DNA of 64,000 nt from Corynebacterium freneyi (GTDB taxonomy: Bacteria; Actinomycetota; Actinomycetes; Mycobacteriales; Mycobacteriaceae), in the NCBI RefSeq assembly GCF_030408835.1, contig NZ_CP047357.1, positions 496,001 through 560,000 of the forward strand. The letters are read 5' to 3'. Under the pieces are notes generated by a model. It was not told the origin of the DNA. It saw only the letters and a program-made list of their open reading frames with translations, and did not search any database. Positions 1 through 64,000 of this stretch are shown one piece after another. Made by a program: the position numbers and the translations under genes. The stretch's first letter is position 1. Every line of letters starts with the position of its first letter.

Positions 1-2
1 AC

Positions 3-143
3 ACCGACGCGGGATGGCGCATCGACTACCAGGCCGCGACGAAGCCGATGCTCGACCGCGCCGTGTCGTCCGTCGTGGACAAGCCGTCGGCCTACGACCG
101 GCGGTGGACCGACCACGCGCCGGTCATCGTCGAATACCGCTAG
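3..143 (+). CDS. xthA: Exodeoxyribonuclease III, C-terminal end (5' truncated by window edge)
   Basis: Only the last 46 codons are present, read in frame to TAG at 141-143. The peptide contains GWRIDYQ and ends TDHAPVIVEYR. These match the C-terminus of ExoIII-type AP endonucleases, in which the Asp-His of the SDHxP motif (here TDHAP) are catalytic. The enzyme nicks 5' of abasic sites in base excision repair. The gene runs toward the 902-aa membrane protein gene encoded on the opposite strand, and the 19 nt between the two stops shows no clear terminator. The family call rests on two short motifs, so it is good but not certain. Confidence 0.75.
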   Translation, partial: TDAGWRIDYQAATKPMLDRAVSSVVDKPSAYDRRWTDHAPVIVEYR

Positions 144-162
144 GCCCGCGCCCTGGGTCGGG

Positions 163-2871
163 TCAGGACTGCCGGAGCATCGAGGCGATGCCGTCGGCGA
201 TGCCGCGGGCGTACCGGACCCGCCACTCGCGGGTCTCCAGGGCCTTGGCCTCGGCTGGGTCGTCGATGTTGCCCGCGGAGACGATCACCTCCGGGGTCCC
301 GAACGACGACGGCGTGCCGAACGCGGGGGACAGGCCGTCGACGACGTCGCCGGGCCGCCCCTCCTCGTCGTACCGGTTGCCCGGGGAGAACCGGTGGAAC
401 ACGAGGGCGTCGCGGATGCCCGCCGCCAGGTCCGCGGTGCCGGGGTCGGCGAAACCGTCCGCTCCCTCGTACAGGCCGGTCACCCGAGTTCCGGAGAACC
501 CCGGGCCCTCCTCGTCGACCACGACGTTGATCACCGCGTCGAATGATCCTGCGGCGTCGGCATCGGCGGCGTCCTTGCCATCGACATCGGCGTGGGCATC
601 TGCATCGGAGAGGTCACCGTCGGGCAGCTCGACGACGGTCGCCCCGCGGCCGCGCAGTTCCGCCACCGTAGCGTCGGCCAGTGCCTCCGCGACGTCGCCG
701 ATGTCCGCGCGCACGCCGATCACCGCACCCGACAACGGAGAGACGGCTTCCCCCTCGGGGGCGACGATCGGCTGTCGGCGCGGCAGCCTGGCGGGATCCG
801 GGTGCGCCGGCGGGTGCGGCGACGACGTCAGCACCTCCTCGAGCTCGGTGCCGGGAAACATCGCGTCGACGGCGAAAATCGTCGTCGGGCCATCCCGGTA
901 CACCGGGGTCAACCCGTCGGTCCACCACGCCCACGATCGGCTGGCCAACGCCGCACCGCCGGCCATGCCGGCCGAAGGCGGGGACACGAACACGTACCGG
1001 ATGCCGAGCTTGCGCAGCGCGACATCGACGTCGTTGACGGCATTCGGATCGCCCGGAACACCGGTGCCGGCGAGGTCGAGGTCGTCGAGCGCTTCCCTGC
1101 TCATCACGGAATTTTCGTCCGGCCACGGGAAATGGGTGAACAGCGACGGCAGTCCGTTCAGCGCGTACATCCAGCCCGACCCCTCTGCGGGGTTGACCAG
1201 GACATGGCCCTCCATCGCGTGGGGCCGCCGCGCCAACCACTCCATCGCGCGCCGGTCCGCGTCCGAAACGTACGTGCTCCCGCGGCTGGCCGTCATGGTC
1301 AGTCGGGCATCGTCACCGGTCGCCCACGACACCGGGACGAGCACCAGCGACGCCACCGCCGCCGCCACCGTCGCCGCGGCGGTCGCACGTCGGGTGGGCG
1401 ACCGTTCCGCCACCCCCGGCGCACCTTCCCATGGGGCCGACGACGCGGACGAGGGGCCGTCGTCACGCCACCGCCCGCGACGCACCGACGACCATGCCCG
1501 AAGAACCAGCTCCGCCACCCACGCGACCGCGACGCCGATGCACACCAGACGCAGCACACCCATCGGCGCCTGCAGGCGATAGGCCATGTCATAGAAGAAC
1601 GTGCCCAACACGCGCAGCCACTCGCCCAACGGATCCGCCCATCGGGCCTGCGCATTGTCCGCGACCACGCCCAGGACCACGAGCCCTAACACCGGCCACG
1701 GCGTCCACGGCCGACGGCGCAACAGCAGAACGACCGCACCCACCAGGGTCAGGACCACCGCCGGCGGGTACCAGCCGATCGCCTGCGTGTGATTCGACTG
1801 GCCCGTCACCGTCCACCACGCCGACTGGGCGCGATCGATGCCGACCTGCCCGTGATACTCGGCGACGGAATCACCCGAACCCGCCGCCGACACCAGAACC
1901 GGCGCCAGCAACACCGCCACGATCGCGGCCGTGACGAGCAGGCGCACCAGAGAACCCGCGCGCGGGCGGGTCAGCCACCACAACAGGACAAAGACCGCCA
2001 GGGCCACCGCAGCCGCCGGATGCGCCAGGAACACCCCCGCCAGTGCGGGAACCGCCGCCACCGTGCGGCCCGTGATCAACAGCGCCAGCGACGCCGGAAT
2101 AGTCGCGACGGCCAACAGGTACGGCAGCGACCCCGTGACCATCAGCGCCCCGGTGATCTCCGGCAACGCGATCGACGCCACCGCAGCCGCCGGGGCGGCC
2201 ACCACCGCCCACCGGGGGCCCGCCACGACCCACGTCACAAACGCGGCCCCCGCGGGCAACAGCACCATCGGGGCCACCGCACCGAATACGTTGGCCTGGA
2301 GGATCGGGTCACCCGGCAGCAGGGAGCCCAGCGCGTGCCAGGCCGCGGGGTAGAACATCTCCGCGGCGGTCTCGCGGTTCATCAGCTCGCCCGCCCGCGT
2401 CGGCGATGCGATGCCTTCGTCGGCCACCCAACGCAGAAAGTTGTTGTGCCACTGCAGGTCCCACGCCTGGCGGAGGTTCGACCCGCCGTCCGGCAAATCC
2501 CGCAGCGGCAGCAGGTACCTCACCGAACCGACCACCGTCACCGCGGCTGCCGTCACCGCAGTGGCCCACTCGGCGGCCGTCGGACGCATGGGGGAGCGGC
2601 CCAAGGACGGCCGGGGGTGCGCATCGGCGCCCGGAATGAACCGTCGCGCCAGATACGCGATCGCCGTCGCACCCGCCCACACGGCCAGAAACATCGGCCA
2701 ACCCCAGCCGATGCCCAGCGCACCGGCCGCCCACGCCCCGAAGCCCGCGACTCCCACGGTGATCGGACCCGCTGCGGCGAGAGCGGGCATGGGGCGCAGG
2801 CCCGCGGCCATGCCGGTGACCCCGCCCGGCGCGATCAAAAGCAGGGCGGTCACGACGGCTGCCAGGAGCAC
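163..2871 (-). CDS. Large polytopic membrane protein (DUF6541/GT-C-like) with degenerate amidase-like C-terminal domain
   Basis: 902 aa with a GTG start. Residues 1 to about 460 are a series of hydrophobic helices resembling DUF6541/GT-C type glycosyltransferases that use polyprenyl-phosphate sugars. Residues about 500-700 look extracytoplasmic, with a conserved-looking stretch around YALNGLPSLFTHFPW. Residues about 719-902 resemble the Amidase_3 fold: an LRGRGATVVELPDGD segment (the usual 'L..G..V...R..D' strand) and a final TPEVIVSAGNIDDPAEAKAL helix region. The zinc ligands are missing, because there is no DPGH motif, INVVV stands in the place of SLHAN, and SAGN in the place of VExGN. It is the last gene of a leftward envelope group that also encodes an intact amidase. 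An arabinosyl- or glycosyl-transfer role in the cell wall is inferred; the substrate is unknown. Confidence 0.65.
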   Translation of the reverse strand: MLLAAVVTALLLIAPGGVTGMAAGLRPMPALAAAGPITVGVAGFGAWAAGALGIGWGWPMFLAVWAGATAIAYLARRFIPGADAHPRPSLGRSPMRPTAAEWATAVTAAAVTVVGSVRYLLPLRDLPDGGSNLRQAWDLQWHNNFLRWVADEGIASPTRAGELMNRETAAEMFYPAAWHALGSLLPGDPILQANVFGAVAPMVLLPAGAAFVTWVVAGPRWAVVAAPAAAVASIALPEITGALMVTGSLPYLLAVATIPASLALLITGRTVAAVPALAGVFLAHPAAAVALAVFVLLWWLTRPRAGSLVRLLVTAAIVAVLLAPVLVSAAGSGDSVAEYHGQVGIDRAQSAWWTVTGQSNHTQAIGWYPPAVVLTLVGAVVLLLRRRPWTPWPVLGLVVLGVVADNAQARWADPLGEWLRVLGTFFYDMAYRLQAPMGVLRLVCIGVAVAWVAELVLRAWSSVRRGRWRDDGPSSASSAPWEGAPGVAERSPTRRATAAATVAAAVASLVLVPVSWATGDDARLTMTASRGSTYVSDADRRAMEWLARRPHAMEGHVLVNPAEGSGWMYALNGLPSLFTHFPWPDENSVMSREALDDLDLAGTGVPGDPNAVNDVDVALRKLGIRYVFVSPPSAGMAGGAALASRSWAWWTDGLTPVYRDGPTTIFAVDAMFPGTELEEVLTSSPHPPAHPDPARLPRRQPIVAPEGEAVSPLSGAVIGVRADIGDVAEALADATVAELRGRGATVVELPDGDLSDADAHADVDGKDAADADAAGSFDAVINVVVDEEGPGFSGTRVTGLYEGADGFADPGTADLAAGIRDALVFHRFSPGNRYDEEGRPGDVVDGLSPAFGTPSSFGTPEVIVSAGNIDDPAEAKALETREWRVRYARGIADGIASMLRQS

Positions 2872-2956
2872 GGAACCTCACTCGGACAAGGGGAATGCGG
2901 GGCACGGGGCGGGGATGGAACGGAGCGCGGAATCGGCGTCGGATGCCGCGCGCCCT

Positions 2957-2970
2957 CCCCCCCCCCTCCC
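2957..2970. repeat. C10-T-C3 homopolymer tract upstream of the membrane protein gene
   Basis: Ten consecutive C residues (2957-2966), a T and three more C lie between the 302-aa protein gene and the GTG start at 2871. The tract is 86 nt upstream of that start, outside any gene. Long homopolymers are rare in this window and can slip during replication. Whether it falls within a promoter is not apparent. Confidence 0.6.
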
Positions 2971-2988
2971 GGGGCGCGTCCCGGAAAA

Positions 2989-3897
2989 TCACAGGTAGAC
3001 GTACACGGTATCCAAGTCGCTCTTGCACTCGAAGAGGGCGTCGCCGTCTCCGTCGGTGGTTTCCTCGCACGTGAAGTCGACGTCCTTCTCGAGGAGATCG
3101 TCGTAGGCGGTGATCGAAACGGGCGCATCGTCGAGGCTATGGCCGACCAGGTCGGACGCGACCTCCTCGGCGGTGAGGCAGGTGGTCAGGGAGCTGGCGG
3201 CTCCGACCCACTTGACGCCCGTGGGCGCCTCGCAGGAGTGGGAGACGTCGAGCCCGGTGCCGAAGTACCCGGGAGGAGCGGAAAACTCGCCGTCGTCGGC
3301 GGGCGTGGAGGGGGTCGTGGGCACCTCCGTGGAGGGCTCCCGCGGGGTGGAGGTCGGGGTGCTGGTAGCGGAGCTGGTCGTCGAGGTCGTGCTTTCCGAC
3401 GTCGTGTCCGTCCCACTGGCGACGGGCTCCTCGTCGTCGCCGCCGAGGAAGAAAATCAGGCCGCCGACGATGGCGATCAGCGCCACCAGGGCAACGATGA
3501 TGCCGACGATGAGGCCGGTGTTGCCCTTGCCCCCGTTCTGGTCGGGGCCTCCAGGACCGCCGGGCGCACCGGGCGCACCGTACGCGCCGTAGACCCCCTG
3601 CTGCTGTCCCGGCCCCGACGCGTAGGGGCTGCTCTCCCATGCCAGGGTCCGGTCGTCACCCTGTTGACCGGGCTCGCCGTAGGGCTGTTGGTAGGGGCCG
3701 GGCTGGCCCTGCGGGCCGTAGGGCTGCTGGTAGGGGTTGGGCTGGCCCTGCTGGCCGTAGGGCTGCTGGTAGGGGTCGGACGGGCCCTGCTGACCGTAGG
3801 GGCCGGAACCGCCTGCTCCGGAATACGGTCCGCCCTGACCCCAGGGCTGATCCCCGAAGCCGTCGCCTCCGCCGTCGTTCGGTCGGTTCGAGTTCAT
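2989..3897 (-). CDS. Single-pass membrane protein with Gly/Pro/Gln/Tyr-rich cytoplasmic repeats and a four-Cys extracellular domain
   Basis: 302 aa; the ATG is preceded by GGAGGGAC. Residues 1-125 are low complexity with repeated PYQQPYGxQGQP units. Residues about 128-152 form one transmembrane helix (GLIVGIIVALVALIAIVGGL). A Ser/Thr-rich linker follows, then a compact domain of about 90 residues with four cysteines (motifs GTGLDVSHSCEAP, KWVGAASSLTTCLTAEEVA, VDFTCEE, FECKSDLDTVYVYL). The same domain ends the next protein (4070-4795), aligning at GVGLNTYRAC, SWVGTGHSTTTC, MSCRR and FKCEGG...VYVY, so the two are paralogues. Proline/glutamine-rich tail plus helix plus Cys domain is a common actinobacterial envelope design. 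The function is unknown. An AT-rich pocket at 3955-3985 with TATAAA on the minus strand may hold its promoter. Confidence 0.8.
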   Translation of the reverse strand: MNSNRPNDGGGDGFGDQPWGQGGPYSGAGGSGPYGQQGPSDPYQQPYGQQGQPNPYQQPYGPQGQPGPYQQPYGEPGQQGDDRTLAWESSPYASGPGQQQGVYGAYGAPGAPGGPGGPDQNGGKGNTGLIVGIIVALVALIAIVGGLIFFLGGDDEEPVASGTDTTSESTTSTTSSATSTPTSTPREPSTEVPTTPSTPADDGEFSAPPGYFGTGLDVSHSCEAPTGVKWVGAASSLTTCLTAEEVASDLVGHSLDDAPVSITAYDDLLEKDVDFTCEETTDGDGDALFECKSDLDTVYVYL

Positions 3898-4069
3898 TGT
3901 CCGTCCCTCCGATGAATTTGGCCATCGGCGGCTGTCGCCGTCGTCGGCCGACCCAAAAATTTATACCCAGACCATATATCGGGTACGCACGGGTGGCACG
4001 GAATTGTCTCCGGGCGTCCGGTCGGCGGCGACGACCCGGCCCGGCGGCGAATTCAGCCCGGCGGCGAAC

Positions 4070-4795
4070 TCAGTACGGATAGACGTACACGACGGCGTTG
4101 CGGCCGCCCTCGCACTTGAACACCGGATCCCGTTCGGAATCCCTGGCGCGGCGGCAGGACATCGAGATGTTCTCCTGGGTCGCCGCACTGTATGCGGTGA
4201 CCGTCAGCGGGGCGTCGGAGATGTCTGCGTAGGCGAGTTTGAGTGCGATGTTCTCGGCGAAACCGCAGGTGGTGGTCGAGTGGCCGGTGCCGACCCAGCT
4301 GGTGCCGATAACGTCGTCGCACGCACGGTAGGTGTTCAGGCCCACTCCGTATTGTCCGGGGCCGGCGATGTACCTGTCCGAGCCGCCGCTGCCGCCGGCG
4401 TCGCCGGATCCGTCGGTGCTGGAGGCCGGCGTGGTCGTCCGGGTGCGCGTTTCGGTGACGGTCGCGGTTTCCGTCCGGGTGCGCGTCGACGGAGAGGCGT
4501 CTTCGGGAGTTCGATCGGTGGCCGGGAGGGAGTCGTCGACCATCGTGGTCTCGCGGGCCTCGACGTCGGCGTCGTCGTCGCGCATGAACAGGACGACGCC
4601 GACGCCGGCGACGATCACCAGCGCCGCAATGGCCCCGATGAGGCCGATGAGCAGGCCCCGGTTACCGCCCCCGCCGTCGTGCGGTCGCTGCGGCGGCGGG
4701 GAGGGCTGAAAGGGGTGCTCCGGCGGCTGGTGGGGCCGCCAGTCGGAGGGGCGATCGAAATCCCTCTCGTCGAACGGGTCGAATTGCGAATCCAT
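4070..4795 (-). CDS. Single-pass membrane protein, paralogue of the 302-aa neighbour (four-Cys extracellular domain)
   Basis: 241 aa. A short Asp/Pro-rich cytoplasmic tail is followed by one helix (about residues 47-70, LLIGLIGAIAALVIVAGVGV), a Thr/Arg-rich linker (repeated TxTxTxTRTR) and the shared C-terminal four-Cys domain. The start ATG has AGGAGA nine bases upstream and lies 12 nt after the stop of the amidase lipoprotein gene, so the two are probably co-transcribed, with the amidase first. The cysteines are positioned for two disulfides, which suits an extracytoplasmic location. A role in cell-wall work alongside the amidase is inferred from context only. Confidence 0.8.
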   Translation of the reverse strand: MDSQFDPFDERDFDRPSDWRPHQPPEHPFQPSPPPQRPHDGGGGNRGLLIGLIGAIAALVIVAGVGVVLFMRDDDADVEARETTMVDDSLPATDRTPEDASPSTRTRTETATVTETRTRTTTPASSTDGSGDAGGSGGSDRYIAGPGQYGVGLNTYRACDDVIGTSWVGTGHSTTTCGFAENIALKLAYADISDAPLTVTAYSAATQENISMSCRRARDSERDPVFKCEGGRNAVVYVYPY

Positions 4796-4807
4796 GGTGT
4801 GGGTCTC

Positions 4808-5701
4808 CTAGCGTCCGATCGTGGCGGTGATTCCCCGGATCACGGCCCGCGCCATTTCCGCGCGGCCGTCCTCCGACGCCAGCAGGACGATGTCCGCGGA
4901 GTCCCGCATGTTCCCGAACTCGACGAGCACCTTCGGCTTGGTCGACAGGTTCAGCCCGGTGAGATCGCTGCGGTGGTCGATGCCGTCGACGCCGAGGTAG
5001 TTCGACGGGGCGAACCCGCCGGCGAGGAATCCGTCCCGGATGTTGGCGGCGAGCACCGCGGACCCTGCGGCGTCGTTGCCGGGCAGTGGGTCGGCGACGG
5101 TGATGACGTGGAAACCCCGGTTTCCCTCGCCGGACCCGTCGGCATGCAGGCTGACGACGACATCGGCGGGGGAGGCGTTTTCCTTCTCGGCGCGCAGGTC
5201 GATGCAATCGGCGACCCCGGAGTCGTCCTCGCGGGAGAGCAGGACGGTGGCGCCGAGGGCTTCGAGTCGATCCTTGATTTCCAGGGCCATCAGCCAGTTG
5301 AAGGTGTGCTCCGGCCACCCGTCGTCGGCGGTGGTGCCGGATACCTGGCAGGGCTTGGTTCCGCCGCGGCCGTCCGGGACTTGCGGGTTGTCGGCGGGCA
5401 TCACCGCGGCGTGCCCCGGGTCGAGGTAGATGGTGCGGCCCGTGAGGTCTCCGTCGTCCGGGGCCGGCGTCGATTCGGGCGACGTCGGCGCGGTCGACGT
5501 GGATGCGCCCGACTTGCCCGACGATCCCCGTGTGGGGTTGGGCGCGTCGCGGCCCTGCGCGATGGACGTGCTTGGCGACGCGTGCGCGTCGGCATCGCCG
5601 CGAGCATCCCCGCCGACGTCGCCGATGGTGCATCCGGCCATCAGCATCGCGGTGGCCGCGATGACGAGGCCCTGCCCGGAACAGCGGGAAAATGTGTTCA
5701 C
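4808..5701 (-). CDS. N-acetylmuramoyl-L-alanine amidase, predicted lipoprotein (Amidase_3)
   Basis: 297 aa. GTG at 5701 is preferred because a minus-strand -10 (TAATGT, 5709-5714) sits 7 nt upstream, giving a leaderless start. GTGs at 5707 and 5710 are in-frame alternatives. The signal peptide ends in a lipobox (AMLMAGC), so the protein is likely membrane-anchored outside the cell. The Amidase_3 zinc ligands are all visible: His in YLDPGHAA, Glu in GWPEHTFNW, His in VVVSLHADG and Glu in KVLVEFGN. The enzyme cuts the bond between N-acetylmuramic acid and L-alanine of peptidoglycan. It resembles the mycobacterial Rv3717-type periplasmic amidases. It heads the leftward group with the four-Cys protein and contrasts with the inactive-looking amidase-like domain at 163-2871. 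Confidence 0.88.
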   Translation of the reverse strand: MNTFSRCSGQGLVIAATAMLMAGCTIGDVGGDARGDADAHASPSTSIAQGRDAPNPTRGSSGKSGASTSTAPTSPESTPAPDDGDLTGRTIYLDPGHAAVMPADNPQVPDGRGGTKPCQVSGTTADDGWPEHTFNWLMALEIKDRLEALGATVLLSREDDSGVADCIDLRAEKENASPADVVVSLHADGSGEGNRGFHVITVADPLPGNDAAGSAVLAANIRDGFLAGGFAPSNYLGVDGIDHRSDLTGLNLSTKPKVLVEFGNMRDSADIVLLASEDGRAEMARAVIRGITATIGR

Positions 5702-5919
5702 GTCCACCACATTAATAAGGGGCGACCGAACCGCGGCGACTCCGAACGGGTTTCCGGCGAATACGGGGGGAGGTTTCGGAACGGCGCGGTCGTTTGTGCA
5801 AGACTCGGGGGACGTGACAATCGGGACTCCGTACCCGTGGCGGGGCCTTTTTCGGCCCTGCGGCAGCGGGTGCCCGGAAGTGACCCGGGTTCGCCGGGAG
5901 CTGCGGAAAGGGGAACGGC

Positions 5920-7559
<1,640 letters not shown>

Positions 7560-7579
7560 CGGCTTCGTTTCATTCCGGC

Positions 7580-7594
7580 TGCTTTACGACGCTC
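7580..7594 (+). repeat. Copy of recurring intergenic motif TGCTTTACGACGCTC
   Basis: Lies between trpS and the YihY gene. ACGACGC here also pairs with GCGTCGT seven bases on, forming a small hairpin (7585-7603). Near-identical 15-mers occur in other intergenic sites of this window (15066, 16256, 23246, 36499, 36628 and 36681). Confidence 0.5.
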
Positions 7595-7704
7595 ACCGCG
7601 TCGTCATCGGTGCATGCCGGTAAGCTGACCGAGACACGTTCGCCCGGGTGGCGCGGTCGGACACCGGCCACCGTCTCCCTCAACGACGAAAGCAGGTTCG
7701 ACCG

Positions 7705-8730
7705 GTGGCAACATCGACGCGCCCAGACCCGAAGAAGACGGATCGCTACGGCATCGAGCGGGTGACGGACGACGACCCCGGTTTCGTCGACAAGATGCGC
7801 ATGAAGTACGAGTGGTTCGACCACATCATGCGCATGCAGGAGCGGTACTCGCAGGAGGGCGGCAACCACTTCGCCGCCGGCGTCACGTATTTCTCAGTCC
7901 TGTCGGTCTTCCCGCTGTTGATGCTGGTGTTCGCCATCATCGGTTTCGTGCTGCGCGGCAACGACGAGATGATGCAGCAGATCGAGGACGCCATCACCGA
8001 CAATCTCAGCGGTGAGATGGGCGAGACGGTGTCGGCGATCATCGACAGCGCGGTCAGCCAGGCCGGCGGCGTGTTCACCATCGGTTTCGTCACCGCCCTG
8101 TGGTCGGGCCTGAGCTGGATGGGCAACCTGCGCATGGGCGTCACCGCCCTGTGGAAGCGTCCGATCCTCGCCGAGAATTTCGTGCTGGGCAAGCTGCGCG
8201 ATTTGGTTCGCCTGCTGGGCATGATGCTGATGATCGGCCTGACCTTCGCCATCACGGCGATCGGTTCCTCCGGCCTGACGGCGACGCTGGTGGAGCGCGT
8301 GGGCTTGGACGAGGTTCCGGGCATCGGCACCTTGACGACGGTCGTCGCGATCCTCATCGGCCTGGTGGCCAACTGGGTCCTGTTCTTCTGGATGCTCGCC
8401 ACGCTGCCGCGAGGCAAGGTTCCCCTGCGCCCCGCCGCCCAGGGCGCGGTCATCGGCGCCATCGGCCTCGAGGTGGTCAAGCAGCTGGGTTCGTTGTTCT
8501 TCTCCAACGCGCTGTCCAACCCCGCCGGCGCGGTCTTCGGCCCGATCATCGGTTTGATGGTCGTGTTCTACCTGATCTGGCGCATCACCTTGTACGCCTC
8601 GGCGTGGACGGCCACCACCGAGGAGGCGATGGCGATGGAGACGCCGGATCTGCCGCCGCCGGCCGTGATCCACGTCCGCCCGGAGGCTTCCCGCGAGCCC
8701 CGCGGACTGGCCAGGCTCCTGCGGCTGTAA
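7705..8730 (+). CDS. YihY/BrkB family inner membrane protein
   Basis: 341 aa from GTG at 7705. An upstream GTG at 7648 would add 19 residues, but the family alignment begins after TDRYGIERV. A -10 (TAAGCT, 7621-7626) lies about 80 nt upstream. The family hallmark is the first helix region HFAAGVTYFSVLSVFPLLMLVFA, followed by about five further helices and the usual NPAGAVFGPIIGLMVVFYLIWRI segment near the C-terminus. YihY proteins were once annotated as ribonuclease BN; their real function is unsettled, and transport or envelope roles have been proposed. A perfect 15-bp terminator follows. Confidence 0.9.
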   Translation: MATSTRPDPKKTDRYGIERVTDDDPGFVDKMRMKYEWFDHIMRMQERYSQEGGNHFAAGVTYFSVLSVFPLLMLVFAIIGFVLRGNDEMMQQIEDAITDNLSGEMGETVSAIIDSAVSQAGGVFTIGFVTALWSGLSWMGNLRMGVTALWKRPILAENFVLGKLRDLVRLLGMMLMIGLTFAITAIGSSGLTATLVERVGLDEVPGIGTLTTVVAILIGLVANWVLFFWMLATLPRGKVPLRPAAQGAVIGAIGLEVVKQLGSLFFSNALSNPAGAVFGPIIGLMVVFYLIWRITLYASAWTATTEEAMAMETPDLPPPAVIHVRPEASREPRGLARLLRL

Positions 8731-8745
8731 CGGCCCCGCGAACGT

Positions 8746-8780
8746 CGACGACGCCGCCCCGAATCGGGGCGGCGTCGTCG
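8746..8780. terminator. Bidirectional terminator hairpin
   Basis: Perfect 15-bp stem CGACGACGCCGCCCC / GGGGCGGCGTCGTCG with loop GAATC, between the convergent YihY and carboxypeptidase genes. It has no T-run. Confidence 0.85.
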
Positions 8781-8788
8781 TCTGTGGA

Positions 8789-10174
8789 TCAGCGTCGGCG
8801 GGTGCGCACAGCCCATGTGCCGATGCCGATGAGCAGCAACCCCGCGACGCCCGCCACGATGGCGACGTCACCGGTGGACGGACCGCCGTCACCATCGTCG
8901 TCGGGGGCGCCGAGGACCTCGTCCTCCATGTCCTCCGGCCCGAGGCCATCGGCGCCGTCGCCGTCGGCGGGAACTTCCAAGTCGCCGATCGCCGAGCCGC
9001 GCTTCGTCGCAAAGCCCGCTTCCAACAGTGCCGCGGACTGCTGCCAGGCCCGGTGCCCCTCCTCGACCGTCGTGTCCAACACGACGGTGCCCAGACGGCG
9101 GCCGTCGCGGGCGGCGAAACCCACGAACGTGTGGCGGGCGTCGTCGGTGAACCCGGTCTTGCCGCCCATCGCGCCCTCGAAACCCGAGGCGATGAGCTGA
9201 TTGTCGTTGGACATGGTGAAGCCCTCGATGCCGGCCTCCTCGTCGCCCGGCATCTCGGTCAACGCCGTCGCGCTGAGCCGCTCGTAGGTGGGGTCGTTGA
9301 ACGCCGCCCGGTAGAACAGCGCCATGTCGAACGCGGAGGTGACCTGGCCGGGGCCGTCGAGACCCGTGAAATCGGCGATGCGGGTGTCGCTCGCGCCAAG
9401 CTCGCGGGCCTTCCGGTTGACCTTGCGCAGCGTCTCCTCGCGGCCGCCCAACGCACCCGACAGCGCGGAGGCGGCGTCGTTGCCCGAGCTCATCAGCAGC
9501 CCCAGGAGCAGCTTTTCGACGTCGTACTCGACGCCTTCGAGGATCCCGGCGCGCGAGCCCTCGATCGCGGCGTCCTCGTGGCGGGCCGTGACCGTGCGAT
9601 CCAACGGCAACTCCTCGATGACGACGAGCGCCAGCAGCACCTTCGCGATGGACGCCGGACGGTACCGGCCATGCGGGTCCTTCGCCGCGATGACGTCGCC
9701 GGTGCCCGAGTCGAAAACGATCCACGACGACGCCGCCACCTCCTCGGGAACGTCGAAACCGCGGGCGGCGACGACGGCGCAATCGGACATGCGCGGACCG
9801 CCCGCCGGCGTCTCCGGCACGGGCAGGGGATCCGGGGAGGGCATGCCGGGGGCGGGAACCTCGGAGGAATCGACCGCCGGCGGGGGAGTGGTCCGGTACG
9901 GGCACTTCCCCGTGTCGCGGCGCCCCGGCGCGGGGCCGGGGGACTCCTCTTCCTCCGAGGTCTCCGGCGGCCCGGCGTCGCCGGAGGGCGCGGGGGCGGT
10001 CGTTTCCGCGGTGGCGCCCGGCGCGGCGAACGGGATCGGCTCGGCCGTCGGCGACGCGAGCGCGGCGGGCGGCCCGGCGATCGGGGCGGATCCAAACATC
10101 AGCGACGCGGCGACCGCGAGGGCCGTGCCCCGCGGGACCCTGCCCATGGCGCGGAGGGAATTCATGGTGTCCAC
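8789..10174 (-). CDS. dacB: D-alanyl-D-alanine carboxypeptidase (PBP5-type, S11 family)
   Basis: 461 aa. GTG at 10174 is chosen because a minus-strand -10 (TAGCGT, 10183-10188) ends 8 nt upstream; an ATG three codons later is possible. A signal peptide (about residues 15-40) is followed by a long Pro/Glu/Ser-rich linker to residue 140, then the serine peptidase with all three motifs: SxxK as SIAK (175-178), SxN as SGN (230-232) and KTG (339-341). A single C-terminal helix (VAIVAGVAGLLLIGIGTWAV) and an Arg tail anchor it in the membrane. It trims the terminal D-Ala from peptidoglycan stem peptides and so limits cross-linking. Confidence 0.93.
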   Translation of the reverse strand: MDTMNSLRAMGRVPRGTALAVAASLMFGSAPIAGPPAALASPTAEPIPFAAPGATAETTAPAPSGDAGPPETSEEEESPGPAPGRRDTGKCPYRTTPPPAVDSSEVPAPGMPSPDPLPVPETPAGGPRMSDCAVVAARGFDVPEEVAASSWIVFDSGTGDVIAAKDPHGRYRPASIAKVLLALVVIEELPLDRTVTARHEDAAIEGSRAGILEGVEYDVEKLLLGLLMSSGNDAASALSGALGGREETLRKVNRKARELGASDTRIADFTGLDGPGQVTSAFDMALFYRAAFNDPTYERLSATALTEMPGDEEAGIEGFTMSNDNQLIASGFEGAMGGKTGFTDDARHTFVGFAARDGRRLGTVVLDTTVEEGHRAWQQSAALLEAGFATKRGSAIGDLEVPADGDGADGLGPEDMEDEVLGAPDDDGDGGPSTGDVAIVAGVAGLLLIGIGTWAVRTRRR

Positions 10175-10318
10175 GACCGATCACGCTAGTCTGCCCGGAT
10201 AACCCCGTCGGTTTACGGGGGCCGGTGTTTTCGTCCGGCCCGTGCCGGAAAGGGCCGAGGTTTTCGGCGGCCGTGCAGGAATGGAAGAGCGGCGCAAATT
10301 TTTATACGGTGAGCAGTC

Positions 10319-11497
10319 ATGCACAACTCCCCCGAGATGCCCCTCGATCCGCTGCAGGTCGAGGCGAATGTCGTCGCGGATCTGCCGAAGGTCGTGCTCC
10401 ACGATCATCTCACCGGCGGAATGCGCCCCTCCACCCTCATCGAGCTCGCCGCGCAGGCGGGTTACGACGGCCTGCCCTCGGATGATCCGGAGGAGGTCGC
10501 CCGCTGGTTCGTGGAGGCCGGCACCGCGGGCAGCCTGCCCGGTCACCTCGAGGCCTTCGCCCACACCACCGCCGTCACGCAGACCGCCGAGTCCCTGACC
10601 CGCGTCGCCCGCGAGGCGGTCGAGGACCTCGCCGGCGACCGAGTGGTCTACGCGGAGCTGCGCATCGCCCCCGAGCTGCACGTCGACGGGGGCCTGTCCA
10701 TGCAGGAGGTCGTCGACGCCGTCGTCGAGGGCCTGAGTCAGGGTGAGCGGGCCGCCGGCGAAGCCGGGCACGACATCACCGCGCGCCTGATCCTGTCGGC
10801 CATGCGCGACCGCGACCGCACGGTGGAGGTCGCCCAGCTGCTCGTGGACAACCTGCCCGACAACACCGACCACGACTACGTCGTCGCCTTCGACCTGGCG
10901 GGCCCGGAGGAGGGCAACTCCCCGGGCCGGCACGCCGAGGCGTTCGCCCTGCTGCGCGACAACCTTGCGCCGGTGACCATCCACGCCGGCGAGGGCGCGG
11001 GCCTGGAATCCGTGCGCGCCGCGGTCGTCGCCGGCGCCAACCGCATCGGCCACGGCCCCCGCGTTTTCGAGGACCTCTCCGCGAGCATGGACGGCATCGA
11101 GCTGCAGCGCCTGTCCGGCCACATTCGCGACCGGCGCATTCCGCTCGAGCTGTGCCCGACGTCCAATGTGCAGACGGGCATCGTCGACGCGATCGCGGAT
11201 CACCCGTTCCCGCTTCTCGACGACCTCGGCTTCACGTGCACGGTCAACACCGGAAGCCGCCTGCTGTCCGGCACGACCATGACCCGCGAGATGATGATCC
11301 TCGTCGAGGTCTTCGACTACGGCTACACCGAGCTGTTCCAGTTGACCTGCAACGCCATCGAGAGCGCCTTCGCGGATCTGCCGACCCGCGAGCGGATTCT
11401 GGACACGCTGATTTACCCGCCGTACCTGGAGCTCACCGACCAGGACGGCGACGGCGAGATCGACCCCTGCGAGGACGAGCAGCCGACCATCGGCTAG
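10319..11497 (+). CDS. add: Adenosine deaminase
   Basis: 392 aa. It hydrolyses adenosine (and deoxyadenosine) to inosine in purine salvage. The metal-binding motif appears early as LHDHLTGG (His28, His30), with HAGEGAG (about 222-228), RIGHGPR and CPTSNVQTG in the expected order. Catalytic aspartates fall in the last third. A possible -10 TACGGT (10305-10310) ends 8 nt before the ATG, so a leaderless transcript is likely. It is divergent from the carboxypeptidase gene with 144 nt between starts, and is followed by a strong hairpin. Confidence 0.95.
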   Translation: MHNSPEMPLDPLQVEANVVADLPKVVLHDHLTGGMRPSTLIELAAQAGYDGLPSDDPEEVARWFVEAGTAGSLPGHLEAFAHTTAVTQTAESLTRVAREAVEDLAGDRVVYAELRIAPELHVDGGLSMQEVVDAVVEGLSQGERAAGEAGHDITARLILSAMRDRDRTVEVAQLLVDNLPDNTDHDYVVAFDLAGPEEGNSPGRHAEAFALLRDNLAPVTIHAGEGAGLESVRAAVVAGANRIGHGPRVFEDLSASMDGIELQRLSGHIRDRRIPLELCPTSNVQTGIVDAIADHPFPLLDDLGFTCTVNTGSRLLSGTTMTREMMILVEVFDYGYTELFQLTCNAIESAFADLPTRERILDTLIYPPYLELTDQDGDGEIDPCEDEQPTIG

Positions 11498-11537
11498 GTT
11501 CCCGCGGAGCAGAGACCAGTTTCTGCGGCGGAGATGC

Positions 11538-11580
11538 GACGAGGGCCGCCATCCGGTTGATCCGGGTGGCGGCGCTCGTC
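11538..11580. terminator. Terminator between add and the 419-aa gene
   Basis: GACGAGGGCCGCC at 11538-11550 pairs with GGCGGCGCTCGTC at 11568-11580 (one mismatch), and the inner CCGG/CCGG pairs extend the stem. It serves both convergent genes. Confidence 0.75.
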
Positions 11581-11602
11581 GACGTTCGTCAGAGCCCGAG
11601 TG

Positions 11603-12862
11603 TCAGAGCTTGGTGGTGAAGCGGGCGGTGAGGCCCTTCTCCAGCCGCGCCCAGCCGTCGGCCTCGTCGTCGTACGGCGGCACCGGCTCGGACTGTTCGC
11701 CGGTGTCGAGCAGGTAGTTGAGCAGCCACTGCAGCTGCTGGTTGCCGGCCAGGACCTCGTTGACGGCGTCGTCGCCGGCCCAGTCGGCGGAGTCGGCGAG
11801 CAGCTCGTAGGCGCGGCCGAGCTGCTCCGTGTCCACGCTGGCCGGGCCCGCCTTGATGTCCTCGATCAGGCCGGTGAAGGAGTACTCGTTGTCCGGGTGG
11901 ACCACGGCGTCGAGTTCGCCGGCGTTGGCGGCGGTCATGATGTCGTCCCACGTGCTCAGGGTGGCCAGGTCGTGGTCGTCGTTTTCCAGAAGCCAGCGCA
12001 CGAGGGTGCGCGGTTGCGGGAAGGTGTTGATGGAACCGTTGCGGCCCAGGAACACCGGGGCGCCGTTGAGGTAGCAGCGCAGGGTGTACAGGGTGCGGCC
12101 GCCGATGGCGATGCGCACCGGGTCGATGCCCGCCTGCGCCCACACCGACGAGTCGTACGGGTCGGCCTCCTTCGCGGCAGCGGCGGCGGCCTCCTTTTCC
12201 TTCAGGCGGGCCTCCTTCGCCTCGGCGCGGCGGGCCTCGATGGTCTTCTCCGCCTCCTCCAGGTCTGCTTCCGCGGTTTTCACCGCGTCGACGTCGATGT
12301 CGCCGGCGGCTTTCCGTCCCTTTTCGAAGAGCTCGTCGAGCGCGTCGATGCAGCCGTCCCAGTTGAGCAGGATCACGCGACCGATGGCGGACCACTGCGC
12401 GGCGCCGGCGCCGTGGAAGTGATCGGCGCCGTTGGCGGTCGACGCCAAGATCGAGTTCGACGCGAACATGCGGTTGATCGGCGTGAGGTCGGTGATCGCG
12501 CCGATGGAGCGGGTGATGGTGAACGCCCGGTCGACGGTGGAGACGTGGTCGTAGTCGGCCTTGCCCGCCAGCGCCTCCGGCAGACCCACGAGGTCGTGGC
12601 GGTCGCGGGGATCGGCGATGACCGACGCGGGCAGCTCGCCTTCGAAGCGGCGCCACGACGGGTGGGACGTCATGTCGTGGTCGGCGCCGGAGCGCAGGAA
12701 CGCGAGCAGCTCGGCGCGGGACGAGAACATCAGGGCGTCGTCGCCGTTGCCCAGCAGGGACTGCCATTCGGCGTTGCCCTCCCGCCAGCTCGGCGCCCAC
12801 AGCGTGTACGCCGTGCCTTCGGTCAGCTCCAGCTCAATGGCGACGATGCCCTGCCTGGCCAT
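11603..12862 (-). CDS. Conserved-looking soluble protein of unknown function with charged central helix
   Basis: 419 aa; ATG at 12862 with AGGACGG just upstream and a -10 (TATCCT, 12906-12911 on the minus strand). There is no signal peptide or membrane helix. The N-terminal half begins ARQGIVAIELELTEGTAYTLW. A coiled-coil-like Ala/Glu/Lys segment (about residues 185-235, repeated EAK/EAEK and KEAAAAAAKEAD) joins it to a C-terminal half with Trp-rich motifs (LVRWLLENDDHDLATLSTW). The halves may be related to each other: RAELLAFLRSGADHDMTSHPSWRRFE and RTLVRWLLENDDHDL...STWDDI have the same spacing, which suggests an internal duplication. I do not recognise the family. The codon use and the clear ribosome binding site indicate a real gene. 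Confidence 0.75.
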   Translation of the reverse strand: MARQGIVAIELELTEGTAYTLWAPSWREGNAEWQSLLGNGDDALMFSSRAELLAFLRSGADHDMTSHPSWRRFEGELPASVIADPRDRHDLVGLPEALAGKADYDHVSTVDRAFTITRSIGAITDLTPINRMFASNSILASTANGADHFHGAGAAQWSAIGRVILLNWDGCIDALDELFEKGRKAAGDIDVDAVKTAEADLEEAEKTIEARRAEAKEARLKEKEAAAAAAKEADPYDSSVWAQAGIDPVRIAIGGRTLYTLRCYLNGAPVFLGRNGSINTFPQPRTLVRWLLENDDHDLATLSTWDDIMTAANAGELDAVVHPDNEYSFTGLIEDIKAGPASVDTEQLGRAYELLADSADWAGDDAVNEVLAGNQQLQWLLNYLLDTGEQSEPVPPYDDEADGWARLEKGLTARFTTKL

Positions 12863-12948
12863 GGTCCGTCCTAACGTCGTGTCATCGGTGATCGGTGCAC
12901 CCGGAAGGATACCCGGCGGGGTGCCTCGACATGTCACGGCACGGTGGA

Positions 12949-13956
12949 TCAGCCGGTGGGTCGCCAGAAACCCTTGAATCCCATATCCATGTTGGTCGTT
13001 CGGATCGGGTTGACCTGCACGGGATCGCCGGCTTCCACCATCTTCCCGTCGCCGACCACCATGGCCACGTGTCCGTCCCAGACGACCAGGTCGCCGGGCA
13101 GCAGCTCCGAGGCATCGACCGGCCGTCCGACGGTCTGCTCGGCGGCGGTGCGGGGAATGTCGACCCCGGCTTGCCCGTACGCCCACTTGGTCAGTCCGGA
13201 GCAGTCGAGTCCGACGCCCGGGGTGTTGCCGCCCCATTGGTACGGGGTGCCCACCGCGGACAGGGCGTGCTCCACCGCGGCCTTCGCCTGGGGAGTCGGC
13301 GCACCATCGCCGGCCCCCGGTACGGCCCCAGACACGGCACTCGATCCGGCCCCCGCTGCGGTGTCCGTCGCGGATGCCGGCACCATCGCGGCGGCGGGCA
13401 CCGTCGGGGCGTCGGGAATGTCGACGTCGGACGCCGCGATGGATTCCAACGTGGCGGTCGGGTCGGCGAGTTCGCCGTCCAGCCGCGTCAGGCGGTCGCC
13501 CGCCCGCATCAACGCCTCGATGGCGTTGCCCTGCATTCCGGCCATCGACGCCAGGGGAGCGGCCGGCCCGGCGCCCGCCGCAGCCGCCGCGGACCCGGCG
13601 CATTCGAGCAGGAACTCGGAGGCGATCACCGCCAGGTCCAACGCGGCGGCCGCGATGAGCCCCAGGCCCTCGGCTGCGGCGGCGTCGATGCCCGTGGCGT
13701 GCCCGTCGAGCGTCCCGGCACCCGCGGCGGCCCTGCGCAGGCTGGCCGCAGCGGCCTCGCCGCCCTCGCCGGCCCACTGCCCGGCGACGGCGTCGGCGAC
13801 CGTCCACCAGTCATCGACGAGATGGGGCGCGGCCGCGGGAACCGCCGCGGCGAGATCGGAGACGACGGGCACGGCCGACATCAGCAGCCGGGGAACATCC
13901 TGCATGGGCGACGCCAGGGCAGACGGTGCCAGAGCGGAGAACGTCGGCGGGATCAC
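12949..13956 (-). CDS. NlpC/P60 (C40) cell-wall endopeptidase with WXG-like helical N-terminus
   Basis: 335 aa, GTG start. The C-terminal 115 residues are an NlpC/P60 domain: catalytic Cys in GLDCSGLTKWAY, His in WDGHVAMVV, preceded by VGTPYQWGG and a PGDLVVWDGH segment. The enzyme should cut peptidoglycan stem peptides (D-Glu to meso-DAP bond). Residues 1-190 are Ala-rich helices with a WAGEGGEAAAASLRRAA stretch reminiscent of WXG100 or Esp-like proteins, and there is no classical signal peptide. The start overlaps the stop of the preceding 118-aa gene by 4 nt (GTGA), so the two are translationally coupled. Export by a type VII-like route is inferred from this layout. Confidence 0.85.
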   Translation of the reverse strand: MIPPTFSALAPSALASPMQDVPRLLMSAVPVVSDLAAAVPAAAPHLVDDWWTVADAVAGQWAGEGGEAAAASLRRAAAGAGTLDGHATGIDAAAAEGLGLIAAAALDLAVIASEFLLECAGSAAAAAGAGPAAPLASMAGMQGNAIEALMRAGDRLTRLDGELADPTATLESIAASDVDIPDAPTVPAAAMVPASATDTAAGAGSSAVSGAVPGAGDGAPTPQAKAAVEHALSAVGTPYQWGGNTPGVGLDCSGLTKWAYGQAGVDIPRTAAEQTVGRPVDASELLPGDLVVWDGHVAMVVGDGKMVEAGDPVQVNPIRTTNMDMGFKGFWRPTG

Positions 13957-14309
13957 GCCATCACCTCACCGTCGCGACCGAACCGGGCCGACGACGACGC
14001 CTCGGCATCGCCCACCTCCCCGGCCATCCAATCCAACGCACCGGCGGCCCCGTCGGCGTAGCGGCCCAGCGCCGCGACACGCCCCTCCTGCGCCCGCGCG
14101 GCGGCGTCCAGGGCGGTGAAAAACCGCACGACGCCCGAATCCGGGGCGATCGCGGCCCCGTCGGCGTCGTCAAGCAGGGACACCCCGCCCACCTGCGGCG
14201 CGGATGCGGGAACCAACCCGCGCAACCGCCGCGCGGACTCGGCAAGAACGTCGGGGACGACGGAAAGCTGGGACATCGGGGAAGAAAAAACGGATGACGA
14301 ACTCGGCAT
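13953..14309 (-). CDS. Small helical protein, type VII secretion-target-like
   Basis: 118 aa from ATG at 14309, chosen because GAGGAG lies 5 nt upstream (longer in-frame starts lack this). There is no signal peptide. The protein is predicted to be mostly helical, with a first helix around [17 protein letters not shown] and a last helix [22 protein letters not shown] that carries a single Trp. This resembles EspC/DUF2580-type substrates of ESX systems; the similarity is weak and inferred. It is the first gene of a two-gene operon with the NlpC/P60 protein and divergent from upp. Confidence 0.7.
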
Positions 14310-14427
14310 GATGCTCCTCGGATCGTGGATGCGTGTCAGCCCTTTAGACGCGCCCCGACGCCGAACGGTTCCAACGAAAATTCCGCCGCCCCCTGCCCGC
14401 CGCCCCCGCCGTTGTATTTTTGGAGGC

Positions 14428-15063
14428 ATGGACATCACCGTCGTCGACCACCCGCTCGCCGCGTCGCGCCTCACCATCATGCGCGACGCCCGCACCGACA
14501 ACTCCGGATTCCGGGCCGCCCTCGCCGACCTCGGCGCGATGCTCATCTACGAGGCCAGCCGCGACCTCGACGTCGAGGAATTCGACGTGGAAACGCCCGT
14601 GACCACCGCCCGCGGCCACCGCCTGCGCAAACCCCCGATCATCGTGCCGGTCATCCGCGCCGGCCTCGGCATGATCGACCCGGCCCTGTCGATGATCCCG
14701 GACGCGCAGGTCGGCTTCATCGGTCTGGCCCGCGACGAGGAAACCCACGAACCCGTGCCCTACCTCGAGGCGCTGCCGCACGACCTGTCCGGGCAGCCGG
14801 TGTTCCTCGTCGACCCGATGCTGGCCACCGGCGGCTCCCTGCTCCACGCGCTGCGGCTGCTCGTCGAACGCGGCGCCGACGACATCACCGCCGTATGCAT
14901 GGTGTCGGCGCAGGAAGGCGTCGACGTGCTGGAAAAGTCCGGCTACCCCGTGCGGCTGATCACCGCGACCATCGACCCCGATCTCAACGACGACAAGTAC
15001 ATCGTGCCCGGCCTCGGCGACGCAGGCGATCGCCTGTACGGGCCGCGCAACATCGACTTGTAG
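14428..15063 (+). CDS. upp: Uracil phosphoribosyltransferase
   Basis: 211 aa, matching the usual UPRT length. It converts uracil and PRPP to UMP in pyrimidine salvage. The PRPP-binding loop is [18 protein letters not shown], and the C-terminal uracil-binding region ends [18 protein letters not shown] at 14428 is the natural family start ([10 protein letters not shown]). A -10 TATTTT (14415-14420) ends 7 nt upstream. GGAGG lies only 1 nt before the ATG, too close to act as a ribosome binding site, so a leaderless mRNA is likely. Confidence 0.96.
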
Positions 15064-15069
15064 GGCGCT

Positions 15070-15885
15070 TTACGACGCCCGCCCCCACGTCGTCGCGCCC
15101 TGGTTTTGGCGAACCTTGTCGTTTTCCGTGATGAGCAGACCGTCGGGGCTCATCTGGTACTTCCAGCCGCCGTTGCGGGCGACGATGCGATCACCCTCGT
15201 CGACGATGATCGGGGCCTCGAGCGAGCCCGTTTCGCCGGCGTCGCCGCGGTAGTACTTCGAACCGCCGGGGGTGCGGCACGCGGCGGCGTGGGTGCCGTC
15301 GGCGGTGGCCAGGACGGCGAAGGCCTCGTCACCGGCGTGGCAGCGGGCGCGCGTGCCGATCCAGCCGCGTTCGTCGACGTCGCTGCGGCCGGTGCCGAGA
15401 TCGGGCCGCGGCTCCGAGGTGGGGGAGGAGGACGTCGTCGAGGAGGTGGTCGACGGCGTCCGCGACTCGGAGCTGGAGGTGCTCGAGCCGGTGGAGCTGC
15501 GGGTGCTGCTGGAGGTGGAGGTGCTCGAGCTGCTGCTGGAGGTGCTCGCGCTGGTCGAGCTGCGGGTGTTGCTGGAGGTGCTCGCGCTGGTCGAGCTGCG
15601 GGTGCTGCTGGAGGTGCTCGCGCTGGTCGAGCTGCGGGGGCTGGAGCTCGTGGAGGTGTTGGAGCTGCGGCTCGTCGACGATTCCGGACGCTCGGAGGTG
15701 GCCGACGTGTCGGACGTCTCCGTCGGGGCCGGGGCCGGGGTGGGCATCTCCGGCTCGTCGTCGCCCATGGCCAAGTACAAACCCAGCGCGACCGCGACGA
15801 CGAACATGAGTGCCGTAGCAGTCACGCCGATGGCGATGGCCAGGGTTTTCGTCGTCGTGGTGCCGCGCTTGCCGGAGGAGCTCAT
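15070..15885 (-). CDS. Membrane-anchored protein with long Ser/Thr stalk
   Basis: 271 aa. One N-terminal helix (about residues 12-40, TLAIAIGVTATALMFVVAVA) is followed by a stalk of about 110 residues made almost wholly of Ser and Thr with Ala, Arg and Asn. The C-terminal domain of about 100 residues has two cysteines (GTRARCHAGDEAFAVL, AACRTPGGSKYYRG) and Trp residues, and ends in WGRAS. The stalk contains STSASTSSNTRS-type repeats encoded by 36-bp DNA repeats and would be a good target for O-mannosylation. The architecture is like that of the two four-Cys proteins at 2989-4795, but the C-terminal domain differs. Function unknown. Confidence 0.8.
   Translation of the reverse strand: MSSSGKRGTTTTKTLAIAIGVTATALMFVVAVALGLYLAMGDDEPEMPTPAPAPTETSDTSATSERPESSTSRSSNTSTSSSPRSSTSASTSSSTRSSTSASTSSNTRSSTSASTSSSSSSTSTSSSTRSSTGSSTSSSESRTPSTTSSTTSSSPTSEPRPDLGTGRSDVDERGWIGTRARCHAGDEAFAVLATADGTHAAACRTPGGSKYYRGDAGETGSLEAPIIVDEGDRIVARNGGWKYQMSPDGLLITENDKVRQNQGATTWGRAS
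15536..15643 (-). repeat. Three tandem 36-bp coding repeats
   Basis: Units at 15536-15571, 15572-15607 and 15608-15643 each begin CTGGAGGTGCTCGCGCTGG and encode 12 residues of the Ser/Thr stalk. Copies 1 and 2 are nearly identical; copy 3 differs at its end. Such arrays change length by slippage or recombination. Confidence 0.85.
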
Positions 15886-16008
15886 GCGCTCATTCTGACA
15901 CCATCACGGCGCGAATGTGAAAGATGGGGCGGAAGTTGCCGTTTGGGCGCATGTGGCCCGGCCGGCGTCGTATTGTCCGGCGTCAAAACCTCGGACATGG
16001 CGGTTAGT

Positions 16009-16082
16009 CGACAAATGCAGCCACGGTTTTTCTCGTCCTGGGCTTTTACCGACGTTTACTCGGCGTGAGGCTGCATTTGTCG
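16009..16082. repeat. Intergenic inverted repeat with perfect 14-bp arms
   Basis: CGACAAATGCAGCC (16009-16022) and GGCTGCATTTGTCG (16069-16082) are exact reverse complements separated by 46 nt. They lie in the 532-nt gap between the Ser/Thr-stalk gene and the M20 gene. The gap otherwise holds the direct repeats at 16105-16211, one GCGTCGTCAAGCA motif (16258) and the M20 promoter. I see no convincing gene in it. Confidence 0.8.
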
Positions 16083-16104
16083 GATTCGCGGCATTCTCCG
16101 CGCG

Positions 16105-16211
16105 CTCCTCCCGGCGGTTTCTCACCCTGCCTCCATTCACCGGGGCGCACTCCTCCGGGGCACGCTCCTCCGGGGCGCACTCCTCCCGGCGGTTTCTCAC
16201 CCCGCCTCCAT
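16105..16211. repeat. 32-bp direct repeat pair flanking short GC-rich repeats
   Basis: 16105-16136 and 16180-16211 match at 31 of 32 positions (both start CTCCTCCCGGCGGTTTCTCA). Between them CTCCTCCGGGGC occurs twice (16150 and 16165), about 15 bp apart. An arrangement of this kind arises by duplication in non-coding DNA. Confidence 0.8.
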
Positions 16212-16417
16212 CCGCCGGGCCGCACCCGGCGGCGCGGGCGGACGAGGTGCAGGCAAGCGTCGTCAAGCACAAGCCGAACCGTCACGCGGCCAACCTCGCG
16301 AGCAGCGCCAACGCCACCGCGGGCACGGTGACGGCGACGAAGGTCCGCGGGCCGCGTCCCACCCGGGCGGACCCACCCCGCAAAGCCGGAAACCGGGTGC
16401 GCCTACACTCGTAAATC

Positions 16418-17644
16418 GTGATCGAGGACTTCATTCGGGAATGGTGGACGCGCAACGAAGGCCAGGTGCTCGCCTGGCGCCGGCACTTGCATGCCCACCC
16501 CGAGCTGTCCCACATGGAGCACGGCACCACCAAGTTCGTCGCCGACAAGCTGCGGGCCGCGGGGCTGGAACCGGTGATGTTCCCCAACACCGGCCTCATG
16601 GTCGACATCGGCGACGCCGACGACCATTCCGGCGCCGCCGGGGAGCGCATCGGTCGACTGGCCTTCCGCGGCGACATGGACGCCCTGCCCATCACGGAGG
16701 CAACCGGTCTGTCGTACGCCAGCGTCAACGAAGGCGTCATGCACGCCTGCGGCCATGACTTCCACACCGTGATCACCCTGGCCACGGCCATCGCCATGGC
16801 CGAATACCAGCGCGAGCACCCGCTGCCGGTGCCGCTGCGCTTCATCTTCCAGCCCGCCGAAGAGGTCATGGTCGGCGGCGCCCCCGACGTCATCGAATTC
16901 GGCGCCCTCGACGGCGTCGAGCGCATCTTCGCCGTCCACTGCGAGCCGAAGCTGCGGGTCGGGCAGGTCGGCGTGCGCGTCGGGGCGATCACGTCGGCGT
17001 CGGACACCCTCGACATTCGCGTCGAGGGCCCGGGCGGCCACACGTCCCGCCCGCACCTGACCGCCGACGTGGTCTACGCGCTGGGCAAGCTGATCACCGA
17101 TTTGCCCGGCTTGCTCAGCCGACGCGTCGATCCGCGCACCGGCACCGTCCTGGTCTTCGGTTCCGTCAACGCCGGCTACGCGGCCAACGCCATCCCCGCG
17201 GAAGGTCGGCTGCAGGGCACGATCCGCACCGCCGACATCAAGACGTGGCGCGCCATCGACCCGCTGTTACGCGAACTGATCGCCGAGGTGCTCGCCCCGA
17301 CGGGCGTCACCCATCGCCTCGACTACGAGCGCGGCGTGCCTCCGGTGCTTAACGACGACTACTGCACCGCCCTGGTCGCCGAAACGGTCCGGCGCGTCGA
17401 CGAGAACGCCGTCATCGAGGCGCCGCAGTCTTCGGGCGGCGAGGATTTCGGCTGGTACCTCGAGCACGTGCCCGGCGCCATGGCCCGACTGGGTTGTTGG
17501 TCGGGGCGCGGCGAGAAGCACGATCTGCACCGCGACGACCTCATCGTCGACGAGCGCTGCCTCGGCGTCGGCGTCCGGCTCTTCGGCGGCATCGTCGCCC
17601 GCTACGAAGACGGCGACTCCGACCGCACCGCCGGCATCAGGTGA
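16418..17644 (+). CDS. M20 family amidohydrolase (M20D, HipO/AbgB-like)
   Basis: 408 aa, GTG start. The metal-binding motifs of M20D peptidases are present: HAHPELS, RGDMDALPI, HACGHDFH (about residue 109), QPAEEVMVGG and SSGGEDFGWY. Such enzymes release an amino acid from N-acyl or amidated substrates (hippurate, N-acetyl amino acids, indole-amino-acid conjugates); the substrate cannot be read from the sequence. In skin corynebacteria, members of this class release odorants from N-acyl-glutamine, but orthology is not claimed. A -10 TACACT (16404-16409) ends 8 nt before the GTG, so the mRNA is probably leaderless. Confidence 0.92.
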   Translation: MIEDFIREWWTRNEGQVLAWRRHLHAHPELSHMEHGTTKFVADKLRAAGLEPVMFPNTGLMVDIGDADDHSGAAGERIGRLAFRGDMDALPITEATGLSYASVNEGVMHACGHDFHTVITLATAIAMAEYQREHPLPVPLRFIFQPAEEVMVGGAPDVIEFGALDGVERIFAVHCEPKLRVGQVGVRVGAITSASDTLDIRVEGPGGHTSRPHLTADVVYALGKLITDLPGLLSRRVDPRTGTVLVFGSVNAGYAANAIPAEGRLQGTIRTADIKTWRAIDPLLRELIAEVLAPTGVTHRLDYERGVPPVLNDDYCTALVAETVRRVDENAVIEAPQSSGGEDFGWYLEHVPGAMARLGCWSGRGEKHDLHRDDLIVDERCLGVGVRLFGGIVARYEDGDSDRTAGIR

Positions 17645-17757
17645 CCGGGTGGCGGTGCATCGGCCGTCGCACCGTGCCGGCGGGGAATGCCCGACCGGCG
17701 AAATCCCGCGCCTCCACTACACTGGTGCGGGCACTGCAACGCAATTTTGGAGGACCC

Positions 17758-19167
17758 GTGACCAAGAGGATCGTGATCATCGGCGGTGGCCCCGCCGGCT
17801 ATGAGGCCGCGCTCGTCGGCGCCAAGTACGGTGCCGAGGTCACCGTGGTGGAAGACGCCGGAATGGGCGGTTCCTCCGTCCTGTACGACTGCGTCCCCTC
17901 CAAGGCGTTCATCGCCGCCACCGGCGTGCGCACCGACATGCGCCGCGCCGACGACATGGGTCTGCGCCCCGATTTCTCGTCCCGCAAGATCGATTTCACC
18001 GCCGTCAACGACCGCGTGCGCCACCTGGCGGAGTCGCAGTCGGAGGACGTCCGCGCGCAGATGGAGCGCGAGGGCATCCGCATGCTGCAGGGCCGCGGTC
18101 GCCTGGACGACTATGAGCCGGGCCGCATCACCCACTACGTCACCGTCGAGCTGCTCGAGGGCGGCGAGGAGACCATCGAGTGCGATCTGGTGCTCGTGGC
18201 CACCGGCGCTTCCCCGCGCATCCTGCCGGGCGCGCTGCCGGACGGCGAGCGGATTTTGACGTGGCGACAGGTCTACGACCTCGAGGAGATGCCGGAGCAC
18301 CTCGTCGTGGTCGGTTCCGGCGTCACCGGCGCGGAGTTCGTGTCCGCGTTCACCGAGCTCGGCGTGAAGGTGACCATGGTGGCCTCCCGCGACCGGATCC
18401 TGCCGCACGAGGACGCCGACGCGGCCGACGCGCTGGAGGAGGTGCTGCTCGAGCGCGGCGTCGACGTGGTGAAGAACGCCCGTTGCGACCTGGTCGAGCG
18501 CACCGACGACGGCGGCGTCCGCGTGGTCACCTCCGACGGCCGGGAGGTCATCGGATCCCACGCCCTGATCACCGTCGGTTCCATTCCGAACACCTCCGAC
18601 CTGGGCTTGGAGGCCGTGGGCGTGGACATGACCCAGTCGGGCCACATCAAGGTCGACCGGGTCTCCCGCACCTCCGTGCCGGGCATCTACGCCGCCGGCG
18701 ACTGCACCGACCTGTTCCCGCTGGCGTCGGTTGCGGCCATGCAGGGCCGCATCGCCATGTACCACGCGTTGGGCGAGGGGGTGTCGCCGATCCGCCTGCG
18801 CACCGTGGCCTCGGCCGTGTTCACCCGCCCGGAAATCGCCACCGTCGGCGTTTCCCAGGCGCAGATCGAGTCGGGCGAGGTCTCCGCCCGCGTCGAGGTG
18901 TTCCCGCTGGCCGGCAACCCGCGCGCGAAGATGCGTTCGCTGCGCCGCGGCTTCGTCAAGCTGTTCTGCCGCAAGAACTCCGGCATGATCATCGGCGGCG
19001 TCGTCGTCGCGCCGACGGCCTCTGAGCTCATCCTGCCCATCGCGGTGTGCGTGTCCAACCAGCTCACCGTCGCCGACCTGGCCAGCTCCTTCTCGGTGTA
19101 CCCGTCGCTGTCGGGCTCCATCACCGAGGCCGCGCGCCAGCTCATGGCGCACGACGACCTGGACTAG
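17758..19167 (+). CDS. lpdA: NAD(P)H-quinone reductase LpdA-like (flavoprotein disulfide reductase family)
   Basis: 469 aa from GTG at 17758 with GGAGGA upstream and a -10 TACACT at 17718-17723. The FAD fold starts IVIIGGGPAGYEAA, an NAD(P) fold VVVGSGVTGAEF follows, and the FAD C-terminal motif is IYAAGDCTD. The usual redox pair CxxxxC is broken: the sequence is GMGGSSVLYDCVPSKAF, with Ser at 40 and only Cys45. The C-terminal His-Glu dyad of true lipoamide dehydrogenases is also not seen. This is the pattern of mycobacterial LpdA (Rv3303c), known to reduce quinones instead of lipoamide, so a quinone reductase role in redox protection is the best call. Confidence 0.9.
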   Translation: MTKRIVIIGGGPAGYEAALVGAKYGAEVTVVEDAGMGGSSVLYDCVPSKAFIAATGVRTDMRRADDMGLRPDFSSRKIDFTAVNDRVRHLAESQSEDVRAQMEREGIRMLQGRGRLDDYEPGRITHYVTVELLEGGEETIECDLVLVATGASPRILPGALPDGERILTWRQVYDLEEMPEHLVVVGSGVTGAEFVSAFTELGVKVTMVASRDRILPHEDADAADALEEVLLERGVDVVKNARCDLVERTDDGGVRVVTSDGREVIGSHALITVGSIPNTSDLGLEAVGVDMTQSGHIKVDRVSRTSVPGIYAAGDCTDLFPLASVAAMQGRIAMYHALGEGVSPIRLRTVASAVFTRPEIATVGVSQAQIESGEVSARVEVFPLAGNPRAKMRSLRRGFVKLFCRKNSGMIIGGVVVAPTASELILPIAVCVSNQLTVADLASSFSVYPSLSGSITEAARQLMAHDDLD

Positions 19168-19212
19168 GACCTCGCGCCTTCGGCCCGCGTACGGGCCCCG
19201 TGGGGAAACGAC

Positions 19213-19243
19213 GAAAGCCGCCCGGTTGAACCGGGCGGCTTCG
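19213..19243. terminator. Terminator after lpdA
   Basis: AAGCCGCCCGGTT (19215-19227) pairs with AACCGGGCGGCTT (19229-19241). It is a short-loop hairpin between lpdA and the convergent mycoredoxin gene. Confidence 0.85.
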
Positions 19244-19330
19244 TTCATTGTGGTCGCCGCACGCCTCGATGTCGTTGCGGGGACCTCGACGTGGTTGCCG
19301 CGGCCTCGAAAGGTGCCGGGGGGAGTGAAC

Positions 19331-19621
19331 CTACTTCGCCGTCAGCTCGGCGTACTTGGCCTCCACGGCGGAGACGTCCGGGTTGGTGGCGTGAGTGCCG
19401 TCGGAGTACAGCACGGTGGGCACGACGCGGTTGCCGTCGTTGACCGACTCGACCCACGACGACAAATCCTCGTGCTTCTCCACGTCCCACGCCTCGAACG
19501 GCACGCCGCGCTCCTTCAGGCCGACGATCAGCGCCTGACAAAACGGGCACCAGCTGGTGGCGTAGATGGTCACGGCTTCGGTGGTCTTCGGCAGGGGCGT
19601 CTTTTCGTTGCTCATGTTCAT
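19331..19621 (-). CDS. mrx1: Mycoredoxin (glutaredoxin-like, CPFC active site)
   Basis: 96 aa (or 94 from the second ATG at 19615). Thioredoxin-fold protein with the active site WCPFC (Cys25, Cys28) after VTIYATS, and the cis-proline motif RVVPTVLYSDG. Mycoredoxins reduce mixed disulfides of mycothiol and proteins in actinobacteria. The length and the NPD segment near the C-terminus fit the family. It is followed on the same strand by nothing obvious; the stop lies about 90 nt from the lpdA terminator. Confidence 0.9.
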   Translation of the reverse strand: MNMSNEKTPLPKTTEAVTIYATSWCPFCQALIVGLKERGVPFEAWDVEKHEDLSSWVESVNDGNRVVPTVLYSDGTHATNPDVSAVEAKYAELTAK

Positions 19622-19748
19622 GTCAACGCCGGCCGCGGTGGCGATTGTTCCGTTCGGTGGCGTGAGGTGGCGAACATCACTGTCCGCGCGGGCCCGCAGT
19701 GTCGTGTGTCTCCTTGGCGACGCGGTGCCCGCGCTACTCGGAGGCCGC

Positions 19749-20318
19749 TCAGAAATCGTCGTCGGAACGTGGCCGCCACGTGGTGAAGCGAAAACGCGGG
19801 CCGTTCGACGACACGGTCCATTCGCCTTTTCGCACCGGCGTCCACCCGAGCAGCTCGGGTGCCCGCACCGGGGTGTCGATCTCGTAGACGCCGTCGACCT
19901 CGGTGACCTCGCACTCGTCGGCGAGGCGCAGGGCGTCGCGGTAGACGCGGCCCCCGCCGATGATCCACGCCACGGGCACGTCGCCGAGCAGATCCAGGGC
20001 GGCGTCGAGCGAGTGGGCCAACTCCGCGCCGGGGACGTCCTCCGGCGTCAGCGACCGCGACAGCACCACGTTGCGGCGGCCCGGCAGCGGACGGAACCGC
20101 TCCGGCAGCGAATCCCACGTGCGGCGGCCCATGATCACCGGCGCGCCCATCGTCGTGGCCTTGAAATGCGCCAGATCCTCCGGGATGTGCCACGGCATCG
20201 TCGCCCCGTCGCCGATCACGCCGTCGGAGGTCTGCGCCCACATCATGCGGATGGACGCCGGGCGGCCGGGACGCCGGCCGTCGTCAAGCGAATCCCGCTC
20301 CGTGCCGAACTCGGACAT
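19749..20318 (-). CDS. folA: Dihydrofolate reductase
   Basis: 189 aa. It reduces dihydrofolate to tetrahydrofolate with NADPH. The family start region is MMWAQTSDGVIGDGATMPWH, then LAHFKATTMGAPVIMGRRTW and VAWIIGGGRVYRDAL. ATG at 20318 overlaps the thyA stop (TGATG), so translation is coupled and the protein carries about 26 extra N-terminal residues. If an internal start is used (M27 or M28) the protein would be the standard length. The thyA-folA order is typical, since thymidylate synthase makes the dihydrofolate this enzyme recycles. Confidence 0.95.
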   Translation of the reverse strand: MSEFGTERDSLDDGRRPGRPASIRMMWAQTSDGVIGDGATMPWHIPEDLAHFKATTMGAPVIMGRRTWDSLPERFRPLPGRRNVVLSRSLTPEDVPGAELAHSLDAALDLLGDVPVAWIIGGGRVYRDALRLADECEVTEVDGVYEIDTPVRAPELLGWTPVRKGEWTVSSNGPRFRFTTWRPRSDDDF

Positions 20319-21145
20319 CAGACCGACACCTTGCCCCGGATCGGCGGATGCGGGTCGTAGCCGACCACCTCGACGTCGTCGAAGTCGTAGTCGAACAGCG
20401 ACTCCGCCTTGCGCAGCTTCAGGGTCGGATAGGGGCGCGCGTCGCGGGACACCTGCAGCTCGCACTGCTCGACGTGGTTGTCGTAGATGTGGCAATCGCC
20501 GCCGGTCCAGATGAACTCGCCGACCTCCAGGCCCGCCTGCTGGGCGAACATGTGCGTCAGCAGCGCATAGGACGCGATGTTGAACGGCACGCCCAGGAAC
20601 ATGTCCGCGCTGCGCTGGTACAGCTGGCAGCTCAACTTGCCGCCGGCGACGTAGAACTGGAACAGCAGGTGGCACGGCGGCAGCGCCATGTTCTCCAGCT
20701 CGCCGACGTTCCACGCCGACACGATGTTGCGGCGGGAATTCGGGTCAGTCTTCAGCGTCTCCAGCGCGCGGGAAATCTGGTCGACGTGCCGGCCGTCCGG
20801 CGTCGGCCACGACCGCCACTGCACCCCGTACACGGGGCCCAGGTCGCCGTCGTCGCCGGCCCACTCGTCCCAGATGGTCACGCCGCGATCCTGCAGCCAC
20901 TTGACGTTGGAATCGCCCCGCAGGAACCACAGCAACTCGTAGATGATCGACTTGAGGTGGACCTTCTTCGTCGTCAGCAGGGGGAAGCCCTCGGACAGGT
21001 CGTAGCGGATCTGCCGGGCGAACAGCGACCGCGTGCCGGTGCCCGTGCGGTCGGCCTTCGGGGTGCCGTCGGCGAGGATCTCGCGGAGGAGATCCTCGTA
21101 CGGGGTCTTCACGGACTGGTCGGACGGGGACGTGATCGCGCTCAT
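20318..21145 (-). CDS. thyA: Thymidylate synthase
   Basis: 275 aa. It methylates dUMP to dTMP using methylene-tetrahydrofolate. The nucleophile is Cys158 in [21 protein letters not shown] binds phosphate, and the family's C-terminus RGKVSV is intact. A minus-strand -10 TACCCT (21153-21158) ends exactly 7 nt before the ATG, indicating a leaderless transcript. It forms an operon with folA. Confidence 0.98.
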
Positions 21146-21200
21146 GCGGCCAAGGGTACCGGCCCGCCGAAAGCGGGTCAGCGGGGCGGTAGGAGGGCGG

Positions 21201-21959
21201 CTAGAAGTCGCCGTGCTCCTTCTTGTACTCGGCGACGGCGGCGAGGATGTCGTCCGCGATTTCCGGGCGGCAGAAGAGCATGTCCGGCATGAAGGTGTCG
21301 ACCTGGTTGTACACCGGCTCCGAACCGTCGAGGCGGGACACGTGCAGGCCGGCGGACTTGCACACGCCGACCGGGGCGGCGGAGTCCCACTCGTACTGGC
21401 CCCCGGCGTGGATGTAGGCGTCGACGTCGCCGAGCAGCACGTGCATGGCCTTGGCGCCGGCGGACCCCATGTGGACCAGCTCGCGGTCGAGCTTGTCGGC
21501 GACGAATGCGGCGACGGCCGGCGGGCGGGTGCGGGAGACCACGATCTTGCCGGACATCGGGCCGGTGACGGCCTTGACTTCGCCGGTGTGGAAGACCTGG
21601 CCGAGGTCCGGCAGGCCGACGGCGGCGTGGACGGGCTTGCCGTCTTCGATGAGCGCGATGTGCACGGCCCAGTCCTGCCGGCCGCCGGCGAATTCGCGGG
21701 TGCCGTCGAGCGGGTCGATGATCCAGACGCGGGAGTTGTCGAGGCGATCGCGGTTGTCGGCGGCCTCTTCGGACAGGACGGCGTCGTCGGGGCGGTGCTG
21801 CTGGAGAACGCGGGCGATCCATTCCTGCGACAGGGCGTCGCCGGCGTCGCCGAGGACGCGGCCGCGCAGCAGTCCGACGTTGCGGACGCCCTTGAGGATT
21901 TCGCCCGTGCCCAGGGCCAGTCGGAGGGTCAGGATGTCGTCGTCGACGTAGGCAGACAT
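21201..21959 (-). CDS. cysQ: 3'(2'),5'-bisphosphate nucleotidase, CysQ family
   Basis: 252 aa. The inositol-monophosphatase fold is shown by [12 protein letters not shown] (residues 79-90), EE about 64-65 and WDSAAPVGV near the C-terminus; these Asp/Glu residues bind the catalytic Mg2+ ions. CysQ removes 3'-phosphoadenosine 5'-phosphate formed in sulfate assimilation; members may also act on inositol phosphate or fructose bisphosphate. ATG at 21959 is chosen because a -10 TATGAT (21967-21972, minus strand) lies 7 nt upstream. It is divergent from yccF, whose -10 has the same spacing. Confidence 0.92.
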
Positions 21960-22025
21960 GTCTCCGATCATAGGGCGTGCTCGACCACCGCGCCCGGCGT
22001 GGTCCGCGCGAATATCCTCGGTGGC

Positions 22026-22430
22026 ATGAAACTCGTGTTGAACCTGATCTGGCTCCTCTTCGGCGGCATCTGGTTGGCCCTCGGCTACGTCGTGGCGGGC
22101 ATCGTGGCGTGCATCTTCATCGTCACCATTCCGGCGGGCGTGGCGTCGTTCCGCATGGCCTCGTACGCGTTGTGGCCCTTCGGTCGCGTCGTGGTGGACA
22201 AGCGGGGCGGCTCGGCGGGGCTGAGCGCGGTCATGAACGTCGTGTGGTTCGTCGTGGCGGGCATGTGGTTGGCCATCGGGCACATCACCACGGCCGCGGC
22301 GCAGGCGGTGACCATCGTCGGCCTTCCGCTGGCGATCGCGAACGTGAAGATGATCCCCGTCACCTGCTTCCCCTTCGGCAAGGAGATCGTCGACGCCGAT
22401 CGCGCCCGCGACGGTTTCTCCCCGTTCTGA
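22026..22430 (+). CDS. yccF: YccF domain inner membrane protein
   Basis: 134 aa. Two copies of the YccF (DUF307) unit: NLIWLLFGGIWLALGYVVAG with WPFGR, then NVVWFVVAGMWLAIGHI with FPFGKE. About four transmembrane helices. Function unknown; the family is widespread. A -10 TATCCT (22013-22018) ends 7 nt before the ATG, so the mRNA is probably leaderless. Confidence 0.93.
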   Translation: MKLVLNLIWLLFGGIWLALGYVVAGIVACIFIVTIPAGVASFRMASYALWPFGRVVVDKRGGSAGLSAVMNVVWFVVAGMWLAIGHITTAAAQAVTIVGLPLAIANVKMIPVTCFPFGKEIVDADRARDGFSPF

Positions 22431-22481
22431 TCCGGCGCGTGCGGCGGGGGTGGCGCCGGGGTTCGCCATTGCCCGATGGGG

Positions 22482-22498
22482 TTAACGGCCGTTACCCT
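22482..22498 (+). promoter_or_regulatory. Promoter -10 overlapped by palindrome TAACGGCCGTTA
   Basis: A perfect 12-bp palindrome (22483-22494) overlaps a -10-like TACCCT (22493-22498) upstream of the LpqH-like lipoprotein gene, leaving about 135 nt of leader. The GTTAAC...GTTAC half-sites recur before other envelope genes here (30133, 37547, 37566 and 37747). Confidence 0.5.
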
Positions 22499-22640
22499 GG
22501 GGTTGTTCGCGGAGTGAAACGTGTTCCGCACGAAGGCTTTTCGACGAGGGCGTCCGCCCGACCGGTCCCACATCGATAGTCGACGACGAACGAAACCACC
22601 GCCGACGAAGAACGACGACGAAGAACCGCGAGGTACGACC

Positions 22641-23186
22641 ATGAAGCTGCGCAACCGCACCGCCGCCCTGCTGGCCATCCCGGCCCTGACCCTGGCCCTG
22701 GCCGCCTGCTCCGACGACGACGCCACCGTCGTCACCGACGCCCCGGAGGCCACCAAGCTCTCCGAAGCCGTGTCGGGCGACGACACCGGCGCCACGACCA
22801 CCACCGACGGCAACGCCACCACCACGACCACCGAAGCCCCGATCGGCCAGAGCGCCGCCGTCGTCCAGGTCGCCGGCGCCGACGTCGACGGTGACTTCAC
22901 GCCGGTGCGCTGCACCCTCGACGGCGACGAGCTCGACATCGAGATCGGCGGCGACGATGACGGTGCCGGCCACGTCGACATCGACATCAAGGACCCGAAC
23001 GGCACCCCCGTCCTGGACTCCCTGGACATCGACTCGGCGAACATCGACATCGAAATCGACGACGACAACGCCGACAACGCCGTGGTCAACCGCGACGGCG
23101 ACACCTGGACCATCACCGGCACCGGCAAGTACGACGACGAGGACCGCACCGACGAAGTCCGCGTCGAGGTCGTCTGCCCGGTCTAA
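22641..23186 (+). CDS. LpqH-like (19-kDa antigen family) lipoprotein
   Basis: 181 aa; the ATG is preceded by GAGGT. The signal peptide ends in the lipobox LALAAC (Cys23). A Thr/Asp-rich linker leads to a domain of about 110 residues with two cysteines (VRCTLDGDELDIEIGG and VEVVCPV), as in mycobacterial LpqH. The domain is unusually acidic, with runs such as IDIEIDDDNADN. It is lipid-anchored on the outer face of the membrane. The role is unknown; LpqH proteins are surface antigens. Confidence 0.85.
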   Translation: MKLRNRTAALLAIPALTLALAACSDDDATVVTDAPEATKLSEAVSGDDTGATTTTDGNATTTTTEAPIGQSAAVVQVAGADVDGDFTPVRCTLDGDELDIEIGGDDDGAGHVDIDIKDPNGTPVLDSLDIDSANIDIEIDDDNADNAVVNRDGDTWTITGTGKYDDEDRTDEVRVEVVCPV

Positions 23187-23220
23187 ACCACGCCGAACCC
23201 GGCATCGGGTGCACGCGAAA

Positions 23221-23251
23221 ACGCCCGCCCCCACACCCGGGGGGCGGGCGT
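23221..23251. terminator. Terminator between the lipoprotein gene and pgi
   Basis: ACGCCCGCCCCC (23221-23232) pairs with GGGGGCGGGCGT (23240-23251), loop ACACCCG. The right arm runs into the recurring motif GGGCGTCGTCAAGCA (23246-23260). Confidence 0.85.
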
Positions 23252-23268
23252 CGTCAAGCAGTAAAGCC

Positions 23269-24903
23269 CTACTTGTGCGCGCGGTACCAGGCCAGCAGCG
23301 CGTCGGTGGAGGCGTCGCCCGAATCCGGCTCCGCCTCGCCCGTCACGGCCGGCAGCAGGTCGCCGGCCTGCTTCTTGCCCAGCTCGACGCCCCACTGGTC
23401 GAAGGAATTGATGTCCCAGATGACGCCCTGCACGAAAGTGATGTGCTCGTAGAGGGCGATCAGCGCGCCGACCGCGGCCGGCGTGAGCTCCTCGGCCAGG
23501 ATCGTCGTCGACGGACGGTTGCCCGGCATGACCTTGTGGGGGATGAGCTCCTCGGGCACGCCCTCGGCGGCCAGCTCCTCCTCGTCCTTGCCGAACGCCA
23601 GCACCTTCGACTGGGCGAAGAAGTTCGACATCAGCAGATCGTGCATCGAACCCGTGCCGTCGGCCGTCGGCAGATCCTGGCGGGGGCGGGCGAAACCGAT
23701 GAAGTCCGCCGGCACCAGGCGAGTTCCCTGGTGCAGCAGCTGGTAGAAGGCGTGCTGGCCGTTGGTGCCCGGCTCACCCCAGTAGATCGTTCCGGTCTCG
23801 CAGTTGACCCACTCGCCGTCGCGGCGCACCGACTTGCCGTTGGACTCCATGGTCAACTGCTGCAGGTACGCCGGGAACCGCGACAGGTCCTCCGAGTAGG
23901 GCAGCACCACGTGGGAGTCGGCGCCCAGGAACTCGCCGTACCAGAGGTCCAGCAGGCCCATGAGGACCGGCACGTTGCGCTCCAGCGGGGTGTCGAGGAA
24001 GTGTTCGTCCATGAGGCGGAAGCCCTCGAGGAAGCGCATGAAGTCCATGGGGCCGACGACGGCCATGATGGACAGGCCGATGGCCGAATCGACGGAGTAG
24101 CGGCCGCCGACCCAGTCCCAGAAGCCGAACATGTTGTCCGTGTCGATGCCGAACTCGGCGACCTTCTCGGCGTTGGTGGACACCGCGACGAAGTGCTTGG
24201 CCACCGCGGCCTCGTCGCCCAGCTTCTCGATGAGCCAGCGGCGGGCGGCGTGCGCGTTGGCCAGGGTCTCCTGGGTGGTGAACGTCTTCGAGGCCACGAT
24301 GAACAGGGTCGACTCCGGGTCGAGCTCGTCGAGCACGGCCTGCAGATCGGACGGGTCGACGTTGGAGACGAAACGGGCGTCGATGCCGGCGGTGGCGTAG
24401 GTGCGCAGCGCCTTGGTCACCATCGCCGGGCCCAGGTCGGAGCCGCCGATGCCGATGTTGACCACGGTCTTGATGGTGCGGCCGGTGTGGCCGAGCCAGT
24501 CGCCGGAGCGCAGGGCGCGGGTGAAGTCGCGCATCCGGCCCAGTACGTCGTGCACGTCGGCGGCGACGTCCTGGCCGTCGACTTCCAGGTCTTCGTCGAC
24601 GGGCAGGCGCAGGGCGGTGTGCAGCACCGCGCGGTCCTCGGTGTTGTTGATGTGCTCGCCGGCGAACATCCGGGTGCGGGCGCCCTCCACGTCGGCGGCG
24701 CGGGCGACGTCGACGAGGGCGGCCAGGGCTTCGTCGTCGATGAAGTTCTTGGACAGGTCGACGCGCAGCCCCGCGGCATCGAAGGTCAGCTTCTGCGCCC
24801 GGTCCGGATCCTCTGCGAACATTCCGCGCAGATCCCGCTCGATGATGCGGTTCTGCTGTGCCTCGAGCGCCTCCCACTGGGGGGTGGTGGTGATGTCCGT
24901 CAT
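23269..24903 (-). CDS. pgi: Glucose-6-phosphate isomerase
   Basis: 544 aa. It interconverts glucose 6-phosphate and fructose 6-phosphate in glycolysis. Both PGI signatures are visible: [15 protein letters not shown] and [21 protein letters not shown], plus [11 protein letters not shown] for phosphate binding and SKTFTTQET. Full length. The promoter has a -10 TAGGCT (24946-24951, minus strand) and a proper ribosome binding site (AAGGAG), so this transcript has a leader, unlike many neighbours. Confidence 0.98.
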
Positions 24904-25014
24904 GGGTTTCTCCAGCTCCTTCGATGTGGCAATCGGACCGCCACCAGCCTAGTTGCGGTTGGTGCGGCGTGCGGGGTGAGGAACGCTCACCCGGGGGTCG
25001 TCGCGTGACGACGA

Positions 25015-25043
25015 GCGCCCCGCCTCATGGTGAGGCGGGGCGC
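25015..25043. terminator. Terminator after the Ig-repeat gene pair
   Basis: GCGCCCCGCCTCA pairs perfectly with TGAGGCGGGGCGC (13 bp, loop TGG), just downstream of the stop at 25075. Confidence 0.88.
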
Positions 25044-25074
25044 GTCGGGTGCTGCGGGGTTGCGCTGCGGGGTG

Positions 25075-27366
25075 CTAGATGGCGTGCAGACCGAAGATCG
25101 ACATCAGGAACGTGCCGATGATCCCGAGGCTGCCCAGGAAACCGATGACCGAGGCGAGGAAACCGCCGGAGCTGGAGCCGGAGGAGCCCCAGGAGCCGGA
25201 GCCGTCGCCCGGGTTCGGGGACGGGTTGTCGCCCGGCTCGTCGCCGGGGTTGTCGCCGGGCTCGTCGCCGGGGTTGTCACCGGGCTCTTCGATGACCACG
25301 TCATGCTCGCGGACGTCGAGGGTGACCGGGTCGGACTCGGACGGTTCGAGCACCTCGGTGATGACGCCCTCCCCGTCCTTCTTCTCCTGGCCGTTGAACA
25401 CGGCGCGGATCTGGTGCTCGCCGCGCTCGGCGAAGCGGTGGTCGAAGACGGCCTGGCCGGTGGCGGGGTCGACCGGGGCGGTGCCCAGGAAGGTGTCGCC
25501 GTCGAAGAAGGACACGGTGGCGCCTTCCTCGATGGCGGAGTCGCCGGCGTCGACGGTGGCGATGAAGCGGATGAGGTCGCCGGTGAGGACCTCGGCCTCC
25601 ACGTCGACGTCGGGACGGGTGTAGGTCAGGTCGGTGGTGGTGTCCTGACCGGCGGGGGCGGCGACGGTGAGCACGGCGGCCTCGGATTCGGCGCGCGGGT
25701 AGACGCGTCCGTCGACTTCGCGCTTTTCGACGAGCGCGGTGATGCGCTTCGGGCCGGCGGCGTCGAAGGAGTGCTCGATGGTGGCGACGCCGTCGGCGCC
25801 GACTGTGGCGGTGCCGATGCGGATTCCATCGGCGCGGAAGATGACTTCGGTGCCCTCGGGGATGGACGGGGTGGCGGAGTACTTCGCGGTGATGGTGGTC
25901 CGGCGGCCGACGAGGACGCCGTCGTCTTCCAGCTCGACGGCGATGGAGGTGCGGGACACCGGGGCGACGTCGACGTCGGTGGTCGCTTCGGCGCCGGTCA
26001 GTTCCTGCGTGTCGGTCTCCATGTCGGAGACCACGGCGCGGAAGGTCAGGGTGGCCTTCTCGTCGGGGACGAAGACGGTGGTCGCGGCGACGCCGTCGAC
26101 GACGGTTGCGCGGCCGACTTCGGCGTCACCCTGGTGGAAGACGACCTCGACGCCCTCGGGCAGGGTCTTGCCGTCCTCGGCGCCGACGGAGGCGCGCAGC
26201 TCGACCGGGACCCGGCCATCGGCGGCGTCGTCGACCTTGACCGTGCCGGACAGGGACACGGTCGCCTGGACCTGTTCGCGCGGCGTCGGGGTGACCGTGA
26301 CGGAGGTGGTGTCCTCCGACGGGTTCGTCCGGCCCTGGACGCCCAGGTAGCGGGCGGTGGCCCGGTACGGCACCGGGTTGCGGTCGTCGAGCTCCGGGTA
26401 GGTGTGCGTGGTGGTGGCCGTGCCGTCGACGACGGCGACGGTGGCGCGCGGGGAGCCGTCGCCGAAGTCGAACTCGACCTCGCCTTCGGTGACCGGGGTG
26501 CCGTCGACGTGGGTGACGTTGGCGGTCAGGGTGGTCGGGCCGGAGCCGGTGACCACCTCGAGGTCGGTGGAGGTTTCGGCGAAGTTCGTCTCGGTGCCGC
26601 GGGCGACGACCTGCGTGGAGGTCAGGGTGCGGCCGGCGGCGGCCGCCGAGCAGTACACGGCGTCGGCGACGTTGGCGCGGGCAAGCATCGACATGGTGTT
26701 GTCGCGGTTGTCGCGGCTGGCCGGACCCGCGCCGGTGCCGGCGCCGCGCAGGCCGGTGACGATGGTCGCGCCGGCGGTGTCCGGCGCGGTGACGTCGAAG
26801 GCGATCTGCGGGAAACGCCACTGCTTGTGCCGGTCGACCTGAAGGCCGACGCGGGAGGTGAACGGCCCCCAGCTGTCGCTTTCGTTGCCGCCGTTGTTGA
26901 CGGAGTGGCCACCGTCCCAGATGCGGGCGAACTCGCCGTTGGCGTCGGGGGCGCCGGAGGCGTTGACGCGCTGGACGACCGGATTGTTGTTGAACCCGGT
27001 GCCCGCGCCGGAGATGCGCAGGTTGGAGATCGCGACGCCCTCGGGCAGCTTGACGTCGTACTTCATGCGGCCGGTGTCCTTGTCGCCGGTGGCCATCTGG
27101 CCCGGCTGGAGCTTCACCGTGAAGGTTTCGCCCGGGTGGACCTGCTGCGGGTACTCGACGGTGACGTTGTCGGGGGACAGGGTCAGGTAGGAACCGTTCG
27201 AGAAGGCGCCCCTGTGCTCGACGCACTCCTGGGCGATGCTCTTGGTTTCGGTGACGGGGGCGGCCAGGGCGTCATCGCCGCCCGGCAGGGTGATCAGCCC
27301 GACGGTCAGCGCCGTGATCGCGGCGGCCGCCAGCGGCAAGCGGAAAGTCTTGGTTTTCACTTCCAA
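25075..27366 (-). CDS. Secreted surface protein with Ig-like repeats and C-terminal hydrophobic segment
   Basis: 763 aa. A signal peptide (about residues 1-35) is followed by an N-terminal domain of about 220 residues bounded by two cysteines (AQECVEH and DAVYCSAA), then about four Ig-like repeats of 85-105 residues (each with a GTATxxHxY/F-type strand), a PGDEPGDN repeat linker and a final hydrophobic segment FLASVIGFLGSLGIIGTFLM. No LPxTG motif and no basic tail follow, so anchoring by a normal stop-transfer signal is doubtful; insertion into the outer mycolate layer is possible (inference). The N-terminal domain matches that of the upstream gene (VQRVNASGAPDANG here, VLQVNESGQPDSNG there). 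Probably co-transcribed, 61 nt apart. Likely an adhesin or envelope protein. Confidence 0.82.
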   Translation of the reverse strand: MEVKTKTFRLPLAAAAITALTVGLITLPGGDDALAAPVTETKSIAQECVEHRGAFSNGSYLTLSPDNVTVEYPQQVHPGETFTVKLQPGQMATGDKDTGRMKYDVKLPEGVAISNLRISGAGTGFNNNPVVQRVNASGAPDANGEFARIWDGGHSVNNGGNESDSWGPFTSRVGLQVDRHKQWRFPQIAFDVTAPDTAGATIVTGLRGAGTGAGPASRDNRDNTMSMLARANVADAVYCSAAAAGRTLTSTQVVARGTETNFAETSTDLEVVTGSGPTTLTANVTHVDGTPVTEGEVEFDFGDGSPRATVAVVDGTATTTHTYPELDDRNPVPYRATARYLGVQGRTNPSEDTTSVTVTPTPREQVQATVSLSGTVKVDDAADGRVPVELRASVGAEDGKTLPEGVEVVFHQGDAEVGRATVVDGVAATTVFVPDEKATLTFRAVVSDMETDTQELTGAEATTDVDVAPVSRTSIAVELEDDGVLVGRRTTITAKYSATPSIPEGTEVIFRADGIRIGTATVGADGVATIEHSFDAAGPKRITALVEKREVDGRVYPRAESEAAVLTVAAPAGQDTTTDLTYTRPDVDVEAEVLTGDLIRFIATVDAGDSAIEEGATVSFFDGDTFLGTAPVDPATGQAVFDHRFAERGEHQIRAVFNGQEKKDGEGVITEVLEPSESDPVTLDVREHDVVIEEPGDNPGDEPGDNPGDEPGDNPSPNPGDGSGSWGSSGSSSGGFLASVIGFLGSLGIIGTFLMSIFGLHAI

Positions 27367-27427
27367 TAGTCCTTGTCTAGGTGTGAACCGGGTCTGGGTG
27401 TGAACCGGGGTTTCGGGATGGGCCGGG

Positions 27428-30016
27428 TCAGTTCGCGGCGGCCGCGGACTCGGCTTCTTCCTGGGCGTCGCCTTCTGCGGGGGCGTCGGGCGTGGTCTCG
27501 GTCGGGGATTCGGCCGGGGCGTCGGTCGGATTCTCGGTCTCGGCCGGCGCGACGTCGTCGGTGCCGGGTCGGTCCGAGGATCCGTTCGGCGAGCCGTTGG
27601 ACGAGCCCAGGGTGCCCGGCGTCAACTTGCCGGTGAACAGGTCGACGATGAACTTCCACAGGCGCTCGAAGAACGACCTGATGTCGGAGGAGCCGGTGCC
27701 CGGGTTGGACGGCAGGTCGCCGCCGGTGTTCGGGTTCTCGTCGGTGCCGCCGTCGGTCGGCGGGATCTCTCCGTTTTCGTCGGTGATGGTCACCGTCGCG
27801 GTGCCGGCGCCCAGGGCCTTGCCCTCGGTGCCGACGAAGGTGCCCTCGAGGGTCTTCACGCCCGGGGTGGGCCAGACCATGTCGAAATCGGCGATGCCGC
27901 GCACGACCGGGATGCGGACCTCGGCGCCGTCCTTCATGACGGGCTTGCCGTTGTTGGTCAGCGTCAGGAACCCGGAGACGGCCGACTTGTCGCCGGTATT
28001 CGGGGTGACGGTGGCGCGGAAGGTCTGCTGCTCGCCGATGACGCCCGTGTCCGGGCCGACGAGGTCCACGGTGACGGAGTCGTAGGCCGGTGCGGTGACG
28101 GTGACGTCGATGCTGGTGCGCGCGGCCTTCGCCGTGCGCGGGTCGGCCGGGGTGAACTCGACCGGGACGGTGTAGTCGCCCTCGCGCGGGAAGACCAGCG
28201 GCAGAGTCGCGGTGCCGGTGGCGGCGTCGACGTCCGCGGTGATCTTCCGGCCGTCGACGGTGGCGGTGACGACGCCCGCCGCGGCCGGATCGACGGTGAC
28301 GGTGGTGGGGGCCTCGACCATCGGCTCGACGTCGGTGGGCGCCTGCGCGGTGATCACGGTGTCGCCGGCGGCGACGACCCGCAGGGTGCCCTCGGCCTCG
28401 GCCGGGGTCTGGGTGTCGTCGGCGGGCACGAATCGCGCCTTGACGGGGAACTCGCCGCCGCGGTCGGGGATGACCTCGAGGCTGGCGACGTTGTCGGCGA
28501 CGTCGACGGAGACGTCGCGGCCCTCGACGGTGAAGATCACCTCGCCGGCGGCGACGTCGGTGTTCTCCGCCGGGGTGATCCGGGCCGTCAGGGTGACGGA
28601 CTCGCCCGGGTGGACCGGGTTGTCCAGGCCGTCGAGCTCGAGGGTGGTGTCGGTGACCGCGGTGACCTCGACGTCGGTGGTGGCCTTCGCCGGGGCGAAG
28701 GGCGAACCGGTGGTCGGGCGGTACTCGGCGGTCAGGGTCTGCGCGCCGACCGCGGTGCCGGTGGGCACGGAGGCGGTGGCGGTTCCCTCGACGACGTCCG
28801 CGGTGACTTCGGCGCCTTCGCCGATGCGGAAGGCGACGGTGCCGGTCGCGCCGGGCTCGACGGTGGCGGTGGCCTCGACGTGGCCGCGGGCCGGGGCGGA
28901 TTCGGCCGCCGTGACCGCGAGGTTGGCGGAGCGTCCGGCGACGGTGACGGTGCGGGTGGCGGACGAGGCGGTGTGGGCCTCGGCGTTGGCGGGGGTGAAC
29001 GAGGCGGTGACCTCGTAGTCGCCGGCTTCGGGGAACGTCAGCTCGCCGGTGGCGGTGCCGTCGACGACCTCGACGGGGCCGGTGGAGTGCTCGCCGGAGG
29101 AGAAGACGACGGTGCCGGCGGCGTCGGCCGGGTCGACGGTTGCGGTCAGCTCAACCGGCTGGCCGGCGACGGCCTCGGCCACCTCGTCGATGGTCAGCGA
29201 GGTGTCCGTGGCCGCCGGACCCGCGTTGACCTTCACGGTCGCGAGCTGGCCGGCCCGCGGATCGATGGGGGCGGTCTCCGACGCACGCGGCGAGCACTGA
29301 GTCGGTGCCCAGACTCCATTGGGCGCAACAAAAATGACGCTCGAAGTCTGCGCGTTCATGGTGAGGAAGTTTTCGTCGGCGCCGAAGTTGCCCGCGGCGC
29401 CGGCGGTGCGGACGCCGAAGTTCTTCTCGCCCGCCGTGTCGGCGCGCAGATCAAGCTTGATAACCGGGAACTTCAGGTCGATGGTCGATCCGGTGATGTC
29501 GTACCGGATGCCGCCGTGGGTGTTCTTGCTGGAGTTCGGGCCGTTGCCGATGGTGGCGTTGTCCTTGCTGGTCAACCGGAGGATGCGACCGTTGGAGTCG
29601 GGCTGTCCGGATTCGTTGACCTGCAGGACATCGAAGCCCTTGAGGTTGGCGTTCGACTCGTCGATCTCGGCGCCGGTGAAGGTCACGCCCTCGGGCAGCG
29701 CGAAGTCGAGCTTCAGCCGCGATGCGGTCTTCAACTTGACGCCTGCAGGAAACGCGGGGAGTTCGACGTTGACGGGATCGATGGAGAAGGTGGTGCTGAA
29801 TTCCTCGCCGATCTCGACGTCGGTGGGAGAGGTGACGTTGACGGAGACGTTGTCGGCCGAGAAAGTCTGCGGGCCCGCGACTCTGTCGGGCGTGGCCTTG
29901 CAGGTCAGCGACATGGACGCGGTGTTGGTGACTTCATCCGCGATTGCCATGGGCAATACGACGAAGCCCGCGACGGCCACTGCTGCGGCCGATGCGAATG
30001 CGGTGAACTTGCGCAT
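27428..30016 (-). CDS. Secreted surface protein with Ig-like repeats, paralogue of the downstream gene
   Basis: 862 aa from ATG at 30016, favoured over the ATG at 30022 because AAGGA lies at proper spacing. Signal peptide MRKFTAFASAAAVAVAGFVV. An N-terminal domain (about residues 30-260) shared with the 763-aa protein contains two cysteines (SLTCKA and PTQCSPR). Six or so Ig-like repeats follow (about 85 residues each), ending near residue 740. The C-terminus has a short amphipathic stretch (SFFERLWKFIVDLFTGKL) and an acidic Pro/Thr/Glu tail ending EEAESAAAAN. There is no sortase signal. Transcribed from a strong promoter at 30129-30156. Adhesin-like; ligand unknown. Confidence 0.82.
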   Translation of the reverse strand: MRKFTAFASAAAVAVAGFVVLPMAIADEVTNTASMSLTCKATPDRVAGPQTFSADNVSVNVTSPTDVEIGEEFSTTFSIDPVNVELPAFPAGVKLKTASRLKLDFALPEGVTFTGAEIDESNANLKGFDVLQVNESGQPDSNGRILRLTSKDNATIGNGPNSSKNTHGGIRYDITGSTIDLKFPVIKLDLRADTAGEKNFGVRTAGAAGNFGADENFLTMNAQTSSVIFVAPNGVWAPTQCSPRASETAPIDPRAGQLATVKVNAGPAATDTSLTIDEVAEAVAGQPVELTATVDPADAAGTVVFSSGEHSTGPVEVVDGTATGELTFPEAGDYEVTASFTPANAEAHTASSATRTVTVAGRSANLAVTAAESAPARGHVEATATVEPGATGTVAFRIGEGAEVTADVVEGTATASVPTGTAVGAQTLTAEYRPTTGSPFAPAKATTDVEVTAVTDTTLELDGLDNPVHPGESVTLTARITPAENTDVAAGEVIFTVEGRDVSVDVADNVASLEVIPDRGGEFPVKARFVPADDTQTPAEAEGTLRVVAAGDTVITAQAPTDVEPMVEAPTTVTVDPAAAGVVTATVDGRKITADVDAATGTATLPLVFPREGDYTVPVEFTPADPRTAKAARTSIDVTVTAPAYDSVTVDLVGPDTGVIGEQQTFRATVTPNTGDKSAVSGFLTLTNNGKPVMKDGAEVRIPVVRGIADFDMVWPTPGVKTLEGTFVGTEGKALGAGTATVTITDENGEIPPTDGGTDENPNTGGDLPSNPGTGSSDIRSFFERLWKFIVDLFTGKLTPGTLGSSNGSPNGSSDRPGTDDVAPAETENPTDAPAESPTETTPDAPAEGDAQEEAESAAAAN

Positions 30017-30128
30017 GCTCATCCTTGTGGGGTGGGGGATGCGGGGAGTGGTGGTACTGCGGTGTCGTACGGCCACCGTGTGTGCCTTGGAGGAGCCTAA
30101 GAGGGGCATAAGCGTTGCGCTCGCCGAG

Positions 30129-30156
30129 AGCGTAACGGTTACCCCCGAAGTGTCAA
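30129..30156 (-). promoter_or_regulatory. Strong sigma-A-type promoter with GTAAC-C-GTTAC operator in the spacer
   Basis: Minus strand: -35 TTGACA (30151-30156), 16-bp spacer, -10 TACGCT (30129-30134). An inverted repeat GTAAC-C-GTTAC (minus strand, 30132-30142) overlaps the -10 and spacer. It drives the Ig-repeat pair with a leader of about 105 nt. The rest of the 257-nt gap to the aldehyde dehydrogenase gene holds TTGACA (30196-30201) on the plus strand, a possible -35 for that gene. Confidence 0.7.
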
Positions 30157-30273
30157 TGCTTTCCCGGGATGAACCGTGACCGTTCATGGGTTTAATTGAC
30201 AGTGGTCGCCGATTCGTTACATGTCGCCTCCGCATCGTCGACAAAACCGTTTCCCCGGCGCACCATGGGCGGC

Positions 30274-31746
30274 ATGGGACTTTCAGTGAACGACATTCTT
30301 TCCGGTGCCCCGACGCAGCTTTTCCTGGGCGGCGGATTCCGCGACGCCTCCGACGGCGGCACGTTCGAGGTCCGCGATCCCGCGACCGATCGCGTGCTCG
30401 TCGAGGTCGCCTCCGCGACGGAGGCCGACGCTCGCGCGGCCCTCGACGAGGCGTGCGCCGCACAGGCCGAGTGGGCGGCGACCGCGCCCCGCGAGCGCAG
30501 TGAAATCCTGCGCCGTGCCTTCGAACTCATCAAGGAGCATGACGACGAGCTGACGTATCTCCAGTCCCTCGAGATGGGTCGGGCGCTGCCGGATTCCCGC
30601 GCCGAGGTGACCTACGCCGCCGAGTTCTTCCGCTGGTTCTCGGAGGAGGCCGTGCGTCTGCGCGGCGATTACCGACGCTCGCCGGACGGCCGTTCGCGGA
30701 TCGTCACGGTCCGCCAGCCGGTCGGCCCGGTGCTGGCGATCACCCCGTGGAACTTCCCGTTGGCGATGGGCGCCCGCAAGATCGCGCCGGCGTTGGCGGC
30801 GGGCTGCACCATCATCGCCAAGCCCGCGTCGAAAACCCCGCTGACCATGCTGTACCTGGCGAAGTTGCTGGATGAGGCCGGTGTTCCGGCCGGGGTGGTC
30901 CAGGTGCTGCCGACCGGCTCGGCGAAGAACGTCTCGGCCCTGCTCGACGACGATCGCCTGCGCAAGTTCACCTTCACCGGCTCCACCGAGGTCGGTCAGA
31001 TGCTGGCGGCGAAGGCGATGGAGACCTCCATGAAGGTGTCGCTGGAGCTCGGCGGCAATGCCCCGTTCGTGGTGCTTTCCGACGGCGACGTGGACAAGGC
31101 GGTCAAGGCCGTGAAGGCGGCGAAGCTGCGCAACGGCGGGCAGGTGTGCATCGCGCCGAACCGGTTCATCGTCCACGAGTCGCTGGCGGGGGAGTTCACC
31201 GAGGGCGTCGTCGCGATGTTCCGCGAACTGACCGTCGGCCGCGGCACCGACGAGTCGACCGAACTCGGCCCGTTGGCCATGCGTGACCAGCAGCGGACCG
31301 TCGCAAAGCTCGTGGACGACGCCATCGAACGCGGCGCGACGGTGCGCTGCGGCGGCACGATTCCCGTGCTTTCCGACGAACTGTCGGACGGCTACTTCTA
31401 CGACCCCACGGTGCTCACCGGATTCCCCCTCGACGCCGACATCGTGACCGAGGAGATCTTCGGCCCCGTCGTCGCGGTCACCGAGGTCGGCAGCGACGAG
31501 GAGGCCATCGAACGCGCGAATGACACGATCTTCGGCCTGGCGGCCTACGTGTTCAGCGAAAACCTCACCCGCGCGTTGGGCGCGGCCGAAGCCATCGAAT
31601 CCGGCATGGTCGCCGTGAACAAGGGCGGGCTGTCGGACGCCTCGGCGCCCTTCGGCGGCGTGAAGCAGTCGGGCCTCGGCCGCGAAGGCGGCTTCACCGG
31701 CATCGACGAATTCCTCGAGGACAAGCTCATTTCGCTCGAGGGGTAG
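30274..31746 (+). CDS. NAD(P)-dependent aldehyde dehydrogenase, succinate-semialdehyde type
   Basis: 490 aa from ATG at 30274 (an in-frame ATG at 30265 is possible). ALDH superfamily: ITPWNFPLAMGARKIAPALA, the Glu motif LELGGNAPF (Glu258) and catalytic Cys292 in GGQVCIAPNRF, with the C-terminal PFGGVKQSGLGREGG. The closest subfamily by motif is GabD/SSADH, which oxidises succinate semialdehyde to succinate. Other short aldehydes cannot be excluded. Its last 20 nt overlap the end of the convergent MFS gene. Confidence 0.88.
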   Translation: MGLSVNDILSGAPTQLFLGGGFRDASDGGTFEVRDPATDRVLVEVASATEADARAALDEACAAQAEWAATAPRERSEILRRAFELIKEHDDELTYLQSLEMGRALPDSRAEVTYAAEFFRWFSEEAVRLRGDYRRSPDGRSRIVTVRQPVGPVLAITPWNFPLAMGARKIAPALAAGCTIIAKPASKTPLTMLYLAKLLDEAGVPAGVVQVLPTGSAKNVSALLDDDRLRKFTFTGSTEVGQMLAAKAMETSMKVSLELGGNAPFVVLSDGDVDKAVKAVKAAKLRNGGQVCIAPNRFIVHESLAGEFTEGVVAMFRELTVGRGTDESTELGPLAMRDQQRTVAKLVDDAIERGATVRCGGTIPVLSDELSDGYFYDPTVLTGFPLDADIVTEEIFGPVVAVTEVGSDEEAIERANDTIFGLAAYVFSENLTRALGAAEAIESGMVAVNKGGLSDASAPFGGVKQSGLGREGGFTGIDEFLEDKLISLEG

Positions 31747-33028
31747 GGGCCGGGGCGGCCGGAGTCTTCGGCACCAGCGCGAAGAGGACCATGCCGACCA
31801 CCAGCACCAGGGCGATGCCGCCGATGCCCGCGCGGTCGGTGCCGAAGACGGCGACCATCGCTGCGAACGCGGCGGGAGCCATCCAGCTCACCGCCCGGCC
31901 GGTGGTGACGTAGAGGCCGAACATCTGGCCCTCGCGTCCCTCCGGGGCGATGCGGGCGAGATACGACCGCGCCGCCGACTGGGCGGGACCGACGAACAGG
32001 CACAGCACCAGGCCCAACGGCCAGAACCAGCCGGGGCCGTCGACGAAGAGCAGCGCCAGCGACGTGACCACCATCAGGCCCAGCGACCACAGGATCACCG
32101 GGCGCGGGCCGATGGAGTCGTCGAGGAAGCCGGCCGCCAGCGCGCCCAGCGCCGAGACGACGTTGGCGGCGATGCCGAAGAGCAGGACATCCGAGGGGGA
32201 CAGGCCGTAGACGGTCACCGCCAGGATCGCCCCGAACGTGAACACGCCGGCCAGGCCGTCGCGGAACACCGCCTGGGCGACGAGGAACTTGATCGACCGC
32301 GGATCTTCGCGCCACAACTGGCGCAACTCGCCGAAGAGGCGGCGGTAGGAATCCGCGTAGCCGGAATCGACCGTCGCATCCGGCTCGATCTCCGGCACGC
32401 GGAAGAACGTCGGCAGCGCGAAGACCAGGAACCACGCGGCCGCGACGAGCGCCACCACCCGGACGTTCGTTCCGTCGTCCGTCGGCAAACCGAACGCGCC
32501 GCCGTCGCCCGCGATGAAGCCGACGTAGCAGATCAACAGCAGGAAAATCCCGCCGAAATACCCCGCCGACCAGCCGATGCCCGACACCCGGCCCACGGTG
32601 TCCGGCGTGGAGACCTGCCGCAGCATGGCGAAGTAGGAGACCTCCGCGAACTCGAACGCCACCGAGGCGATCGCCATGACGACGATGCCCGGGAAGAAGA
32701 ACGCCGGCTCGTTTTCGACGAAGAACAGCGAGGCCATCAGCGCGACGACCACCAGCGTCCACATGGTCATCGACCGCCGGCGCCGGCCCCGCGCATCCGC
32801 CCGACGGCCCTGGACGGGCGCGACGGCGGCGATGACGAAGCCCGCGGCGGCCATCGCCCAGCCGTACCAGGACGACGCCGGGATCGAGCCGCCGATGTCC
32901 GCCCCCACCGACTCGGTGAGGTAGACGGAATAGATGAACGTGACCATCACCGCGTTGAACGCGGCGGAACCCCAGTCCCACGACGCCCATGCGGCGACGG
33001 TGGCGCGGTCCGTGCGAGAGCTGCTCAT
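31727..33028 (-). CDS. MFS transporter, UMF1/Atg22-like
   Basis: 433 aa with about 12 helices. The start AAWASWDWGSAAFNAVMVTF is the hallmark of the UMF1 (Atg22-like) branch of the major facilitator superfamily, followed by the loop motif GRRADARGRRRRSM between helices 2 and 3. A large cytoplasmic loop lies between helices 6 and 7. The substrate is unknown; amino-acid efflux is one possibility by analogy with Atg22. A minus-strand -10 TAGCCT (33036-33041) ends 7 nt before the ATG (leaderless). Confidence 0.88.
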   Translation of the reverse strand: MSSSRTDRATVAAWASWDWGSAAFNAVMVTFIYSVYLTESVGADIGGSIPASSWYGWAMAAAGFVIAAVAPVQGRRADARGRRRRSMTMWTLVVVALMASLFFVENEPAFFFPGIVVMAIASVAFEFAEVSYFAMLRQVSTPDTVGRVSGIGWSAGYFGGIFLLLICYVGFIAGDGGAFGLPTDDGTNVRVVALVAAAWFLVFALPTFFRVPEIEPDATVDSGYADSYRRLFGELRQLWREDPRSIKFLVAQAVFRDGLAGVFTFGAILAVTVYGLSPSDVLLFGIAANVVSALGALAAGFLDDSIGPRPVILWSLGLMVVTSLALLFVDGPGWFWPLGLVLCLFVGPAQSAARSYLARIAPEGREGQMFGLYVTTGRAVSWMAPAAFAAMVAVFGTDRAGIGGIALVLVVGMVLFALVPKTPAAPAPTPRAK

Positions 33029-33068
33029 GTTCCCCAGGCTAACTACCCGGGGCGGAAGGCGGGCCGGG

Positions 33069-33386
33069 TCAGCCCAGGCGACCGCGGCCCATCCGCAGCA
33101 GGGCGGTGGCGATCGCCGGGCCCTCGGGGCCGAGGGCGTCGCGGAATTCGTTGATGATCTGCACCTCGCGGGTGTGCACCAGACGCGTGCCGCCGGAGCC
33201 CATGCGGGTCTTGCCCACGGCCTTGCTCACCTCGGTGCGCCGCCGGATGGCGTCGATGATGAGCGCGTCCAGACGGTTGATTTCCTCGCGGTACTTCTCG
33301 ATCTCGGACGAGCTCAGCGGATCGTCCGTGCCGGTGGGCGTGCGGACGTCGAAGGTGGAGATGAGGTCGTCGGTCATGCGTTCCAT
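33069..33386 (-). CDS. Chorismate mutase, AroQ class
   Basis: 105 aa (102 from the ATG at 33377). All-helical AroQ fold: EIEKYREEINRLDALIIDAI followed by RRRTEVSKAVGKTRM, containing the Arg/Lys residues that bind chorismate. It converts chorismate to prephenate, the first step toward Phe and Tyr. Small stand-alone mutases in actinobacteria are often activated by DAHP synthase; nothing in the window shows that. It is divergent from pcrA. Confidence 0.9.
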   Translation of the reverse strand: MERMTDDLISTFDVRTPTGTDDPLSSSEIEKYREEINRLDALIIDAIRRRTEVSKAVGKTRMGSGGTRLVHTREVQIINEFRDALGPEGPAIATALLRMGRGRLG

Positions 33387-33431
33387 TCTGCCAAATCCGC
33401 CATCCGGGGGCTGGGCTAGGCTTGGCCCATC

Positions 33432-35882
33432 ATGGTTGATTCCTTCGGTTTTGCCTCCTCCCGCCCCGATCCCGCCGTCCCGGGCCGGGCCCCCGCGGCC
33501 TTCGGCGCGACGTCCGCCCCGGCGGATTCGCGCGATGCCTTCGGGTCACGCGATGACCTGCTGGAGGGCCTGAACCCCCAGCAGCGGGCGGCGGTGCTGC
33601 ACTCCGGGCGGCCCCTGCTCATCGTCGCGGGCGCCGGGTCGGGCAAGACGGCGGTGCTCACGCGCCGCATCGCCCACCTCATCGGCGCGCGCGGGGTGCA
33701 CCCGGGGCAGATCCTGGCCATCACCTTCACCAACAAGGCGGCGGCGGAAATGCGCGAGCGCGTCGAGGCGCTGGTGGGGCCGGCGGCGCAGCGGATGTGG
33801 GTGGCCACGTTCCACTCGACGTGCGTGCGCATCCTGCGCATGCAGCACGCGCTGGTGCCGGGGCTGAACTCCAACTTCTCCATCTACGACGCCGACGATT
33901 CGCGCCGACTGCTGTCGATGATCGCCCGTGACATGGACCTGGACGTGAAGAAGTTCACGGGCCGGGTGCTGTCGAACCGGATCTCGAACCTGAAGAACGA
34001 GCTCATCGGCCCGGAGCAGGCGGCGACGGATGCGGAGGTCACCCGCAATCCGTTCGACGAGGTCGTGGCGCGCGTGTACCGCGAGTACCAGGTGCGCCTG
34101 CGGGCGGCGAACGCCCTGGATTTCGACGACCTCATCGGCGAGACGGTGCGCATCTTCCGCGAACACCCGGAGGTGGCGGAGTACTACCGCCGTCGGTTCC
34201 GCCATGTGCTCGTCGACGAGTACCAGGACACCAACCATGCGCAGTACGCGCTGGTGTCGGCGCTGGTGGGCAAGCCCGGCGGCGACGTTCCGCCGAGCGA
34301 GCTGTGCGTGGTGGGCGACTCCGACCAGTCGATTTACGCGTTCCGCGGGGCGACCATCCGCAACATCGAGGAGTTCGAGGAGGACTACCCGGACGCCGAG
34401 TCGATCCTGCTGGAGCAGAACTACCGGTCCACGCAGACGATCCTGTCGGCGGCCAACGCGCTGATCGCCCGCAACGAGAATCGCCGGGAGAAGAAGCTGT
34501 GGACAGACCTCGGCGAGGGCGAGAGCATCAAGGGCTACGTGGCCGACAACGAGCACGACGAGGCCCGTTTCATCGCCAACGAGATCGATGACCTGGTGGA
34601 TCGTCGGCAGGCGACGTACTCGGACATCGCGGTGTTCTACCGCACGAACAACTCGTCGCGCCCGCTGGAGGACGTGTTCATCCGCATGGGCGTGCCGTAC
34701 ACGGTGGTCGGCGGCACGCGCTTCTACGAGCGGCGCGAGGTCCGCGACATCGTGGCGTACCTGCGGGTCATCGCGAATCCGGACGACGACGTGTCCATGC
34801 GGCGCATCATCAACACCCCGCGCCGCGGCATCGGCGACAAGGCGCAGTCGCATGTGGCGCTGCACGCGGAGGACACGGGCACGTCCTTCGGGGCGGCGCT
34901 GCGGGCGGCGGCGCGCGGCGAGGTCGCGTTGGTGGCGGCCCGGTCGCGCAATTCGATGAAGGGGTTCGTCGACCTGCTCGACGGCATCGCCGCGGACATG
35001 GACTCCGGCGACATCGGGGACATCGGCGACCTGGTGGAGGCGGTCCTCGACCGCACGGGGTACCGCGCCGAGTTGGAGCGGTCGTCCGACCCGCAGGACG
35101 CGACGCGCCTGGACAACCTCAACGAACTCGTGTCGGTGGCCCGGGAGTTCTCGGCCGAGGCGGCGTTGCGGGAGGGCATGGAGGAGCTTGACGACGCCTC
35201 CCCGGACGACGGGCAGCCGGAGCCCGGGAGCCTGCAGGCGTTCCTCGAGCGGGTGTCCCTCGTGGCGGACGCGGACCAGATCCCCGACGACGACCGCGGG
35301 GTGGTGACCCTGATGACGCTGCATACCGCGAAGGGCCTGGAGTTTCCCGTCGTGTTCGTCACCGGCTGGGAGGACGGCCAGTTTCCGCACCTGCGGGCGA
35401 TGGGCGACCCGAAGGAGCTGGCGGAGGAGCGGCGTCTGGCCTACGTGGGGCTGACGCGCGCCCGCAAGCGCCTGTACGTGTCGCGGGCGCAGACGCGATC
35501 GTCGTGGGGCACGCCGCAGAACAATCCGCCGTCGCGGTTCCTCGGCGAGATCCCCGGCGAACTGATCGAGTGGCTGCGCGAGGAGCCGGCGACGTCGTGG
35601 GGCGGCGGGGCGGCGTTCGGCCGGAGTTCCCGGGCAGGCGGCGGTTTCGGCCGCACGGGACGGTCCACCGCAGGTGTCGGTGGCGGGTCGACCGGCGGCC
35701 GCACGAAGAACACGCAGCTCCAGCTCGCGGCGGGCGACAAGGTCGTCCACGACAAGTACGGCCTGGGCACGGTCCTGTCCGTCGACGGCGTGGGCCCGCG
35801 GGCGACGGCCACCATCGATTTCGGGTCCGCCGGCAAGGTCCGCCTGATGCTGATCGGCGGCCTGCCGATGGAGAAGCTCTGA
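33432..35882 (+). CDS. pcrA: ATP-dependent DNA helicase PcrA/UvrD
   Basis: 816 aa, superfamily 1A 3'-5' helicase for repair and replication-fork maintenance. Motifs in order: Walker A AGAGSGKT (66-73), TFTNKAAAEMRERV, Walker B LVDEYQDTNHAQY, GDSDQSIYAFRGA, LEQNYRST, TLMTLHTAKGLEF and YVGLTRARKRLYVSRA. The C-terminal Gly/Arg-rich linker and last domain (GDKVVHDKYGLGTVLSVDG) are the PcrA tail that contacts RNA polymerase. A -10 TAGGCT (33417-33422) lies 9 nt before the ATG, so the leader is 0-3 nt. Confidence 0.98.
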   Translation: MVDSFGFASSRPDPAVPGRAPAAFGATSAPADSRDAFGSRDDLLEGLNPQQRAAVLHSGRPLLIVAGAGSGKTAVLTRRIAHLIGARGVHPGQILAITFTNKAAAEMRERVEALVGPAAQRMWVATFHSTCVRILRMQHALVPGLNSNFSIYDADDSRRLLSMIARDMDLDVKKFTGRVLSNRISNLKNELIGPEQAATDAEVTRNPFDEVVARVYREYQVRLRAANALDFDDLIGETVRIFREHPEVAEYYRRRFRHVLVDEYQDTNHAQYALVSALVGKPGGDVPPSELCVVGDSDQSIYAFRGATIRNIEEFEEDYPDAESILLEQNYRSTQTILSAANALIARNENRREKKLWTDLGEGESIKGYVADNEHDEARFIANEIDDLVDRRQATYSDIAVFYRTNNSSRPLEDVFIRMGVPYTVVGGTRFYERREVRDIVAYLRVIANPDDDVSMRRIINTPRRGIGDKAQSHVALHAEDTGTSFGAALRAAARGEVALVAARSRNSMKGFVDLLDGIAADMDSGDIGDIGDLVEAVLDRTGYRAELERSSDPQDATRLDNLNELVSVAREFSAEAALREGMEELDDASPDDGQPEPGSLQAFLERVSLVADADQIPDDDRGVVTLMTLHTAKGLEFPVVFVTGWEDGQFPHLRAMGDPKELAEERRLAYVGLTRARKRLYVSRAQTRSSWGTPQNNPPSRFLGEIPGELIEWLREEPATSWGGGAAFGRSSRAGGGFGRTGRSTAGVGGGSTGGRTKNTQLQLAAGDKVVHDKYGLGTVLSVDGVGPRATATIDFGSAGKVRLMLIGGLPMEKL

Positions 35883-35901
35883 CCCGAGGGGCGGGTCAGA
35901 G
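35877..35901. terminator. Terminator embedding the pcrA stop codon
   Basis: CTCTGACCCG (35877-35886) and CGGGTCAGAG (35892-35901) form a perfect 10-bp stem. The pcrA TGA (35880-35882) is inside the left arm. Confidence 0.85.
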
Positions 35902-35921
35902 TCTTGTGCTTCGCCCGCCGG

Positions 35922-36434
35922 TCAGCGCTTCTTCTTCGCGGTGACCCAGCAGGTGATGACGGCGTCCTGGACGAGCGTGCCCTCGGAGTCGACGAGTTCG
36001 ATGCGCACGTCGAGGTTGCGGCCGCCGGACTCCGGGGTGATCTCGGCGTAGTCGGGCAGGTCGGCGGTGGCCGTGGCGGTGAGGCTGCCCTTGGAGATCT
36101 TCAGGTAGTTCGTGGTCATGCCCTTGGGCACCCACCGGTGCGAAGACGGCACGGACGCCTCGCAGAGCATGCCCATGACGAATTCGGCGAGGTTGCACGC
36201 GGCGATGGCGTGGAAGGTGCCGATGTGGTTCTGAATGCCCCACCACTTCGGTGCGGAGGCGACGGCGCGGCCGGGTTCCATGACGCGCAGACGGGGCAGG
36301 ACGGTGCGGAAGTAGGGAGCCTTGAGGGACACCGCGGCGGAGAACAGTCGCGTCCCGACCACCGGGATGCGCGACAGCTTCGTCCACATCGCGGCGGTGG
36401 GGGTGGACATGGCCGGGGCGATGGAATCGTTCAT
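35922..36434 (-). CDS. DUF4442 hotdog-fold protein (thioesterase-like)
   Basis: 170 aa from ATG at 36434. The DUF4442/PaaI-like hotdog pattern is recognisable: an N-terminal helix, HIGTFHAIAACNLAEFVMGML (central helix), then MTTNYLKISKGSLTATATAD and the last strand TLVQDAVITCWVTAKKK. These proteins are putative acyl-CoA thioesterases; activity is not shown here. A minus-strand -10 TACGCT (36441-36446) ends 6 nt before the ATG, so a leaderless start is likely. Confidence 0.85.
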   Translation of the reverse strand: MNDSIAPAMSTPTAAMWTKLSRIPVVGTRLFSAAVSLKAPYFRTVLPRLRVMEPGRAVASAPKWWGIQNHIGTFHAIAACNLAEFVMGMLCEASVPSSHRWVPKGMTTNYLKISKGSLTATATADLPDYAEITPESGGRNLDVRIELVDSEGTLVQDAVITCWVTAKKKR

Positions 36435-36494
36435 TCCACCAGCGTAAGCGGCGGCGCGACGCGCCCGGGCGGGATTCGCAGGATCGTGCGGCTT

Positions 36495-36694
36495 CCGTGC
36501 TTTGCGACGCCCGTGTCCGCCCGCAGCTCGTTCCTGACCGCCCCAGAGGTCGATTGGCGTATGAAAGTGCACATTTTCGAGGCCGTGAAAACCGCGACCT
36601 GGGGGTTTGTGTGGCGGTGGAGGTAGTTTGCGACGCCCGCTCGCGGCCGAACCTGATTGTTGGCCGCTGAGGCCAGCGGTGGGCGTCGTCAAGC
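36495..36694. repeat. Intergenic region with three copies of the GCGACGCCC motif and a nested hairpin
   Basis: The 315-nt gap between DUF4442 and M23 has no gene that I can support. Motif copies are at 36497-36513 and 36626-36640 (GTTTGCGACGCCCGC type) and, inverted, at 36681-36695 (GGGCGTCGTCAAGCA). The last two can pair around an inner perfect stem GCGGCC/GGCCGC (36643-36648 and 36662-36667), giving a hairpin of about 68 nt directly before the M23 terminator. Confidence 0.5.
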
Positions 36695-36729
36695 AAAAAA
36701 GAGCCGGTCCCGCACGAAGCGGGACCGGC
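36695..36729 (-). terminator. Intrinsic terminator of the M23 gene
   Basis: On the minus strand GCCGGTCCCGC (36729-36719) pairs with GCGGGACCGGC (36713-36703), followed by TC and a T6 run (36700-36695). It is one of the few hairpins here with a real T-tract. Confidence 0.9.
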
Positions 36730-36749
36730 CGGAATCCGGAAGAAGCGAC

Positions 36750-37472
36750 TTACAGCGCGCCGCCGGTGATGACGTCGAGGCCGCGCTGCAGGAACCACGC
36801 CACCGGGTCGACCGGGGTGGTGCCGTCGGGGTGGATCTCGAAGTGCAGGTGGGTGCCGGTGGAGAAGCCGCGGTTGCCCATGCCGCCGATGACCTGGCCG
36901 GCGGTGACGCGCTCGCCCACGGCGACGCCGAGAGTCTCGAGGTGGCCGTAGACGGACACGGCGCCATCGTCGTGGAGGACGCGGATCCACTGGCCGTAGC
37001 CCTGGGCCGGGCCGGAGTCGATGACGACGCCGTCCATGACCGACATGATCGGGGTGTTGGTGACGTTGGCGATGTCGATGCCGTTGTGCATGGTGCCCCA
37101 CCGCGGGCCGAAGCCGGAGGTGAAGGTGCCGAGCGCCGGCACGGACAGCTGCGGGGCGCGGGCGGCGCGGTCGGCGGCGGTGCGGAGGTTGTTGTACTCC
37201 AGCGCAGTGGCCAGGTGGGTGCCCAGGTCGGAGGCCGGACGGAAGTCGCGGACCGACGACAGGACCATCGGAGTGGAGGACATCTGATCCAGGGCGGCGT
37301 CCTGGGCGACGAGATCCTTGTCGGCGTCCTTGGTGTCGGCGGCGGCGGTGGCCGCGGCGCCCGACGCGGAGACGGCGGAGGTGGTGAGCGCGACCATGGC
37401 GATGCGACCCTTGATGGACTTGCCCGGCTTGCGGTGGGCGCCGCCCTTGCGTCGCGTCATCGTCTGCGTCAC
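36750..37472 (-). CDS. Secreted M23 (LytM-type) peptidoglycan endopeptidase
   Basis: 240 aa. GTG at 37472 is preferred over GTG at 37478 because AGGGA lies 6 nt before it. The Arg/Lys-rich N-terminus and hydrophobic signal (about residues 25-46) indicate export. The LytM domain has GFGPRWGTMHNGIDIA (zinc His and Asp) and THLHFEIHPDG (HxH), so it looks catalytically complete. It should cut peptide cross-links in the wall. In C. glutamicum a homologous M23 gene (mepA) is controlled by the MtrAB two-component system; GTAAC-type repeats upstream here (37547-37577) are consistent with that, but this is inference. Confidence 0.9.
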   Translation of the reverse strand: MTQTMTRRKGGAHRKPGKSIKGRIAMVALTTSAVSASGAAATAAADTKDADKDLVAQDAALDQMSSTPMVLSSVRDFRPASDLGTHLATALEYNNLRTAADRAARAPQLSVPALGTFTSGFGPRWGTMHNGIDIANVTNTPIMSVMDGVVIDSGPAQGYGQWIRVLHDDGAVSVYGHLETLGVAVGERVTAGQVIGGMGNRGFSTGTHLHFEIHPDGTTPVDPVAWFLQRGLDVITGGAL

Positions 37473-37954
37473 TTTCACTCCCTGGACTCGTGCGATCTTG
37501 TGGTTGCCGTCGGGCCGCGCCCGTGTTGGGGGCCGTAAAACGTAACCATGTCGTTATGCAGCGACCGTAACGATAACGAAACGGCAACTTGCGGGCAAGC
37601 CACTTCGCCGGAATGGCGAAAATGTGTGACCCGTTCCGCTTTTTCGTGGTCGCGGGCGTGATTCAGCGGCGCTCATGCGTCACATAAGCCCCGTTGGCAC
37701 CGTTAAACGGGGCTGTGGGGGCGCGGTGATGCCTGTCCACTACCCCCGTTACCCCCGATGTAACGCGGCATGTCTGGGGCGCAATGCCGCCCCGTGGCGC
37801 TCGCGCCGCCGCCCCGTCGCATTCCCGCCGTCGTCCCGCCTCAGCCCCGCCGCGCCGCCCGTGTCCGATCCGCGTGGCGCGATAGTCTCGTCGCAGACGT
37901 CTCGGGTGGGCCGGGACAATCCATACGCCCACGGAGGAAAGGCACGGCATCGAA
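37473..37954. promoter_or_regulatory. Divergent regulatory region between M23 and DUF6350 genes
   Basis: 482 nt without a gene. Contents: GTAAC-type repeats CGTAACCATGTCGTTATG (37541-37558) and CGTAACGATAACG (37566-37578) near the M23 promoter; a perfect 9-bp hairpin AGCCCCGTT/AACGGGGCT (37687-37695, 37706-37714); an inverted repeat CGTTAC-N7-GTAACG (37747-37765); and the DUF6350 promoter -10 TAGTCT (37883-37888) with GGAGGAAAGG (37933-37942) upstream of the GTG. Confidence 0.5.
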
Positions 37955-39610
37955 GTGAGTGACGCCAATCCGCGCAAGCGAACCCCGGGCCGCGGCACCC
38001 GTCGCACAGGGCCGTCGTCTCGCCGCTCGCGGGGCCGTTCCCCGCGTCGGGAGCCGGCGCGTCCCGCCGAGATCTCCTCGGTGCCCGCACCGGCGGAGCC
38101 TGCTGTCGCGAAAGGGAGCGGGGCCACGGCAGTGGCCGATGCGCCCCGGGCGGGTCATCCGCGCCCGGCCGCGGCGACGGCACGGGCCGCCCGCATTCGC
38201 CGTTTCCTTCTCGCGGCGGCGGGCGTGCACGGGGTGGCGCTGCTGCTGATCATCTCGGTGGCGCTCATCGGCGTGGCCGTCGCAGGCGCGGGGTTCACGC
38301 CGCTGCCCGCCACCATCGCGTCGTCCTGGATGCTGCTCAACCTGGCGCCGTTCGAATTCGGCGGCACGGATCTGGGCCTGGTGCCGGCGTTGCCGTCGAT
38401 GGCGTTGTTCGCTGCGGTGGCGTGGCGCATCCGCCGGGAGGTGTCCGGTCCGGTGAGCATCCGGGACGTGCGCACGATGGCGGCGGTGTTCCTGGGCGTG
38501 CCGGTGGCGTTGACGGTCGTCGCGTGGCTGATGCTGTGGGACGCGTCGGGTGTGCTGCGCATCGAAGCGCCGTTTTTCCCGGCGGCGATCGCGTCGACGG
38601 TGGTGGTCCATGCGGCGGCGCTGGTGGCGGGCATGGGGCCGAGGTTGACGCGTGCGTTGCTGCGTCGCCGCGCGTGGCCGGAGTGGCCGTTGGCGTCGCT
38701 GCGCCTGGCCGCGTCGTACGTCGGCTGGTTGTGGGCGGCGGGTGCGGTCGCGGTGGTGGTGTCGTTGATCTGGCATCACGCGTCGGTGCGCGAGACCCTG
38801 GGCATCGCCGACGGCGGCGGCGCCTTGACGGGGCTGCTGCTGTTGTCGCTGGCGTACCTGCCGAACATCGCCTTCGCCGCCGCAGGCATCCTCGTCGGTG
38901 CCCCGGCCAACGTGGGCGTCGCGGAAGCCGGCCTGTTCGCGGTGTCGCCGGGCACCCTGCCGCCGTTGCCGACGTTGGCCGCGATGCCGCAGTCGCATCT
39001 GTCCCCGGCGTTCGGCGTGTTGCTGGCGGTGCCGGTGGCCATCGCGGTGTGGTGCGTGCACCGGCACCTGAAGAAGGGGGAGTCCGATCGCCCCTACGTC
39101 GAGGTGGTCCTCGCCGCGGTGATCGCGGGCGCGCTCTTTGCGGTGCTGGCCCTGTTGATGGGCGGCGAGCTCGGCCAGTACGGCCGGTCGGGCGTGAATT
39201 GGTGGTTCGCCGGCGTTCTGGCGTCGGTGTGGTTGGCGGTGCCGGGTGCGGTCGTCGCGGTGATGGTCGCGGGCCTGCCGGGTGCGGGCCCGGTGGAGGC
39301 GCCGGCGTTGGAGCGTGACGACGTCGACGTGCCGGCCGAGACGGCCGACGCGGATGAGGGCGCTCGAGAAGATGAAGACGCCGATGACGACATCGATGAC
39401 GCCGAGGGCGAAGCAAGCGACGCCGACGATGAGGGAGAGTCGGATGATTCGGAGGACGCCGACGACTCCGACGAGCCCGACGACTCGGATGAACCCGATG
39501 ACGCGGACGAAGTGGAAGAGGAAGAGACGGCAGAGACGGAGGAGGCCGACGCCATAGAGGATGCCGCCGCCGACGTCGAACCCGATGCCGACGAGGCCCC
39601 GCGCTCCTGA
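37955..39610 (+). CDS. DUF6350 polytopic membrane protein with acidic C-terminal tail
   Basis: 551 aa, GTG start. An Arg/Pro-rich cytoplasmic N-terminus of about 85 residues is followed by about nine to ten transmembrane helices (from FLLAAAGVHGVALLLIISVA to WLAVPGAVVAVMVAGLPGAG). A C-terminal tail of about 110 residues is almost entirely Asp, Glu, Ala and Ser, with repeats such as DDSDEPDDSDEPDDADE. The position just before purN is the usual one for this family in corynebacteria and relatives. Function unknown. The purN start is 51 nt after the stop and has its own -10. Confidence 0.88.
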   Translation: MSDANPRKRTPGRGTRRTGPSSRRSRGRSPRREPARPAEISSVPAPAEPAVAKGSGATAVADAPRAGHPRPAAATARAARIRRFLLAAAGVHGVALLLIISVALIGVAVAGAGFTPLPATIASSWMLLNLAPFEFGGTDLGLVPALPSMALFAAVAWRIRREVSGPVSIRDVRTMAAVFLGVPVALTVVAWLMLWDASGVLRIEAPFFPAAIASTVVVHAAALVAGMGPRLTRALLRRRAWPEWPLASLRLAASYVGWLWAAGAVAVVVSLIWHHASVRETLGIADGGGALTGLLLLSLAYLPNIAFAAAGILVGAPANVGVAEAGLFAVSPGTLPPLPTLAAMPQSHLSPAFGVLLAVPVAIAVWCVHRHLKKGESDRPYVEVVLAAVIAGALFAVLALLMGGELGQYGRSGVNWWFAGVLASVWLAVPGAVVAVMVAGLPGAGPVEAPALERDDVDVPAETADADEGAREDEDADDDIDDAEGEASDADDEGESDDSEDADDSDEPDDSDEPDDADEVEEEETAETEEADAIEDAAADVEPDADEAPRS

Positions 39611-39661
39611 CCGGGGGAGGGCCACCGGGCGGATCCGGGCGGGTGGGTAGACTGTTCAGCC

Positions 39662-40303
39662 GTGACCGAATCACACAGCGTTTGGCCGAATGACGCGGCG
39701 ACGCCCCTGACCATCGTCGTGCTGGCCTCCGGCACGGGCTCGCTGCTGCAGTCGATGCTCGACACGCTCGACCCGGCGCGCGTCCGAGTCGCCGCCGTCG
39801 GATCCGACAAGGACTGCGAGGCATTGAAGAGGGCCGATGCGGCGGGAATCCCGTCGTTCCGCGTGCCCTTCGACGACGCCGCCCGCGCCGACCGCGCGGC
39901 ATGGAACGGGGCGCTGCTGGCCGCAGTGCGCGAGCACCGGCCGGATTTCGTCGTCTCGGCCGGGTTCATGCGCATCCTCGGGCAGGAGTTCATCGACGCC
40001 TTCCCGGACCGGATCATCAACACGCACCCCGCATTGCTGCCGTCGTTCCCCGGCGCGCACGCCGTGCCGGATGCGCTGGCGCATGGGGTGAAGGTCACCG
40101 GAACGACGGTGCACATCGTCGACGCGGGCGTGGACACGGGGCCGATCCTCGCGCAGGAACCGGTCGTCGTCGCGGACGACGACACCGTGGACACGTTGCA
40201 CGAACGCATCAAGATCGTCGAGCGTCGGCTGCTGGTCGACGTTCTCCACACCATCTCGGAACGCGGAATCACGCGGGACGGACGAAAGGCGAAGTTTTCA
40301 TGA
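39662..40303 (+). CDS. purN: Phosphoribosylglycinamide formyltransferase
   Basis: 213 aa, GTG start. It transfers formyl from 10-formyl-THF to GAR in purine synthesis. The active-site signature is [20 protein letters not shown] then [17 protein letters not shown] (catalytic Asn, His and Asp), and the N-terminus [14 protein letters not shown] binds the phosphate. A -10 TAGACT (39648-39653) ends 8 nt before the GTG (leaderless). It overlaps purH by 4 nt (ATGA). Confidence 0.97.
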
Positions 40304-41904
40304 CCCAGGATCACGGCAGCACGGACCGCAAGCCCATCAAGCGCGCCCTCATCAGCGTCTACGACAAGACCGGGCTGGAGGATCTCGCCCGCGCCCTCCA
40401 TGACGGCGGCGTGCAGATCGTGTCCACCGGCTCCACCGCCTCCCGCATCGCCGACGCCGGCGTGCCGGTGACCCCGGTCGAGGAGCTCACCGGATTCCCC
40501 GAGTGCCTCGAGGGCCGCGTGAAGACCCTCCACCCCCGCGTCCACGCCGGCATCCTCGCCGACACCCGCAAGGACGACCACCTGTCGCAGCTGGAAGACC
40601 TGGGCGTCGAGCCGTTCCAGCTGGTCGTCGTGAACCTGTACCCCTTCACCGAGACCGTCGCCTCGGGCGCCGACTTCGACGCCTGCGTCGAGCAGATCGA
40701 CATCGGCGGCCCGTCGATGGTCCGCGCCGCGGCGAAGAACCACCCCTCCGTCGCCGTGGTCGTCGACCCGGCCAAGTACGGCGAGGTCGCCCGGGCCGTC
40801 ACCGGCGGCGGATTCACCCGCGCCGAGCGCACGGCCCTGGCCGTCGACGCCTTCCGCCACACCGCTTCCTACGACGTCGCGGTGGCGTCGTGGATGGGCG
40901 CCCAGCTTGACGACGAGTCGGCCGACTCCGCCGCGGCCTTCCCCGAGTGGTTCGGCCACACCTACGAGCGTTCCGCCACCCTGCGCTATGGCGAAAACCC
41001 GCACCAGGCCGCCGCCCTGTACGTCGACCCGTCGGCCCCGGCGGGCCTGGCGCAGGCGAAGCAGTTCCACGGCAAGGAGATGAGCTACAACAACTACACG
41101 GACTCCGATGCCGCGTGGCGTGCCGCGTGGGATCACGAGCGTCCGTGCGTGGCCATCATCAAGCACGCCAATCCCTGTGGCATCGCGGTGTCCGACGAGT
41201 CCATCGCCGCGGCGCACAAGGCCGCCCACGCGTGTGACCCGGTGTCGGCCTTCGGCGGCGTCATCGCCGTCAACCGCGAGGTGTCCGTCGAGATGGCCGA
41301 GCAGGTCGCCGAGATCTTCACCGAGGTCATCGTCGCGCCGGGCTACGAGGACGGTGCGGTCGAGGTGCTGAGCCAGAAGAAGAACATCCGCATTCTCCAG
41401 GCCCCGGCCCCGCAGGGCGAGGCGACCGAGTATCGCCAGGTTTCCGGCGGCATGCTGCTGCAGGAGCGCGACGCACTGCAGGCCGAGGGCGACGACCCCG
41501 CCAACTGGACCCTGGCCGCCGGCGGGGCCGCCGACGAGGAGACCCTCGCCGACCTGGTCTTCGCCTGGAACGCCGTGCGCGCGGTGAAGTCCAACGCGAT
41601 CCTGCTGGCCAAGGACGGCGCCACCGTCGGCGTCGGCATGGGCCAGGTCAACCGCGTCGACGCCGCGAAGCTGGCCGTCGAGCGCGCGAACTCGCTGGCC
41701 GGCGACGATGAACGCGCCCGTGGTGCGGTCGCCGCGTCCGATGCGTTCTTCCCGTTCGCCGACGGCTTCGAGATGCTGGCCGAAGCCGGCGTCCGCGCGG
41801 TCGTCCAGCCGGGTGGTTCCATCCGCGACGCCGAGGTCGTCGAGGCCGCCAACAAGGCGGGCGTGACCATGTACCTGACGGGTGCGCGCCACTTCGCGCA
41901 CTAG
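40300..41904 (+). CDS. purH: Bifunctional AICAR formyltransferase / IMP cyclohydrolase
   Basis: 534 aa; it makes IMP, the last two steps of purine synthesis. The N-terminal IMP cyclohydrolase domain starts [21 protein letters not shown] and contains [13 protein letters not shown] and MVRAAAKNH. The C-terminal transformylase has [15 protein letters not shown] and the final [11 protein letters not shown]. Translation is coupled to purN (ATGA overlap). A strong terminator follows. Confidence 0.98.
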
Positions 41905-41932
41905 TCGCGCACCGGTCGCCCGATAGACGAAG

Positions 41933-41966
41933 GCGGCCCCCGGGGATCACCCGGGGGCCGCTTTTT
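41933..41966 (+). terminator. Intrinsic terminator of purNH
   Basis: Perfect 12-bp stem GCGGCCCCCGGG / CCCGGGGGCCGC, loop GATCA, then TTTTT (41962-41966). Confidence 0.95.
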
Positions 41967-41982
41967 CGTGCGTGGCCGTGCG

Positions 41983-43170
41983 TCAGCCCAGCACGAGGTG
42001 GACGGTCCGCCATCCTCCGGCGGGACGTTCCTCGCGTTCCGACGGCCGGTCGCCGTCGAGGCGGAACGACCCCGTCGCCCGCAGCAGCGCGGCGATGGCG
42101 CAGCGGATTTCGATGGTGGAGATCAACCGGCCCGGGCACACGTGGGGGCCGGTGCCGTAGACGAGGTTGGCGGCGGCGTTGGCCTCCGGCCGGAATTCGT
42201 CGGGGTCGCCGAAGACGTCCGCGTCGCGATTGGCGGCGATCCAATCCAGCTCGACGCGCGACCCGGACGGGATGACCGCGTCGCCGACCTCGACGTCGGC
42301 GGTGGTGACGCGGCGGTTGGCGGGGAAGGGGTCGTCGATGCGCAGGATCTCGTCGATCGCCGCGTCCAGTTCGGCGGCGTGGGCGGTCTCGTCGGCGGCC
42401 CAGGCGCGCATGCGGTCCTGCAGCTCCGGTCGGGCGGCGAGGTATTGGCCCACCACGCCGATCGACGCCGCGATGGAGCCGAGGTCGCCCGCGGTCCAGT
42501 TGCGCAGGATGGAAACGATCTCCTCGGTCGTCAGGGGACGCGAGCCGCCGGGCGCGGAGGGATCCTCGACCCGGTCCGCCATCAGGCGGGACGTGGGATC
42601 GGCGCCCGCGCCCCCGTCCGGTTCCTTGTCGGCGAGGATCCCGCGGATGATCTCGTCGAACCGGCGGGCGACCTCGGCGGTGCGCCGGCGATCGCCGGAG
42701 CGGGTCGCCGCATGGTTGTCGTCCATCCACCCGGTCAGCGTGGCGTCGAGGGAGTCGGGCCAGCCGAGCCATTCGCACTGGGAGCGCACCGCCACGCGGC
42801 GGCCGAATTCCCGGACCAGCTCCACGCCCGAGGCGGGGCCCTCGACGAGCCGGGCGGCCGCGTCGTCGGCGATGTGCCGGATCGACGGCTCCAGGGGGCG
42901 GATCACGTCATCGGCCAAGTGCCGGTCGATGACCGCCCGGAACCGCCGGTGCTCGTCGCCGTCCATGCCGTTGGGCACGTTGAGGTGCGAGGATGCCGCG
43001 CTGGAGAATCGCCGCGGGTCGCGTGCCGCGGCCTCCACCTCGGTGTGGCCCCGCAGGGCCCATGTGCCGTCCGGCCCGCGCCCGACCGGGCACCGGGACT
43101 CGGGGGGAGGGGGTCGTTCCGGCCATTTCAAAGTCCCTTCATCGATGCGTATTTGACGGTCGGCTCCCAC
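41983..43170 (-). CDS. Cytochrome P450
   Basis: 395 aa. The heme-binding loop is YGTGPHVCPGRL (Cys345) and the ExxR is EILR in DEILRIDDPFPANRR. The I-helix reads NWTAGDLGSIAASIG: the usual acid-Thr pair is replaced by D-L-G-S, a variant seen in some bacterial P450 groups. It is soluble, so it needs a separate ferredoxin and reductase, neither of which is obvious in the window. The start is uncertain: GTG at 43170 overlaps a possible minus-strand -10 (TATCGT) and has no ribosome binding site, and no better start is seen before the P450 fold. It is divergent from a TetR gene that may control it. Substrate unknown. Confidence 0.88.
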   Translation of the reverse strand: MGADRQIRIDEGTLKWPERPPPPESRCPVGRGPDGTWALRGHTEVEAAARDPRRFSSAASSHLNVPNGMDGDEHRRFRAVIDRHLADDVIRPLEPSIRHIADDAAARLVEGPASGVELVREFGRRVAVRSQCEWLGWPDSLDATLTGWMDDNHAATRSGDRRRTAEVARRFDEIIRGILADKEPDGGAGADPTSRLMADRVEDPSAPGGSRPLTTEEIVSILRNWTAGDLGSIAASIGVVGQYLAARPELQDRMRAWAADETAHAAELDAAIDEILRIDDPFPANRRVTTADVEVGDAVIPSGSRVELDWIAANRDADVFGDPDEFRPEANAAANLVYGTGPHVCPGRLISTIEIRCAIAALLRATGSFRLDGDRPSEREERPAGGWRTVHLVLG

Positions 43171-43226
43171 GATACGTCGGTCCGGCGCGGCCCGCCCGGG
43201 TCCCGGTTACCCAATGTTCACCGAAT

Positions 43227-43247
43227 GTGGCGTAGGCCACCTATGAT
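43227..43247 (+). promoter_or_regulatory. Palindrome GTGGC-GTAG-GCCAC and -10 of the TetR gene
   Basis: The inverted repeat (43227-43240) sits directly upstream of the -10 TATGAT (43242-43247), in the gap between the divergent P450 and TetR genes. It is a candidate operator for the TetR protein on both promoters. Confidence 0.55.
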
Positions 43248-43254
43248 GACCGGC

Positions 43255-43947
43255 ATGTCACGTCGAGCCGAACTCAGGGAACGGCGGCACGCGGAAATCA
43301 TCGCCGCCGCCGCCGCGATGATCGCCGACCGCGGATTCCACGTCACCAGGCTCGAAGACGTCGGCCAGGTCGTCGGCATCTCCGGGCCGGGCCTGTACCG
43401 GTACGTCACGGGGAAAGACGACATGCTCGCCCAGATTCTGGTCGACATCTCCGTCCGCCTCGTCGACGGCGCCCGGGCCGTGATGGACCGGGCGCGGACC
43501 GAGGAGTGGGAGGCGGACCGCACGTTGCGGGAGCTGCTGAGCTTCCACGTGGAGTTCGCGGTGACCGAACCCGACCGCATTCGAGTGCAGGAACGCGAGA
43601 TCGGCAACCTCGCCCCGCAGCAGCGGGACAAGGTCCGCTCGTTGCAGCGGATGTACATGTCGATGTGGGTCGACGCAGCGCGGCGGGCGAAGCCGGAGCT
43701 GACGGAGTCCGACGCCCGCGTCCGCGTGCAGCTCGCCGCCGGCCTGATCAACTCGTCGCGCCACGTGGTCCGCTGGGCCGGCGCCGATGCCGTGCGCACC
43801 GCTGCGATGGACATGGCCATCGGGGCGGTGGGGTTGCAGAAGGGCGATGACCCGGACATCGGCGACATTGCCCGGGCCTCCCTCGGCGGCGGGCCCCGCA
43901 CAGCGGGAACGCTGGGGGAGGACGACGAGGAGCCCTCGGCGACGTAG
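43255..43947 (+). CDS. TetR family transcriptional regulator
   Basis: 230 aa. The N-terminal HTH is clear: RHAEIIAAAAAMIADRGFHV, TRLEDVGQVVGISGPGLYRY (recognition helix) and VTGKDDML. The ligand domain contains RVQEREIGNLAPQQRDKV, similar to KstR2-like and FadR-like actinobacterial regulators of lipid or steroid catabolism; that subfamily call is tentative. The ATG at 43255 is 7 nt after the -10 (leaderless). It is divergent from the P450 gene and upstream of the dehydrogenase gene at 44105, which has its own promoter. Confidence 0.9.
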   Translation: MSRRAELRERRHAEIIAAAAAMIADRGFHVTRLEDVGQVVGISGPGLYRYVTGKDDMLAQILVDISVRLVDGARAVMDRARTEEWEADRTLRELLSFHVEFAVTEPDRIRVQEREIGNLAPQQRDKVRSLQRMYMSMWVDAARRAKPELTESDARVRVQLAAGLINSSRHVVRWAGADAVRTAAMDMAIGAVGLQKGDDPDIGDIARASLGGGPRTAGTLGEDDEEPSAT

Positions 43948-43993
43948 CGCGGTGGGGAATCATCTGCGCGGATGCGCCCCGGAGAAAAACAAG

Positions 43994-44040
43994 CAGTCTT
44001 GACTGATTGTATTAATGGCGATAGTATGACCCCCGTCACA
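43994..44040 (+). promoter_or_regulatory. Strong promoter of the SDR gene with GlxR/CRP-like site
   Basis: -35 TTGACT (43999-44004), 17-bp spacer, -10 TAGTAT (44022-44027), in an unusually AT-rich pocket. An inverted repeat CAGTC-TT-GACTG (43994-44005) covers the -35. TATGACCCCCGTCACA (44025-44040) covers the -10 end and the start site; its reverse complement fits TGTGA-N6-TCATA, close to the CRP/GlxR consensus TGTGA-N6-TCACA. The position suggests repression. Confidence 0.7.
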
Positions 44041-44104
44041 ATCTCAGTGCGGGTTTGACTGTCCTTCCCGCCCGCACGATCCACGATCGCAGGAGGCGAC
44101 TTCC

Positions 44105-45031
44105 ATGGCCGAACCGCAGATTCCGTCCCGTCCCGCATTGCCCACCGAACCTTCCCCCGCCATCGACGAGCTTCGCGCGGGCACCGCGCAGCTGCCCCTC
44201 CGGCAGCCCGCGGCGGATGCCTTCGCCGGGAAAGTCCTCCTGATGTCCGGTGGCTCGCGCGGCATCGGCCTCGAGATCGCGCTCGCCGCGGCCCGCCACG
44301 GCGCGGACATCGCCATCATGGCCAAGACCGCCGAGCCGGACCCCCGCATCCCCGGCACCATCCACACCGCCGCCGAAGCCATCCGCGAGGCCGGTGGCCG
44401 CGTGCTGCCCTACGTCGGCGACATTCGTTCCGACGACGACGTCAAGGGTTTCGTGGAAGCGACCATCGCGGAGTTCGGGCGCATCGACATGGTGGTCAAC
44501 AACGCCAGCGCGATCAATCTCAGCCCCACGCCGGTGCTGCCGCTCAAGCGCTACGACCTCATGATGGACATCAACTCCCGCGGCACGTTCTCCCTGGTCC
44601 AGGCTGCACTGCCGCACCTGGCCAAGTCGGACAACCCCCACGTGCTCACGCTGTCGCCGCCGGTGAACCTGGAGCCCGGGTGGCTGGGCAACTTCCCCGC
44701 CTACTCTTTGAGCAAGTTCGGCATGACCATCCTGACCCTCGGCTGGGCGCACGAATTCGGCGGCGCCGTGTCCGCCAACTGCCTGTGGCCGGAAACGACC
44801 ATCGCCACCGCAGCGGTGGCCAACACCCAGGGCCTGGGCGGCGACGAAGCGATCCGGCACTCCCGCACGCCGCAGATCATGGCTGACGCGGCCGTCGCCA
44901 TCCTCGCCTCCGAGCGGGGCACGGTCAACGGCCACACCCTCGTCGACGCCGACGTGCTGCGTTCGGCCGGCGTCGAGGATCTGTCCGGCTACGGCGGCGA
45001 AGAGCCCCTGAACCTCGACCTTTTCCTCTAG
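44105..45031 (+). CDS. Short-chain dehydrogenase, HSDL2/AtuB-like
   Basis: 308 aa; the ATG is preceded by GGAGG. The Rossmann motif GGSRGIGLEIALAAA, NNASAI and the catalytic Tyr-Lys in AYSLSKFGM are present. The sequence AIMAKTAEPDPRIPGTIHTA, the SPPVNLEPGW segment and NCLWPETTI are those of the HSDL2 group. Bacterial members of this group include the citronellol/citronellal dehydrogenases AtuB and AtuG of acyclic terpene utilisation. It lacks the SCP2 domain of animal HSDL2. A role in oxidising a branched or terpenoid alcohol or aldehyde is inferred. It is transcribed alone from the promoter at 43999 and ended by the hairpin at 45158. Confidence 0.85.
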   Translation: MAEPQIPSRPALPTEPSPAIDELRAGTAQLPLRQPAADAFAGKVLLMSGGSRGIGLEIALAAARHGADIAIMAKTAEPDPRIPGTIHTAAEAIREAGGRVLPYVGDIRSDDDVKGFVEATIAEFGRIDMVVNNASAINLSPTPVLPLKRYDLMMDINSRGTFSLVQAALPHLAKSDNPHVLTLSPPVNLEPGWLGNFPAYSLSKFGMTILTLGWAHEFGGAVSANCLWPETTIATAAVANTQGLGGDEAIRHSRTPQIMADAAVAILASERGTVNGHTLVDADVLRSAGVEDLSGYGGEEPLNLDLFL

Positions 45032-45157
45032 TTCCTCTAGGCCCCACCGCCCCCGGGCAACGGAGACCTCCCCTCGGCTCCGCCGACGCACCCCTGAACC
45101 GCGTCGGCGGAGTCGGCGTATTTCCCGCCCAGGAGAATGCGACTGACAATCACTGAA

Positions 45158-45183
45158 AAAACCACCGGAGCTCCGGTGGTTTT
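45158..45183. terminator. Bidirectional terminator between the SDR and PucR genes
   Basis: Perfect 26-nt palindrome: AAAACCACCGGAG followed directly by CTCCGGTGGTTTT, giving a T-run in both directions. Confidence 0.9.
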
Positions 45184-45237
45184 CGCATTTCCTTCCCCCT
45201 CGGCGGAGGCTCCGGGGAGGCTCCGTTTTCCGGAAAC

Positions 45238-46467
45238 TCAGTCTTGGGCGAGCACCTTCGGCCCGTACCAGTGCGCCAATTCCAGGGCGACGCGGAACTC
45301 CGGAGTCGCGATGGTCTCCGCATCGGCGACCTCCCGGACCCGGTCGAGGCGGTACTTGACGGTGTTGCGATGCACGAGCAACGACTCTGCGGCGCCGCCC
45401 ACGCCGGAGGCGAGGTACGCCCGCACCGTCTGCCTGAGCACGTCGCGGTCCGCATCGTCGTGGGCCAGGGGACCCAGCGTCGCGCGGACGAAATCCGCGG
45501 CGTCGGCGAGCCTGTCGACGAACGCGGCCGCGGTCGCCGTTCCCGGTTCCCGGTCGTCGACGACGGCGACGTCGAATGCGATGGCACCGAACAGCGACGA
45601 GCATCGCTGAGCGCGACGGTGGCTCAACCGGAATCCCTCGATGCCGGGGGACGACGGGCCCACGGCGATGCGCAGTCCGGGCTGCTCGGGAACCTTCGGG
45701 GCGCCCGGGCCGGGCTGCGCCGACGGCACCGTGCACCAGGCCCAGGCTTCCGTGCTGCCGGGGACGACGATGAGCGGAGCGGAATGCGAACCAACCGCGT
45801 CGGCGATGGTTCGGGACGCGGACTTGACCAGTACCGGATCGATCTCGCCGTCGCCGTTCGCGGAGGGGTGGAAAACGAGGGCCATGTGTCGGCCGGCCAT
45901 GGGGTAACCGCCGATGTCGTCGGCGGCGTGCGCCGCCCCGAGAACGTCGAGGACCTTCCTCAGGTGTTCCGCGTTGCCGGGTATCGGCAGTGCGGTGGCC
46001 TCGGTTTCGTAGGCCCGGGTGACGTCGGCCGTCATCGCGGTGATGAACGAATCGGTCAACCGGCGCAGGTGGCCGAGGAAGCTGAACAGTTCGTCGGACG
46101 GCAGCGGCTGCGCGGCGTCGTGGACGATCTGCAGAAGCTCCCGTTCCACCGCATTGTGGGACTGGTGGTACTGGAGGAGCAGGGTCGACAGGGGAATGCC
46201 CTGCCGGGCGAGCAGTCGGGCGTAGTCGAGCGCGGCCTTCGGGGCGCTCGGCGTCCAGGGGTCTTCGCCGGTGCTGAGCAGCTCGCCGAAGCGCCCGATG
46301 ACCGCCCGGATGCTTGCGCGGAGCGGTTCGCGCACCGCGGCCCAGTCGGAATCCGACGGGGGGAGCGTGGCGACGATGAGCCGATCGGCCGTGTCCTCGG
46401 CGAAGGTCGCGTCCGTCAGCTCCGTCACGGCATCACCGACGATGCGCAGCATCTCGTCCATCGTCAT
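45238..46467 (-). CDS. PucR family transcriptional regulator
   Basis: 409 aa from ATG at 46467, which overlaps the stop of the CrtI-like gene by 4 nt (ATGA). The C-terminal PucR HTH (HTH_30) is clear: LLVHRNTVKYRLDRVREV near residue 375. The middle GGDEF-like/CdaR region spans about 160-300, and the N-terminal RsbRD-like helices contain LLLQYHQSHNAVEREL. PucR proteins usually activate catabolic genes in response to a substrate. As the last gene of the ligase operon it is the likely pathway-specific regulator; its binding site is not proven. Confidence 0.9.
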   Translation of the reverse strand: MTMDEMLRIVGDAVTELTDATFAEDTADRLIVATLPPSDSDWAAVREPLRASIRAVIGRFGELLSTGEDPWTPSAPKAALDYARLLARQGIPLSTLLLQYHQSHNAVERELLQIVHDAAQPLPSDELFSFLGHLRRLTDSFITAMTADVTRAYETEATALPIPGNAEHLRKVLDVLGAAHAADDIGGYPMAGRHMALVFHPSANGDGEIDPVLVKSASRTIADAVGSHSAPLIVVPGSTEAWAWCTVPSAQPGPGAPKVPEQPGLRIAVGPSSPGIEGFRLSHRRAQRCSSLFGAIAFDVAVVDDREPGTATAAAFVDRLADAADFVRATLGPLAHDDADRDVLRQTVRAYLASGVGGAAESLLVHRNTVKYRLDRVREVADAETIATPEFRVALELAHWYGPKVLAQD

Positions 46468-47909
46468 CGCCCGGTCTTCCGCACCCGCCCTCCGGCGAGC
46501 TCGGACAGCGCCCGGGCCGCGGCGTTGGCGCCGCACATGCCGTGCACGCCGGCGCCGGGCGGGGTCGACGCCGAGCACAGGTAGGCGCCGGGGAGCCCCG
46601 CGTGGTACGGGTCCGGCGACAGCACCGGGCGGGCGAGTAGCTGGGTGACGCCGGAATGGCCGCCGAGGATGTCCCCGCCGACGTAGTTGGCGTTGTAGTT
46701 CTCCAAGTCGCCGGTGGACATCGAGTTACGCGACACGATGATGTCGCGGAATCCGGGGGCGAAGCGTTCGATCTGGGCGATGATCGCTTCGGTGGCGTCG
46801 CCGCGGAATCCCTGCGGGACGTGGGCGTAACTCCACAGGGGGTTGAGCGTTCCCGACGATCGGGACGGGTCGGCCAGGTACTGCTGACCGACCAGCACGA
46901 AGGGCTGGTCCGGCATGACGCCGCCGGCGCTCATCTTCTCCGCGGCGGCGACCTCCTCGGCGGTTCCGCCCAGGTGCACCGTGCCGGCGCGACGGCAATC
47001 CGCGTTGGTCCACGGAACGTCGCCGTCGATGACGAAGTCCACCTTGAACGCCGCCATGCCGTGGCGGTATTTCCCGTAGGCCCGGCGTTGACGGCGGGGC
47101 ACCCGGTTGCGGCCGAGAATGGACAGGGCGTTGCGGGGGCTGACGTCGAGCATGACGACGTCGCTGTCGCCCAGCTCGTCGATCGATCGGACGGTGCGCC
47201 CGGTTTCGATCCGGCCGCCGCGACTCTCCAGTTCCGCGACCATGGCCTCGGCGATCGCCCCCGAACCGCCGACGGCGACGGGCCATCCCCGCGCATGGGC
47301 GGACGCGGTCAGCAGCATGCCCACCGATGAACTCATCGGGGTGTCCAGCCGACTCATGGCGTGGGCGGCGACGCCGGTGAACAGTGCGCGGGCCTGGGGC
47401 GTGCGCCACCGGCGCCAGGACATCGACGCCGGCAGGGCCGCATTGGCCCCGAACAAACCGAACAACACGGGGTGCCGGGGCAGGTGCACGGGCGAGTCGA
47501 GGGCATCGGAGGCCAAATCGGCGAAGTTGGCGGCGAAGGGACCGAACGTCCGCTTCCACATCGGACCATCGGCCCCGAGCCCTGCGGCCGTTGCGTCGAT
47601 GTCGCGGTACAGGACTCCGGCGGTGCCGTCGTCAAGCGGATGCGCGAGATCGACCTCCGGCCACGCGAACTCCAGACCGTGGGCGCCGAGATTCGCGCCC
47701 GTGAAGAAAGGACTGGCCACCGCCAGGGGATGCACGGCCGAACACACGTCGGAAACGACCCCCGCCCCGGTCACGTCCGCGCTGCGCATCCCCCCGCCCG
47801 GCGTGGACGCCGCCTCCAACACGGTGACGTCCACGCCCGCGCGCGCCAGCGTGATGGCCGCGGCCAACCCATTGGGGCCGCTGCCGACGACTGTGGCGGT
47901 GGGGGTCAT
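46464..47909 (-). CDS. CrtI/phytoene desaturase-like FAD-dependent oxidoreductase
   Basis: 481 aa. The N-terminal FAD fold is VVGSGPNGLAAAITLARAG with VLEAASTPGGGMRS, and the C-terminal motif is YLCSASTPPGAGVHGMCG, typical of the NAD(P)/FAD-dependent oxidoreductases related to phytoene desaturases and all-trans-retinol saturases. No carotenoid genes (crtB, crtE) are in the window, so a desaturase or saturase acting on another isoprenoid or acyl chain is possible; the substrate cannot be read. The start directly abuts the DUF3556 stop (TAG then ATG) and the stop overlaps the PucR start, so the gene sits in a tight operon. Confidence 0.85.
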   Translation of the reverse strand: MTPTATVVGSGPNGLAAAITLARAGVDVTVLEAASTPGGGMRSADVTGAGVVSDVCSAVHPLAVASPFFTGANLGAHGLEFAWPEVDLAHPLDDGTAGVLYRDIDATAAGLGADGPMWKRTFGPFAANFADLASDALDSPVHLPRHPVLFGLFGANAALPASMSWRRWRTPQARALFTGVAAHAMSRLDTPMSSSVGMLLTASAHARGWPVAVGGSGAIAEAMVAELESRGGRIETGRTVRSIDELGDSDVVMLDVSPRNALSILGRNRVPRRQRRAYGKYRHGMAAFKVDFVIDGDVPWTNADCRRAGTVHLGGTAEEVAAAEKMSAGGVMPDQPFVLVGQQYLADPSRSSGTLNPLWSYAHVPQGFRGDATEAIIAQIERFAPGFRDIIVSRNSMSTGDLENYNANYVGGDILGGHSGVTQLLARPVLSPDPYHAGLPGAYLCSASTPPGAGVHGMCGANAAARALSELAGGRVRKTGR

Positions 47910-49718
47910 CTAGATCCTTTCCTTTCGAGAGACGCGCTCCCGCTCGGAAACCAGGGCCCGGTTGCGGTACGGGGCATCGGGGGAGAACGGAATGGGGCCG
48001 TCGGGCAACCACGGCTGCGTCGACACCGCGTCCCGCACCCGGAACGTGCCCTCCTCGATGACTCCCAGAGCCAAATCGACGACCTTGTACCGCTGGGTGG
48101 CGCGGTGGATCGGCTGGGATTCGACGCACACCGCGACGACCTCGCCGGGGGCGTAGTTCATGTGCTTTTGCACAGTATGCATGAAGTGGGGACCGTGCAG
48201 GTGGCCGTCGCCGAAGTTCCAGCCCAAGGCCCAACCGCAGATGTTCTCGCCCTCGCGCAGCGTGTACTTCTCGAGGTCGTCGCCAAGCTCGCGGACGAGC
48301 AGCGACAGCATGGCGCGACCCTGCGAATGCATGGAGCGGAACGCGATCGCCTTCTCCAGCAGCTTGACCGCGGCCTCCTCGCCGTACAGCTTGGCCAGAA
48401 CGTCCTCCTGGTTGCCGGTCGCGGCGGGGAACTCGTCGTACAGCCGGCGCAGGGCGTTCGGCCCGAAGGCCCACATCGTCGTCGCCCAGTTGCCCGAGTA
48501 CTGGCGCATCGCGAACAGGAACGACACGATGTCCGGGCGCAGGTTGCCCAGGATGGGCAGGGGCAGCACCACCAGCGCGATGAACAGCGCGACCCACGGC
48601 GACGACAGATCACCGACGCCGAACCCGTCCCAGGCGGGGAACCCGAAGAACAGCAACGGGGTGATGACGAGGAAGTGGATGTTCCACTCGATCGGCACCG
48701 CCAGCGGAATCGTCGACGTGATGAAGACGTGCATGCCCATGATCATCACCGCGCCGATGGCGGCGAGTACCGGATCGACGGCGAAGAGCAGCAGCAGCGG
48801 CGCGACGATCTCTACGACCGTGCCCAGGCCGTGGCCGATCAGGTGCGACACCCGCGAGGGGTTCAGGTCGTTGCGGGCGTCGCGGTAGAACAGTCGGTTG
48901 ATCTTCGGGAACACCATGTAGGGGGTGCTCGACATCATCGGGCCGATGACGTACGAGAAGTGCGGACCGATCTTCGCGATGGCGGCGCCCATCCACACCA
49001 CGACGATGAGGCACTTGGCGGCGATCATGAAGTTGACGGGGCCGAGGACCACGCCGAACAGCAGCAGCGGCAGGTACTGGTCGGCGCGGGCGGCCAGGAA
49101 CGGAACCTGGTCGCGTGCGCCCAGCAGCACCAGCGCCACCATCGGCATGGCGAAGGCGAGCGTGGGCAGGACGCCGTCGTCGGCGTCGGGCAGCACCGCC
49201 GTCAGCTCGGCGGATTCCACGCCCTTCATGGCCAGGCCGGCGACGAGGGTCGCAAGCACGGCCAGGTAGAGGATCACGTCGACGATGGTCCGGCGATCAC
49301 CGGAGGTCAGCGGAATCTTGCCGCCCCACGGTGGGCGCCGCACCGTGCCGGGGCGCACCCAGTGGAACACGCCGGCCATCGGGGGCCAGAAGTGGAACAT
49401 CGCGGGACCGGAGGCGGCGCCGATGCTCAGCGCCTCCCAGAGGATCGCCCAGAGCAGGAGCTTCTGGTAGACGATCGGCTCGGCCCACCAGTCGTGGTAG
49501 TCCCACAGGGACCCGAGGCCCGAGGAGGCGACGGCGATCCAGCCGCCGAGGAGGAGCCAGGCGGCGATCTTGATCACGTAGAACAGCGGGGCCGCCGACG
49601 GCGAGCCGAGGCCGCGTTCGGCCCAGTCGGTGGCCTGGAGGCGGATGCGCTGGAGGAGGGGCAGGCGCTTGTACTCGTCGAGGGCGACGTCGATGAGTTC
49701 CGGTTTCATCAGGGACAT
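47910..49718 (-). CDS. DUF3556 transmembrane protein
   Basis: 602 aa. Roughly ten to twelve membrane helices cover residues 45-430 (starting FYVIKIAAWLLLGGWIAVAS), with aromatic- and His-rich loops such as YHDWWAEPIVYQ and AMFHFWPPMAGVFHW. The C-terminal soluble part (about 430-602) includes GHLHGPHFMHTVQKHMNY, dense in His, and a hydrophilic end. This is the actinobacterial DUF3556 family, whose function is unknown; the His clusters would suit a membrane metal-dependent oxidase or lipid-modifying enzyme (inference). It lies 34 nt after the ligase gene and is joined to the CrtI-like gene without a gap. Confidence 0.82.
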   Translation of the reverse strand: MSLMKPELIDVALDEYKRLPLLQRIRLQATDWAERGLGSPSAAPLFYVIKIAAWLLLGGWIAVASSGLGSLWDYHDWWAEPIVYQKLLLWAILWEALSIGAASGPAMFHFWPPMAGVFHWVRPGTVRRPPWGGKIPLTSGDRRTIVDVILYLAVLATLVAGLAMKGVESAELTAVLPDADDGVLPTLAFAMPMVALVLLGARDQVPFLAARADQYLPLLLFGVVLGPVNFMIAAKCLIVVVWMGAAIAKIGPHFSYVIGPMMSSTPYMVFPKINRLFYRDARNDLNPSRVSHLIGHGLGTVVEIVAPLLLLFAVDPVLAAIGAVMIMGMHVFITSTIPLAVPIEWNIHFLVITPLLFFGFPAWDGFGVGDLSSPWVALFIALVVLPLPILGNLRPDIVSFLFAMRQYSGNWATTMWAFGPNALRRLYDEFPAATGNQEDVLAKLYGEEAAVKLLEKAIAFRSMHSQGRAMLSLLVRELGDDLEKYTLREGENICGWALGWNFGDGHLHGPHFMHTVQKHMNYAPGEVVAVCVESQPIHRATQRYKVVDLALGVIEEGTFRVRDAVSTQPWLPDGPIPFSPDAPYRNRALVSERERVSRKERI

Positions 49719-49752
49719 GTGCGTCTCCTTTGGTGTCGGGTGGCGGCGGGCG

Positions 49753-51237
49753 TCAGCGCGCGACTGCGGCCGCGGCCATTTCCGTCAGGGCGATCTTGTC
49801 GACCTTGCCGACGGGGTTGCGGGGCAGGTCGGGCAGTACGTGGATCGACTCGGGCAGCTTGACCTTGGCCAGTCGGGCGGAGATGTGGGCGCGCAGGTCG
49901 TCGAGGTCCGGGGTGCCGGTGACGTAGGCGATGGGGATTTCGTTGAGGACCGGGTGGGGTGCGGCGACGACGGCGGCTTCGGCGATGTCGCCGTGGCTGG
50001 TCAGCGCGGCTTCGATTTCCGAGGGGTAGAGGTTCTCGCCGCCGCGGATGATGAGGTGCTTGATCCGGTCGACGATGCTGAGGAACCCGTCGTCGTCGAT
50101 GATTCCGACGTCTCCGGTGCGGAGCCATCCGTCGCGGAAGGACGCGTCGGTGTCTTCCCGTCGGTTGAGGTATCCGCGCATGACGTTGGGGCCCTTGATG
50201 AGCACTTCGCCGCGCACGCCGGCGGGCGCGAAGCCTCCGTTTTCGTCCGCGATGCGGACTTCCTGCCTCGGCAGGGGCTTGCCGACGGAGCCGGAACGCG
50301 GTTCGTCCGTGGGGCGCATGACGGTGCTGACGCACGTGCCCTCGGTGAGGCCGTATCCCGTGAGCACCCGGACCCGGAATCGCTCTTCGAAGGCCAGCAG
50401 CATTTCGATGCTCGCCGGCGCCGCTCCGCAGATGGCGAACCGGAGGCTGGAGAAGTCCGCGTCGACGTCGTCCGGCAGTGCCAGCAGGTAGGAGTAGATC
50501 GCCGGCACCGCGGAGAAGTAGGTCGGCTGCGCCGTCTGCACCGCCTCGACGAAGGTGGCCGGGTCGAAGCGCGGTTCGATGGTGATGCGCCCGCCGCCGC
50601 GGAACGGCGCGAGGAATCCCGCGAGCAGCGCGTTGGAGTGGAACAGCGGCAGGATCATCAGCGCGTGTTCGTCGCCGGTCATGCCGACGACTTCGTTCAT
50701 GTCGAGCGACATCGCGTCGACGTTGGCGTGGTCGAGCAGGACGCCCTTGGGCCGTCCGGTGGATCCGGAGGTGTAGATGATGAACGCGATGTCGTCGCCG
50801 GCGGTGCTCGGGGCGGGGAGGTCGGCGCCCTCGGGGATGCTGGTGCGCAGCTGCGACACCGGAAGCACGACGGCGCCGGGGAAGCGTGCTTCGGGGTCGT
50901 CGGCGGCGATGTCGTCTTCGGCGACGACGAGCCGCGCCGAGCTGTCCTCCACCTGGTAGGAGGATTCGTTCGCGGTGAACGTGGGGTTCAGCGGCGTGAC
51001 TGCCGCTCCGATCCGCCATGCCGCGCAGATGACCGTGAGCAGCTCGATGCGGTTGGACAGGAACGTGGCCACGACGTCTCCTCGCTTCACGCCGTTGTCG
51101 AGGAGCTGGGTGGCGACCGCGTCGACCTGTTCCGCAAATGCTGCACCGGTGATTGATTGGCGCTTGTCGGTGAGGCGGATTCGCGTGTCGGTGGCGTGCG
51201 ACGGGTGCCAGGGGAGGTACTGGGCGATGTCGGTCAT
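49753..51237 (-). CDS. Acyl-CoA ligase (AMP-forming)
   Basis: 494 aa, ANL superfamily. Motifs: AFIIYTSGSTGRPKGV (P-loop), TGYGLTEGTCVS, DGWLRTGDVGIID, IKHLIIRGGENLYPSEIE and the catalytic Lys in NPVGKVDKI. It activates a carboxylic acid with ATP and CoA. A class of medium, branched or aromatic acid ligases fits; the specific acid is unknown. AtuH, the ligase of acyclic terpene utilisation, belongs to the same family. First gene of the ligase-DUF3556-CrtI-PucR operon. Confidence 0.92.
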   Translation of the reverse strand: MTDIAQYLPWHPSHATDTRIRLTDKRQSITGAAFAEQVDAVATQLLDNGVKRGDVVATFLSNRIELLTVICAAWRIGAAVTPLNPTFTANESSYQVEDSSARLVVAEDDIAADDPEARFPGAVVLPVSQLRTSIPEGADLPAPSTAGDDIAFIIYTSGSTGRPKGVLLDHANVDAMSLDMNEVVGMTGDEHALMILPLFHSNALLAGFLAPFRGGGRITIEPRFDPATFVEAVQTAQPTYFSAVPAIYSYLLALPDDVDADFSSLRFAICGAAPASIEMLLAFEERFRVRVLTGYGLTEGTCVSTVMRPTDEPRSGSVGKPLPRQEVRIADENGGFAPAGVRGEVLIKGPNVMRGYLNRREDTDASFRDGWLRTGDVGIIDDDGFLSIVDRIKHLIIRGGENLYPSEIEAALTSHGDIAEAAVVAAPHPVLNEIPIAYVTGTPDLDDLRAHISARLAKVKLPESIHVLPDLPRNPVGKVDKIALTEMAAAAVAR

Positions 51238-51248
51238 GAAAACTCCAA

Positions 51249-51288
51249 TGTGACGTGGGTCATATCCGATGGGTGATGATGGATTATA
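51249..51288 (-). promoter_or_regulatory. Promoter of the ligase operon with GlxR/CRP-like site
   Basis: Minus-strand -10 TATAAT (51283-51288), a perfect consensus with a weak -35. The start site should be near 51276. TGTGACGTGGGTCATA (51249-51264) lies just downstream, about +12 to +27. It differs at one base from the reverse complement of the SDR-promoter site, and fits TGTGA-N6-TCATA. Confidence 0.7.
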
Positions 51289-51327
51289 TGCCCTGGTTGG
51301 AGCCGTGAGTTAGTGCGTCCGGGTTAA

Positions 51328-51359
51328 AGTTTTTCGATAAAAACTGTGCATGATGCACA
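51328..51359. promoter_or_regulatory. Two adjoining palindromes in the divergent control region
   Basis: AGTTTTT-CGAT-AAAAACT (51328-51345) runs directly into TGTGCAT-G-ATGCACA (51345-51359). Both have perfect 7-bp arms. They lie upstream of the ligase promoter (about -52 to -83) and well upstream of DUF6230, good activator or repressor positions for PucR or a TetR protein. Confidence 0.65.
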
Positions 51360-51421
51360 AGCGGGTTCGGCATCGCCCTTTTCGTCGGCACGCGGGAGGA
51401 TGGGCGCGGAAAAAATCCGGC

Positions 51422-51485
51422 ACAAGTGCTTGTTAAACGGCTCGTGGGGTGCTAGTTTCGCCCCAAAAGTGTGAGGCACATCATA
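51422..51485 (+). promoter_or_regulatory. Promoter of DUF6230-DUF6114 with palindrome and GlxR/CRP-like site
   Basis: -35 TTGTTA (51430-51435), 17-bp spacer, -10 TAGTTT (51453-51458). ACAAG-TG-CTTGT (51422-51433) overlaps the -35; its core CAAGNNCTTG resembles KstR2-type operators. TGTGAGGCACATCATA (51470-51485) lies at about +5 to +20 and fits TGTGA-N6-TCATA. Confidence 0.65.
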
Positions 51486-51547
51486 AGATGGCGAGCTATG
51501 GGTCGCCGATTCGACATGGCCCGCTCGGTCGGGCCGGAGGGAAGAAC

Positions 51548-52123
51548 ATGGGACGGATCAATCCACTGCGGGCCGTGCTCGGCGTCGGCGTCGGGCTGGC
51601 CCTTGCCGGGGGCACCGGCGTCGCCGTGGCGCAGGGCGGGCTGACGGCCAACCTCGCGCTGTCCGGGACGATCTTCAATGTGTCCATGGGCAACCTCGAC
51701 GGCGAAGATTTCTCGCTCTTCGTCGGAGGCGAGGAGCTGCCCGACGGCACGATCCCGGCGTCGAAGCTGCGTTTCGGCACCGCCTCCGCATCGGATCTGT
51801 GCGTTTCGGCGCCCCTGCGGGGTCTCCCCGGCGTCGGCGACGCGATCTTCGTGCTCAAGGTGCCGGGGGAAAACACGGTGCAGGCCACCGACCTCGTCGT
51901 GGGGGCGACGGTCCTGCGCGGCAACCTCGTCCTGGACAACCCGCAGATCGGCATCGACGCCAGCCAGGTCGACGGGGCGGCTCCCGCCAATGCGTGGGGC
52001 ATCGCCTCCCACGGCGTGTCGGTGCAGGCGCAGGAGATCCGGGCTTCCTCGGTCGGGGCCGGGAGCCTGACCGCGTCCGGTTTCGACATCGGAGTGAAGA
52101 AGGGGCACGAAGGTGGCTGCTGA
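51548..52123 (+). CDS. DUF6230 family secreted or membrane-associated protein
   Basis: 191 aa from ATG at 51548, preceded by GGAGGGAAG. The N-terminal hydrophobic segment VLGVGVGLALAGGTGVAVAQ may be a signal peptide or anchor. The rest is a beta-rich domain (LTANLALSGTIFNVSMGNLDGEDFSLFV in part, then ATVLRGNLVLDNPQIGIDAS). DUF6230 proteins occur in actinobacteria next to DUF6114 proteins, and some are annotated as cholesterol esterase without experimental basis. The last 11 nt overlap the DUF6114 start. Function unknown. Confidence 0.75.
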   Translation: MGRINPLRAVLGVGVGLALAGGTGVAVAQGGLTANLALSGTIFNVSMGNLDGEDFSLFVGGEELPDGTIPASKLRFGTASASDLCVSAPLRGLPGVGDAIFVLKVPGENTVQATDLVVGATVLRGNLVLDNPQIGIDASQVDGAAPANAWGIASHGVSVQAQEIRASSVGAGSLTASGFDIGVKKGHEGGC

Positions 52124-53165
52124 CGACGATTCCGTACACGAGGAAAGCCACCCGGTCGTGCACGAGGAAAGCCACTCGGTCGAGGATGCGCCCGCCGACC
52201 GACGCCGCCGATTCGCCGCGTGGCGATCCGACCGGCCGTTCCTGCCGGGCCTGCTCGTGATCATCTCGGGGGTCGTCATCATGATCCCGGCCTATTTGAC
52301 CTTCAAGGTCGCGGACATCCTGGTGATGATCTCGACGGTGTCGGGCGTTTCCACGCTGGTCATCGGCACCATTCTCGTTTTGCTGGGCATCACGGCCTGG
52401 ATGCGGCCGGCGGTGCACCTCCACCTCGGGGTGCTGGCGATCATCTTCGCCGTCATCGCCCTGCCGACGTCGAACATCGGCGGCTTCGTCGTGGGCACCC
52501 TGTTCGGCGTCATCGGCGGCGGACTGTTGCTGGCGTGGGAGGACGCGGAACCGGTGAACCGGCGGGGCAAGCACCGGAAGAAGAGAACCGCGCGGTCCGG
52601 TGCCGCGGTGGCGGCTTCGCTGGCGGTCGCGTCGACGGCGGTGGTCGCCGTCGCGACCGGTCCGAAGGCGCGGGCCGAGCCGAGTGAGCTCCTGCTTCCC
52701 GCGGGCACGACGGGCGTGGTGATGGCCGAAGAGGTCGTCGTCTCGGGCGATGTTCGGGTCACCGTGGACACGGTCGAGACCACCGCGGGGCCGGTCGACG
52801 TCATCGAGCTGCGCGCCGAGCGGGTCGAGGCCGACGGACTCGCCGTCGACATCCCCGGCCCCCTCGGACAGGGCGTACTTCGCACCCCCTCCGACGCGAA
52901 GACCGTGCTGACCGGGGCCCCCGTCATTTTGCGCACCGCGTCCCTTTCCGCGATCCCGGCGGTGGAGGGGGCGTCGACGGTGCCGGTCAGCGTCGACGTC
53001 TCGGGCGTTCCCGAGCCCGGCCTGGCGGCGCTGGGCCTGCCGCTGATTCCGCTGCCGGGCGAGATCATGGACCGGGTGGCCCTGCGGAACGTGCGCATGG
53101 ATGTCGTGGGCCTCTACGGACTCGGCGGCGCGCTCGACGTCACCGGAATAGATCTGCGAACCTGA
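52113..53165 (+). CDS. DUF6114 membrane protein with extracytoplasmic domain
   Basis: 350 aa, GTG start with GAAGGGGCACGAAG upstream, overlapping DUF6230. A charged N-terminus with two HEESH units leads to four transmembrane helices (about residues 43-145), starting SDRPFLPGLLVIISGVVIMI, the DUF6114 core. A fifth hydrophobic segment (AAVAASLAVASTAVVAVATG) is followed by a beta-rich C-terminal domain of about 160 residues that resembles the DUF6230 domain (DRVALRNVRMDVVGLYGLGG), presumably outside the cell. The two proteins probably form a membrane complex. Function unknown. Confidence 0.75.
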   Translation: MAADDDSVHEESHPVVHEESHSVEDAPADRRRRFAAWRSDRPFLPGLLVIISGVVIMIPAYLTFKVADILVMISTVSGVSTLVIGTILVLLGITAWMRPAVHLHLGVLAIIFAVIALPTSNIGGFVVGTLFGVIGGGLLLAWEDAEPVNRRGKHRKKRTARSGAAVAASLAVASTAVVAVATGPKARAEPSELLLPAGTTGVVMAEEVVVSGDVRVTVDTVETTAGPVDVIELRAERVEADGLAVDIPGPLGQGVLRTPSDAKTVLTGAPVILRTASLSAIPAVEGASTVPVSVDVSGVPEPGLAALGLPLIPLPGEIMDRVALRNVRMDVVGLYGLGGALDVTGIDLRT

Positions 53166-53194
53166 CCGGCCCACCGCCGACGCGTGACGACGAA

Positions 53195-53225
53195 GCCCCT
53201 CCCCGGATGATTTTCGGGGAGGGGC
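53195..53225. terminator. Terminator between DUF6114 and the MpaB-like gene
   Basis: GCCCCTCCCCG (53195-53205) pairs with CGGGGAGGGGC (53215-53225), loop GATGATTTT. It serves both convergent genes. Confidence 0.88.
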
Positions 53226-53283
53226 CTTTCGCCGTGCTCGGCGCCCGCCGTCAAGAGAAGGCGGTGACGGCGCGCCGGGCGGA

Positions 53284-54147
53284 TCAGCGGGGGTTCTCGT
53301 GGCGGCGGAACGCGCGTTCGGCGATGGGGACCATGCGGACCCGGCGGGGCAGCACGGTGAAGATGCCGCGGACGGCGCGGGAGAACAAGGTGAACCGGAT
53401 GGCGTCGGAACGCGTCCACGACCAGCCGAGCTTGCGGCGCAGGGTTTCGGGCAGCAGTCCCACGGCGACCCAGAAGAGCAGCGCCCTCATGCCGGGGGCG
53501 ATCGGGCGCCAGGCCCACTCGGGCAGCCACGGCAGCGGGCTGTCCAGGGTGAGGGCGCGGACGATGCGGGAGCGGTCGACGGTTTCCTGTCGGTCCAGCT
53601 GCCCGTCGACCACGCGGTCGAAGTACTCCTGGTACTCCGCGTAGGTGCGGGGCGCGCCTTCGGGCTCGGAGACGCCGTAGAGCCGGTACCAGGCCCGGCT
53701 TTCCTGGAACAGGCGCTCCTTTTCTTCGTCGGTCATGGGCGGCATGAAGTTGCCGGCCAGCGCATACGGCATGGCGGCGAACGTCGCATGGGCCCAGTAG
53801 TAGACCGCCGGGTCGAGCGAGTGGTACCGCGAACCGTCGTTGCGGTGCCCCTTGATGTCCCGGTGGTAGTCGCGGATCATGGCGCCGACTTCTTCGCCTT
53901 CGTAGACCGTGCGGATGATCGGGAACGCGGAGCGCAGCAGTCGCGCCACTTCGTTGTCGAAGACGTTGGAGTGTTGGACGAGGGCCGTGGAGACGTCCTC
54001 GTGGGTGATCTGGAGCAGGCCCGCGTACAGGGCGGCGAACGTCGACCGCCAGTCGCCGAAGCGCCGCCACAGGACGGTGTCGGGGCCGAGCTGCGGCAGG
54101 TCGGTGTCCTGCAGGGCGAGGTCGCGGTCGCTGAGGTGGTTGGTCAT
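53284..54147 (-). CDS. MpaB-like oxygenase family protein (DUF2236)
   Basis: 287 aa from ATG at 54147, overlapping the FAD protein stop by 4 nt (ATGA). The family's conserved pieces are present: TVLWRRFGDWRSTFAALYAG, MIRDYHRDIKG, DPAVYYWAHATF and WYRLYGVSEPEGAP. DUF2236/MpaB proteins are heme-type oxygenases; the fungal member MpaB cleaves a farnesyl side chain, and latex-clearing rubber oxygenase Lcp belongs to the same superfamily. Oxidative attack on an isoprenoid chain is therefore an attractive but unproven role. Two C-terminal hydrophobic segments may tether it to the membrane. Confidence 0.82.
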   Translation of the reverse strand: MTNHLSDRDLALQDTDLPQLGPDTVLWRRFGDWRSTFAALYAGLLQITHEDVSTALVQHSNVFDNEVARLLRSAFPIIRTVYEGEEVGAMIRDYHRDIKGHRNDGSRYHSLDPAVYYWAHATFAAMPYALAGNFMPPMTDEEKERLFQESRAWYRLYGVSEPEGAPRTYAEYQEYFDRVVDGQLDRQETVDRSRIVRALTLDSPLPWLPEWAWRPIAPGMRALLFWVAVGLLPETLRRKLGWSWTRSDAIRFTLFSRAVRGIFTVLPRRVRMVPIAERAFRRHENPR

Positions 54148-54905
54148 CGGTTTTCCAATCTGGCTTCGGGAATCGGTGAGGCGGCGGGTGCGAACGAGTG
54201 GGACGCGGCGTCGATGGTTCCGAGGTCCCGGATCTGGTGGCGGCGATCCGGCGGGCTCGCGTGCCAGTTGGAGGCGCGCACCGTGAAGGCGCCGGGGCCC
54301 CGGATCTCCAGGGCCCGGATGTAGCGGCGGGCGTGGTCCGCTCGAGCTTCGGCGATGTCCAGCGGGCGGCGGGTGCTGAGTCCCGTCACCGGGGCATCGA
54401 CGAACAGGAGGTTGGGTGCCCCCACGACCTCGATGGCCCTGTGGAGCCGGGGCTCGGCGTCGAGGATTCGGCCCGAGCCCGGATCGATGTCGAGGACGGT
54501 GTCGCCGCCGGTGGCCCGGATGAGTACGTCGGCGCGCACGACGTCGTCCCCGGCGGGCGTGACGACGGCGACCCGCCACTGTCCGGTGTCGTGGTCGAAG
54601 GCGGCGGATCGCGCTTCGGTCCGCAACCGGACGTCGGCTCCGGCGGCGTCCAGGGCTTCCCGCAGATGGGCGCGGAAGCCGGCGGCGGTGCCGTCGACGG
54701 CCTTGCGGTCGAGGTACGGCGTGCGGAAACGCAGCCGCTTCGACGGCGCCGGGCCGCCCGGACGTGCGGCGGCGCCGCCGATCTCGTCGGTAGCCTCGAC
54801 GAGCGTTACGTCGAATCCGGAGAAAGCGCAGTCCGCCGCTGCCGCGCATCCGGCCGGGCCCGCTCCGATGACGGCGACCGTGGGCCGTCGATAGGGTTTG
54901 TGCAT
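54144..54905 (-). CDS. Short FAD-binding oxidoreductase (incomplete flavin monooxygenase-like)
   Basis: 253 aa. The FAD motif VAVIGAGPAGCAAAADCAF with VEATDEIGGAA is intact, and a second ATGG-type motif (RATGGDTVL) follows. The protein ends soon after, whereas flavin-containing monooxygenases are 450-550 aa and also have an NADPH fold, which is missing here. No frameshifted remainder is visible downstream, because the MpaB-like gene begins within its stop codon. It may be a specialised partner reductase or a degraded monooxygenase. First gene of a two-gene operon. Confidence 0.7.
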   Translation of the reverse strand: MHKPYRRPTVAVIGAGPAGCAAAADCAFSGFDVTLVEATDEIGGAAARPGGPAPSKRLRFRTPYLDRKAVDGTAAGFRAHLREALDAAGADVRLRTEARSAAFDHDTGQWRVAVVTPAGDDVVRADVLIRATGGDTVLDIDPGSGRILDAEPRLHRAIEVVGAPNLLFVDAPVTGLSTRRPLDIAEARADHARRYIRALEIRGPGAFTVRASNWHASPPDRRHQIRDLGTIDAASHSFAPAASPIPEARLENR

Positions 54906-55232
54906 TCCGCTGCCTCCCTGGAAGTGATCTGCGTCATATTTGCGGTCAGTTTAGGCGCGGGCGATTGTTTTGGCCAGAGTTTTCATGCACATCGTTGGGG
55001 GCGTTTTTTGTTTCGAATGCACAATCACGCCCCTGTCATGCCGAAATGTCGAATCATGGTCGTGTTTGCGGGGAGAATCCTGGCGGCGGCCGAAGCGATC
55101 ATGCATGATTGGATTTGCTCGGGCCGGGGTCGTCCACGTGGGCCGGTGGAGTCCGAGCCAGTCGGACGAGTCGCATCGAGTCCGCGCGCACCCCGCCCGA
55201 AATTCGACGGAGCACCCGTGAAAGGGGTAAAA
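54906..55232. promoter_or_regulatory. Divergent control region with GlxR/CRP-like site and palindrome
   Basis: 327 nt between the FAD protein and the PaaG-like gene. On the minus strand a -10 TAAACT (54948-54953) serves the FAD gene, with AGTGATCTGCGTCATA (54923-54938) at about +3 to +18 (10 of 12 arm bases match the ligase-operon site). Also present: GGGGCGT...ACGCCCC arms around a 24-nt loop (near 55000-55040) and a perfect palindrome ATCATGCATGAT (55098-55109). No clear -10 is seen for the rightward gene. Confidence 0.6.
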
Positions 55233-56006
55233 GTGCAGGTCAACAATGAAAATCCGCCGGTGCTCGTGGAGCACGGCGATGGCATCACGCGAATCACGCT
55301 GAATCGACCGGAGCGGTTGAACGCCGTGGATCTGGGGCTGCTCGACGCGCTCGCCGGGGCGCTGGCCGACGCCGCCGAGGAGGGAAGCCGCGTGGCGGTC
55401 ATCGGGGGCGCCGGCCCCGCGCTGTGCGTGGGAGCCGATCTCGCCGCCGGCGCATCGGGCAAGCAGGACCCGGCGGCCGTGATGGAAGCCGCCGCGCGGG
55501 TGATCGGGGCGATTCTCGAGGCACCCATGCCGGTGGTGTGCGCGGCGACGGGCCCGTCCGCGGGCTTCGGGGCGTCGCTGGCCCTCGCATCCGACATCAC
55601 CGTGATGGCCGACGACGCCACGTTGATCTTCCCGTTCGCGCATCTCGGTCTCGTCCCCGACGGCGGCGTCAGCCACCTGCTGCCGGCTCTGGTGGGCCGT
55701 CAGGTCGCGTCGCGGATGCTCATGCTCGGCGAGACCGTCGACGCCGCCCAGGCGGCCAGGCTCGGCATCGTCGCCGAGTCCGTCCCGACCGGCGAGCTCG
55801 GCGCCAGGATCGACGCGATCGCATCGACCCTCGCCGCCGCCCCGGCCCGCGGCATGACCGAAATGAAGAAGACCCTCGTCGCGGGGGTTCGCGACGAGGT
55901 GTCGGATGCGCTGAAGCGGGAGGGCGCCGCCCAGACCGAGCTGCTGGCGTCCCCGGAATTCCGCCGCGCCGCGGCCGCCTTCGTCGCCCGCGCCAAGCGC
56001 GGCTGA
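55233..56006 (+). CDS. Enoyl-CoA hydratase/isomerase family protein, PaaG-like
   Basis: 257 aa from GTG at 55233, chosen because AAAGGGG lies 5 nt upstream; GTG at 55218 would add five residues. Crotonase fold: ITLNRPERLNAVD, ALCVGADLAAGA (oxyanion hole), GFGASLALASDITVMAD and HLGLVPDGGVSHLLPALVG. The two catalytic Glu of hydratases are absent (GASL and FPFAH in their places). The Asp in LVPDGG matches PaaG-type isomerases that shift or isomerise the double bond of enoyl-CoA. It stands alone, facing the TetR gene. Confidence 0.85.
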   Translation: MQVNNENPPVLVEHGDGITRITLNRPERLNAVDLGLLDALAGALADAAEEGSRVAVIGGAGPALCVGADLAAGASGKQDPAAVMEAAARVIGAILEAPMPVVCAATGPSAGFGASLALASDITVMADDATLIFPFAHLGLVPDGGVSHLLPALVGRQVASRMLMLGETVDAAQAARLGIVAESVPTGELGARIDAIASTLAAAPARGMTEMKKTLVAGVRDEVSDALKREGAAQTELLASPEFRRAAAAFVARAKRG

Positions 56007-56025
56007 GTCCGAGCGTGGCGCCGCG

Positions 56026-56628
56026 TCAGTCGAGGCGCTTGATCTGGCCGAGAACCAGGGAAAGCGCCTCGACGGCGCGCTCTTTTTGCTCCGTGGCATC
56101 GACGAGCACGGACGACAGACCCAGCCCCCGGGCGACGTCGAAAAGCATGGTGAGGAACCTGCGCGTGGGCTTGTCGGACAAGTCCGCCTTCAACGCTTCG
56201 GCGGTGAGCTCGAAAATCTCGCGATTGAGCCGGGACTCGGCGGGCAGAATGATCTTCGCCAGATTCGGGTCGCTCGCCGCGGCCGACCACACGTGCGTCG
56301 CCGCATGGAAGAGCTCGCCGGTGAAGAAGTCGATGACCAGCCGGATGACCTCCTCGACCGGCGCACCGTTTTCTCCGACGTCCAATGCGGCGATCGCCTC
56401 GCGGAACTGCTCGGTGCGCTCCTCCGAAATCTGGCCCAGCGCCTGCTCGATCAACGTCTCGCGGGTCTGGAAATGATGCTGGGCCGCGCCACGCGACACC
56501 CCGGCCTTCTCCGCGACCAGGCTCACCGTGGTCGCCGGCACGCCCCTCGTGGCGAGGGTGTGCACCGTCGCCTCGACGAGCTTGCGGTGCGTTTCCTTGC
56601 TTCGGTCCTGCTTCGGGGTGCGCGGCAT
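56026..56628 (-). CDS. TetR family transcriptional regulator
   Basis: 200 aa. HTH: RKLVEATVHTLATRGVPATT, VSLVAEKAGVSRGAAQHHFQ (recognition helix) and TRETLIEQAL. The ligand domain is all-helical. It is the last gene of the leftward operon starting at the AtuA-like gene, 24 nt after the hydratase stop, and so probably reports on the acyl-CoA intermediates of that pathway and represses it. No operator is proven; ATCATGCATGAT at 55098 is one candidate. Confidence 0.9.
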   Translation of the reverse strand: MPRTPKQDRSKETHRKLVEATVHTLATRGVPATTVSLVAEKAGVSRGAAQHHFQTRETLIEQALGQISEERTEQFREAIAALDVGENGAPVEEVIRLVIDFFTGELFHAATHVWSAAASDPNLAKIILPAESRLNREIFELTAEALKADLSDKPTRRFLTMLFDVARGLGLSSVLVDATEQKERAVEALSLVLGQIKRLD

Positions 56629-56652
56629 GAAATCGTGGTTACCTTTCCGGGA

Positions 56653-57435
56653 TCAGTCGTCGTCCGGTGAGCGGGGCGAGTCCGTCGGCTCCGCCCATGC
56701 GGGGCGGCGTCGAGACAGGAAGGCGGCCATGCCCTCCTTCGCCTCGGAACTGGCGAACAGCCTCGACGACGTCGCGGCCAATTCCGATCCCCGCTGATCG
56801 AATGCCTCCAGTATCGCATGATTGAGCAGGGCCTTCGTTTCCGCCAACCCCTGCGGCGAACAGGCCAGCAGATCGGCCGCATACGCGGCGGCCGCGGCGG
56901 CGGGATCGTCGGCGACCTCCGTCACCAGGCCGATCCGGGCGGCCTCCGCAGCGTCGAAGACGTCACCGGACAGCAGGTGCCGGGCCGCGGCCCGCGAACC
57001 CAGCCGCGGCAGCACGGTCAGCGCGATGAGCGCCGGCGCGACGCCGATGCGCGGCTCCGGGGCCCCGAACGTCGACGAGGGGGAGACGAACGCGACGTCG
57101 CAGGCCGACAGCAGGCCCATCCCGCCGGCGCGGACATGACCGTCGACCATCGCGATGACCGGCTTCGGCGCGGCCACGATGGACCGCAGCAGGGCCAGGA
57201 AATTGCCCGCCGCGGCCTCGACGCCGCTGGCCTTCGCCGACCCCAGGTCGGCGCCGGAGCAGAACGTGGAACCGGCGTGATCGATGATCACGGACCTGAC
57301 GTGCGGGTCCGCCACGGCCGCCGCCAGGTGGTCGGAGACCTCCCCGATCATCTCGGCGGACAATGCGTTGCGCTTGGCGGGCTCGTCGAGCGTGATGAAC
57401 GCGACGCCCGCGTCGGTGCGGTAGTTGATGGGCAT
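56653..57435 (-). CDS. Enoyl-CoA hydratase, methylglutaconyl/isohexenylglutaconyl type (LiuC/AtuE-like)
   Basis: 260 aa from ATG at 57435 with AGGAGGAG upstream. Crotonase fold: ITLDEPAKRNALS, TFCSGADLGSA, RAGGMGLLSACDVAFVSP and APEPRIGVAPALIALTVL. As in methylglutaconyl-CoA hydratases, the first catalytic Glu is replaced (GGMGL) and the second is kept (PEPRIGV). In this context it should hydrate the carboxylated product of the biotin enzyme encoded upstream. Confidence 0.82.
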   Translation of the reverse strand: MPINYRTDAGVAFITLDEPAKRNALSAEMIGEVSDHLAAAVADPHVRSVIIDHAGSTFCSGADLGSAKASGVEAAAGNFLALLRSIVAAPKPVIAMVDGHVRAGGMGLLSACDVAFVSPSSTFGAPEPRIGVAPALIALTVLPRLGSRAAARHLLSGDVFDAAEAARIGLVTEVADDPAAAAAAYAADLLACSPQGLAETKALLNHAILEAFDQRGSELAATSSRLFASSEAKEGMAAFLSRRRPAWAEPTDSPRSPDDD

Positions 57436-57484
57436 GACTGCTCCTCCTTGGGGGTGCCCCGGAAATCGTCGGCGTCGGCGGTGA

Positions 57485-58660
57485 TCAGTAGCTCTTCGGC
57501 AGGCCCATGATGTTGGTGCCCACGTAGTTGAGGAGCATCTCGCGGCTGATCGGCGCGATGCGCGGCAGACGCGAGGCACCGAACATGCGGGCGAGCCCGT
57601 ACTCGGTGGACAACCCGTTGCCGCCGAGGGTCTGCACCGCCTGGTCCAGCGACTTGGCGGAGATTTCGCCGGCCGCGTACTTGGCCATGTTCGCCGCGTC
57701 CGCCGCCTCGCGGTGCAGGCCGGCGTCGTAAAGCGCCGCGGCCTTCTGCCACATCAGGCGCGTCAACTCCAGCTCCACGTGGCACTGCGCCAGCGGGTGG
57801 GAGATGCCCTGGTGCGCGCCGATGGGGGTGCCCCACACGTTGCGCTCGCGGGCGTAGGACACCGCCCGGTCGAGGCAGAACCGGGCCTGGCCCGTCGCCA
57901 TCGCCGACGCCATGACCCGCTCCGGGTTGAGCCCCATGAACAGCTGCGGCAGACCGTTGTCGGCCGACCCGATCAGCGCGTCCGCCGGCAGCTCCACGTC
58001 GTCGAGGAACAGGGAGTACTGCCACTCGGCGAGCTTGACCTCCATCGGAATGCGGTTGGCGGTGAATCCCGGCGCGTCGGTGGGCACCATGAACAGCGCC
58101 GGCTTGCCGCGGTTGCCCTCCTCGTCGACGACGGTGGCCACGTACAGTACCGCGTCCGCCTGGTCGACGCCGGAGATGAACGTCTTGTTGCCGTTGAGCA
58201 CCCACTTGTCGCCGACCTTGCGGGCGGTGCTGCCGAGGTTGTGGCTGTTGGTGCCGGCGTCGGCCTCGGTGATGCCGAAGGCGGCGATGAACTCGCCGGA
58301 GGCGATGCCGGGCAACCAGCGGGACTTCTGCTCGTCGGTGCCGAAGGCGGTGATGATGGAGCCGACGATGGCCGGCGAGACGACGAGCATCAGCAGGCCG
58401 GTGCCGCAGGCGGCGAGCTCCTCTTCGACGATGGCCAGTTCGGCCAGGCCGGCGCCGCCGCCGCCGTACTCCTCGGGCAGGTTGACGCCGACGAAGCCGA
58501 GTTCGCCGGCCTCGCGCCAGAGTTCGGTCGGGTACTCGCCGGTGTCGGCCTTGTCGATCATGTAGTCCAGCCCGTACTTGTTGCCCAGGGCTCGGACGGC
58601 TTCGCGCAGGGCGGCGCGTTCGTCGGTGTCGGTCAGGGGGAGGTGGGCTTCGCGTGCCAT
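57485..58660 (-). CDS. Acyl-CoA dehydrogenase (branched-chain or citronellyl-CoA type)
   Basis: 391 aa. FAD-dependent: AAFGITEADAGTNSHNLGST, WVLNGNKTFISG, and LGGNGLSTEYGLARMFGASR near the end, followed by IAPISREMLLNYVG. This C-terminus is like the dehydrogenases in Atu and Liu-type clusters (AtuD, citronellyl-CoA; LiuA, isovaleryl-CoA). It would introduce the double bond needed for carboxylation. The gene is 49 nt upstream of the hydratase and 90 nt downstream of the carboxylase alpha gene. Confidence 0.88.
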   Translation of the reverse strand: MAREAHLPLTDTDERAALREAVRALGNKYGLDYMIDKADTGEYPTELWREAGELGFVGVNLPEEYGGGGAGLAELAIVEEELAACGTGLLMLVVSPAIVGSIITAFGTDEQKSRWLPGIASGEFIAAFGITEADAGTNSHNLGSTARKVGDKWVLNGNKTFISGVDQADAVLYVATVVDEEGNRGKPALFMVPTDAPGFTANRIPMEVKLAEWQYSLFLDDVELPADALIGSADNGLPQLFMGLNPERVMASAMATGQARFCLDRAVSYARERNVWGTPIGAHQGISHPLAQCHVELELTRLMWQKAAALYDAGLHREAADAANMAKYAAGEISAKSLDQAVQTLGGNGLSTEYGLARMFGASRLPRIAPISREMLLNYVGTNIMGLPKSY

Positions 58661-58750
58661 GTCGTGTCTCCTTGCGGGTGCGGTGGTGGGGGGTGGGGTT
58701 GAGGTCGTCGGAAGGGGAGCGGGGGAGGAGAAGGGGATGGGAGCGCCGGG

Positions 58751-60775
58751 CTATTCCGCGGGCTTGACGACGGCCAGCACTCGGCCCGCATCCACTTGGT
58801 CGCCCACGGCGACTGGGAGTTCGTCGACGATTCCGTCGGTGCCGGCTCGAATGGCGTGTTCCATCTTCATGGCCTCCATGGACAGCAGAATCTGTCCGGC
58901 CTCGACTTCGTCGCCGGCCGCGACGTGGACGGCGATGATCGAGCCGGGCATCGGCGCCAGCAGCGAGCCTTCGGCCGCCGCGAGCGACGGGTTGACGTAA
59001 CGGGGCAGTTTCACCGCGTTGACCGGGCCGAATCCGGAGTCGACGCCGACGGCGCCGTCGGGGTAGGTGCGGACGGTGAACGGGATGACGACGCGGTCGC
59101 GTTCGACCCGCACGACCGTCGCGTCGCCGCGTCGCTCGATGCCGACGACCTCGGCGCCGTCGGCGTCGCCGGTGCCGCGGGGGTTGCCGCGGCGGGTGCG
59201 GATGATTTCGGTGGTGACTTCTTCGTCGCCGACCTGGAACCGGTGCTCGGTCGACGCCCGGCCGACGTTGCGGAAACCGGCGGGCACCGGCGGCGTCGGC
59301 AGGTCCGACAGGGTTTCCTCTTCCGCCGCGGCGGCCGCCGCGAACAGGGAGAGGGCGGTGGTGGCCGGGTCGGCCAGGGGCGCCGACAGCTCGGCCAGGC
59401 GCTCGTCGGACAGGTACGAGGTGTCGAAGGTGCCGGCGCGGAATTCGCCGTCGTCGAGAATGCGGACGAGCAGGTCGCGGTTGGTGCCGAGCCCGTGGAT
59501 CCGCGCCCGTCGCAATGCCGCGGACAGTCGGGAGACGGCCTCGGCGCGGGTGGGGGCCCAGGTGATGACCTTGGCCAGCATCGCGTCGTAGTTCGTGCCG
59601 ACGGTCGCCGGGCGGCCCGGGGCCGGTTCGAAACCGGAATCGAGGCGCAGTCCCGCGCGGTCCGGGCCGGAGAAGGAGGAGACGACGTCGTCGAAGTCCA
59701 GGCGCGTCAGGTCGCCCGACATCGGCCGCCAATCGTTGGCCGGATCCTCGGCGTACAGGCGGGCCTCCACGGACCAGCCCTGCGCCGCCGGCGGCTCGGG
59801 CGACGGCAGCGGCAGGCCGGCGGCGACGTCGAACTGCAGGGACACCAGGTCCAGGCCGGTGGTGGCCTCGGTGACCGGGTGCTCCACCTGCAGGCGGGTG
59901 TTCATCTCCAGGAAGAAGAACTCGCCCTTGTGGTCGGCGAGGAACTCGACCGTGCCCGCGCCGGTGTAGTCGGTGGCGCGGGCGGCGTTGCGGGCGGCCT
60001 CGAACAGGCGGTCGCGCATCCCGTCGATGGCTTCGACCAGCGGCGAGGGCGCTTCCTCGATGACCTTCTGGTGGCGACGCTGGATCGAGCATTCTCGCTC
60101 GCCGACGGTCCAGATCGTGCCGTGGGAGTCGGCCATCAGCTGGACCTCGATATGCCGGCCGGACTCGATGAACCGCTCGATGAAGATGGTGTCGTCGCCG
60201 AACGCGGACTTCGCCTCCGCGGCGGCCGCGGCATGCTCCTTGTGCAACGAGTCCATGTCGCGGACGATGCGCATTCCGCGACCACCGCCGCCGGCGGCGG
60301 CCTTGACCAGGACCGGCAGCATGTCCTCGGTGATCTCGTCGACCCCCAGGTTGCCCAGGACCGGGACCCCGGCGTCGGCCATCATGGCCTTGGCCTCGAT
60401 CTTCGATCCCATCGCGGTGATCGCCTCGGGGGAGGGGCCGATCCAGACCAGCCCGGCGTCGGCCACGGCGCGCGCGAAACCGGCGTTTTCGGACAGGAAC
60501 CCGTAACCCGGGTGGATCGAGCGGGCGCCAGTGCGGCGGGCGGCGTCGAGGATGAGATCGACGTCGAGGTAGGTCTCGGCGGGAGTGTTGCCGGGCAGCC
60601 GCACGGCCGCATCCGCCTCTGCGACGAAGGGCGCGTCGGCGTCGGCGTCGGAGTACACGGCCACGGCCTGGAGGCCGCGCAGGTGGGCGGCGGCGATGAT
60701 GCGCCGGGCGATCTCGCCGCGGTTGGCGACCAGCACCGGGCTGATCGGGGTGATGGTGATGTCGTTGTCGTTCAT
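58751..60775 (-). CDS. Acyl-CoA carboxylase alpha subunit (biotin carboxylase + BCCP)
   Basis: 674 aa. The biotin carboxylase domain (about 12-460) has VLVANRGEIARRII, KAAAGGGGRGMRIV (ATP loop), ERECSIQRRHQKVIEEAPSP and EMNTRLQVEHPVTE. A middle region (about 480-590) links to the biotinyl domain with EAMKMEH (Lys637 carries biotin). The length and layout match methylcrotonyl- and geranyl-CoA carboxylase alpha subunits (MccA/LiuD, AtuF), which have an inserted BT-type domain. It works with the beta subunit encoded 13 nt upstream. Confidence 0.9.
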   Translation of the reverse strand: MNDNDITITPISPVLVANRGEIARRIIAAAHLRGLQAVAVYSDADADAPFVAEADAAVRLPGNTPAETYLDVDLILDAARRTGARSIHPGYGFLSENAGFARAVADAGLVWIGPSPEAITAMGSKIEAKAMMADAGVPVLGNLGVDEITEDMLPVLVKAAAGGGGRGMRIVRDMDSLHKEHAAAAAEAKSAFGDDTIFIERFIESGRHIEVQLMADSHGTIWTVGERECSIQRRHQKVIEEAPSPLVEAIDGMRDRLFEAARNAARATDYTGAGTVEFLADHKGEFFFLEMNTRLQVEHPVTEATTGLDLVSLQFDVAAGLPLPSPEPPAAQGWSVEARLYAEDPANDWRPMSGDLTRLDFDDVVSSFSGPDRAGLRLDSGFEPAPGRPATVGTNYDAMLAKVITWAPTRAEAVSRLSAALRRARIHGLGTNRDLLVRILDDGEFRAGTFDTSYLSDERLAELSAPLADPATTALSLFAAAAAAEEETLSDLPTPPVPAGFRNVGRASTEHRFQVGDEEVTTEIIRTRRGNPRGTGDADGAEVVGIERRGDATVVRVERDRVVIPFTVRTYPDGAVGVDSGFGPVNAVKLPRYVNPSLAAAEGSLLAPMPGSIIAVHVAAGDEVEAGQILLSMEAMKMEHAIRAGTDGIVDELPVAVGDQVDAGRVLAVVKPAE

Positions 60776-60788
60776 CGTCGTCTCCTGG

Positions 60789-62384
60789 TCACATCCGGAA
60801 AACGCCGAAGCCGTCGGCGCCTTCGATGGGTCCGGAATGAATGGCGGAAAGGGCCAGGCCCAGCACCGTTCGGGTGTCTCGCGGGTCGATGACGCCGTCG
60901 TCGTAAAGCATTCCGGAAAGGAACTCGGGCAGGGACTCGGCCTCGATCTGCTCGCGGATCCGGTCGAACATCGCCTGCTCCGCCTCCGGGCTCATGTCCT
61001 TGCCGCGGGCCTTGGCGGATGCGGCGGCGACGGAGCTGACGACGGAGGCCAGCTGCTCGGCGCCCATGACCGCCGACCGGGCCGACGGCCACGAGAACAG
61101 GAACCGCGGATCGAAGGCGCGGCCGCACATGCCGTAGTGGCCGGCGCCGTAACTGGCGGCGGTGATCAGCGAAATGTGCGGCACCTTCGAGTTGGACACC
61201 GCGTTGATCATCATCGAGCCGTGCTTGATGATGCCGTTCTGCTCGTACTCCTTGCCGACCATGTAGCCGGTGGTGTTGTGCATGAACAGCAACGGGGTGT
61301 CGGAGGAATTCGCCAGCTGGATGAACTGGGTGGCCTTCTGGGCCTCGGCGCTGAACAGAACGCCGCGGGCGTTGGCGAGGATGCCGACGGGGTAGCCGTG
61401 GATCTCCGCCCAACCGGTGACCAGGCTCGAACCGTACAGCGGCTTGAACTCGTCGAACTCGGAACCGTCGACGATGCGGTGGATGATCTCGAGGGGGTCG
61501 AAGGGGTTCTTCAGGTCCTCCGGGACGATGCCCACCAGCTCCTCCGGGTCGAGCAGCGGGGCCGCGCCGGAGCCGCGGGGGGCCGGGCCCGCCTTGGTCC
61601 AGTTGAGGCGGCGGACGATCGAGCGGGCGATGCGCGCCGCGTCGTGCTCGTCGACGGCGAGGTGGTCGGCCAGGCCGGAGGTGCGGGCGTGCATGTCCGC
61701 GCCGCCGAGGGACTCGTCGTCGGTGATCTCGCCGGTGGCGGCCTTGACCAGGGGCGGGCCGGCCAGGAAGACCTTGGAGCGCTCCTCGATCATGACGATG
61801 TGGTCCGACATGCCCGGGACGTACGCGCCGCCGGCGGTGGAGTTGCCGTACACGACGGCGATGGTCGGGATGCCCTCGGCCGACAGCTGCGTCAGGTTCC
61901 GGAACATCGCGCCGCCGGGGACGAAGACCTCCTTCTGGGTGGGCAGGTCGGCGCCGCCGGATTCGACCAGGTTGATCAGCGGCAGACGGTTTTCGCGGGC
62001 GATGTCCTGCAGGCGCAGCATCTTGCGCAGCGTCCACGGGTTGGAGGTGCCGCCCTTGACGGTGGAGTCGTTGGCGATGAAGAGGCATTCGACGCCTTCG
62101 ACGACGCCGATGCCGCCGACGAGCGACGCGCCCACGGTGAACTGGGAGCCCCAGGCGGCCAGGGGGCACAGCTCGAGGAAGGGCGAACCTTGGTCGAGGA
62201 TGGTTTCGATGCGTTCGCGGGGGGTCATTTTTCCGCGCTTGCGCAGGCGGGCGACGCTGGCTTCGCCGCCGCCGGCGACGGCTTCGTCGATGTGGGAGTT
62301 GATCCGGTCGAGCTTTTCGAGCATCGCGCGTTCGGCCGCGGCGTACTCTGCGGACGAAGGGTCGACGGTGGTCGGGGCGGTCAT
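60789..62384 (-). CDS. Acyl-CoA carboxylase beta subunit (methylcrotonyl/geranyl-CoA type)
   Basis: 531 aa from ATG at 62384, overlapping the AtuA-like stop by 4 nt (ATGA). Carboxyltransferase fold: GKMTPRERIETILDQGSPFLEL, GGTSNPWTLRKMLRLQDIA, LVESGGADLPTQKEVF, NSTAGGAYVPGMSDHIVMI and GPPLVKAATGEITDDESLGG. The last three match the LiuB/AtuC branch rather than propionyl-CoA carboxylase. Whether the substrate is 3-methylcrotonyl-CoA or geranyl-CoA depends on pocket residues that need a structure-based alignment. Confidence 0.88.
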   Translation of the reverse strand: MTAPTTVDPSSAEYAAAERAMLEKLDRINSHIDEAVAGGGEASVARLRKRGKMTPRERIETILDQGSPFLELCPLAAWGSQFTVGASLVGGIGVVEGVECLFIANDSTVKGGTSNPWTLRKMLRLQDIARENRLPLINLVESGGADLPTQKEVFVPGGAMFRNLTQLSAEGIPTIAVVYGNSTAGGAYVPGMSDHIVMIEERSKVFLAGPPLVKAATGEITDDESLGGADMHARTSGLADHLAVDEHDAARIARSIVRRLNWTKAGPAPRGSGAAPLLDPEELVGIVPEDLKNPFDPLEIIHRIVDGSEFDEFKPLYGSSLVTGWAEIHGYPVGILANARGVLFSAEAQKATQFIQLANSSDTPLLFMHNTTGYMVGKEYEQNGIIKHGSMMINAVSNSKVPHISLITAASYGAGHYGMCGRAFDPRFLFSWPSARSAVMGAEQLASVVSSVAAASAKARGKDMSPEAEQAMFDRIREQIEAESLPEFLSGMLYDDGVIDPRDTRTVLGLALSAIHSGPIEGADGFGVFRM

Positions 62385-64000
62385 CGCCGGGCCTCGCTTT
62401 CGGTGGTGGCGTGGGGGTCTGTGGTCGGGGAGTCGGCGTCGTGGTCGAGCAGCGCCGCCGGAACCTCGATGTGGCGGGAGCGGAGCCATTCGCCCAGGCC
62501 CTTGGCCTGCGGGTCGAATCGGGCGCCGTGGGCGACGCCGCGTCCGAGCAGACCGCGGATGACGAAGTTCACGGCCCGCAGGCGGGGGAATTCGTGGCGT
62601 TCGATGTCGAGGTCGGCGGTTTCCGGGAGCAGTTCGCGGAGCTTGTCGACGGTCAGGGCGTGGGTGAGCCACGCGTGGGCGGCGTCGTCTTCGACCCACA
62701 CGCCGATGTTGGCGTCGGGGCCCTTGTCGCCGGAGCGGGCTCCGGCCACGCGGCCCAGCGGTGCGCTGACGGTCGGCCCGGTCTCCGGGGCGGCCGGGGT
62801 GGGCAGGGCGGTGTGGTCCGAGCCGAGGGCCCGGGTGTCGGTCGGCGCCGGAATGGTGGCGGTGGTGCCGTCGGGCAGGACCGCGACGTGGGTGACCGCG
62901 TCCTGCGGCACGTACGCCGGGGTGAAGACGCCGTAGGGGCTCGACTTCGGCGGCGGCGAGTGGAAGAAGGCACCGGGGTAGGTGCCCAGGCCGAATTCGA
63001 CGGCGGCGCGGGAGAACGAGTCGGCCACGCGCTTGTCGGGATCCCAGGCGACGGCGGTCAGACGGGCGGTGGCGGCGACCTGGGTGTCCGCGTCCGGGTG
63101 ATCGGTGCGTTCGAGGCGCAGGTCCATTTGCGCCGGCTTGGGCTCGATCGCCTGGAACTGGGCCTTGACCAGGTTGGCCTTGTCCTCGATGTCGAGGCCG
63201 GTGAGGTACAGGGTGACCTCGTTGCGGAAGCCGCCGATGGAGTTGACGGACACCTTCAGGGTCGGCGGCGGGGCTTCGCCTCGTGCGCCGTTGATGCGGA
63301 TGCGGTCCGGGCCGTCGTCGGTCAGCTCGAGGTGATCGAGCAGCAGGGTGGCGTCGGGGCCGGCGTAGCGGGCGCCGGTGACCTCGTACAGCAGCTGGGC
63401 GGTGACGGTGCCGGCGGTCACGGAGCCGCCGGTGCCCTCGTGCTTGGTGATCACGCTGGTGCCGTCGGCGTCGATTTCGGCGATGGGGAAGCCGGGGTGG
63501 ACGGGGTCGGAGATTTCGCCCGGTCGGTTGAAGAACGCGTAGTTGCCGCCGGTGGCCTGCATGCCGCATTCGATGACGTGGCCGGCGGCCATCGCGCCGG
63601 CGATGGCGTCGTAGTCGTCGCGCGACCAGCCGAAGTGGTGGGCGGCGGGGGCGACGATGACCGACGCGTCGGTGACGCGGCCGGTGACGACGATGTCGGC
63701 TCCGGCCCGCAGGCATTCGACGATGCCCCAAGCCCCGAGGTAGGCGTTGGCGGCCAGGGCGCTCTCGTCGAGTCCGAGTTCGCCGAGGCGGGGGAGCAGG
63801 TCGTCGCCTTCCACGTGGGCGACCGTGAGGTCGAGTCCGCGCTGTTCGATGAGGTCGCGCAGCGCGTCGGCGAGTCCGGCCGGGTTGAGGCCGCCGGCGT
63901 TGGCGACGAGCTTGACGCCGCGTTCGGCGATGAGCTCGAGGTTGTCGCCGACCTGCTTGAGGAACGAGGCGGCGAATCCCCGGGCGGGATCCTTCTGTTT
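62381..64000 (-). CDS. AtuA-like protein (DUF1446), N-terminus beyond the window
   Basis: 540 codons visible. The open frame runs to the edge at 64000, so the start is missing; residues upstream of the internal GTG at 63814 include ERGVKLVANAGGLNPAG, a conserved DUF1446 motif. Other motifs: VVTGRVTDASVIVAPA, GHVIECGMQATGGNYA, ITKHEGTGGSVT and, near the end, GARSGDKGPDANIGVW. AtuA is essential for growth on citronellol or geranyl compounds in Pseudomonas, but its reaction is unknown. In actinobacteria the gene often sits with acyl-CoA carboxylase genes, as here. Confidence 0.88.
   Translation of the reverse strand, partial: KQKDPARGFAASFLKQVGDNLELIAERGVKLVANAGGLNPAGLADALRDLIEQRGLDLTVAHVEGDDLLPRLGELGLDESALAANAYLGAWGIVECLRAGADIVVTGRVTDASVIVAPAAHHFGWSRDDYDAIAGAMAAGHVIECGMQATGGNYAFFNRPGEISDPVHPGFPIAEIDADGTSVITKHEGTGGSVTAGTVTAQLLYEVTGARYAGPDATLLLDHLELTDDGPDRIRINGARGEAPPPTLKVSVNSIGGFRNEVTLYLTGLDIEDKANLVKAQFQAIEPKPAQMDLRLERTDHPDADTQVAATARLTAVAWDPDKRVADSFSRAAVEFGLGTYPGAFFHSPPPKSSPYGVFTPAYVPQDAVTHVAVLPDGTTATIPAPTDTRALGSDHTALPTPAAPETGPTVSAPLGRVAGARSGDKGPDANIGVWVEDDAAHAWLTHALTVDKLRELLPETADLDIERHEFPRLRAVNFVIRGLLGRGVAHGARFDPQAKGLGEWLRSRHIEVPAALLDHDADSPTTDPHATTESEARR

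Follow-up and report, generated by a model that had tools for sequence, protein, structure and literature searches.

Related systems

The Atu/Liu pathway is the acyclic terpene pathway of Pseudomonas and includes a geranyl-CoA carboxylase (GCC). A comparable set of genes lies in the window, i.e. the whole 64,000-nt stretch of Corynebacterium freneyi DNA analyzed here. As in Pseudomonas, AtuA, a carboxylase with a GCC-like pocket, an acyl-CoA dehydrogenase, an enoyl-CoA hydratase and a TetR regulator form one operon, and a second MCC-type carboxylase operon is found nearby. The present locus differs in being actinobacterial, in having extra SDR, DUF3556, CrtI-like, MpaB/Lcp-type and DUF6230/DUF6114 genes and in carrying CRP-type sites at its promoters.

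Two regulatory systems of C. glutamicum are also similar. The regulon of GlxR, which senses cAMP and is the master regulator of corynebacteria, has in common with this locus the regulator (as an orthologue), the TGTGA-N6-TCACA motif and the location of sites in intergenic promoter regions. However, few species of the genus have the isoprenoid-catabolic island that is the target here, and the sites first noticed carry a TATGA half. The gabTDP operon, controlled by GabR, is likewise a catabolic operon with a nearby PucR-type gene; a GlxR site downstream of its transcription start and inverted repeats for the PucR-type regulator are described in PMC7652997. The locus studied here differs from gabTDP in its substrate genes, in the position of the PucR gene at the operon end and in having an operator that is only predicted. 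A search for GlxR together with "acyclic terpene" found no paper in the collection covered.

Gene content of the island

The genes of the island within the window were as follows.

44105..45031, plus strand: SDR oxidoreductase (NCBIfam PRK08278.1 subfamily)
45238..46467, minus strand: PucR-type regulator (GGDEF_2 and HTH_30), last gene of the ligase operon
46464..47909, minus strand: CrtI/amine-oxidase-like FAD oxidoreductase
47910..49718, minus strand: DUF3556 membrane protein
49753..51237, minus strand: acyl-CoA ligase (AMP-binding), first gene of the operon
51548..52123, plus strand: DUF6230 protein
52113..53165, plus strand: DUF6114 protein
53284..54147, minus strand: MpaB/Lcp-type oxygenase domain protein
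54144..54905, minus strand: FAD-dependent oxidoreductase
55233..56006, plus strand: enoyl-CoA hydratase family protein
56026..56628, minus strand: terminal TetR regulator of the AtuA operon, AtuR-like in position
56653..57435, minus strand: enoyl-CoA hydratase of the AtuA operon, AtuE-like in position
57485..58660, minus strand: acyl-CoA dehydrogenase of the AtuA operon, AtuD-like in position
58751..60775, minus strand: biotin carboxylase/biotin carrier alpha subunit, AtuF-like in position
60789..62384, minus strand: carboxyltransferase beta subunit with a GCC-type pocket region
62381..64000, minus strand: AtuA family protein, the gene continuing to 64120 beyond the window

According to PMC4673880, a GCC beta subunit is recognized by a Gly in place of Phe191 and by the lack of the three-residue insertion of MCC beta. 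The beta subunit of the island has a three-residue gap relative to MCC and Gly-Gly where GCC has Gly162; the Phe191 position was located by counting. The best match of a 90-residue pocket piece was GCC 5ikl_B, without gaps. Over the full length, MCC beta scored above GCC beta, and GCC ranked sixth, behind MCC and others. Judged by the pocket region, both components that define an Atu cluster (AtuA and a carboxylase with a GCC-like pocket) are therefore found here. The island genes suggest acyclic-isoprenoid (Atu-type) catabolism, and the island probably degrades terpene-like compounds. A search of solved structures found nothing related in sequence to the MpaB-type protein at E<=1e-3.

CRP-type sites at the island promoters

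A sequence-only reading of the window had proposed that four operons share a 16-bp CRP/GlxR-like site of the form TGTGA-N6-TCATA at the same promoter position. The four sites, with their matrix scores, are listed below.

44025..44040, plus strand: GlxR-type site TATGACCCCCGTCACA in the SDR promoter (15.0 bits)
51249..51264, minus strand: GlxR-type site in the promoter of the ligase-DUF3556-CrtI-PucR operon (17.1 bits)
51470..51485, plus strand: GlxR-type site in the DUF6230-DUF6114 promoter (17.15 bits)
54923..54938, minus strand: GlxR-type site in the FAD protein-MpaB promoter (14.5 bits, the weakest of the four)

All four 16-mers were present exactly as written and were intergenic according to our own gene caller. 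In their proper orientation, three fit TGTGA-N6-TCATA without a mismatch and the 54923 site with one, and the SDR and ligase sites differ at a single base. Their mismatches to the canonical TGTGA-N6-TCACA number one, one, one and two, the two being in the 54923 site. On both strands of the window, four matches to TGTGA-N6-TCATA with at most one mismatch were observed, compared with a mean of 0.3 (maximum 2) in 20 first-order Markov sequences. Genome-wide (2,880,330 bp), 26 such matches were found versus 6 for the reversed pattern. Only four exact matches exist in the genome and three of them lie in this region. Among the distinct places, 18 of 24 were intergenic (again by our gene caller), while intergenic DNA makes up 13% of a 400-kb sample.

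The canonical motif was enriched even more clearly: 34 places with at most one mismatch versus 3 for the reversed control. All but one of these (33/34) were intergenic and 29 were outside the island. Among the five strict sites of the island, three have the TATGA half, against 1 of 29 elsewhere (P = 0.006). TATGA halves are mostly missing from the orthologous sites, so TGTGA-N6-TCATA was rejected as a separate motif; it represents a local form of the TGTGA-N6-TCACA motif of this genome, and TCATA does not hold as a consensus in general. Since the TATGA half is off consensus in each of the four sites, weaker binding is expected.

One CRP-family HTH protein of this genome scored above the cut-off and five weaker matches fell below it. 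This protein and C. glutamicum GlxR 4byy aligned over their full lengths (414 bits) and the recognition-helix stretch was identical; on this similarity, it is the GlxR orthologue. As in the C. glutamicum regulon, canonical sites adjoin the gene for SdhC and one for an Rpf-like protein, which scored under its NCBIfam cut-off. PMC3917453 reports rpf2 as a GlxR target, and PMC7999487 describes GlxR working through an imperfect site at ldhA.

Clustering of the sites and background in coding DNA

A scoring matrix was built from the 29 sites outside the island and scanned over 84 kb. Ranks 1–7 went to the four sites, a pair belonging to the AtuA promoter and a single site of the second carboxylase operon. 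The AtuA sites are outside the window, at 64199 and 64280 in continued coordinates, and the second carboxylase operon has a weaker pair of sites upstream. The sharing of a site among four operons stands, and it extends to further promoters, i.e. AtuA with a divergent ligase and the second carboxylase operon. With a threshold of 13 bits, which was picked after the scores were seen, 5 of 7 promoter-type gaps of the island had a site, compared with 3 of 160 sampled gaps and none of 30 in the rest of the 84 kb. Equal density in coding DNA had been named as an argument against the sites, and matrix hits turned out to be rare there. Within the 84 kb, the threshold was nevertheless reached at a single position in coding DNA (33944, 13.3 bits), and in the sample 2 coding and 3 intergenic positions reached it. 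Strict sites, i.e. those within one mismatch of TGTGA-N6-TCACA and merged where they share a promoter, were not significantly clustered on the chromosome: for 28 loci, the chance of at least three within 20.4 kb was 0.34. Clustering is visible only with the matrix and when counted per promoter gap.

Conservation in other genomes

The site at the ligase promoter was present in all seven other genomes in which the ligase was found. In each, the match was the best or second best of a 12–38 kb stretch and started at most 70 bp from the approximate gene start. G003, G047 and Pseudonocardia bannensis (no ligase in the stretch) and a second copy in G162 were left out of this count. G194 and G163 have perfect consensus sites at this promoter. 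The DUF6230 site was kept in the single genome examined (20.8 bits upstream of the G243 gene), and the divergent region shared with the SDR gene had a site in two of three other genomes. In contrast, no match above 10.5 bits was found upstream of the FAD gene in the one orthologue of FAD-MpaB examined (G243). Conservation, which the sequence-only reading had asked for, was thus consistent at the ligase promoter and patchy at the others. Strong sites at the AtuA promoter were seen in only 3 of the 12 genomes with AtuA (2 of the 11 others), so GlxR control was rejected as a rule for all Atu operons.

Placement relative to predicted starts

Relative to the best predicted start, the site centre was at -1.5 for SDR, where the last bases of the predicted -10 TAGTAT (44022–44027) fall within the site, at +19.5 for the ligase (start based on TATAAT) and at +10.5 for FAD. 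For DUF6230 the best scan hit was poor and put the centre at -13.5; a TTGTTA-17-TAGTTT pair, seen by eye only, would set the site just downstream of +1. With a stricter scan, SDR was the only one of the four promoters recovered, and the region had 2 promoter-like hits versus 0.6 expected. The offsets vary, most predictions are weak and the same promoter position for all four was not supported. In G215 and G163, the best predicted start lies about 28–30 bp downstream of the centre of the ligase site. G243 and G024 each have a pair of sites in the SDR/AtuA region, one of which is about 37–56 bp upstream of a start that is itself weakly predicted; activator positions fall within this range. A site on or beyond its predicted start would be compatible with repression, as PMC7652997 proposes for gabTDP.

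A candidate operator of PucR

51344..51360, no strand: 17-bp inverted repeat CTGTGCATGATGCACAA, candidate PucR operator, upstream of the ligase promoter
55008..55024, no strand: weaker copy with 2 mismatches, in the FAD/ECH intergenic region

Similar repeats were found at the ligase or DUF3556 promoters of G215, G194 and G163 (one mismatch) and G055 (exact); these promoters were also the source from which the repeat pattern had been derived by eye. The copy at 55008 may be a chance match because the window's coding DNA has copies with 2 mismatches too. Genome-wide, there was no excess of the repeat at up to 2 mismatches (51 matches versus 167 for the reversed control), so the argument for it comes from position and conservation alone.

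Proposed mechanism of control

The four motifs are real and resemble GlxR docking sites, positioned so that they might turn off a rare island. In our judgement, it is probable that GlxR-cAMP represses the island and that local regulators add substrate control. The four sites, the two at the AtuA/ligase divergent promoter and the pair at the second carboxylase operon would be GlxR operators. GlxR-cAMP would sit across or just past the promoter starts and block RNA polymerase; a single global carbon-status signal would then hold down the whole acyclic-isoprenoid breakdown island of about 26 kb. PucR would add substrate-specific control through the 17-bp inverted repeat, as would probably the AtuA-operon TetR at its own promoter. 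The computed part comprises the motif, its intergenic placement, its CRP-type agreement, the GlxR orthologue, the conserved site of the ligase promoter and the resemblance of the carboxylase pocket region to GCC; binding, repression, the response to cAMP, the nature of the substrate and the regulators acting at the local operators are predictions of the model. The attribution to GlxR in the sequence-only reading is in line with the motif match, the presence of the orthologue, the few coding matrix hits and the ligase-site conservation. FAD-MpaB conservation and identical placement were not supported, and the silencing that it proposed is a prediction. Control of the island would be an extension of the known GlxR system and not a new kind of regulation.

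It is unlikely, though worth some weight, that the GlxR sites are real while GlxR serves as an activator, at all or only some of these promoters, with the true starts located elsewhere. PMC7999487 reports activation of ldhA by GlxR, the start predictions here are weak and the upstream distances in G215, G163, G243 and G024 would be compatible with it. However, none of the centres predicted in C. freneyi itself is near -41 or -61, the ligase site is only about 12 bp before the start codon, and offsets as variable as these fit an occluding repressor better. We consider it rather improbable that GlxR is uninvolved and that a local regulator, most likely PucR, reads the CRP-like palindromes. PucR remains a candidate binder because it travels with the ligase operon: PucR-domain genes adjoin this operon in 8 of 8 genomes with the ligase-promoter site (our own included; split in two frames in G162). 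Strong AtuA-promoter sites are confined to the three genomes in which AtuA is beside, or on the same contig as, SDR and the ligase operon, and the enrichment of the TATGA half on the island points in the same direction. Nevertheless, the same motif occurs at 29 strict places off the island, the perfect ligase-promoter sites of G194 and G163 should bind GlxR regardless, the TATGA half is mostly lost in orthologues and the 17-bp inverted repeat is a better candidate for the PucR operator. There is also a slim chance that PucR, arriving with the island, reads a GlxR-like palindrome with the TATGA half in competition with GlxR; the island would then bring its own carbon-repression operators to new hosts.

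Chance matches without function are a very improbable explanation. With up to 2 mismatches, the class that includes the 54923 site, 265 matches were found genome-wide versus 138 for the control, and therefore about half of such sites are noise; the intergenic placement, the matrix ranks and the conservation at the ligase promoter argue against noise here. We give hardly any credence to one of the two TetR proteins as the common repressor. Operators of TetR proteins are short palindromes and both TetR genes adjoin the island. However, the ligase-promoter site occurs in G215, where the AtuA-operon TetR (56026–56628) has no match, and in G162 and G055, where its matches are weak (E about 2e-5 to 3e-5). 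The lack of an orthologue in these three genomes makes that TetR, named earlier as a possible binder, unlikely to bind these sites, and it was rejected as the common repressor. Moreover, G194 and G003 have both this TetR and AtuA with no strong AtuA site. The other TetR (43243–43947) had one relative, at 38%, in G243 (a search of fetched stretches only).

With repression by GlxR-cAMP, a rare corynebacterial isoprenoid-catabolic island would be tied to cAMP-GlxR carbon control, with its promoters, a candidate operator and a substrate class named. This would extend dual control by GlxR and PucR beyond gabTDP and would give the little-studied DUF3556, DUF6230, DUF6114 and MpaB-type families a common regulatory context.

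Distribution of the island genes

Among 242 genomes of the genus, DUF3556 matches were found in nine, our own included (E<=1e-3, some partial or weak), and AtuA in 12 (E<=1e-40). A search of genome contigs with DUF3556 also brought up P. bannensis as a relative.

Identity and frequency of the sites

A sequence-only reading had proposed that four operons share one 16-bp GlxR-like site. All four sites were confirmed, at 44025 (SDR promoter), 51249 (ligase-DUF3556-CrtI-PucR operon), 51470 (DUF6230-DUF6114) and 54923 (FAD-MpaB pair). When oriented, they fit TGTGA-N6-TCATA with 0, 0, 0 and 1 mismatch, and those at 44025 and 51249 differ by a single base. Allowing one mismatch, this pattern matched four places in the window, where first-order Markov sequences (20 of them) gave 0.3 on average, and 26 in the whole genome (2,880,330 bp, the window being 496001-560000), compared with 6 for the reversed control. 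Three of the four exact genome matches lie within this locus. The fourth (L052:10359-10374, a stretch at genome position 695359) is outside the island and 25 bp ahead of a TetR-family gene.

The symmetric CRP/GlxR motif TGTGA-N6-TCACA occurred at 34 genome places with at most one mismatch, compared with 3 for the reversed control. When two mismatches were tolerated, the level at which the 54923 site falls, there were 265 genome matches and 138 in the control. Our own gene calls could judge 32 of the 34 places, of which 31 were intergenic; the remaining two, 560199 and 560280, were intergenic on the joined sequence. Only one CRP-type HTH protein scored above the cut-off, with five weaker matches below it; it aligned end to end with C. 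glutamicum GlxR (4byy, 414 bits) and its recognition-helix stretch was identical. Canonical sites lie next to the genes of, among others, SdhC and an Rpf-like protein whose match falls below the NCBIfam curated cut-off; rpf2 is described as a GlxR target (PMC3917453). Binding of GlxR to its consensus site is reported to be about 100 times tighter with cAMP (PMC7026483). Given the canonical sites and the GlxR orthologue, we regard the TCATA pattern as a local form of the GlxR motif. Its divergent half (TCATA/TATGA) was enriched in the island (3/5 strict sites, compared with 1/29 elsewhere; P = 0.006) but mostly not retained in orthologous promoters: among seven ligase promoters in relatives, a TAT half was found only in genome G055, as TATGG.

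Extent across the island

A symmetric matrix was built from 29 sites outside the island, excluding the island's five strict sites; one of the 29 (695359) itself has a TCATA half. It was scored on 84 kb, comprising the window and the following 20 kb. The seven best positions (64199, 51470, 51249, 44025, 54923, 64280 and 68696, in rank order) were all intergenic and all within the single island, and the eighth was a coding position (33944, 13.3 bits). The site is therefore common to promoters beyond the earlier four, namely the region between AtuA and the ligase gene that diverges from it (64341), and the promoter of the second carboxylase operon at 68802. Among the promoter-type gaps of the island, five of seven reached 13 bits, both misses being short gaps within the AtuA operon, compared with 3/160 in a spread 400-kb sample (Fisher P = 1e-6, at a threshold picked after the scores were seen) and 0/30 elsewhere in the 84 kb. 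In that sample, two positions exceeded 13 bits in 346,381 coding bases and three in 53,619 bases of intergenic DNA. Along the chromosome, strict sites counted once per promoter showed no significant clustering (P = 0.34).

GlxR is the best reading of the observed sites, as originally suggested, with the consensus corrected from TCATA, promoters added to a list that was too short, and a local operator proposed.

Conservation in related genomes

At E<=1e-3, nine of the 242 genomes from the genus have a DUF3556 relative, incomplete or weak matches included; three of the other genomes searched in the order also have one. All seven other genomes with a ligase beside DUF3556 (G243, G215, G162, G024, G194, G163 and G055) had a matrix site at the ligase promoter, the best or second best of its whole stretch and starting within 70 bp of the ligase start, gene starts being approximations from tblastn. 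This count omits a second copy of the region in G162, and also G003, G047 and P. bannensis, whose stretches had no detected ligase. In G162 the ligase-DUF3556-CrtI region lies at both contig ends (L057, L058), and one DUF3556 copy matched in several pieces.

Genome G243, with nearly the same gene set, had a 20.8-bit site at the DUF6230 promoter and two sites of 16-17 bits in the divergent SDR/AtuA region; upstream of its FAD gene the matrix found no site above 10.5 bits. SDR orthologues had sites in the common SDR/AtuA region in two of three other genomes.

AtuA was found in 12 of 242 genomes (E<=1e-40), with strong promoter sites in three: the own genome, G024 and G243. The other nine had no strong promoter site (best intergenic score 12.2 bits, in G133; the AtuA match of G235 was partial). 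A GlxR-type site as a general feature of Atu operons was rejected on this count. We regard the site as well established for the ligase operon and the linked island. The paired AtuA-promoter sites are 74-81 bp apart: 74 bp in G024 (L092) and G243 (L093), and 81 bp in the own genome (L084). In two of these three genomes the spacing comes close to seven helical turns.

Sign of control and local regulators

Relative to the best predicted transcription starts, the site centres lie at -1.5 (SDR), +19.5 (ligase) and +10.5 (FAD); for DUF6230 the promoter scan gave nothing convincing. Corresponding ligase values in relatives were -29.5 (G215), -27.5 (G163), +4.5 (G162) and -1.5 (G024), and promoter prediction yielded no usable start for G194 and G055. 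Such variable placement over predicted core promoters would fit occlusion by a repressor more readily than activation. Less probably, GlxR might activate some promoters: G243 and G024 each have, in the SDR/AtuA region, one site of the pair some 37-56 bp ahead of a weakly predicted start, which slightly lowers our confidence in the preferred explanation. Overall, we consider it fairly probable that GlxR-cAMP represses the island promoters while local regulators add substrate control.

Another, less likely, reader of the CRP-like sites might be PucR. All eight genomes with the ligase-promoter site, own included, have PucR-type genes alongside the ligase operon (in G162, L057, the gene is spread over two reading frames), and this co-occurrence is consistent with such a role. 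The better candidate PucR element is a separate inverted repeat:

51344-51360, candidate PucR operator, 17-bp inverted repeat TTGTGC-N5-GCACAA, 1 mismatch
55008, weaker copy of the repeat

The pattern was drawn by eye from these same promoters. The ligase or DUF3556 is preceded by a similar repeat in G194, G163 and G215 (one mismatch each) and G055 (exact), and there are two-mismatch copies near these promoters in G243, G162 and P. bannensis; no copy was found in the G024 promoters. Genome-wide the repeat showed no excess, and two-mismatch copies also occurred in coding DNA. A 17-bp inverted repeat is described for the PucR-type regulator PutR; in C. glutamicum gabTDP, a PucR-type regulator likewise has inverted repeats, and the GlxR site lies past the transcription start, which is interpreted there as repression (PMC7652997). 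The layout predicted for the ligase operon resembles that of gabTDP. Control of the island by GlxR would be a further case of an already known type of control. As for the TetR of the AtuA operon (56026-56628), it had no match in G215 and only weak matches in G162 and G055, all three of which have the ligase site.

Probable function of the island

The operon on the right encodes AtuA, a carboxylase, an acyl-CoA dehydrogenase, an enoyl-CoA hydratase and the TetR; we take its Atu names to follow the Pseudomonas pathway. Its carboxyltransferase (60789-62384) shows a gap of three residues at the REHF/RDHF stretch of MCC beta subunits, the Phe191 place being set by counting. A 90-residue piece of the pocket region best matched geranyl-CoA carboxylase (GCC, 5ikl), ungapped, with Gly-Gly at the Gly162 place; over the full length of the protein, MCC beta outscored GCC beta (568 compared with 485 bits), which ranked sixth among the matches. 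A structural study relates substrate use to Phe191 and a three-residue insertion in MCC versus Gly162 in GCC (PMC4673880). From the AtuA operon and the GCC-type pocket, the island most likely serves acyclic isoprenoids, and this pocket region suggests that the genus has a pathway for such compounds. Larger isoprenoids may first be processed by the MpaB/Lcp-type oxygenase and the CrtI-like oxidoreductase before entering it. A cytochrome P450 match in the window (41983-43038) spans only the last part of the Pfam model (324-431 of 462).

In the second carboxylase (68802), which matches AccD1 and MCC, the insertion is present. Its operon (L050:4802-13682), presumably akin to a leucine/isovalerate operon, encodes an MCC-type carboxylase, acyl-CoA dehydrogenase, MaoC, HpcH/HpaI, a ligase and a CoA transferase, and is preceded by two GlxR-type sites that score weakly, at 13.7 and 11.4 bits.
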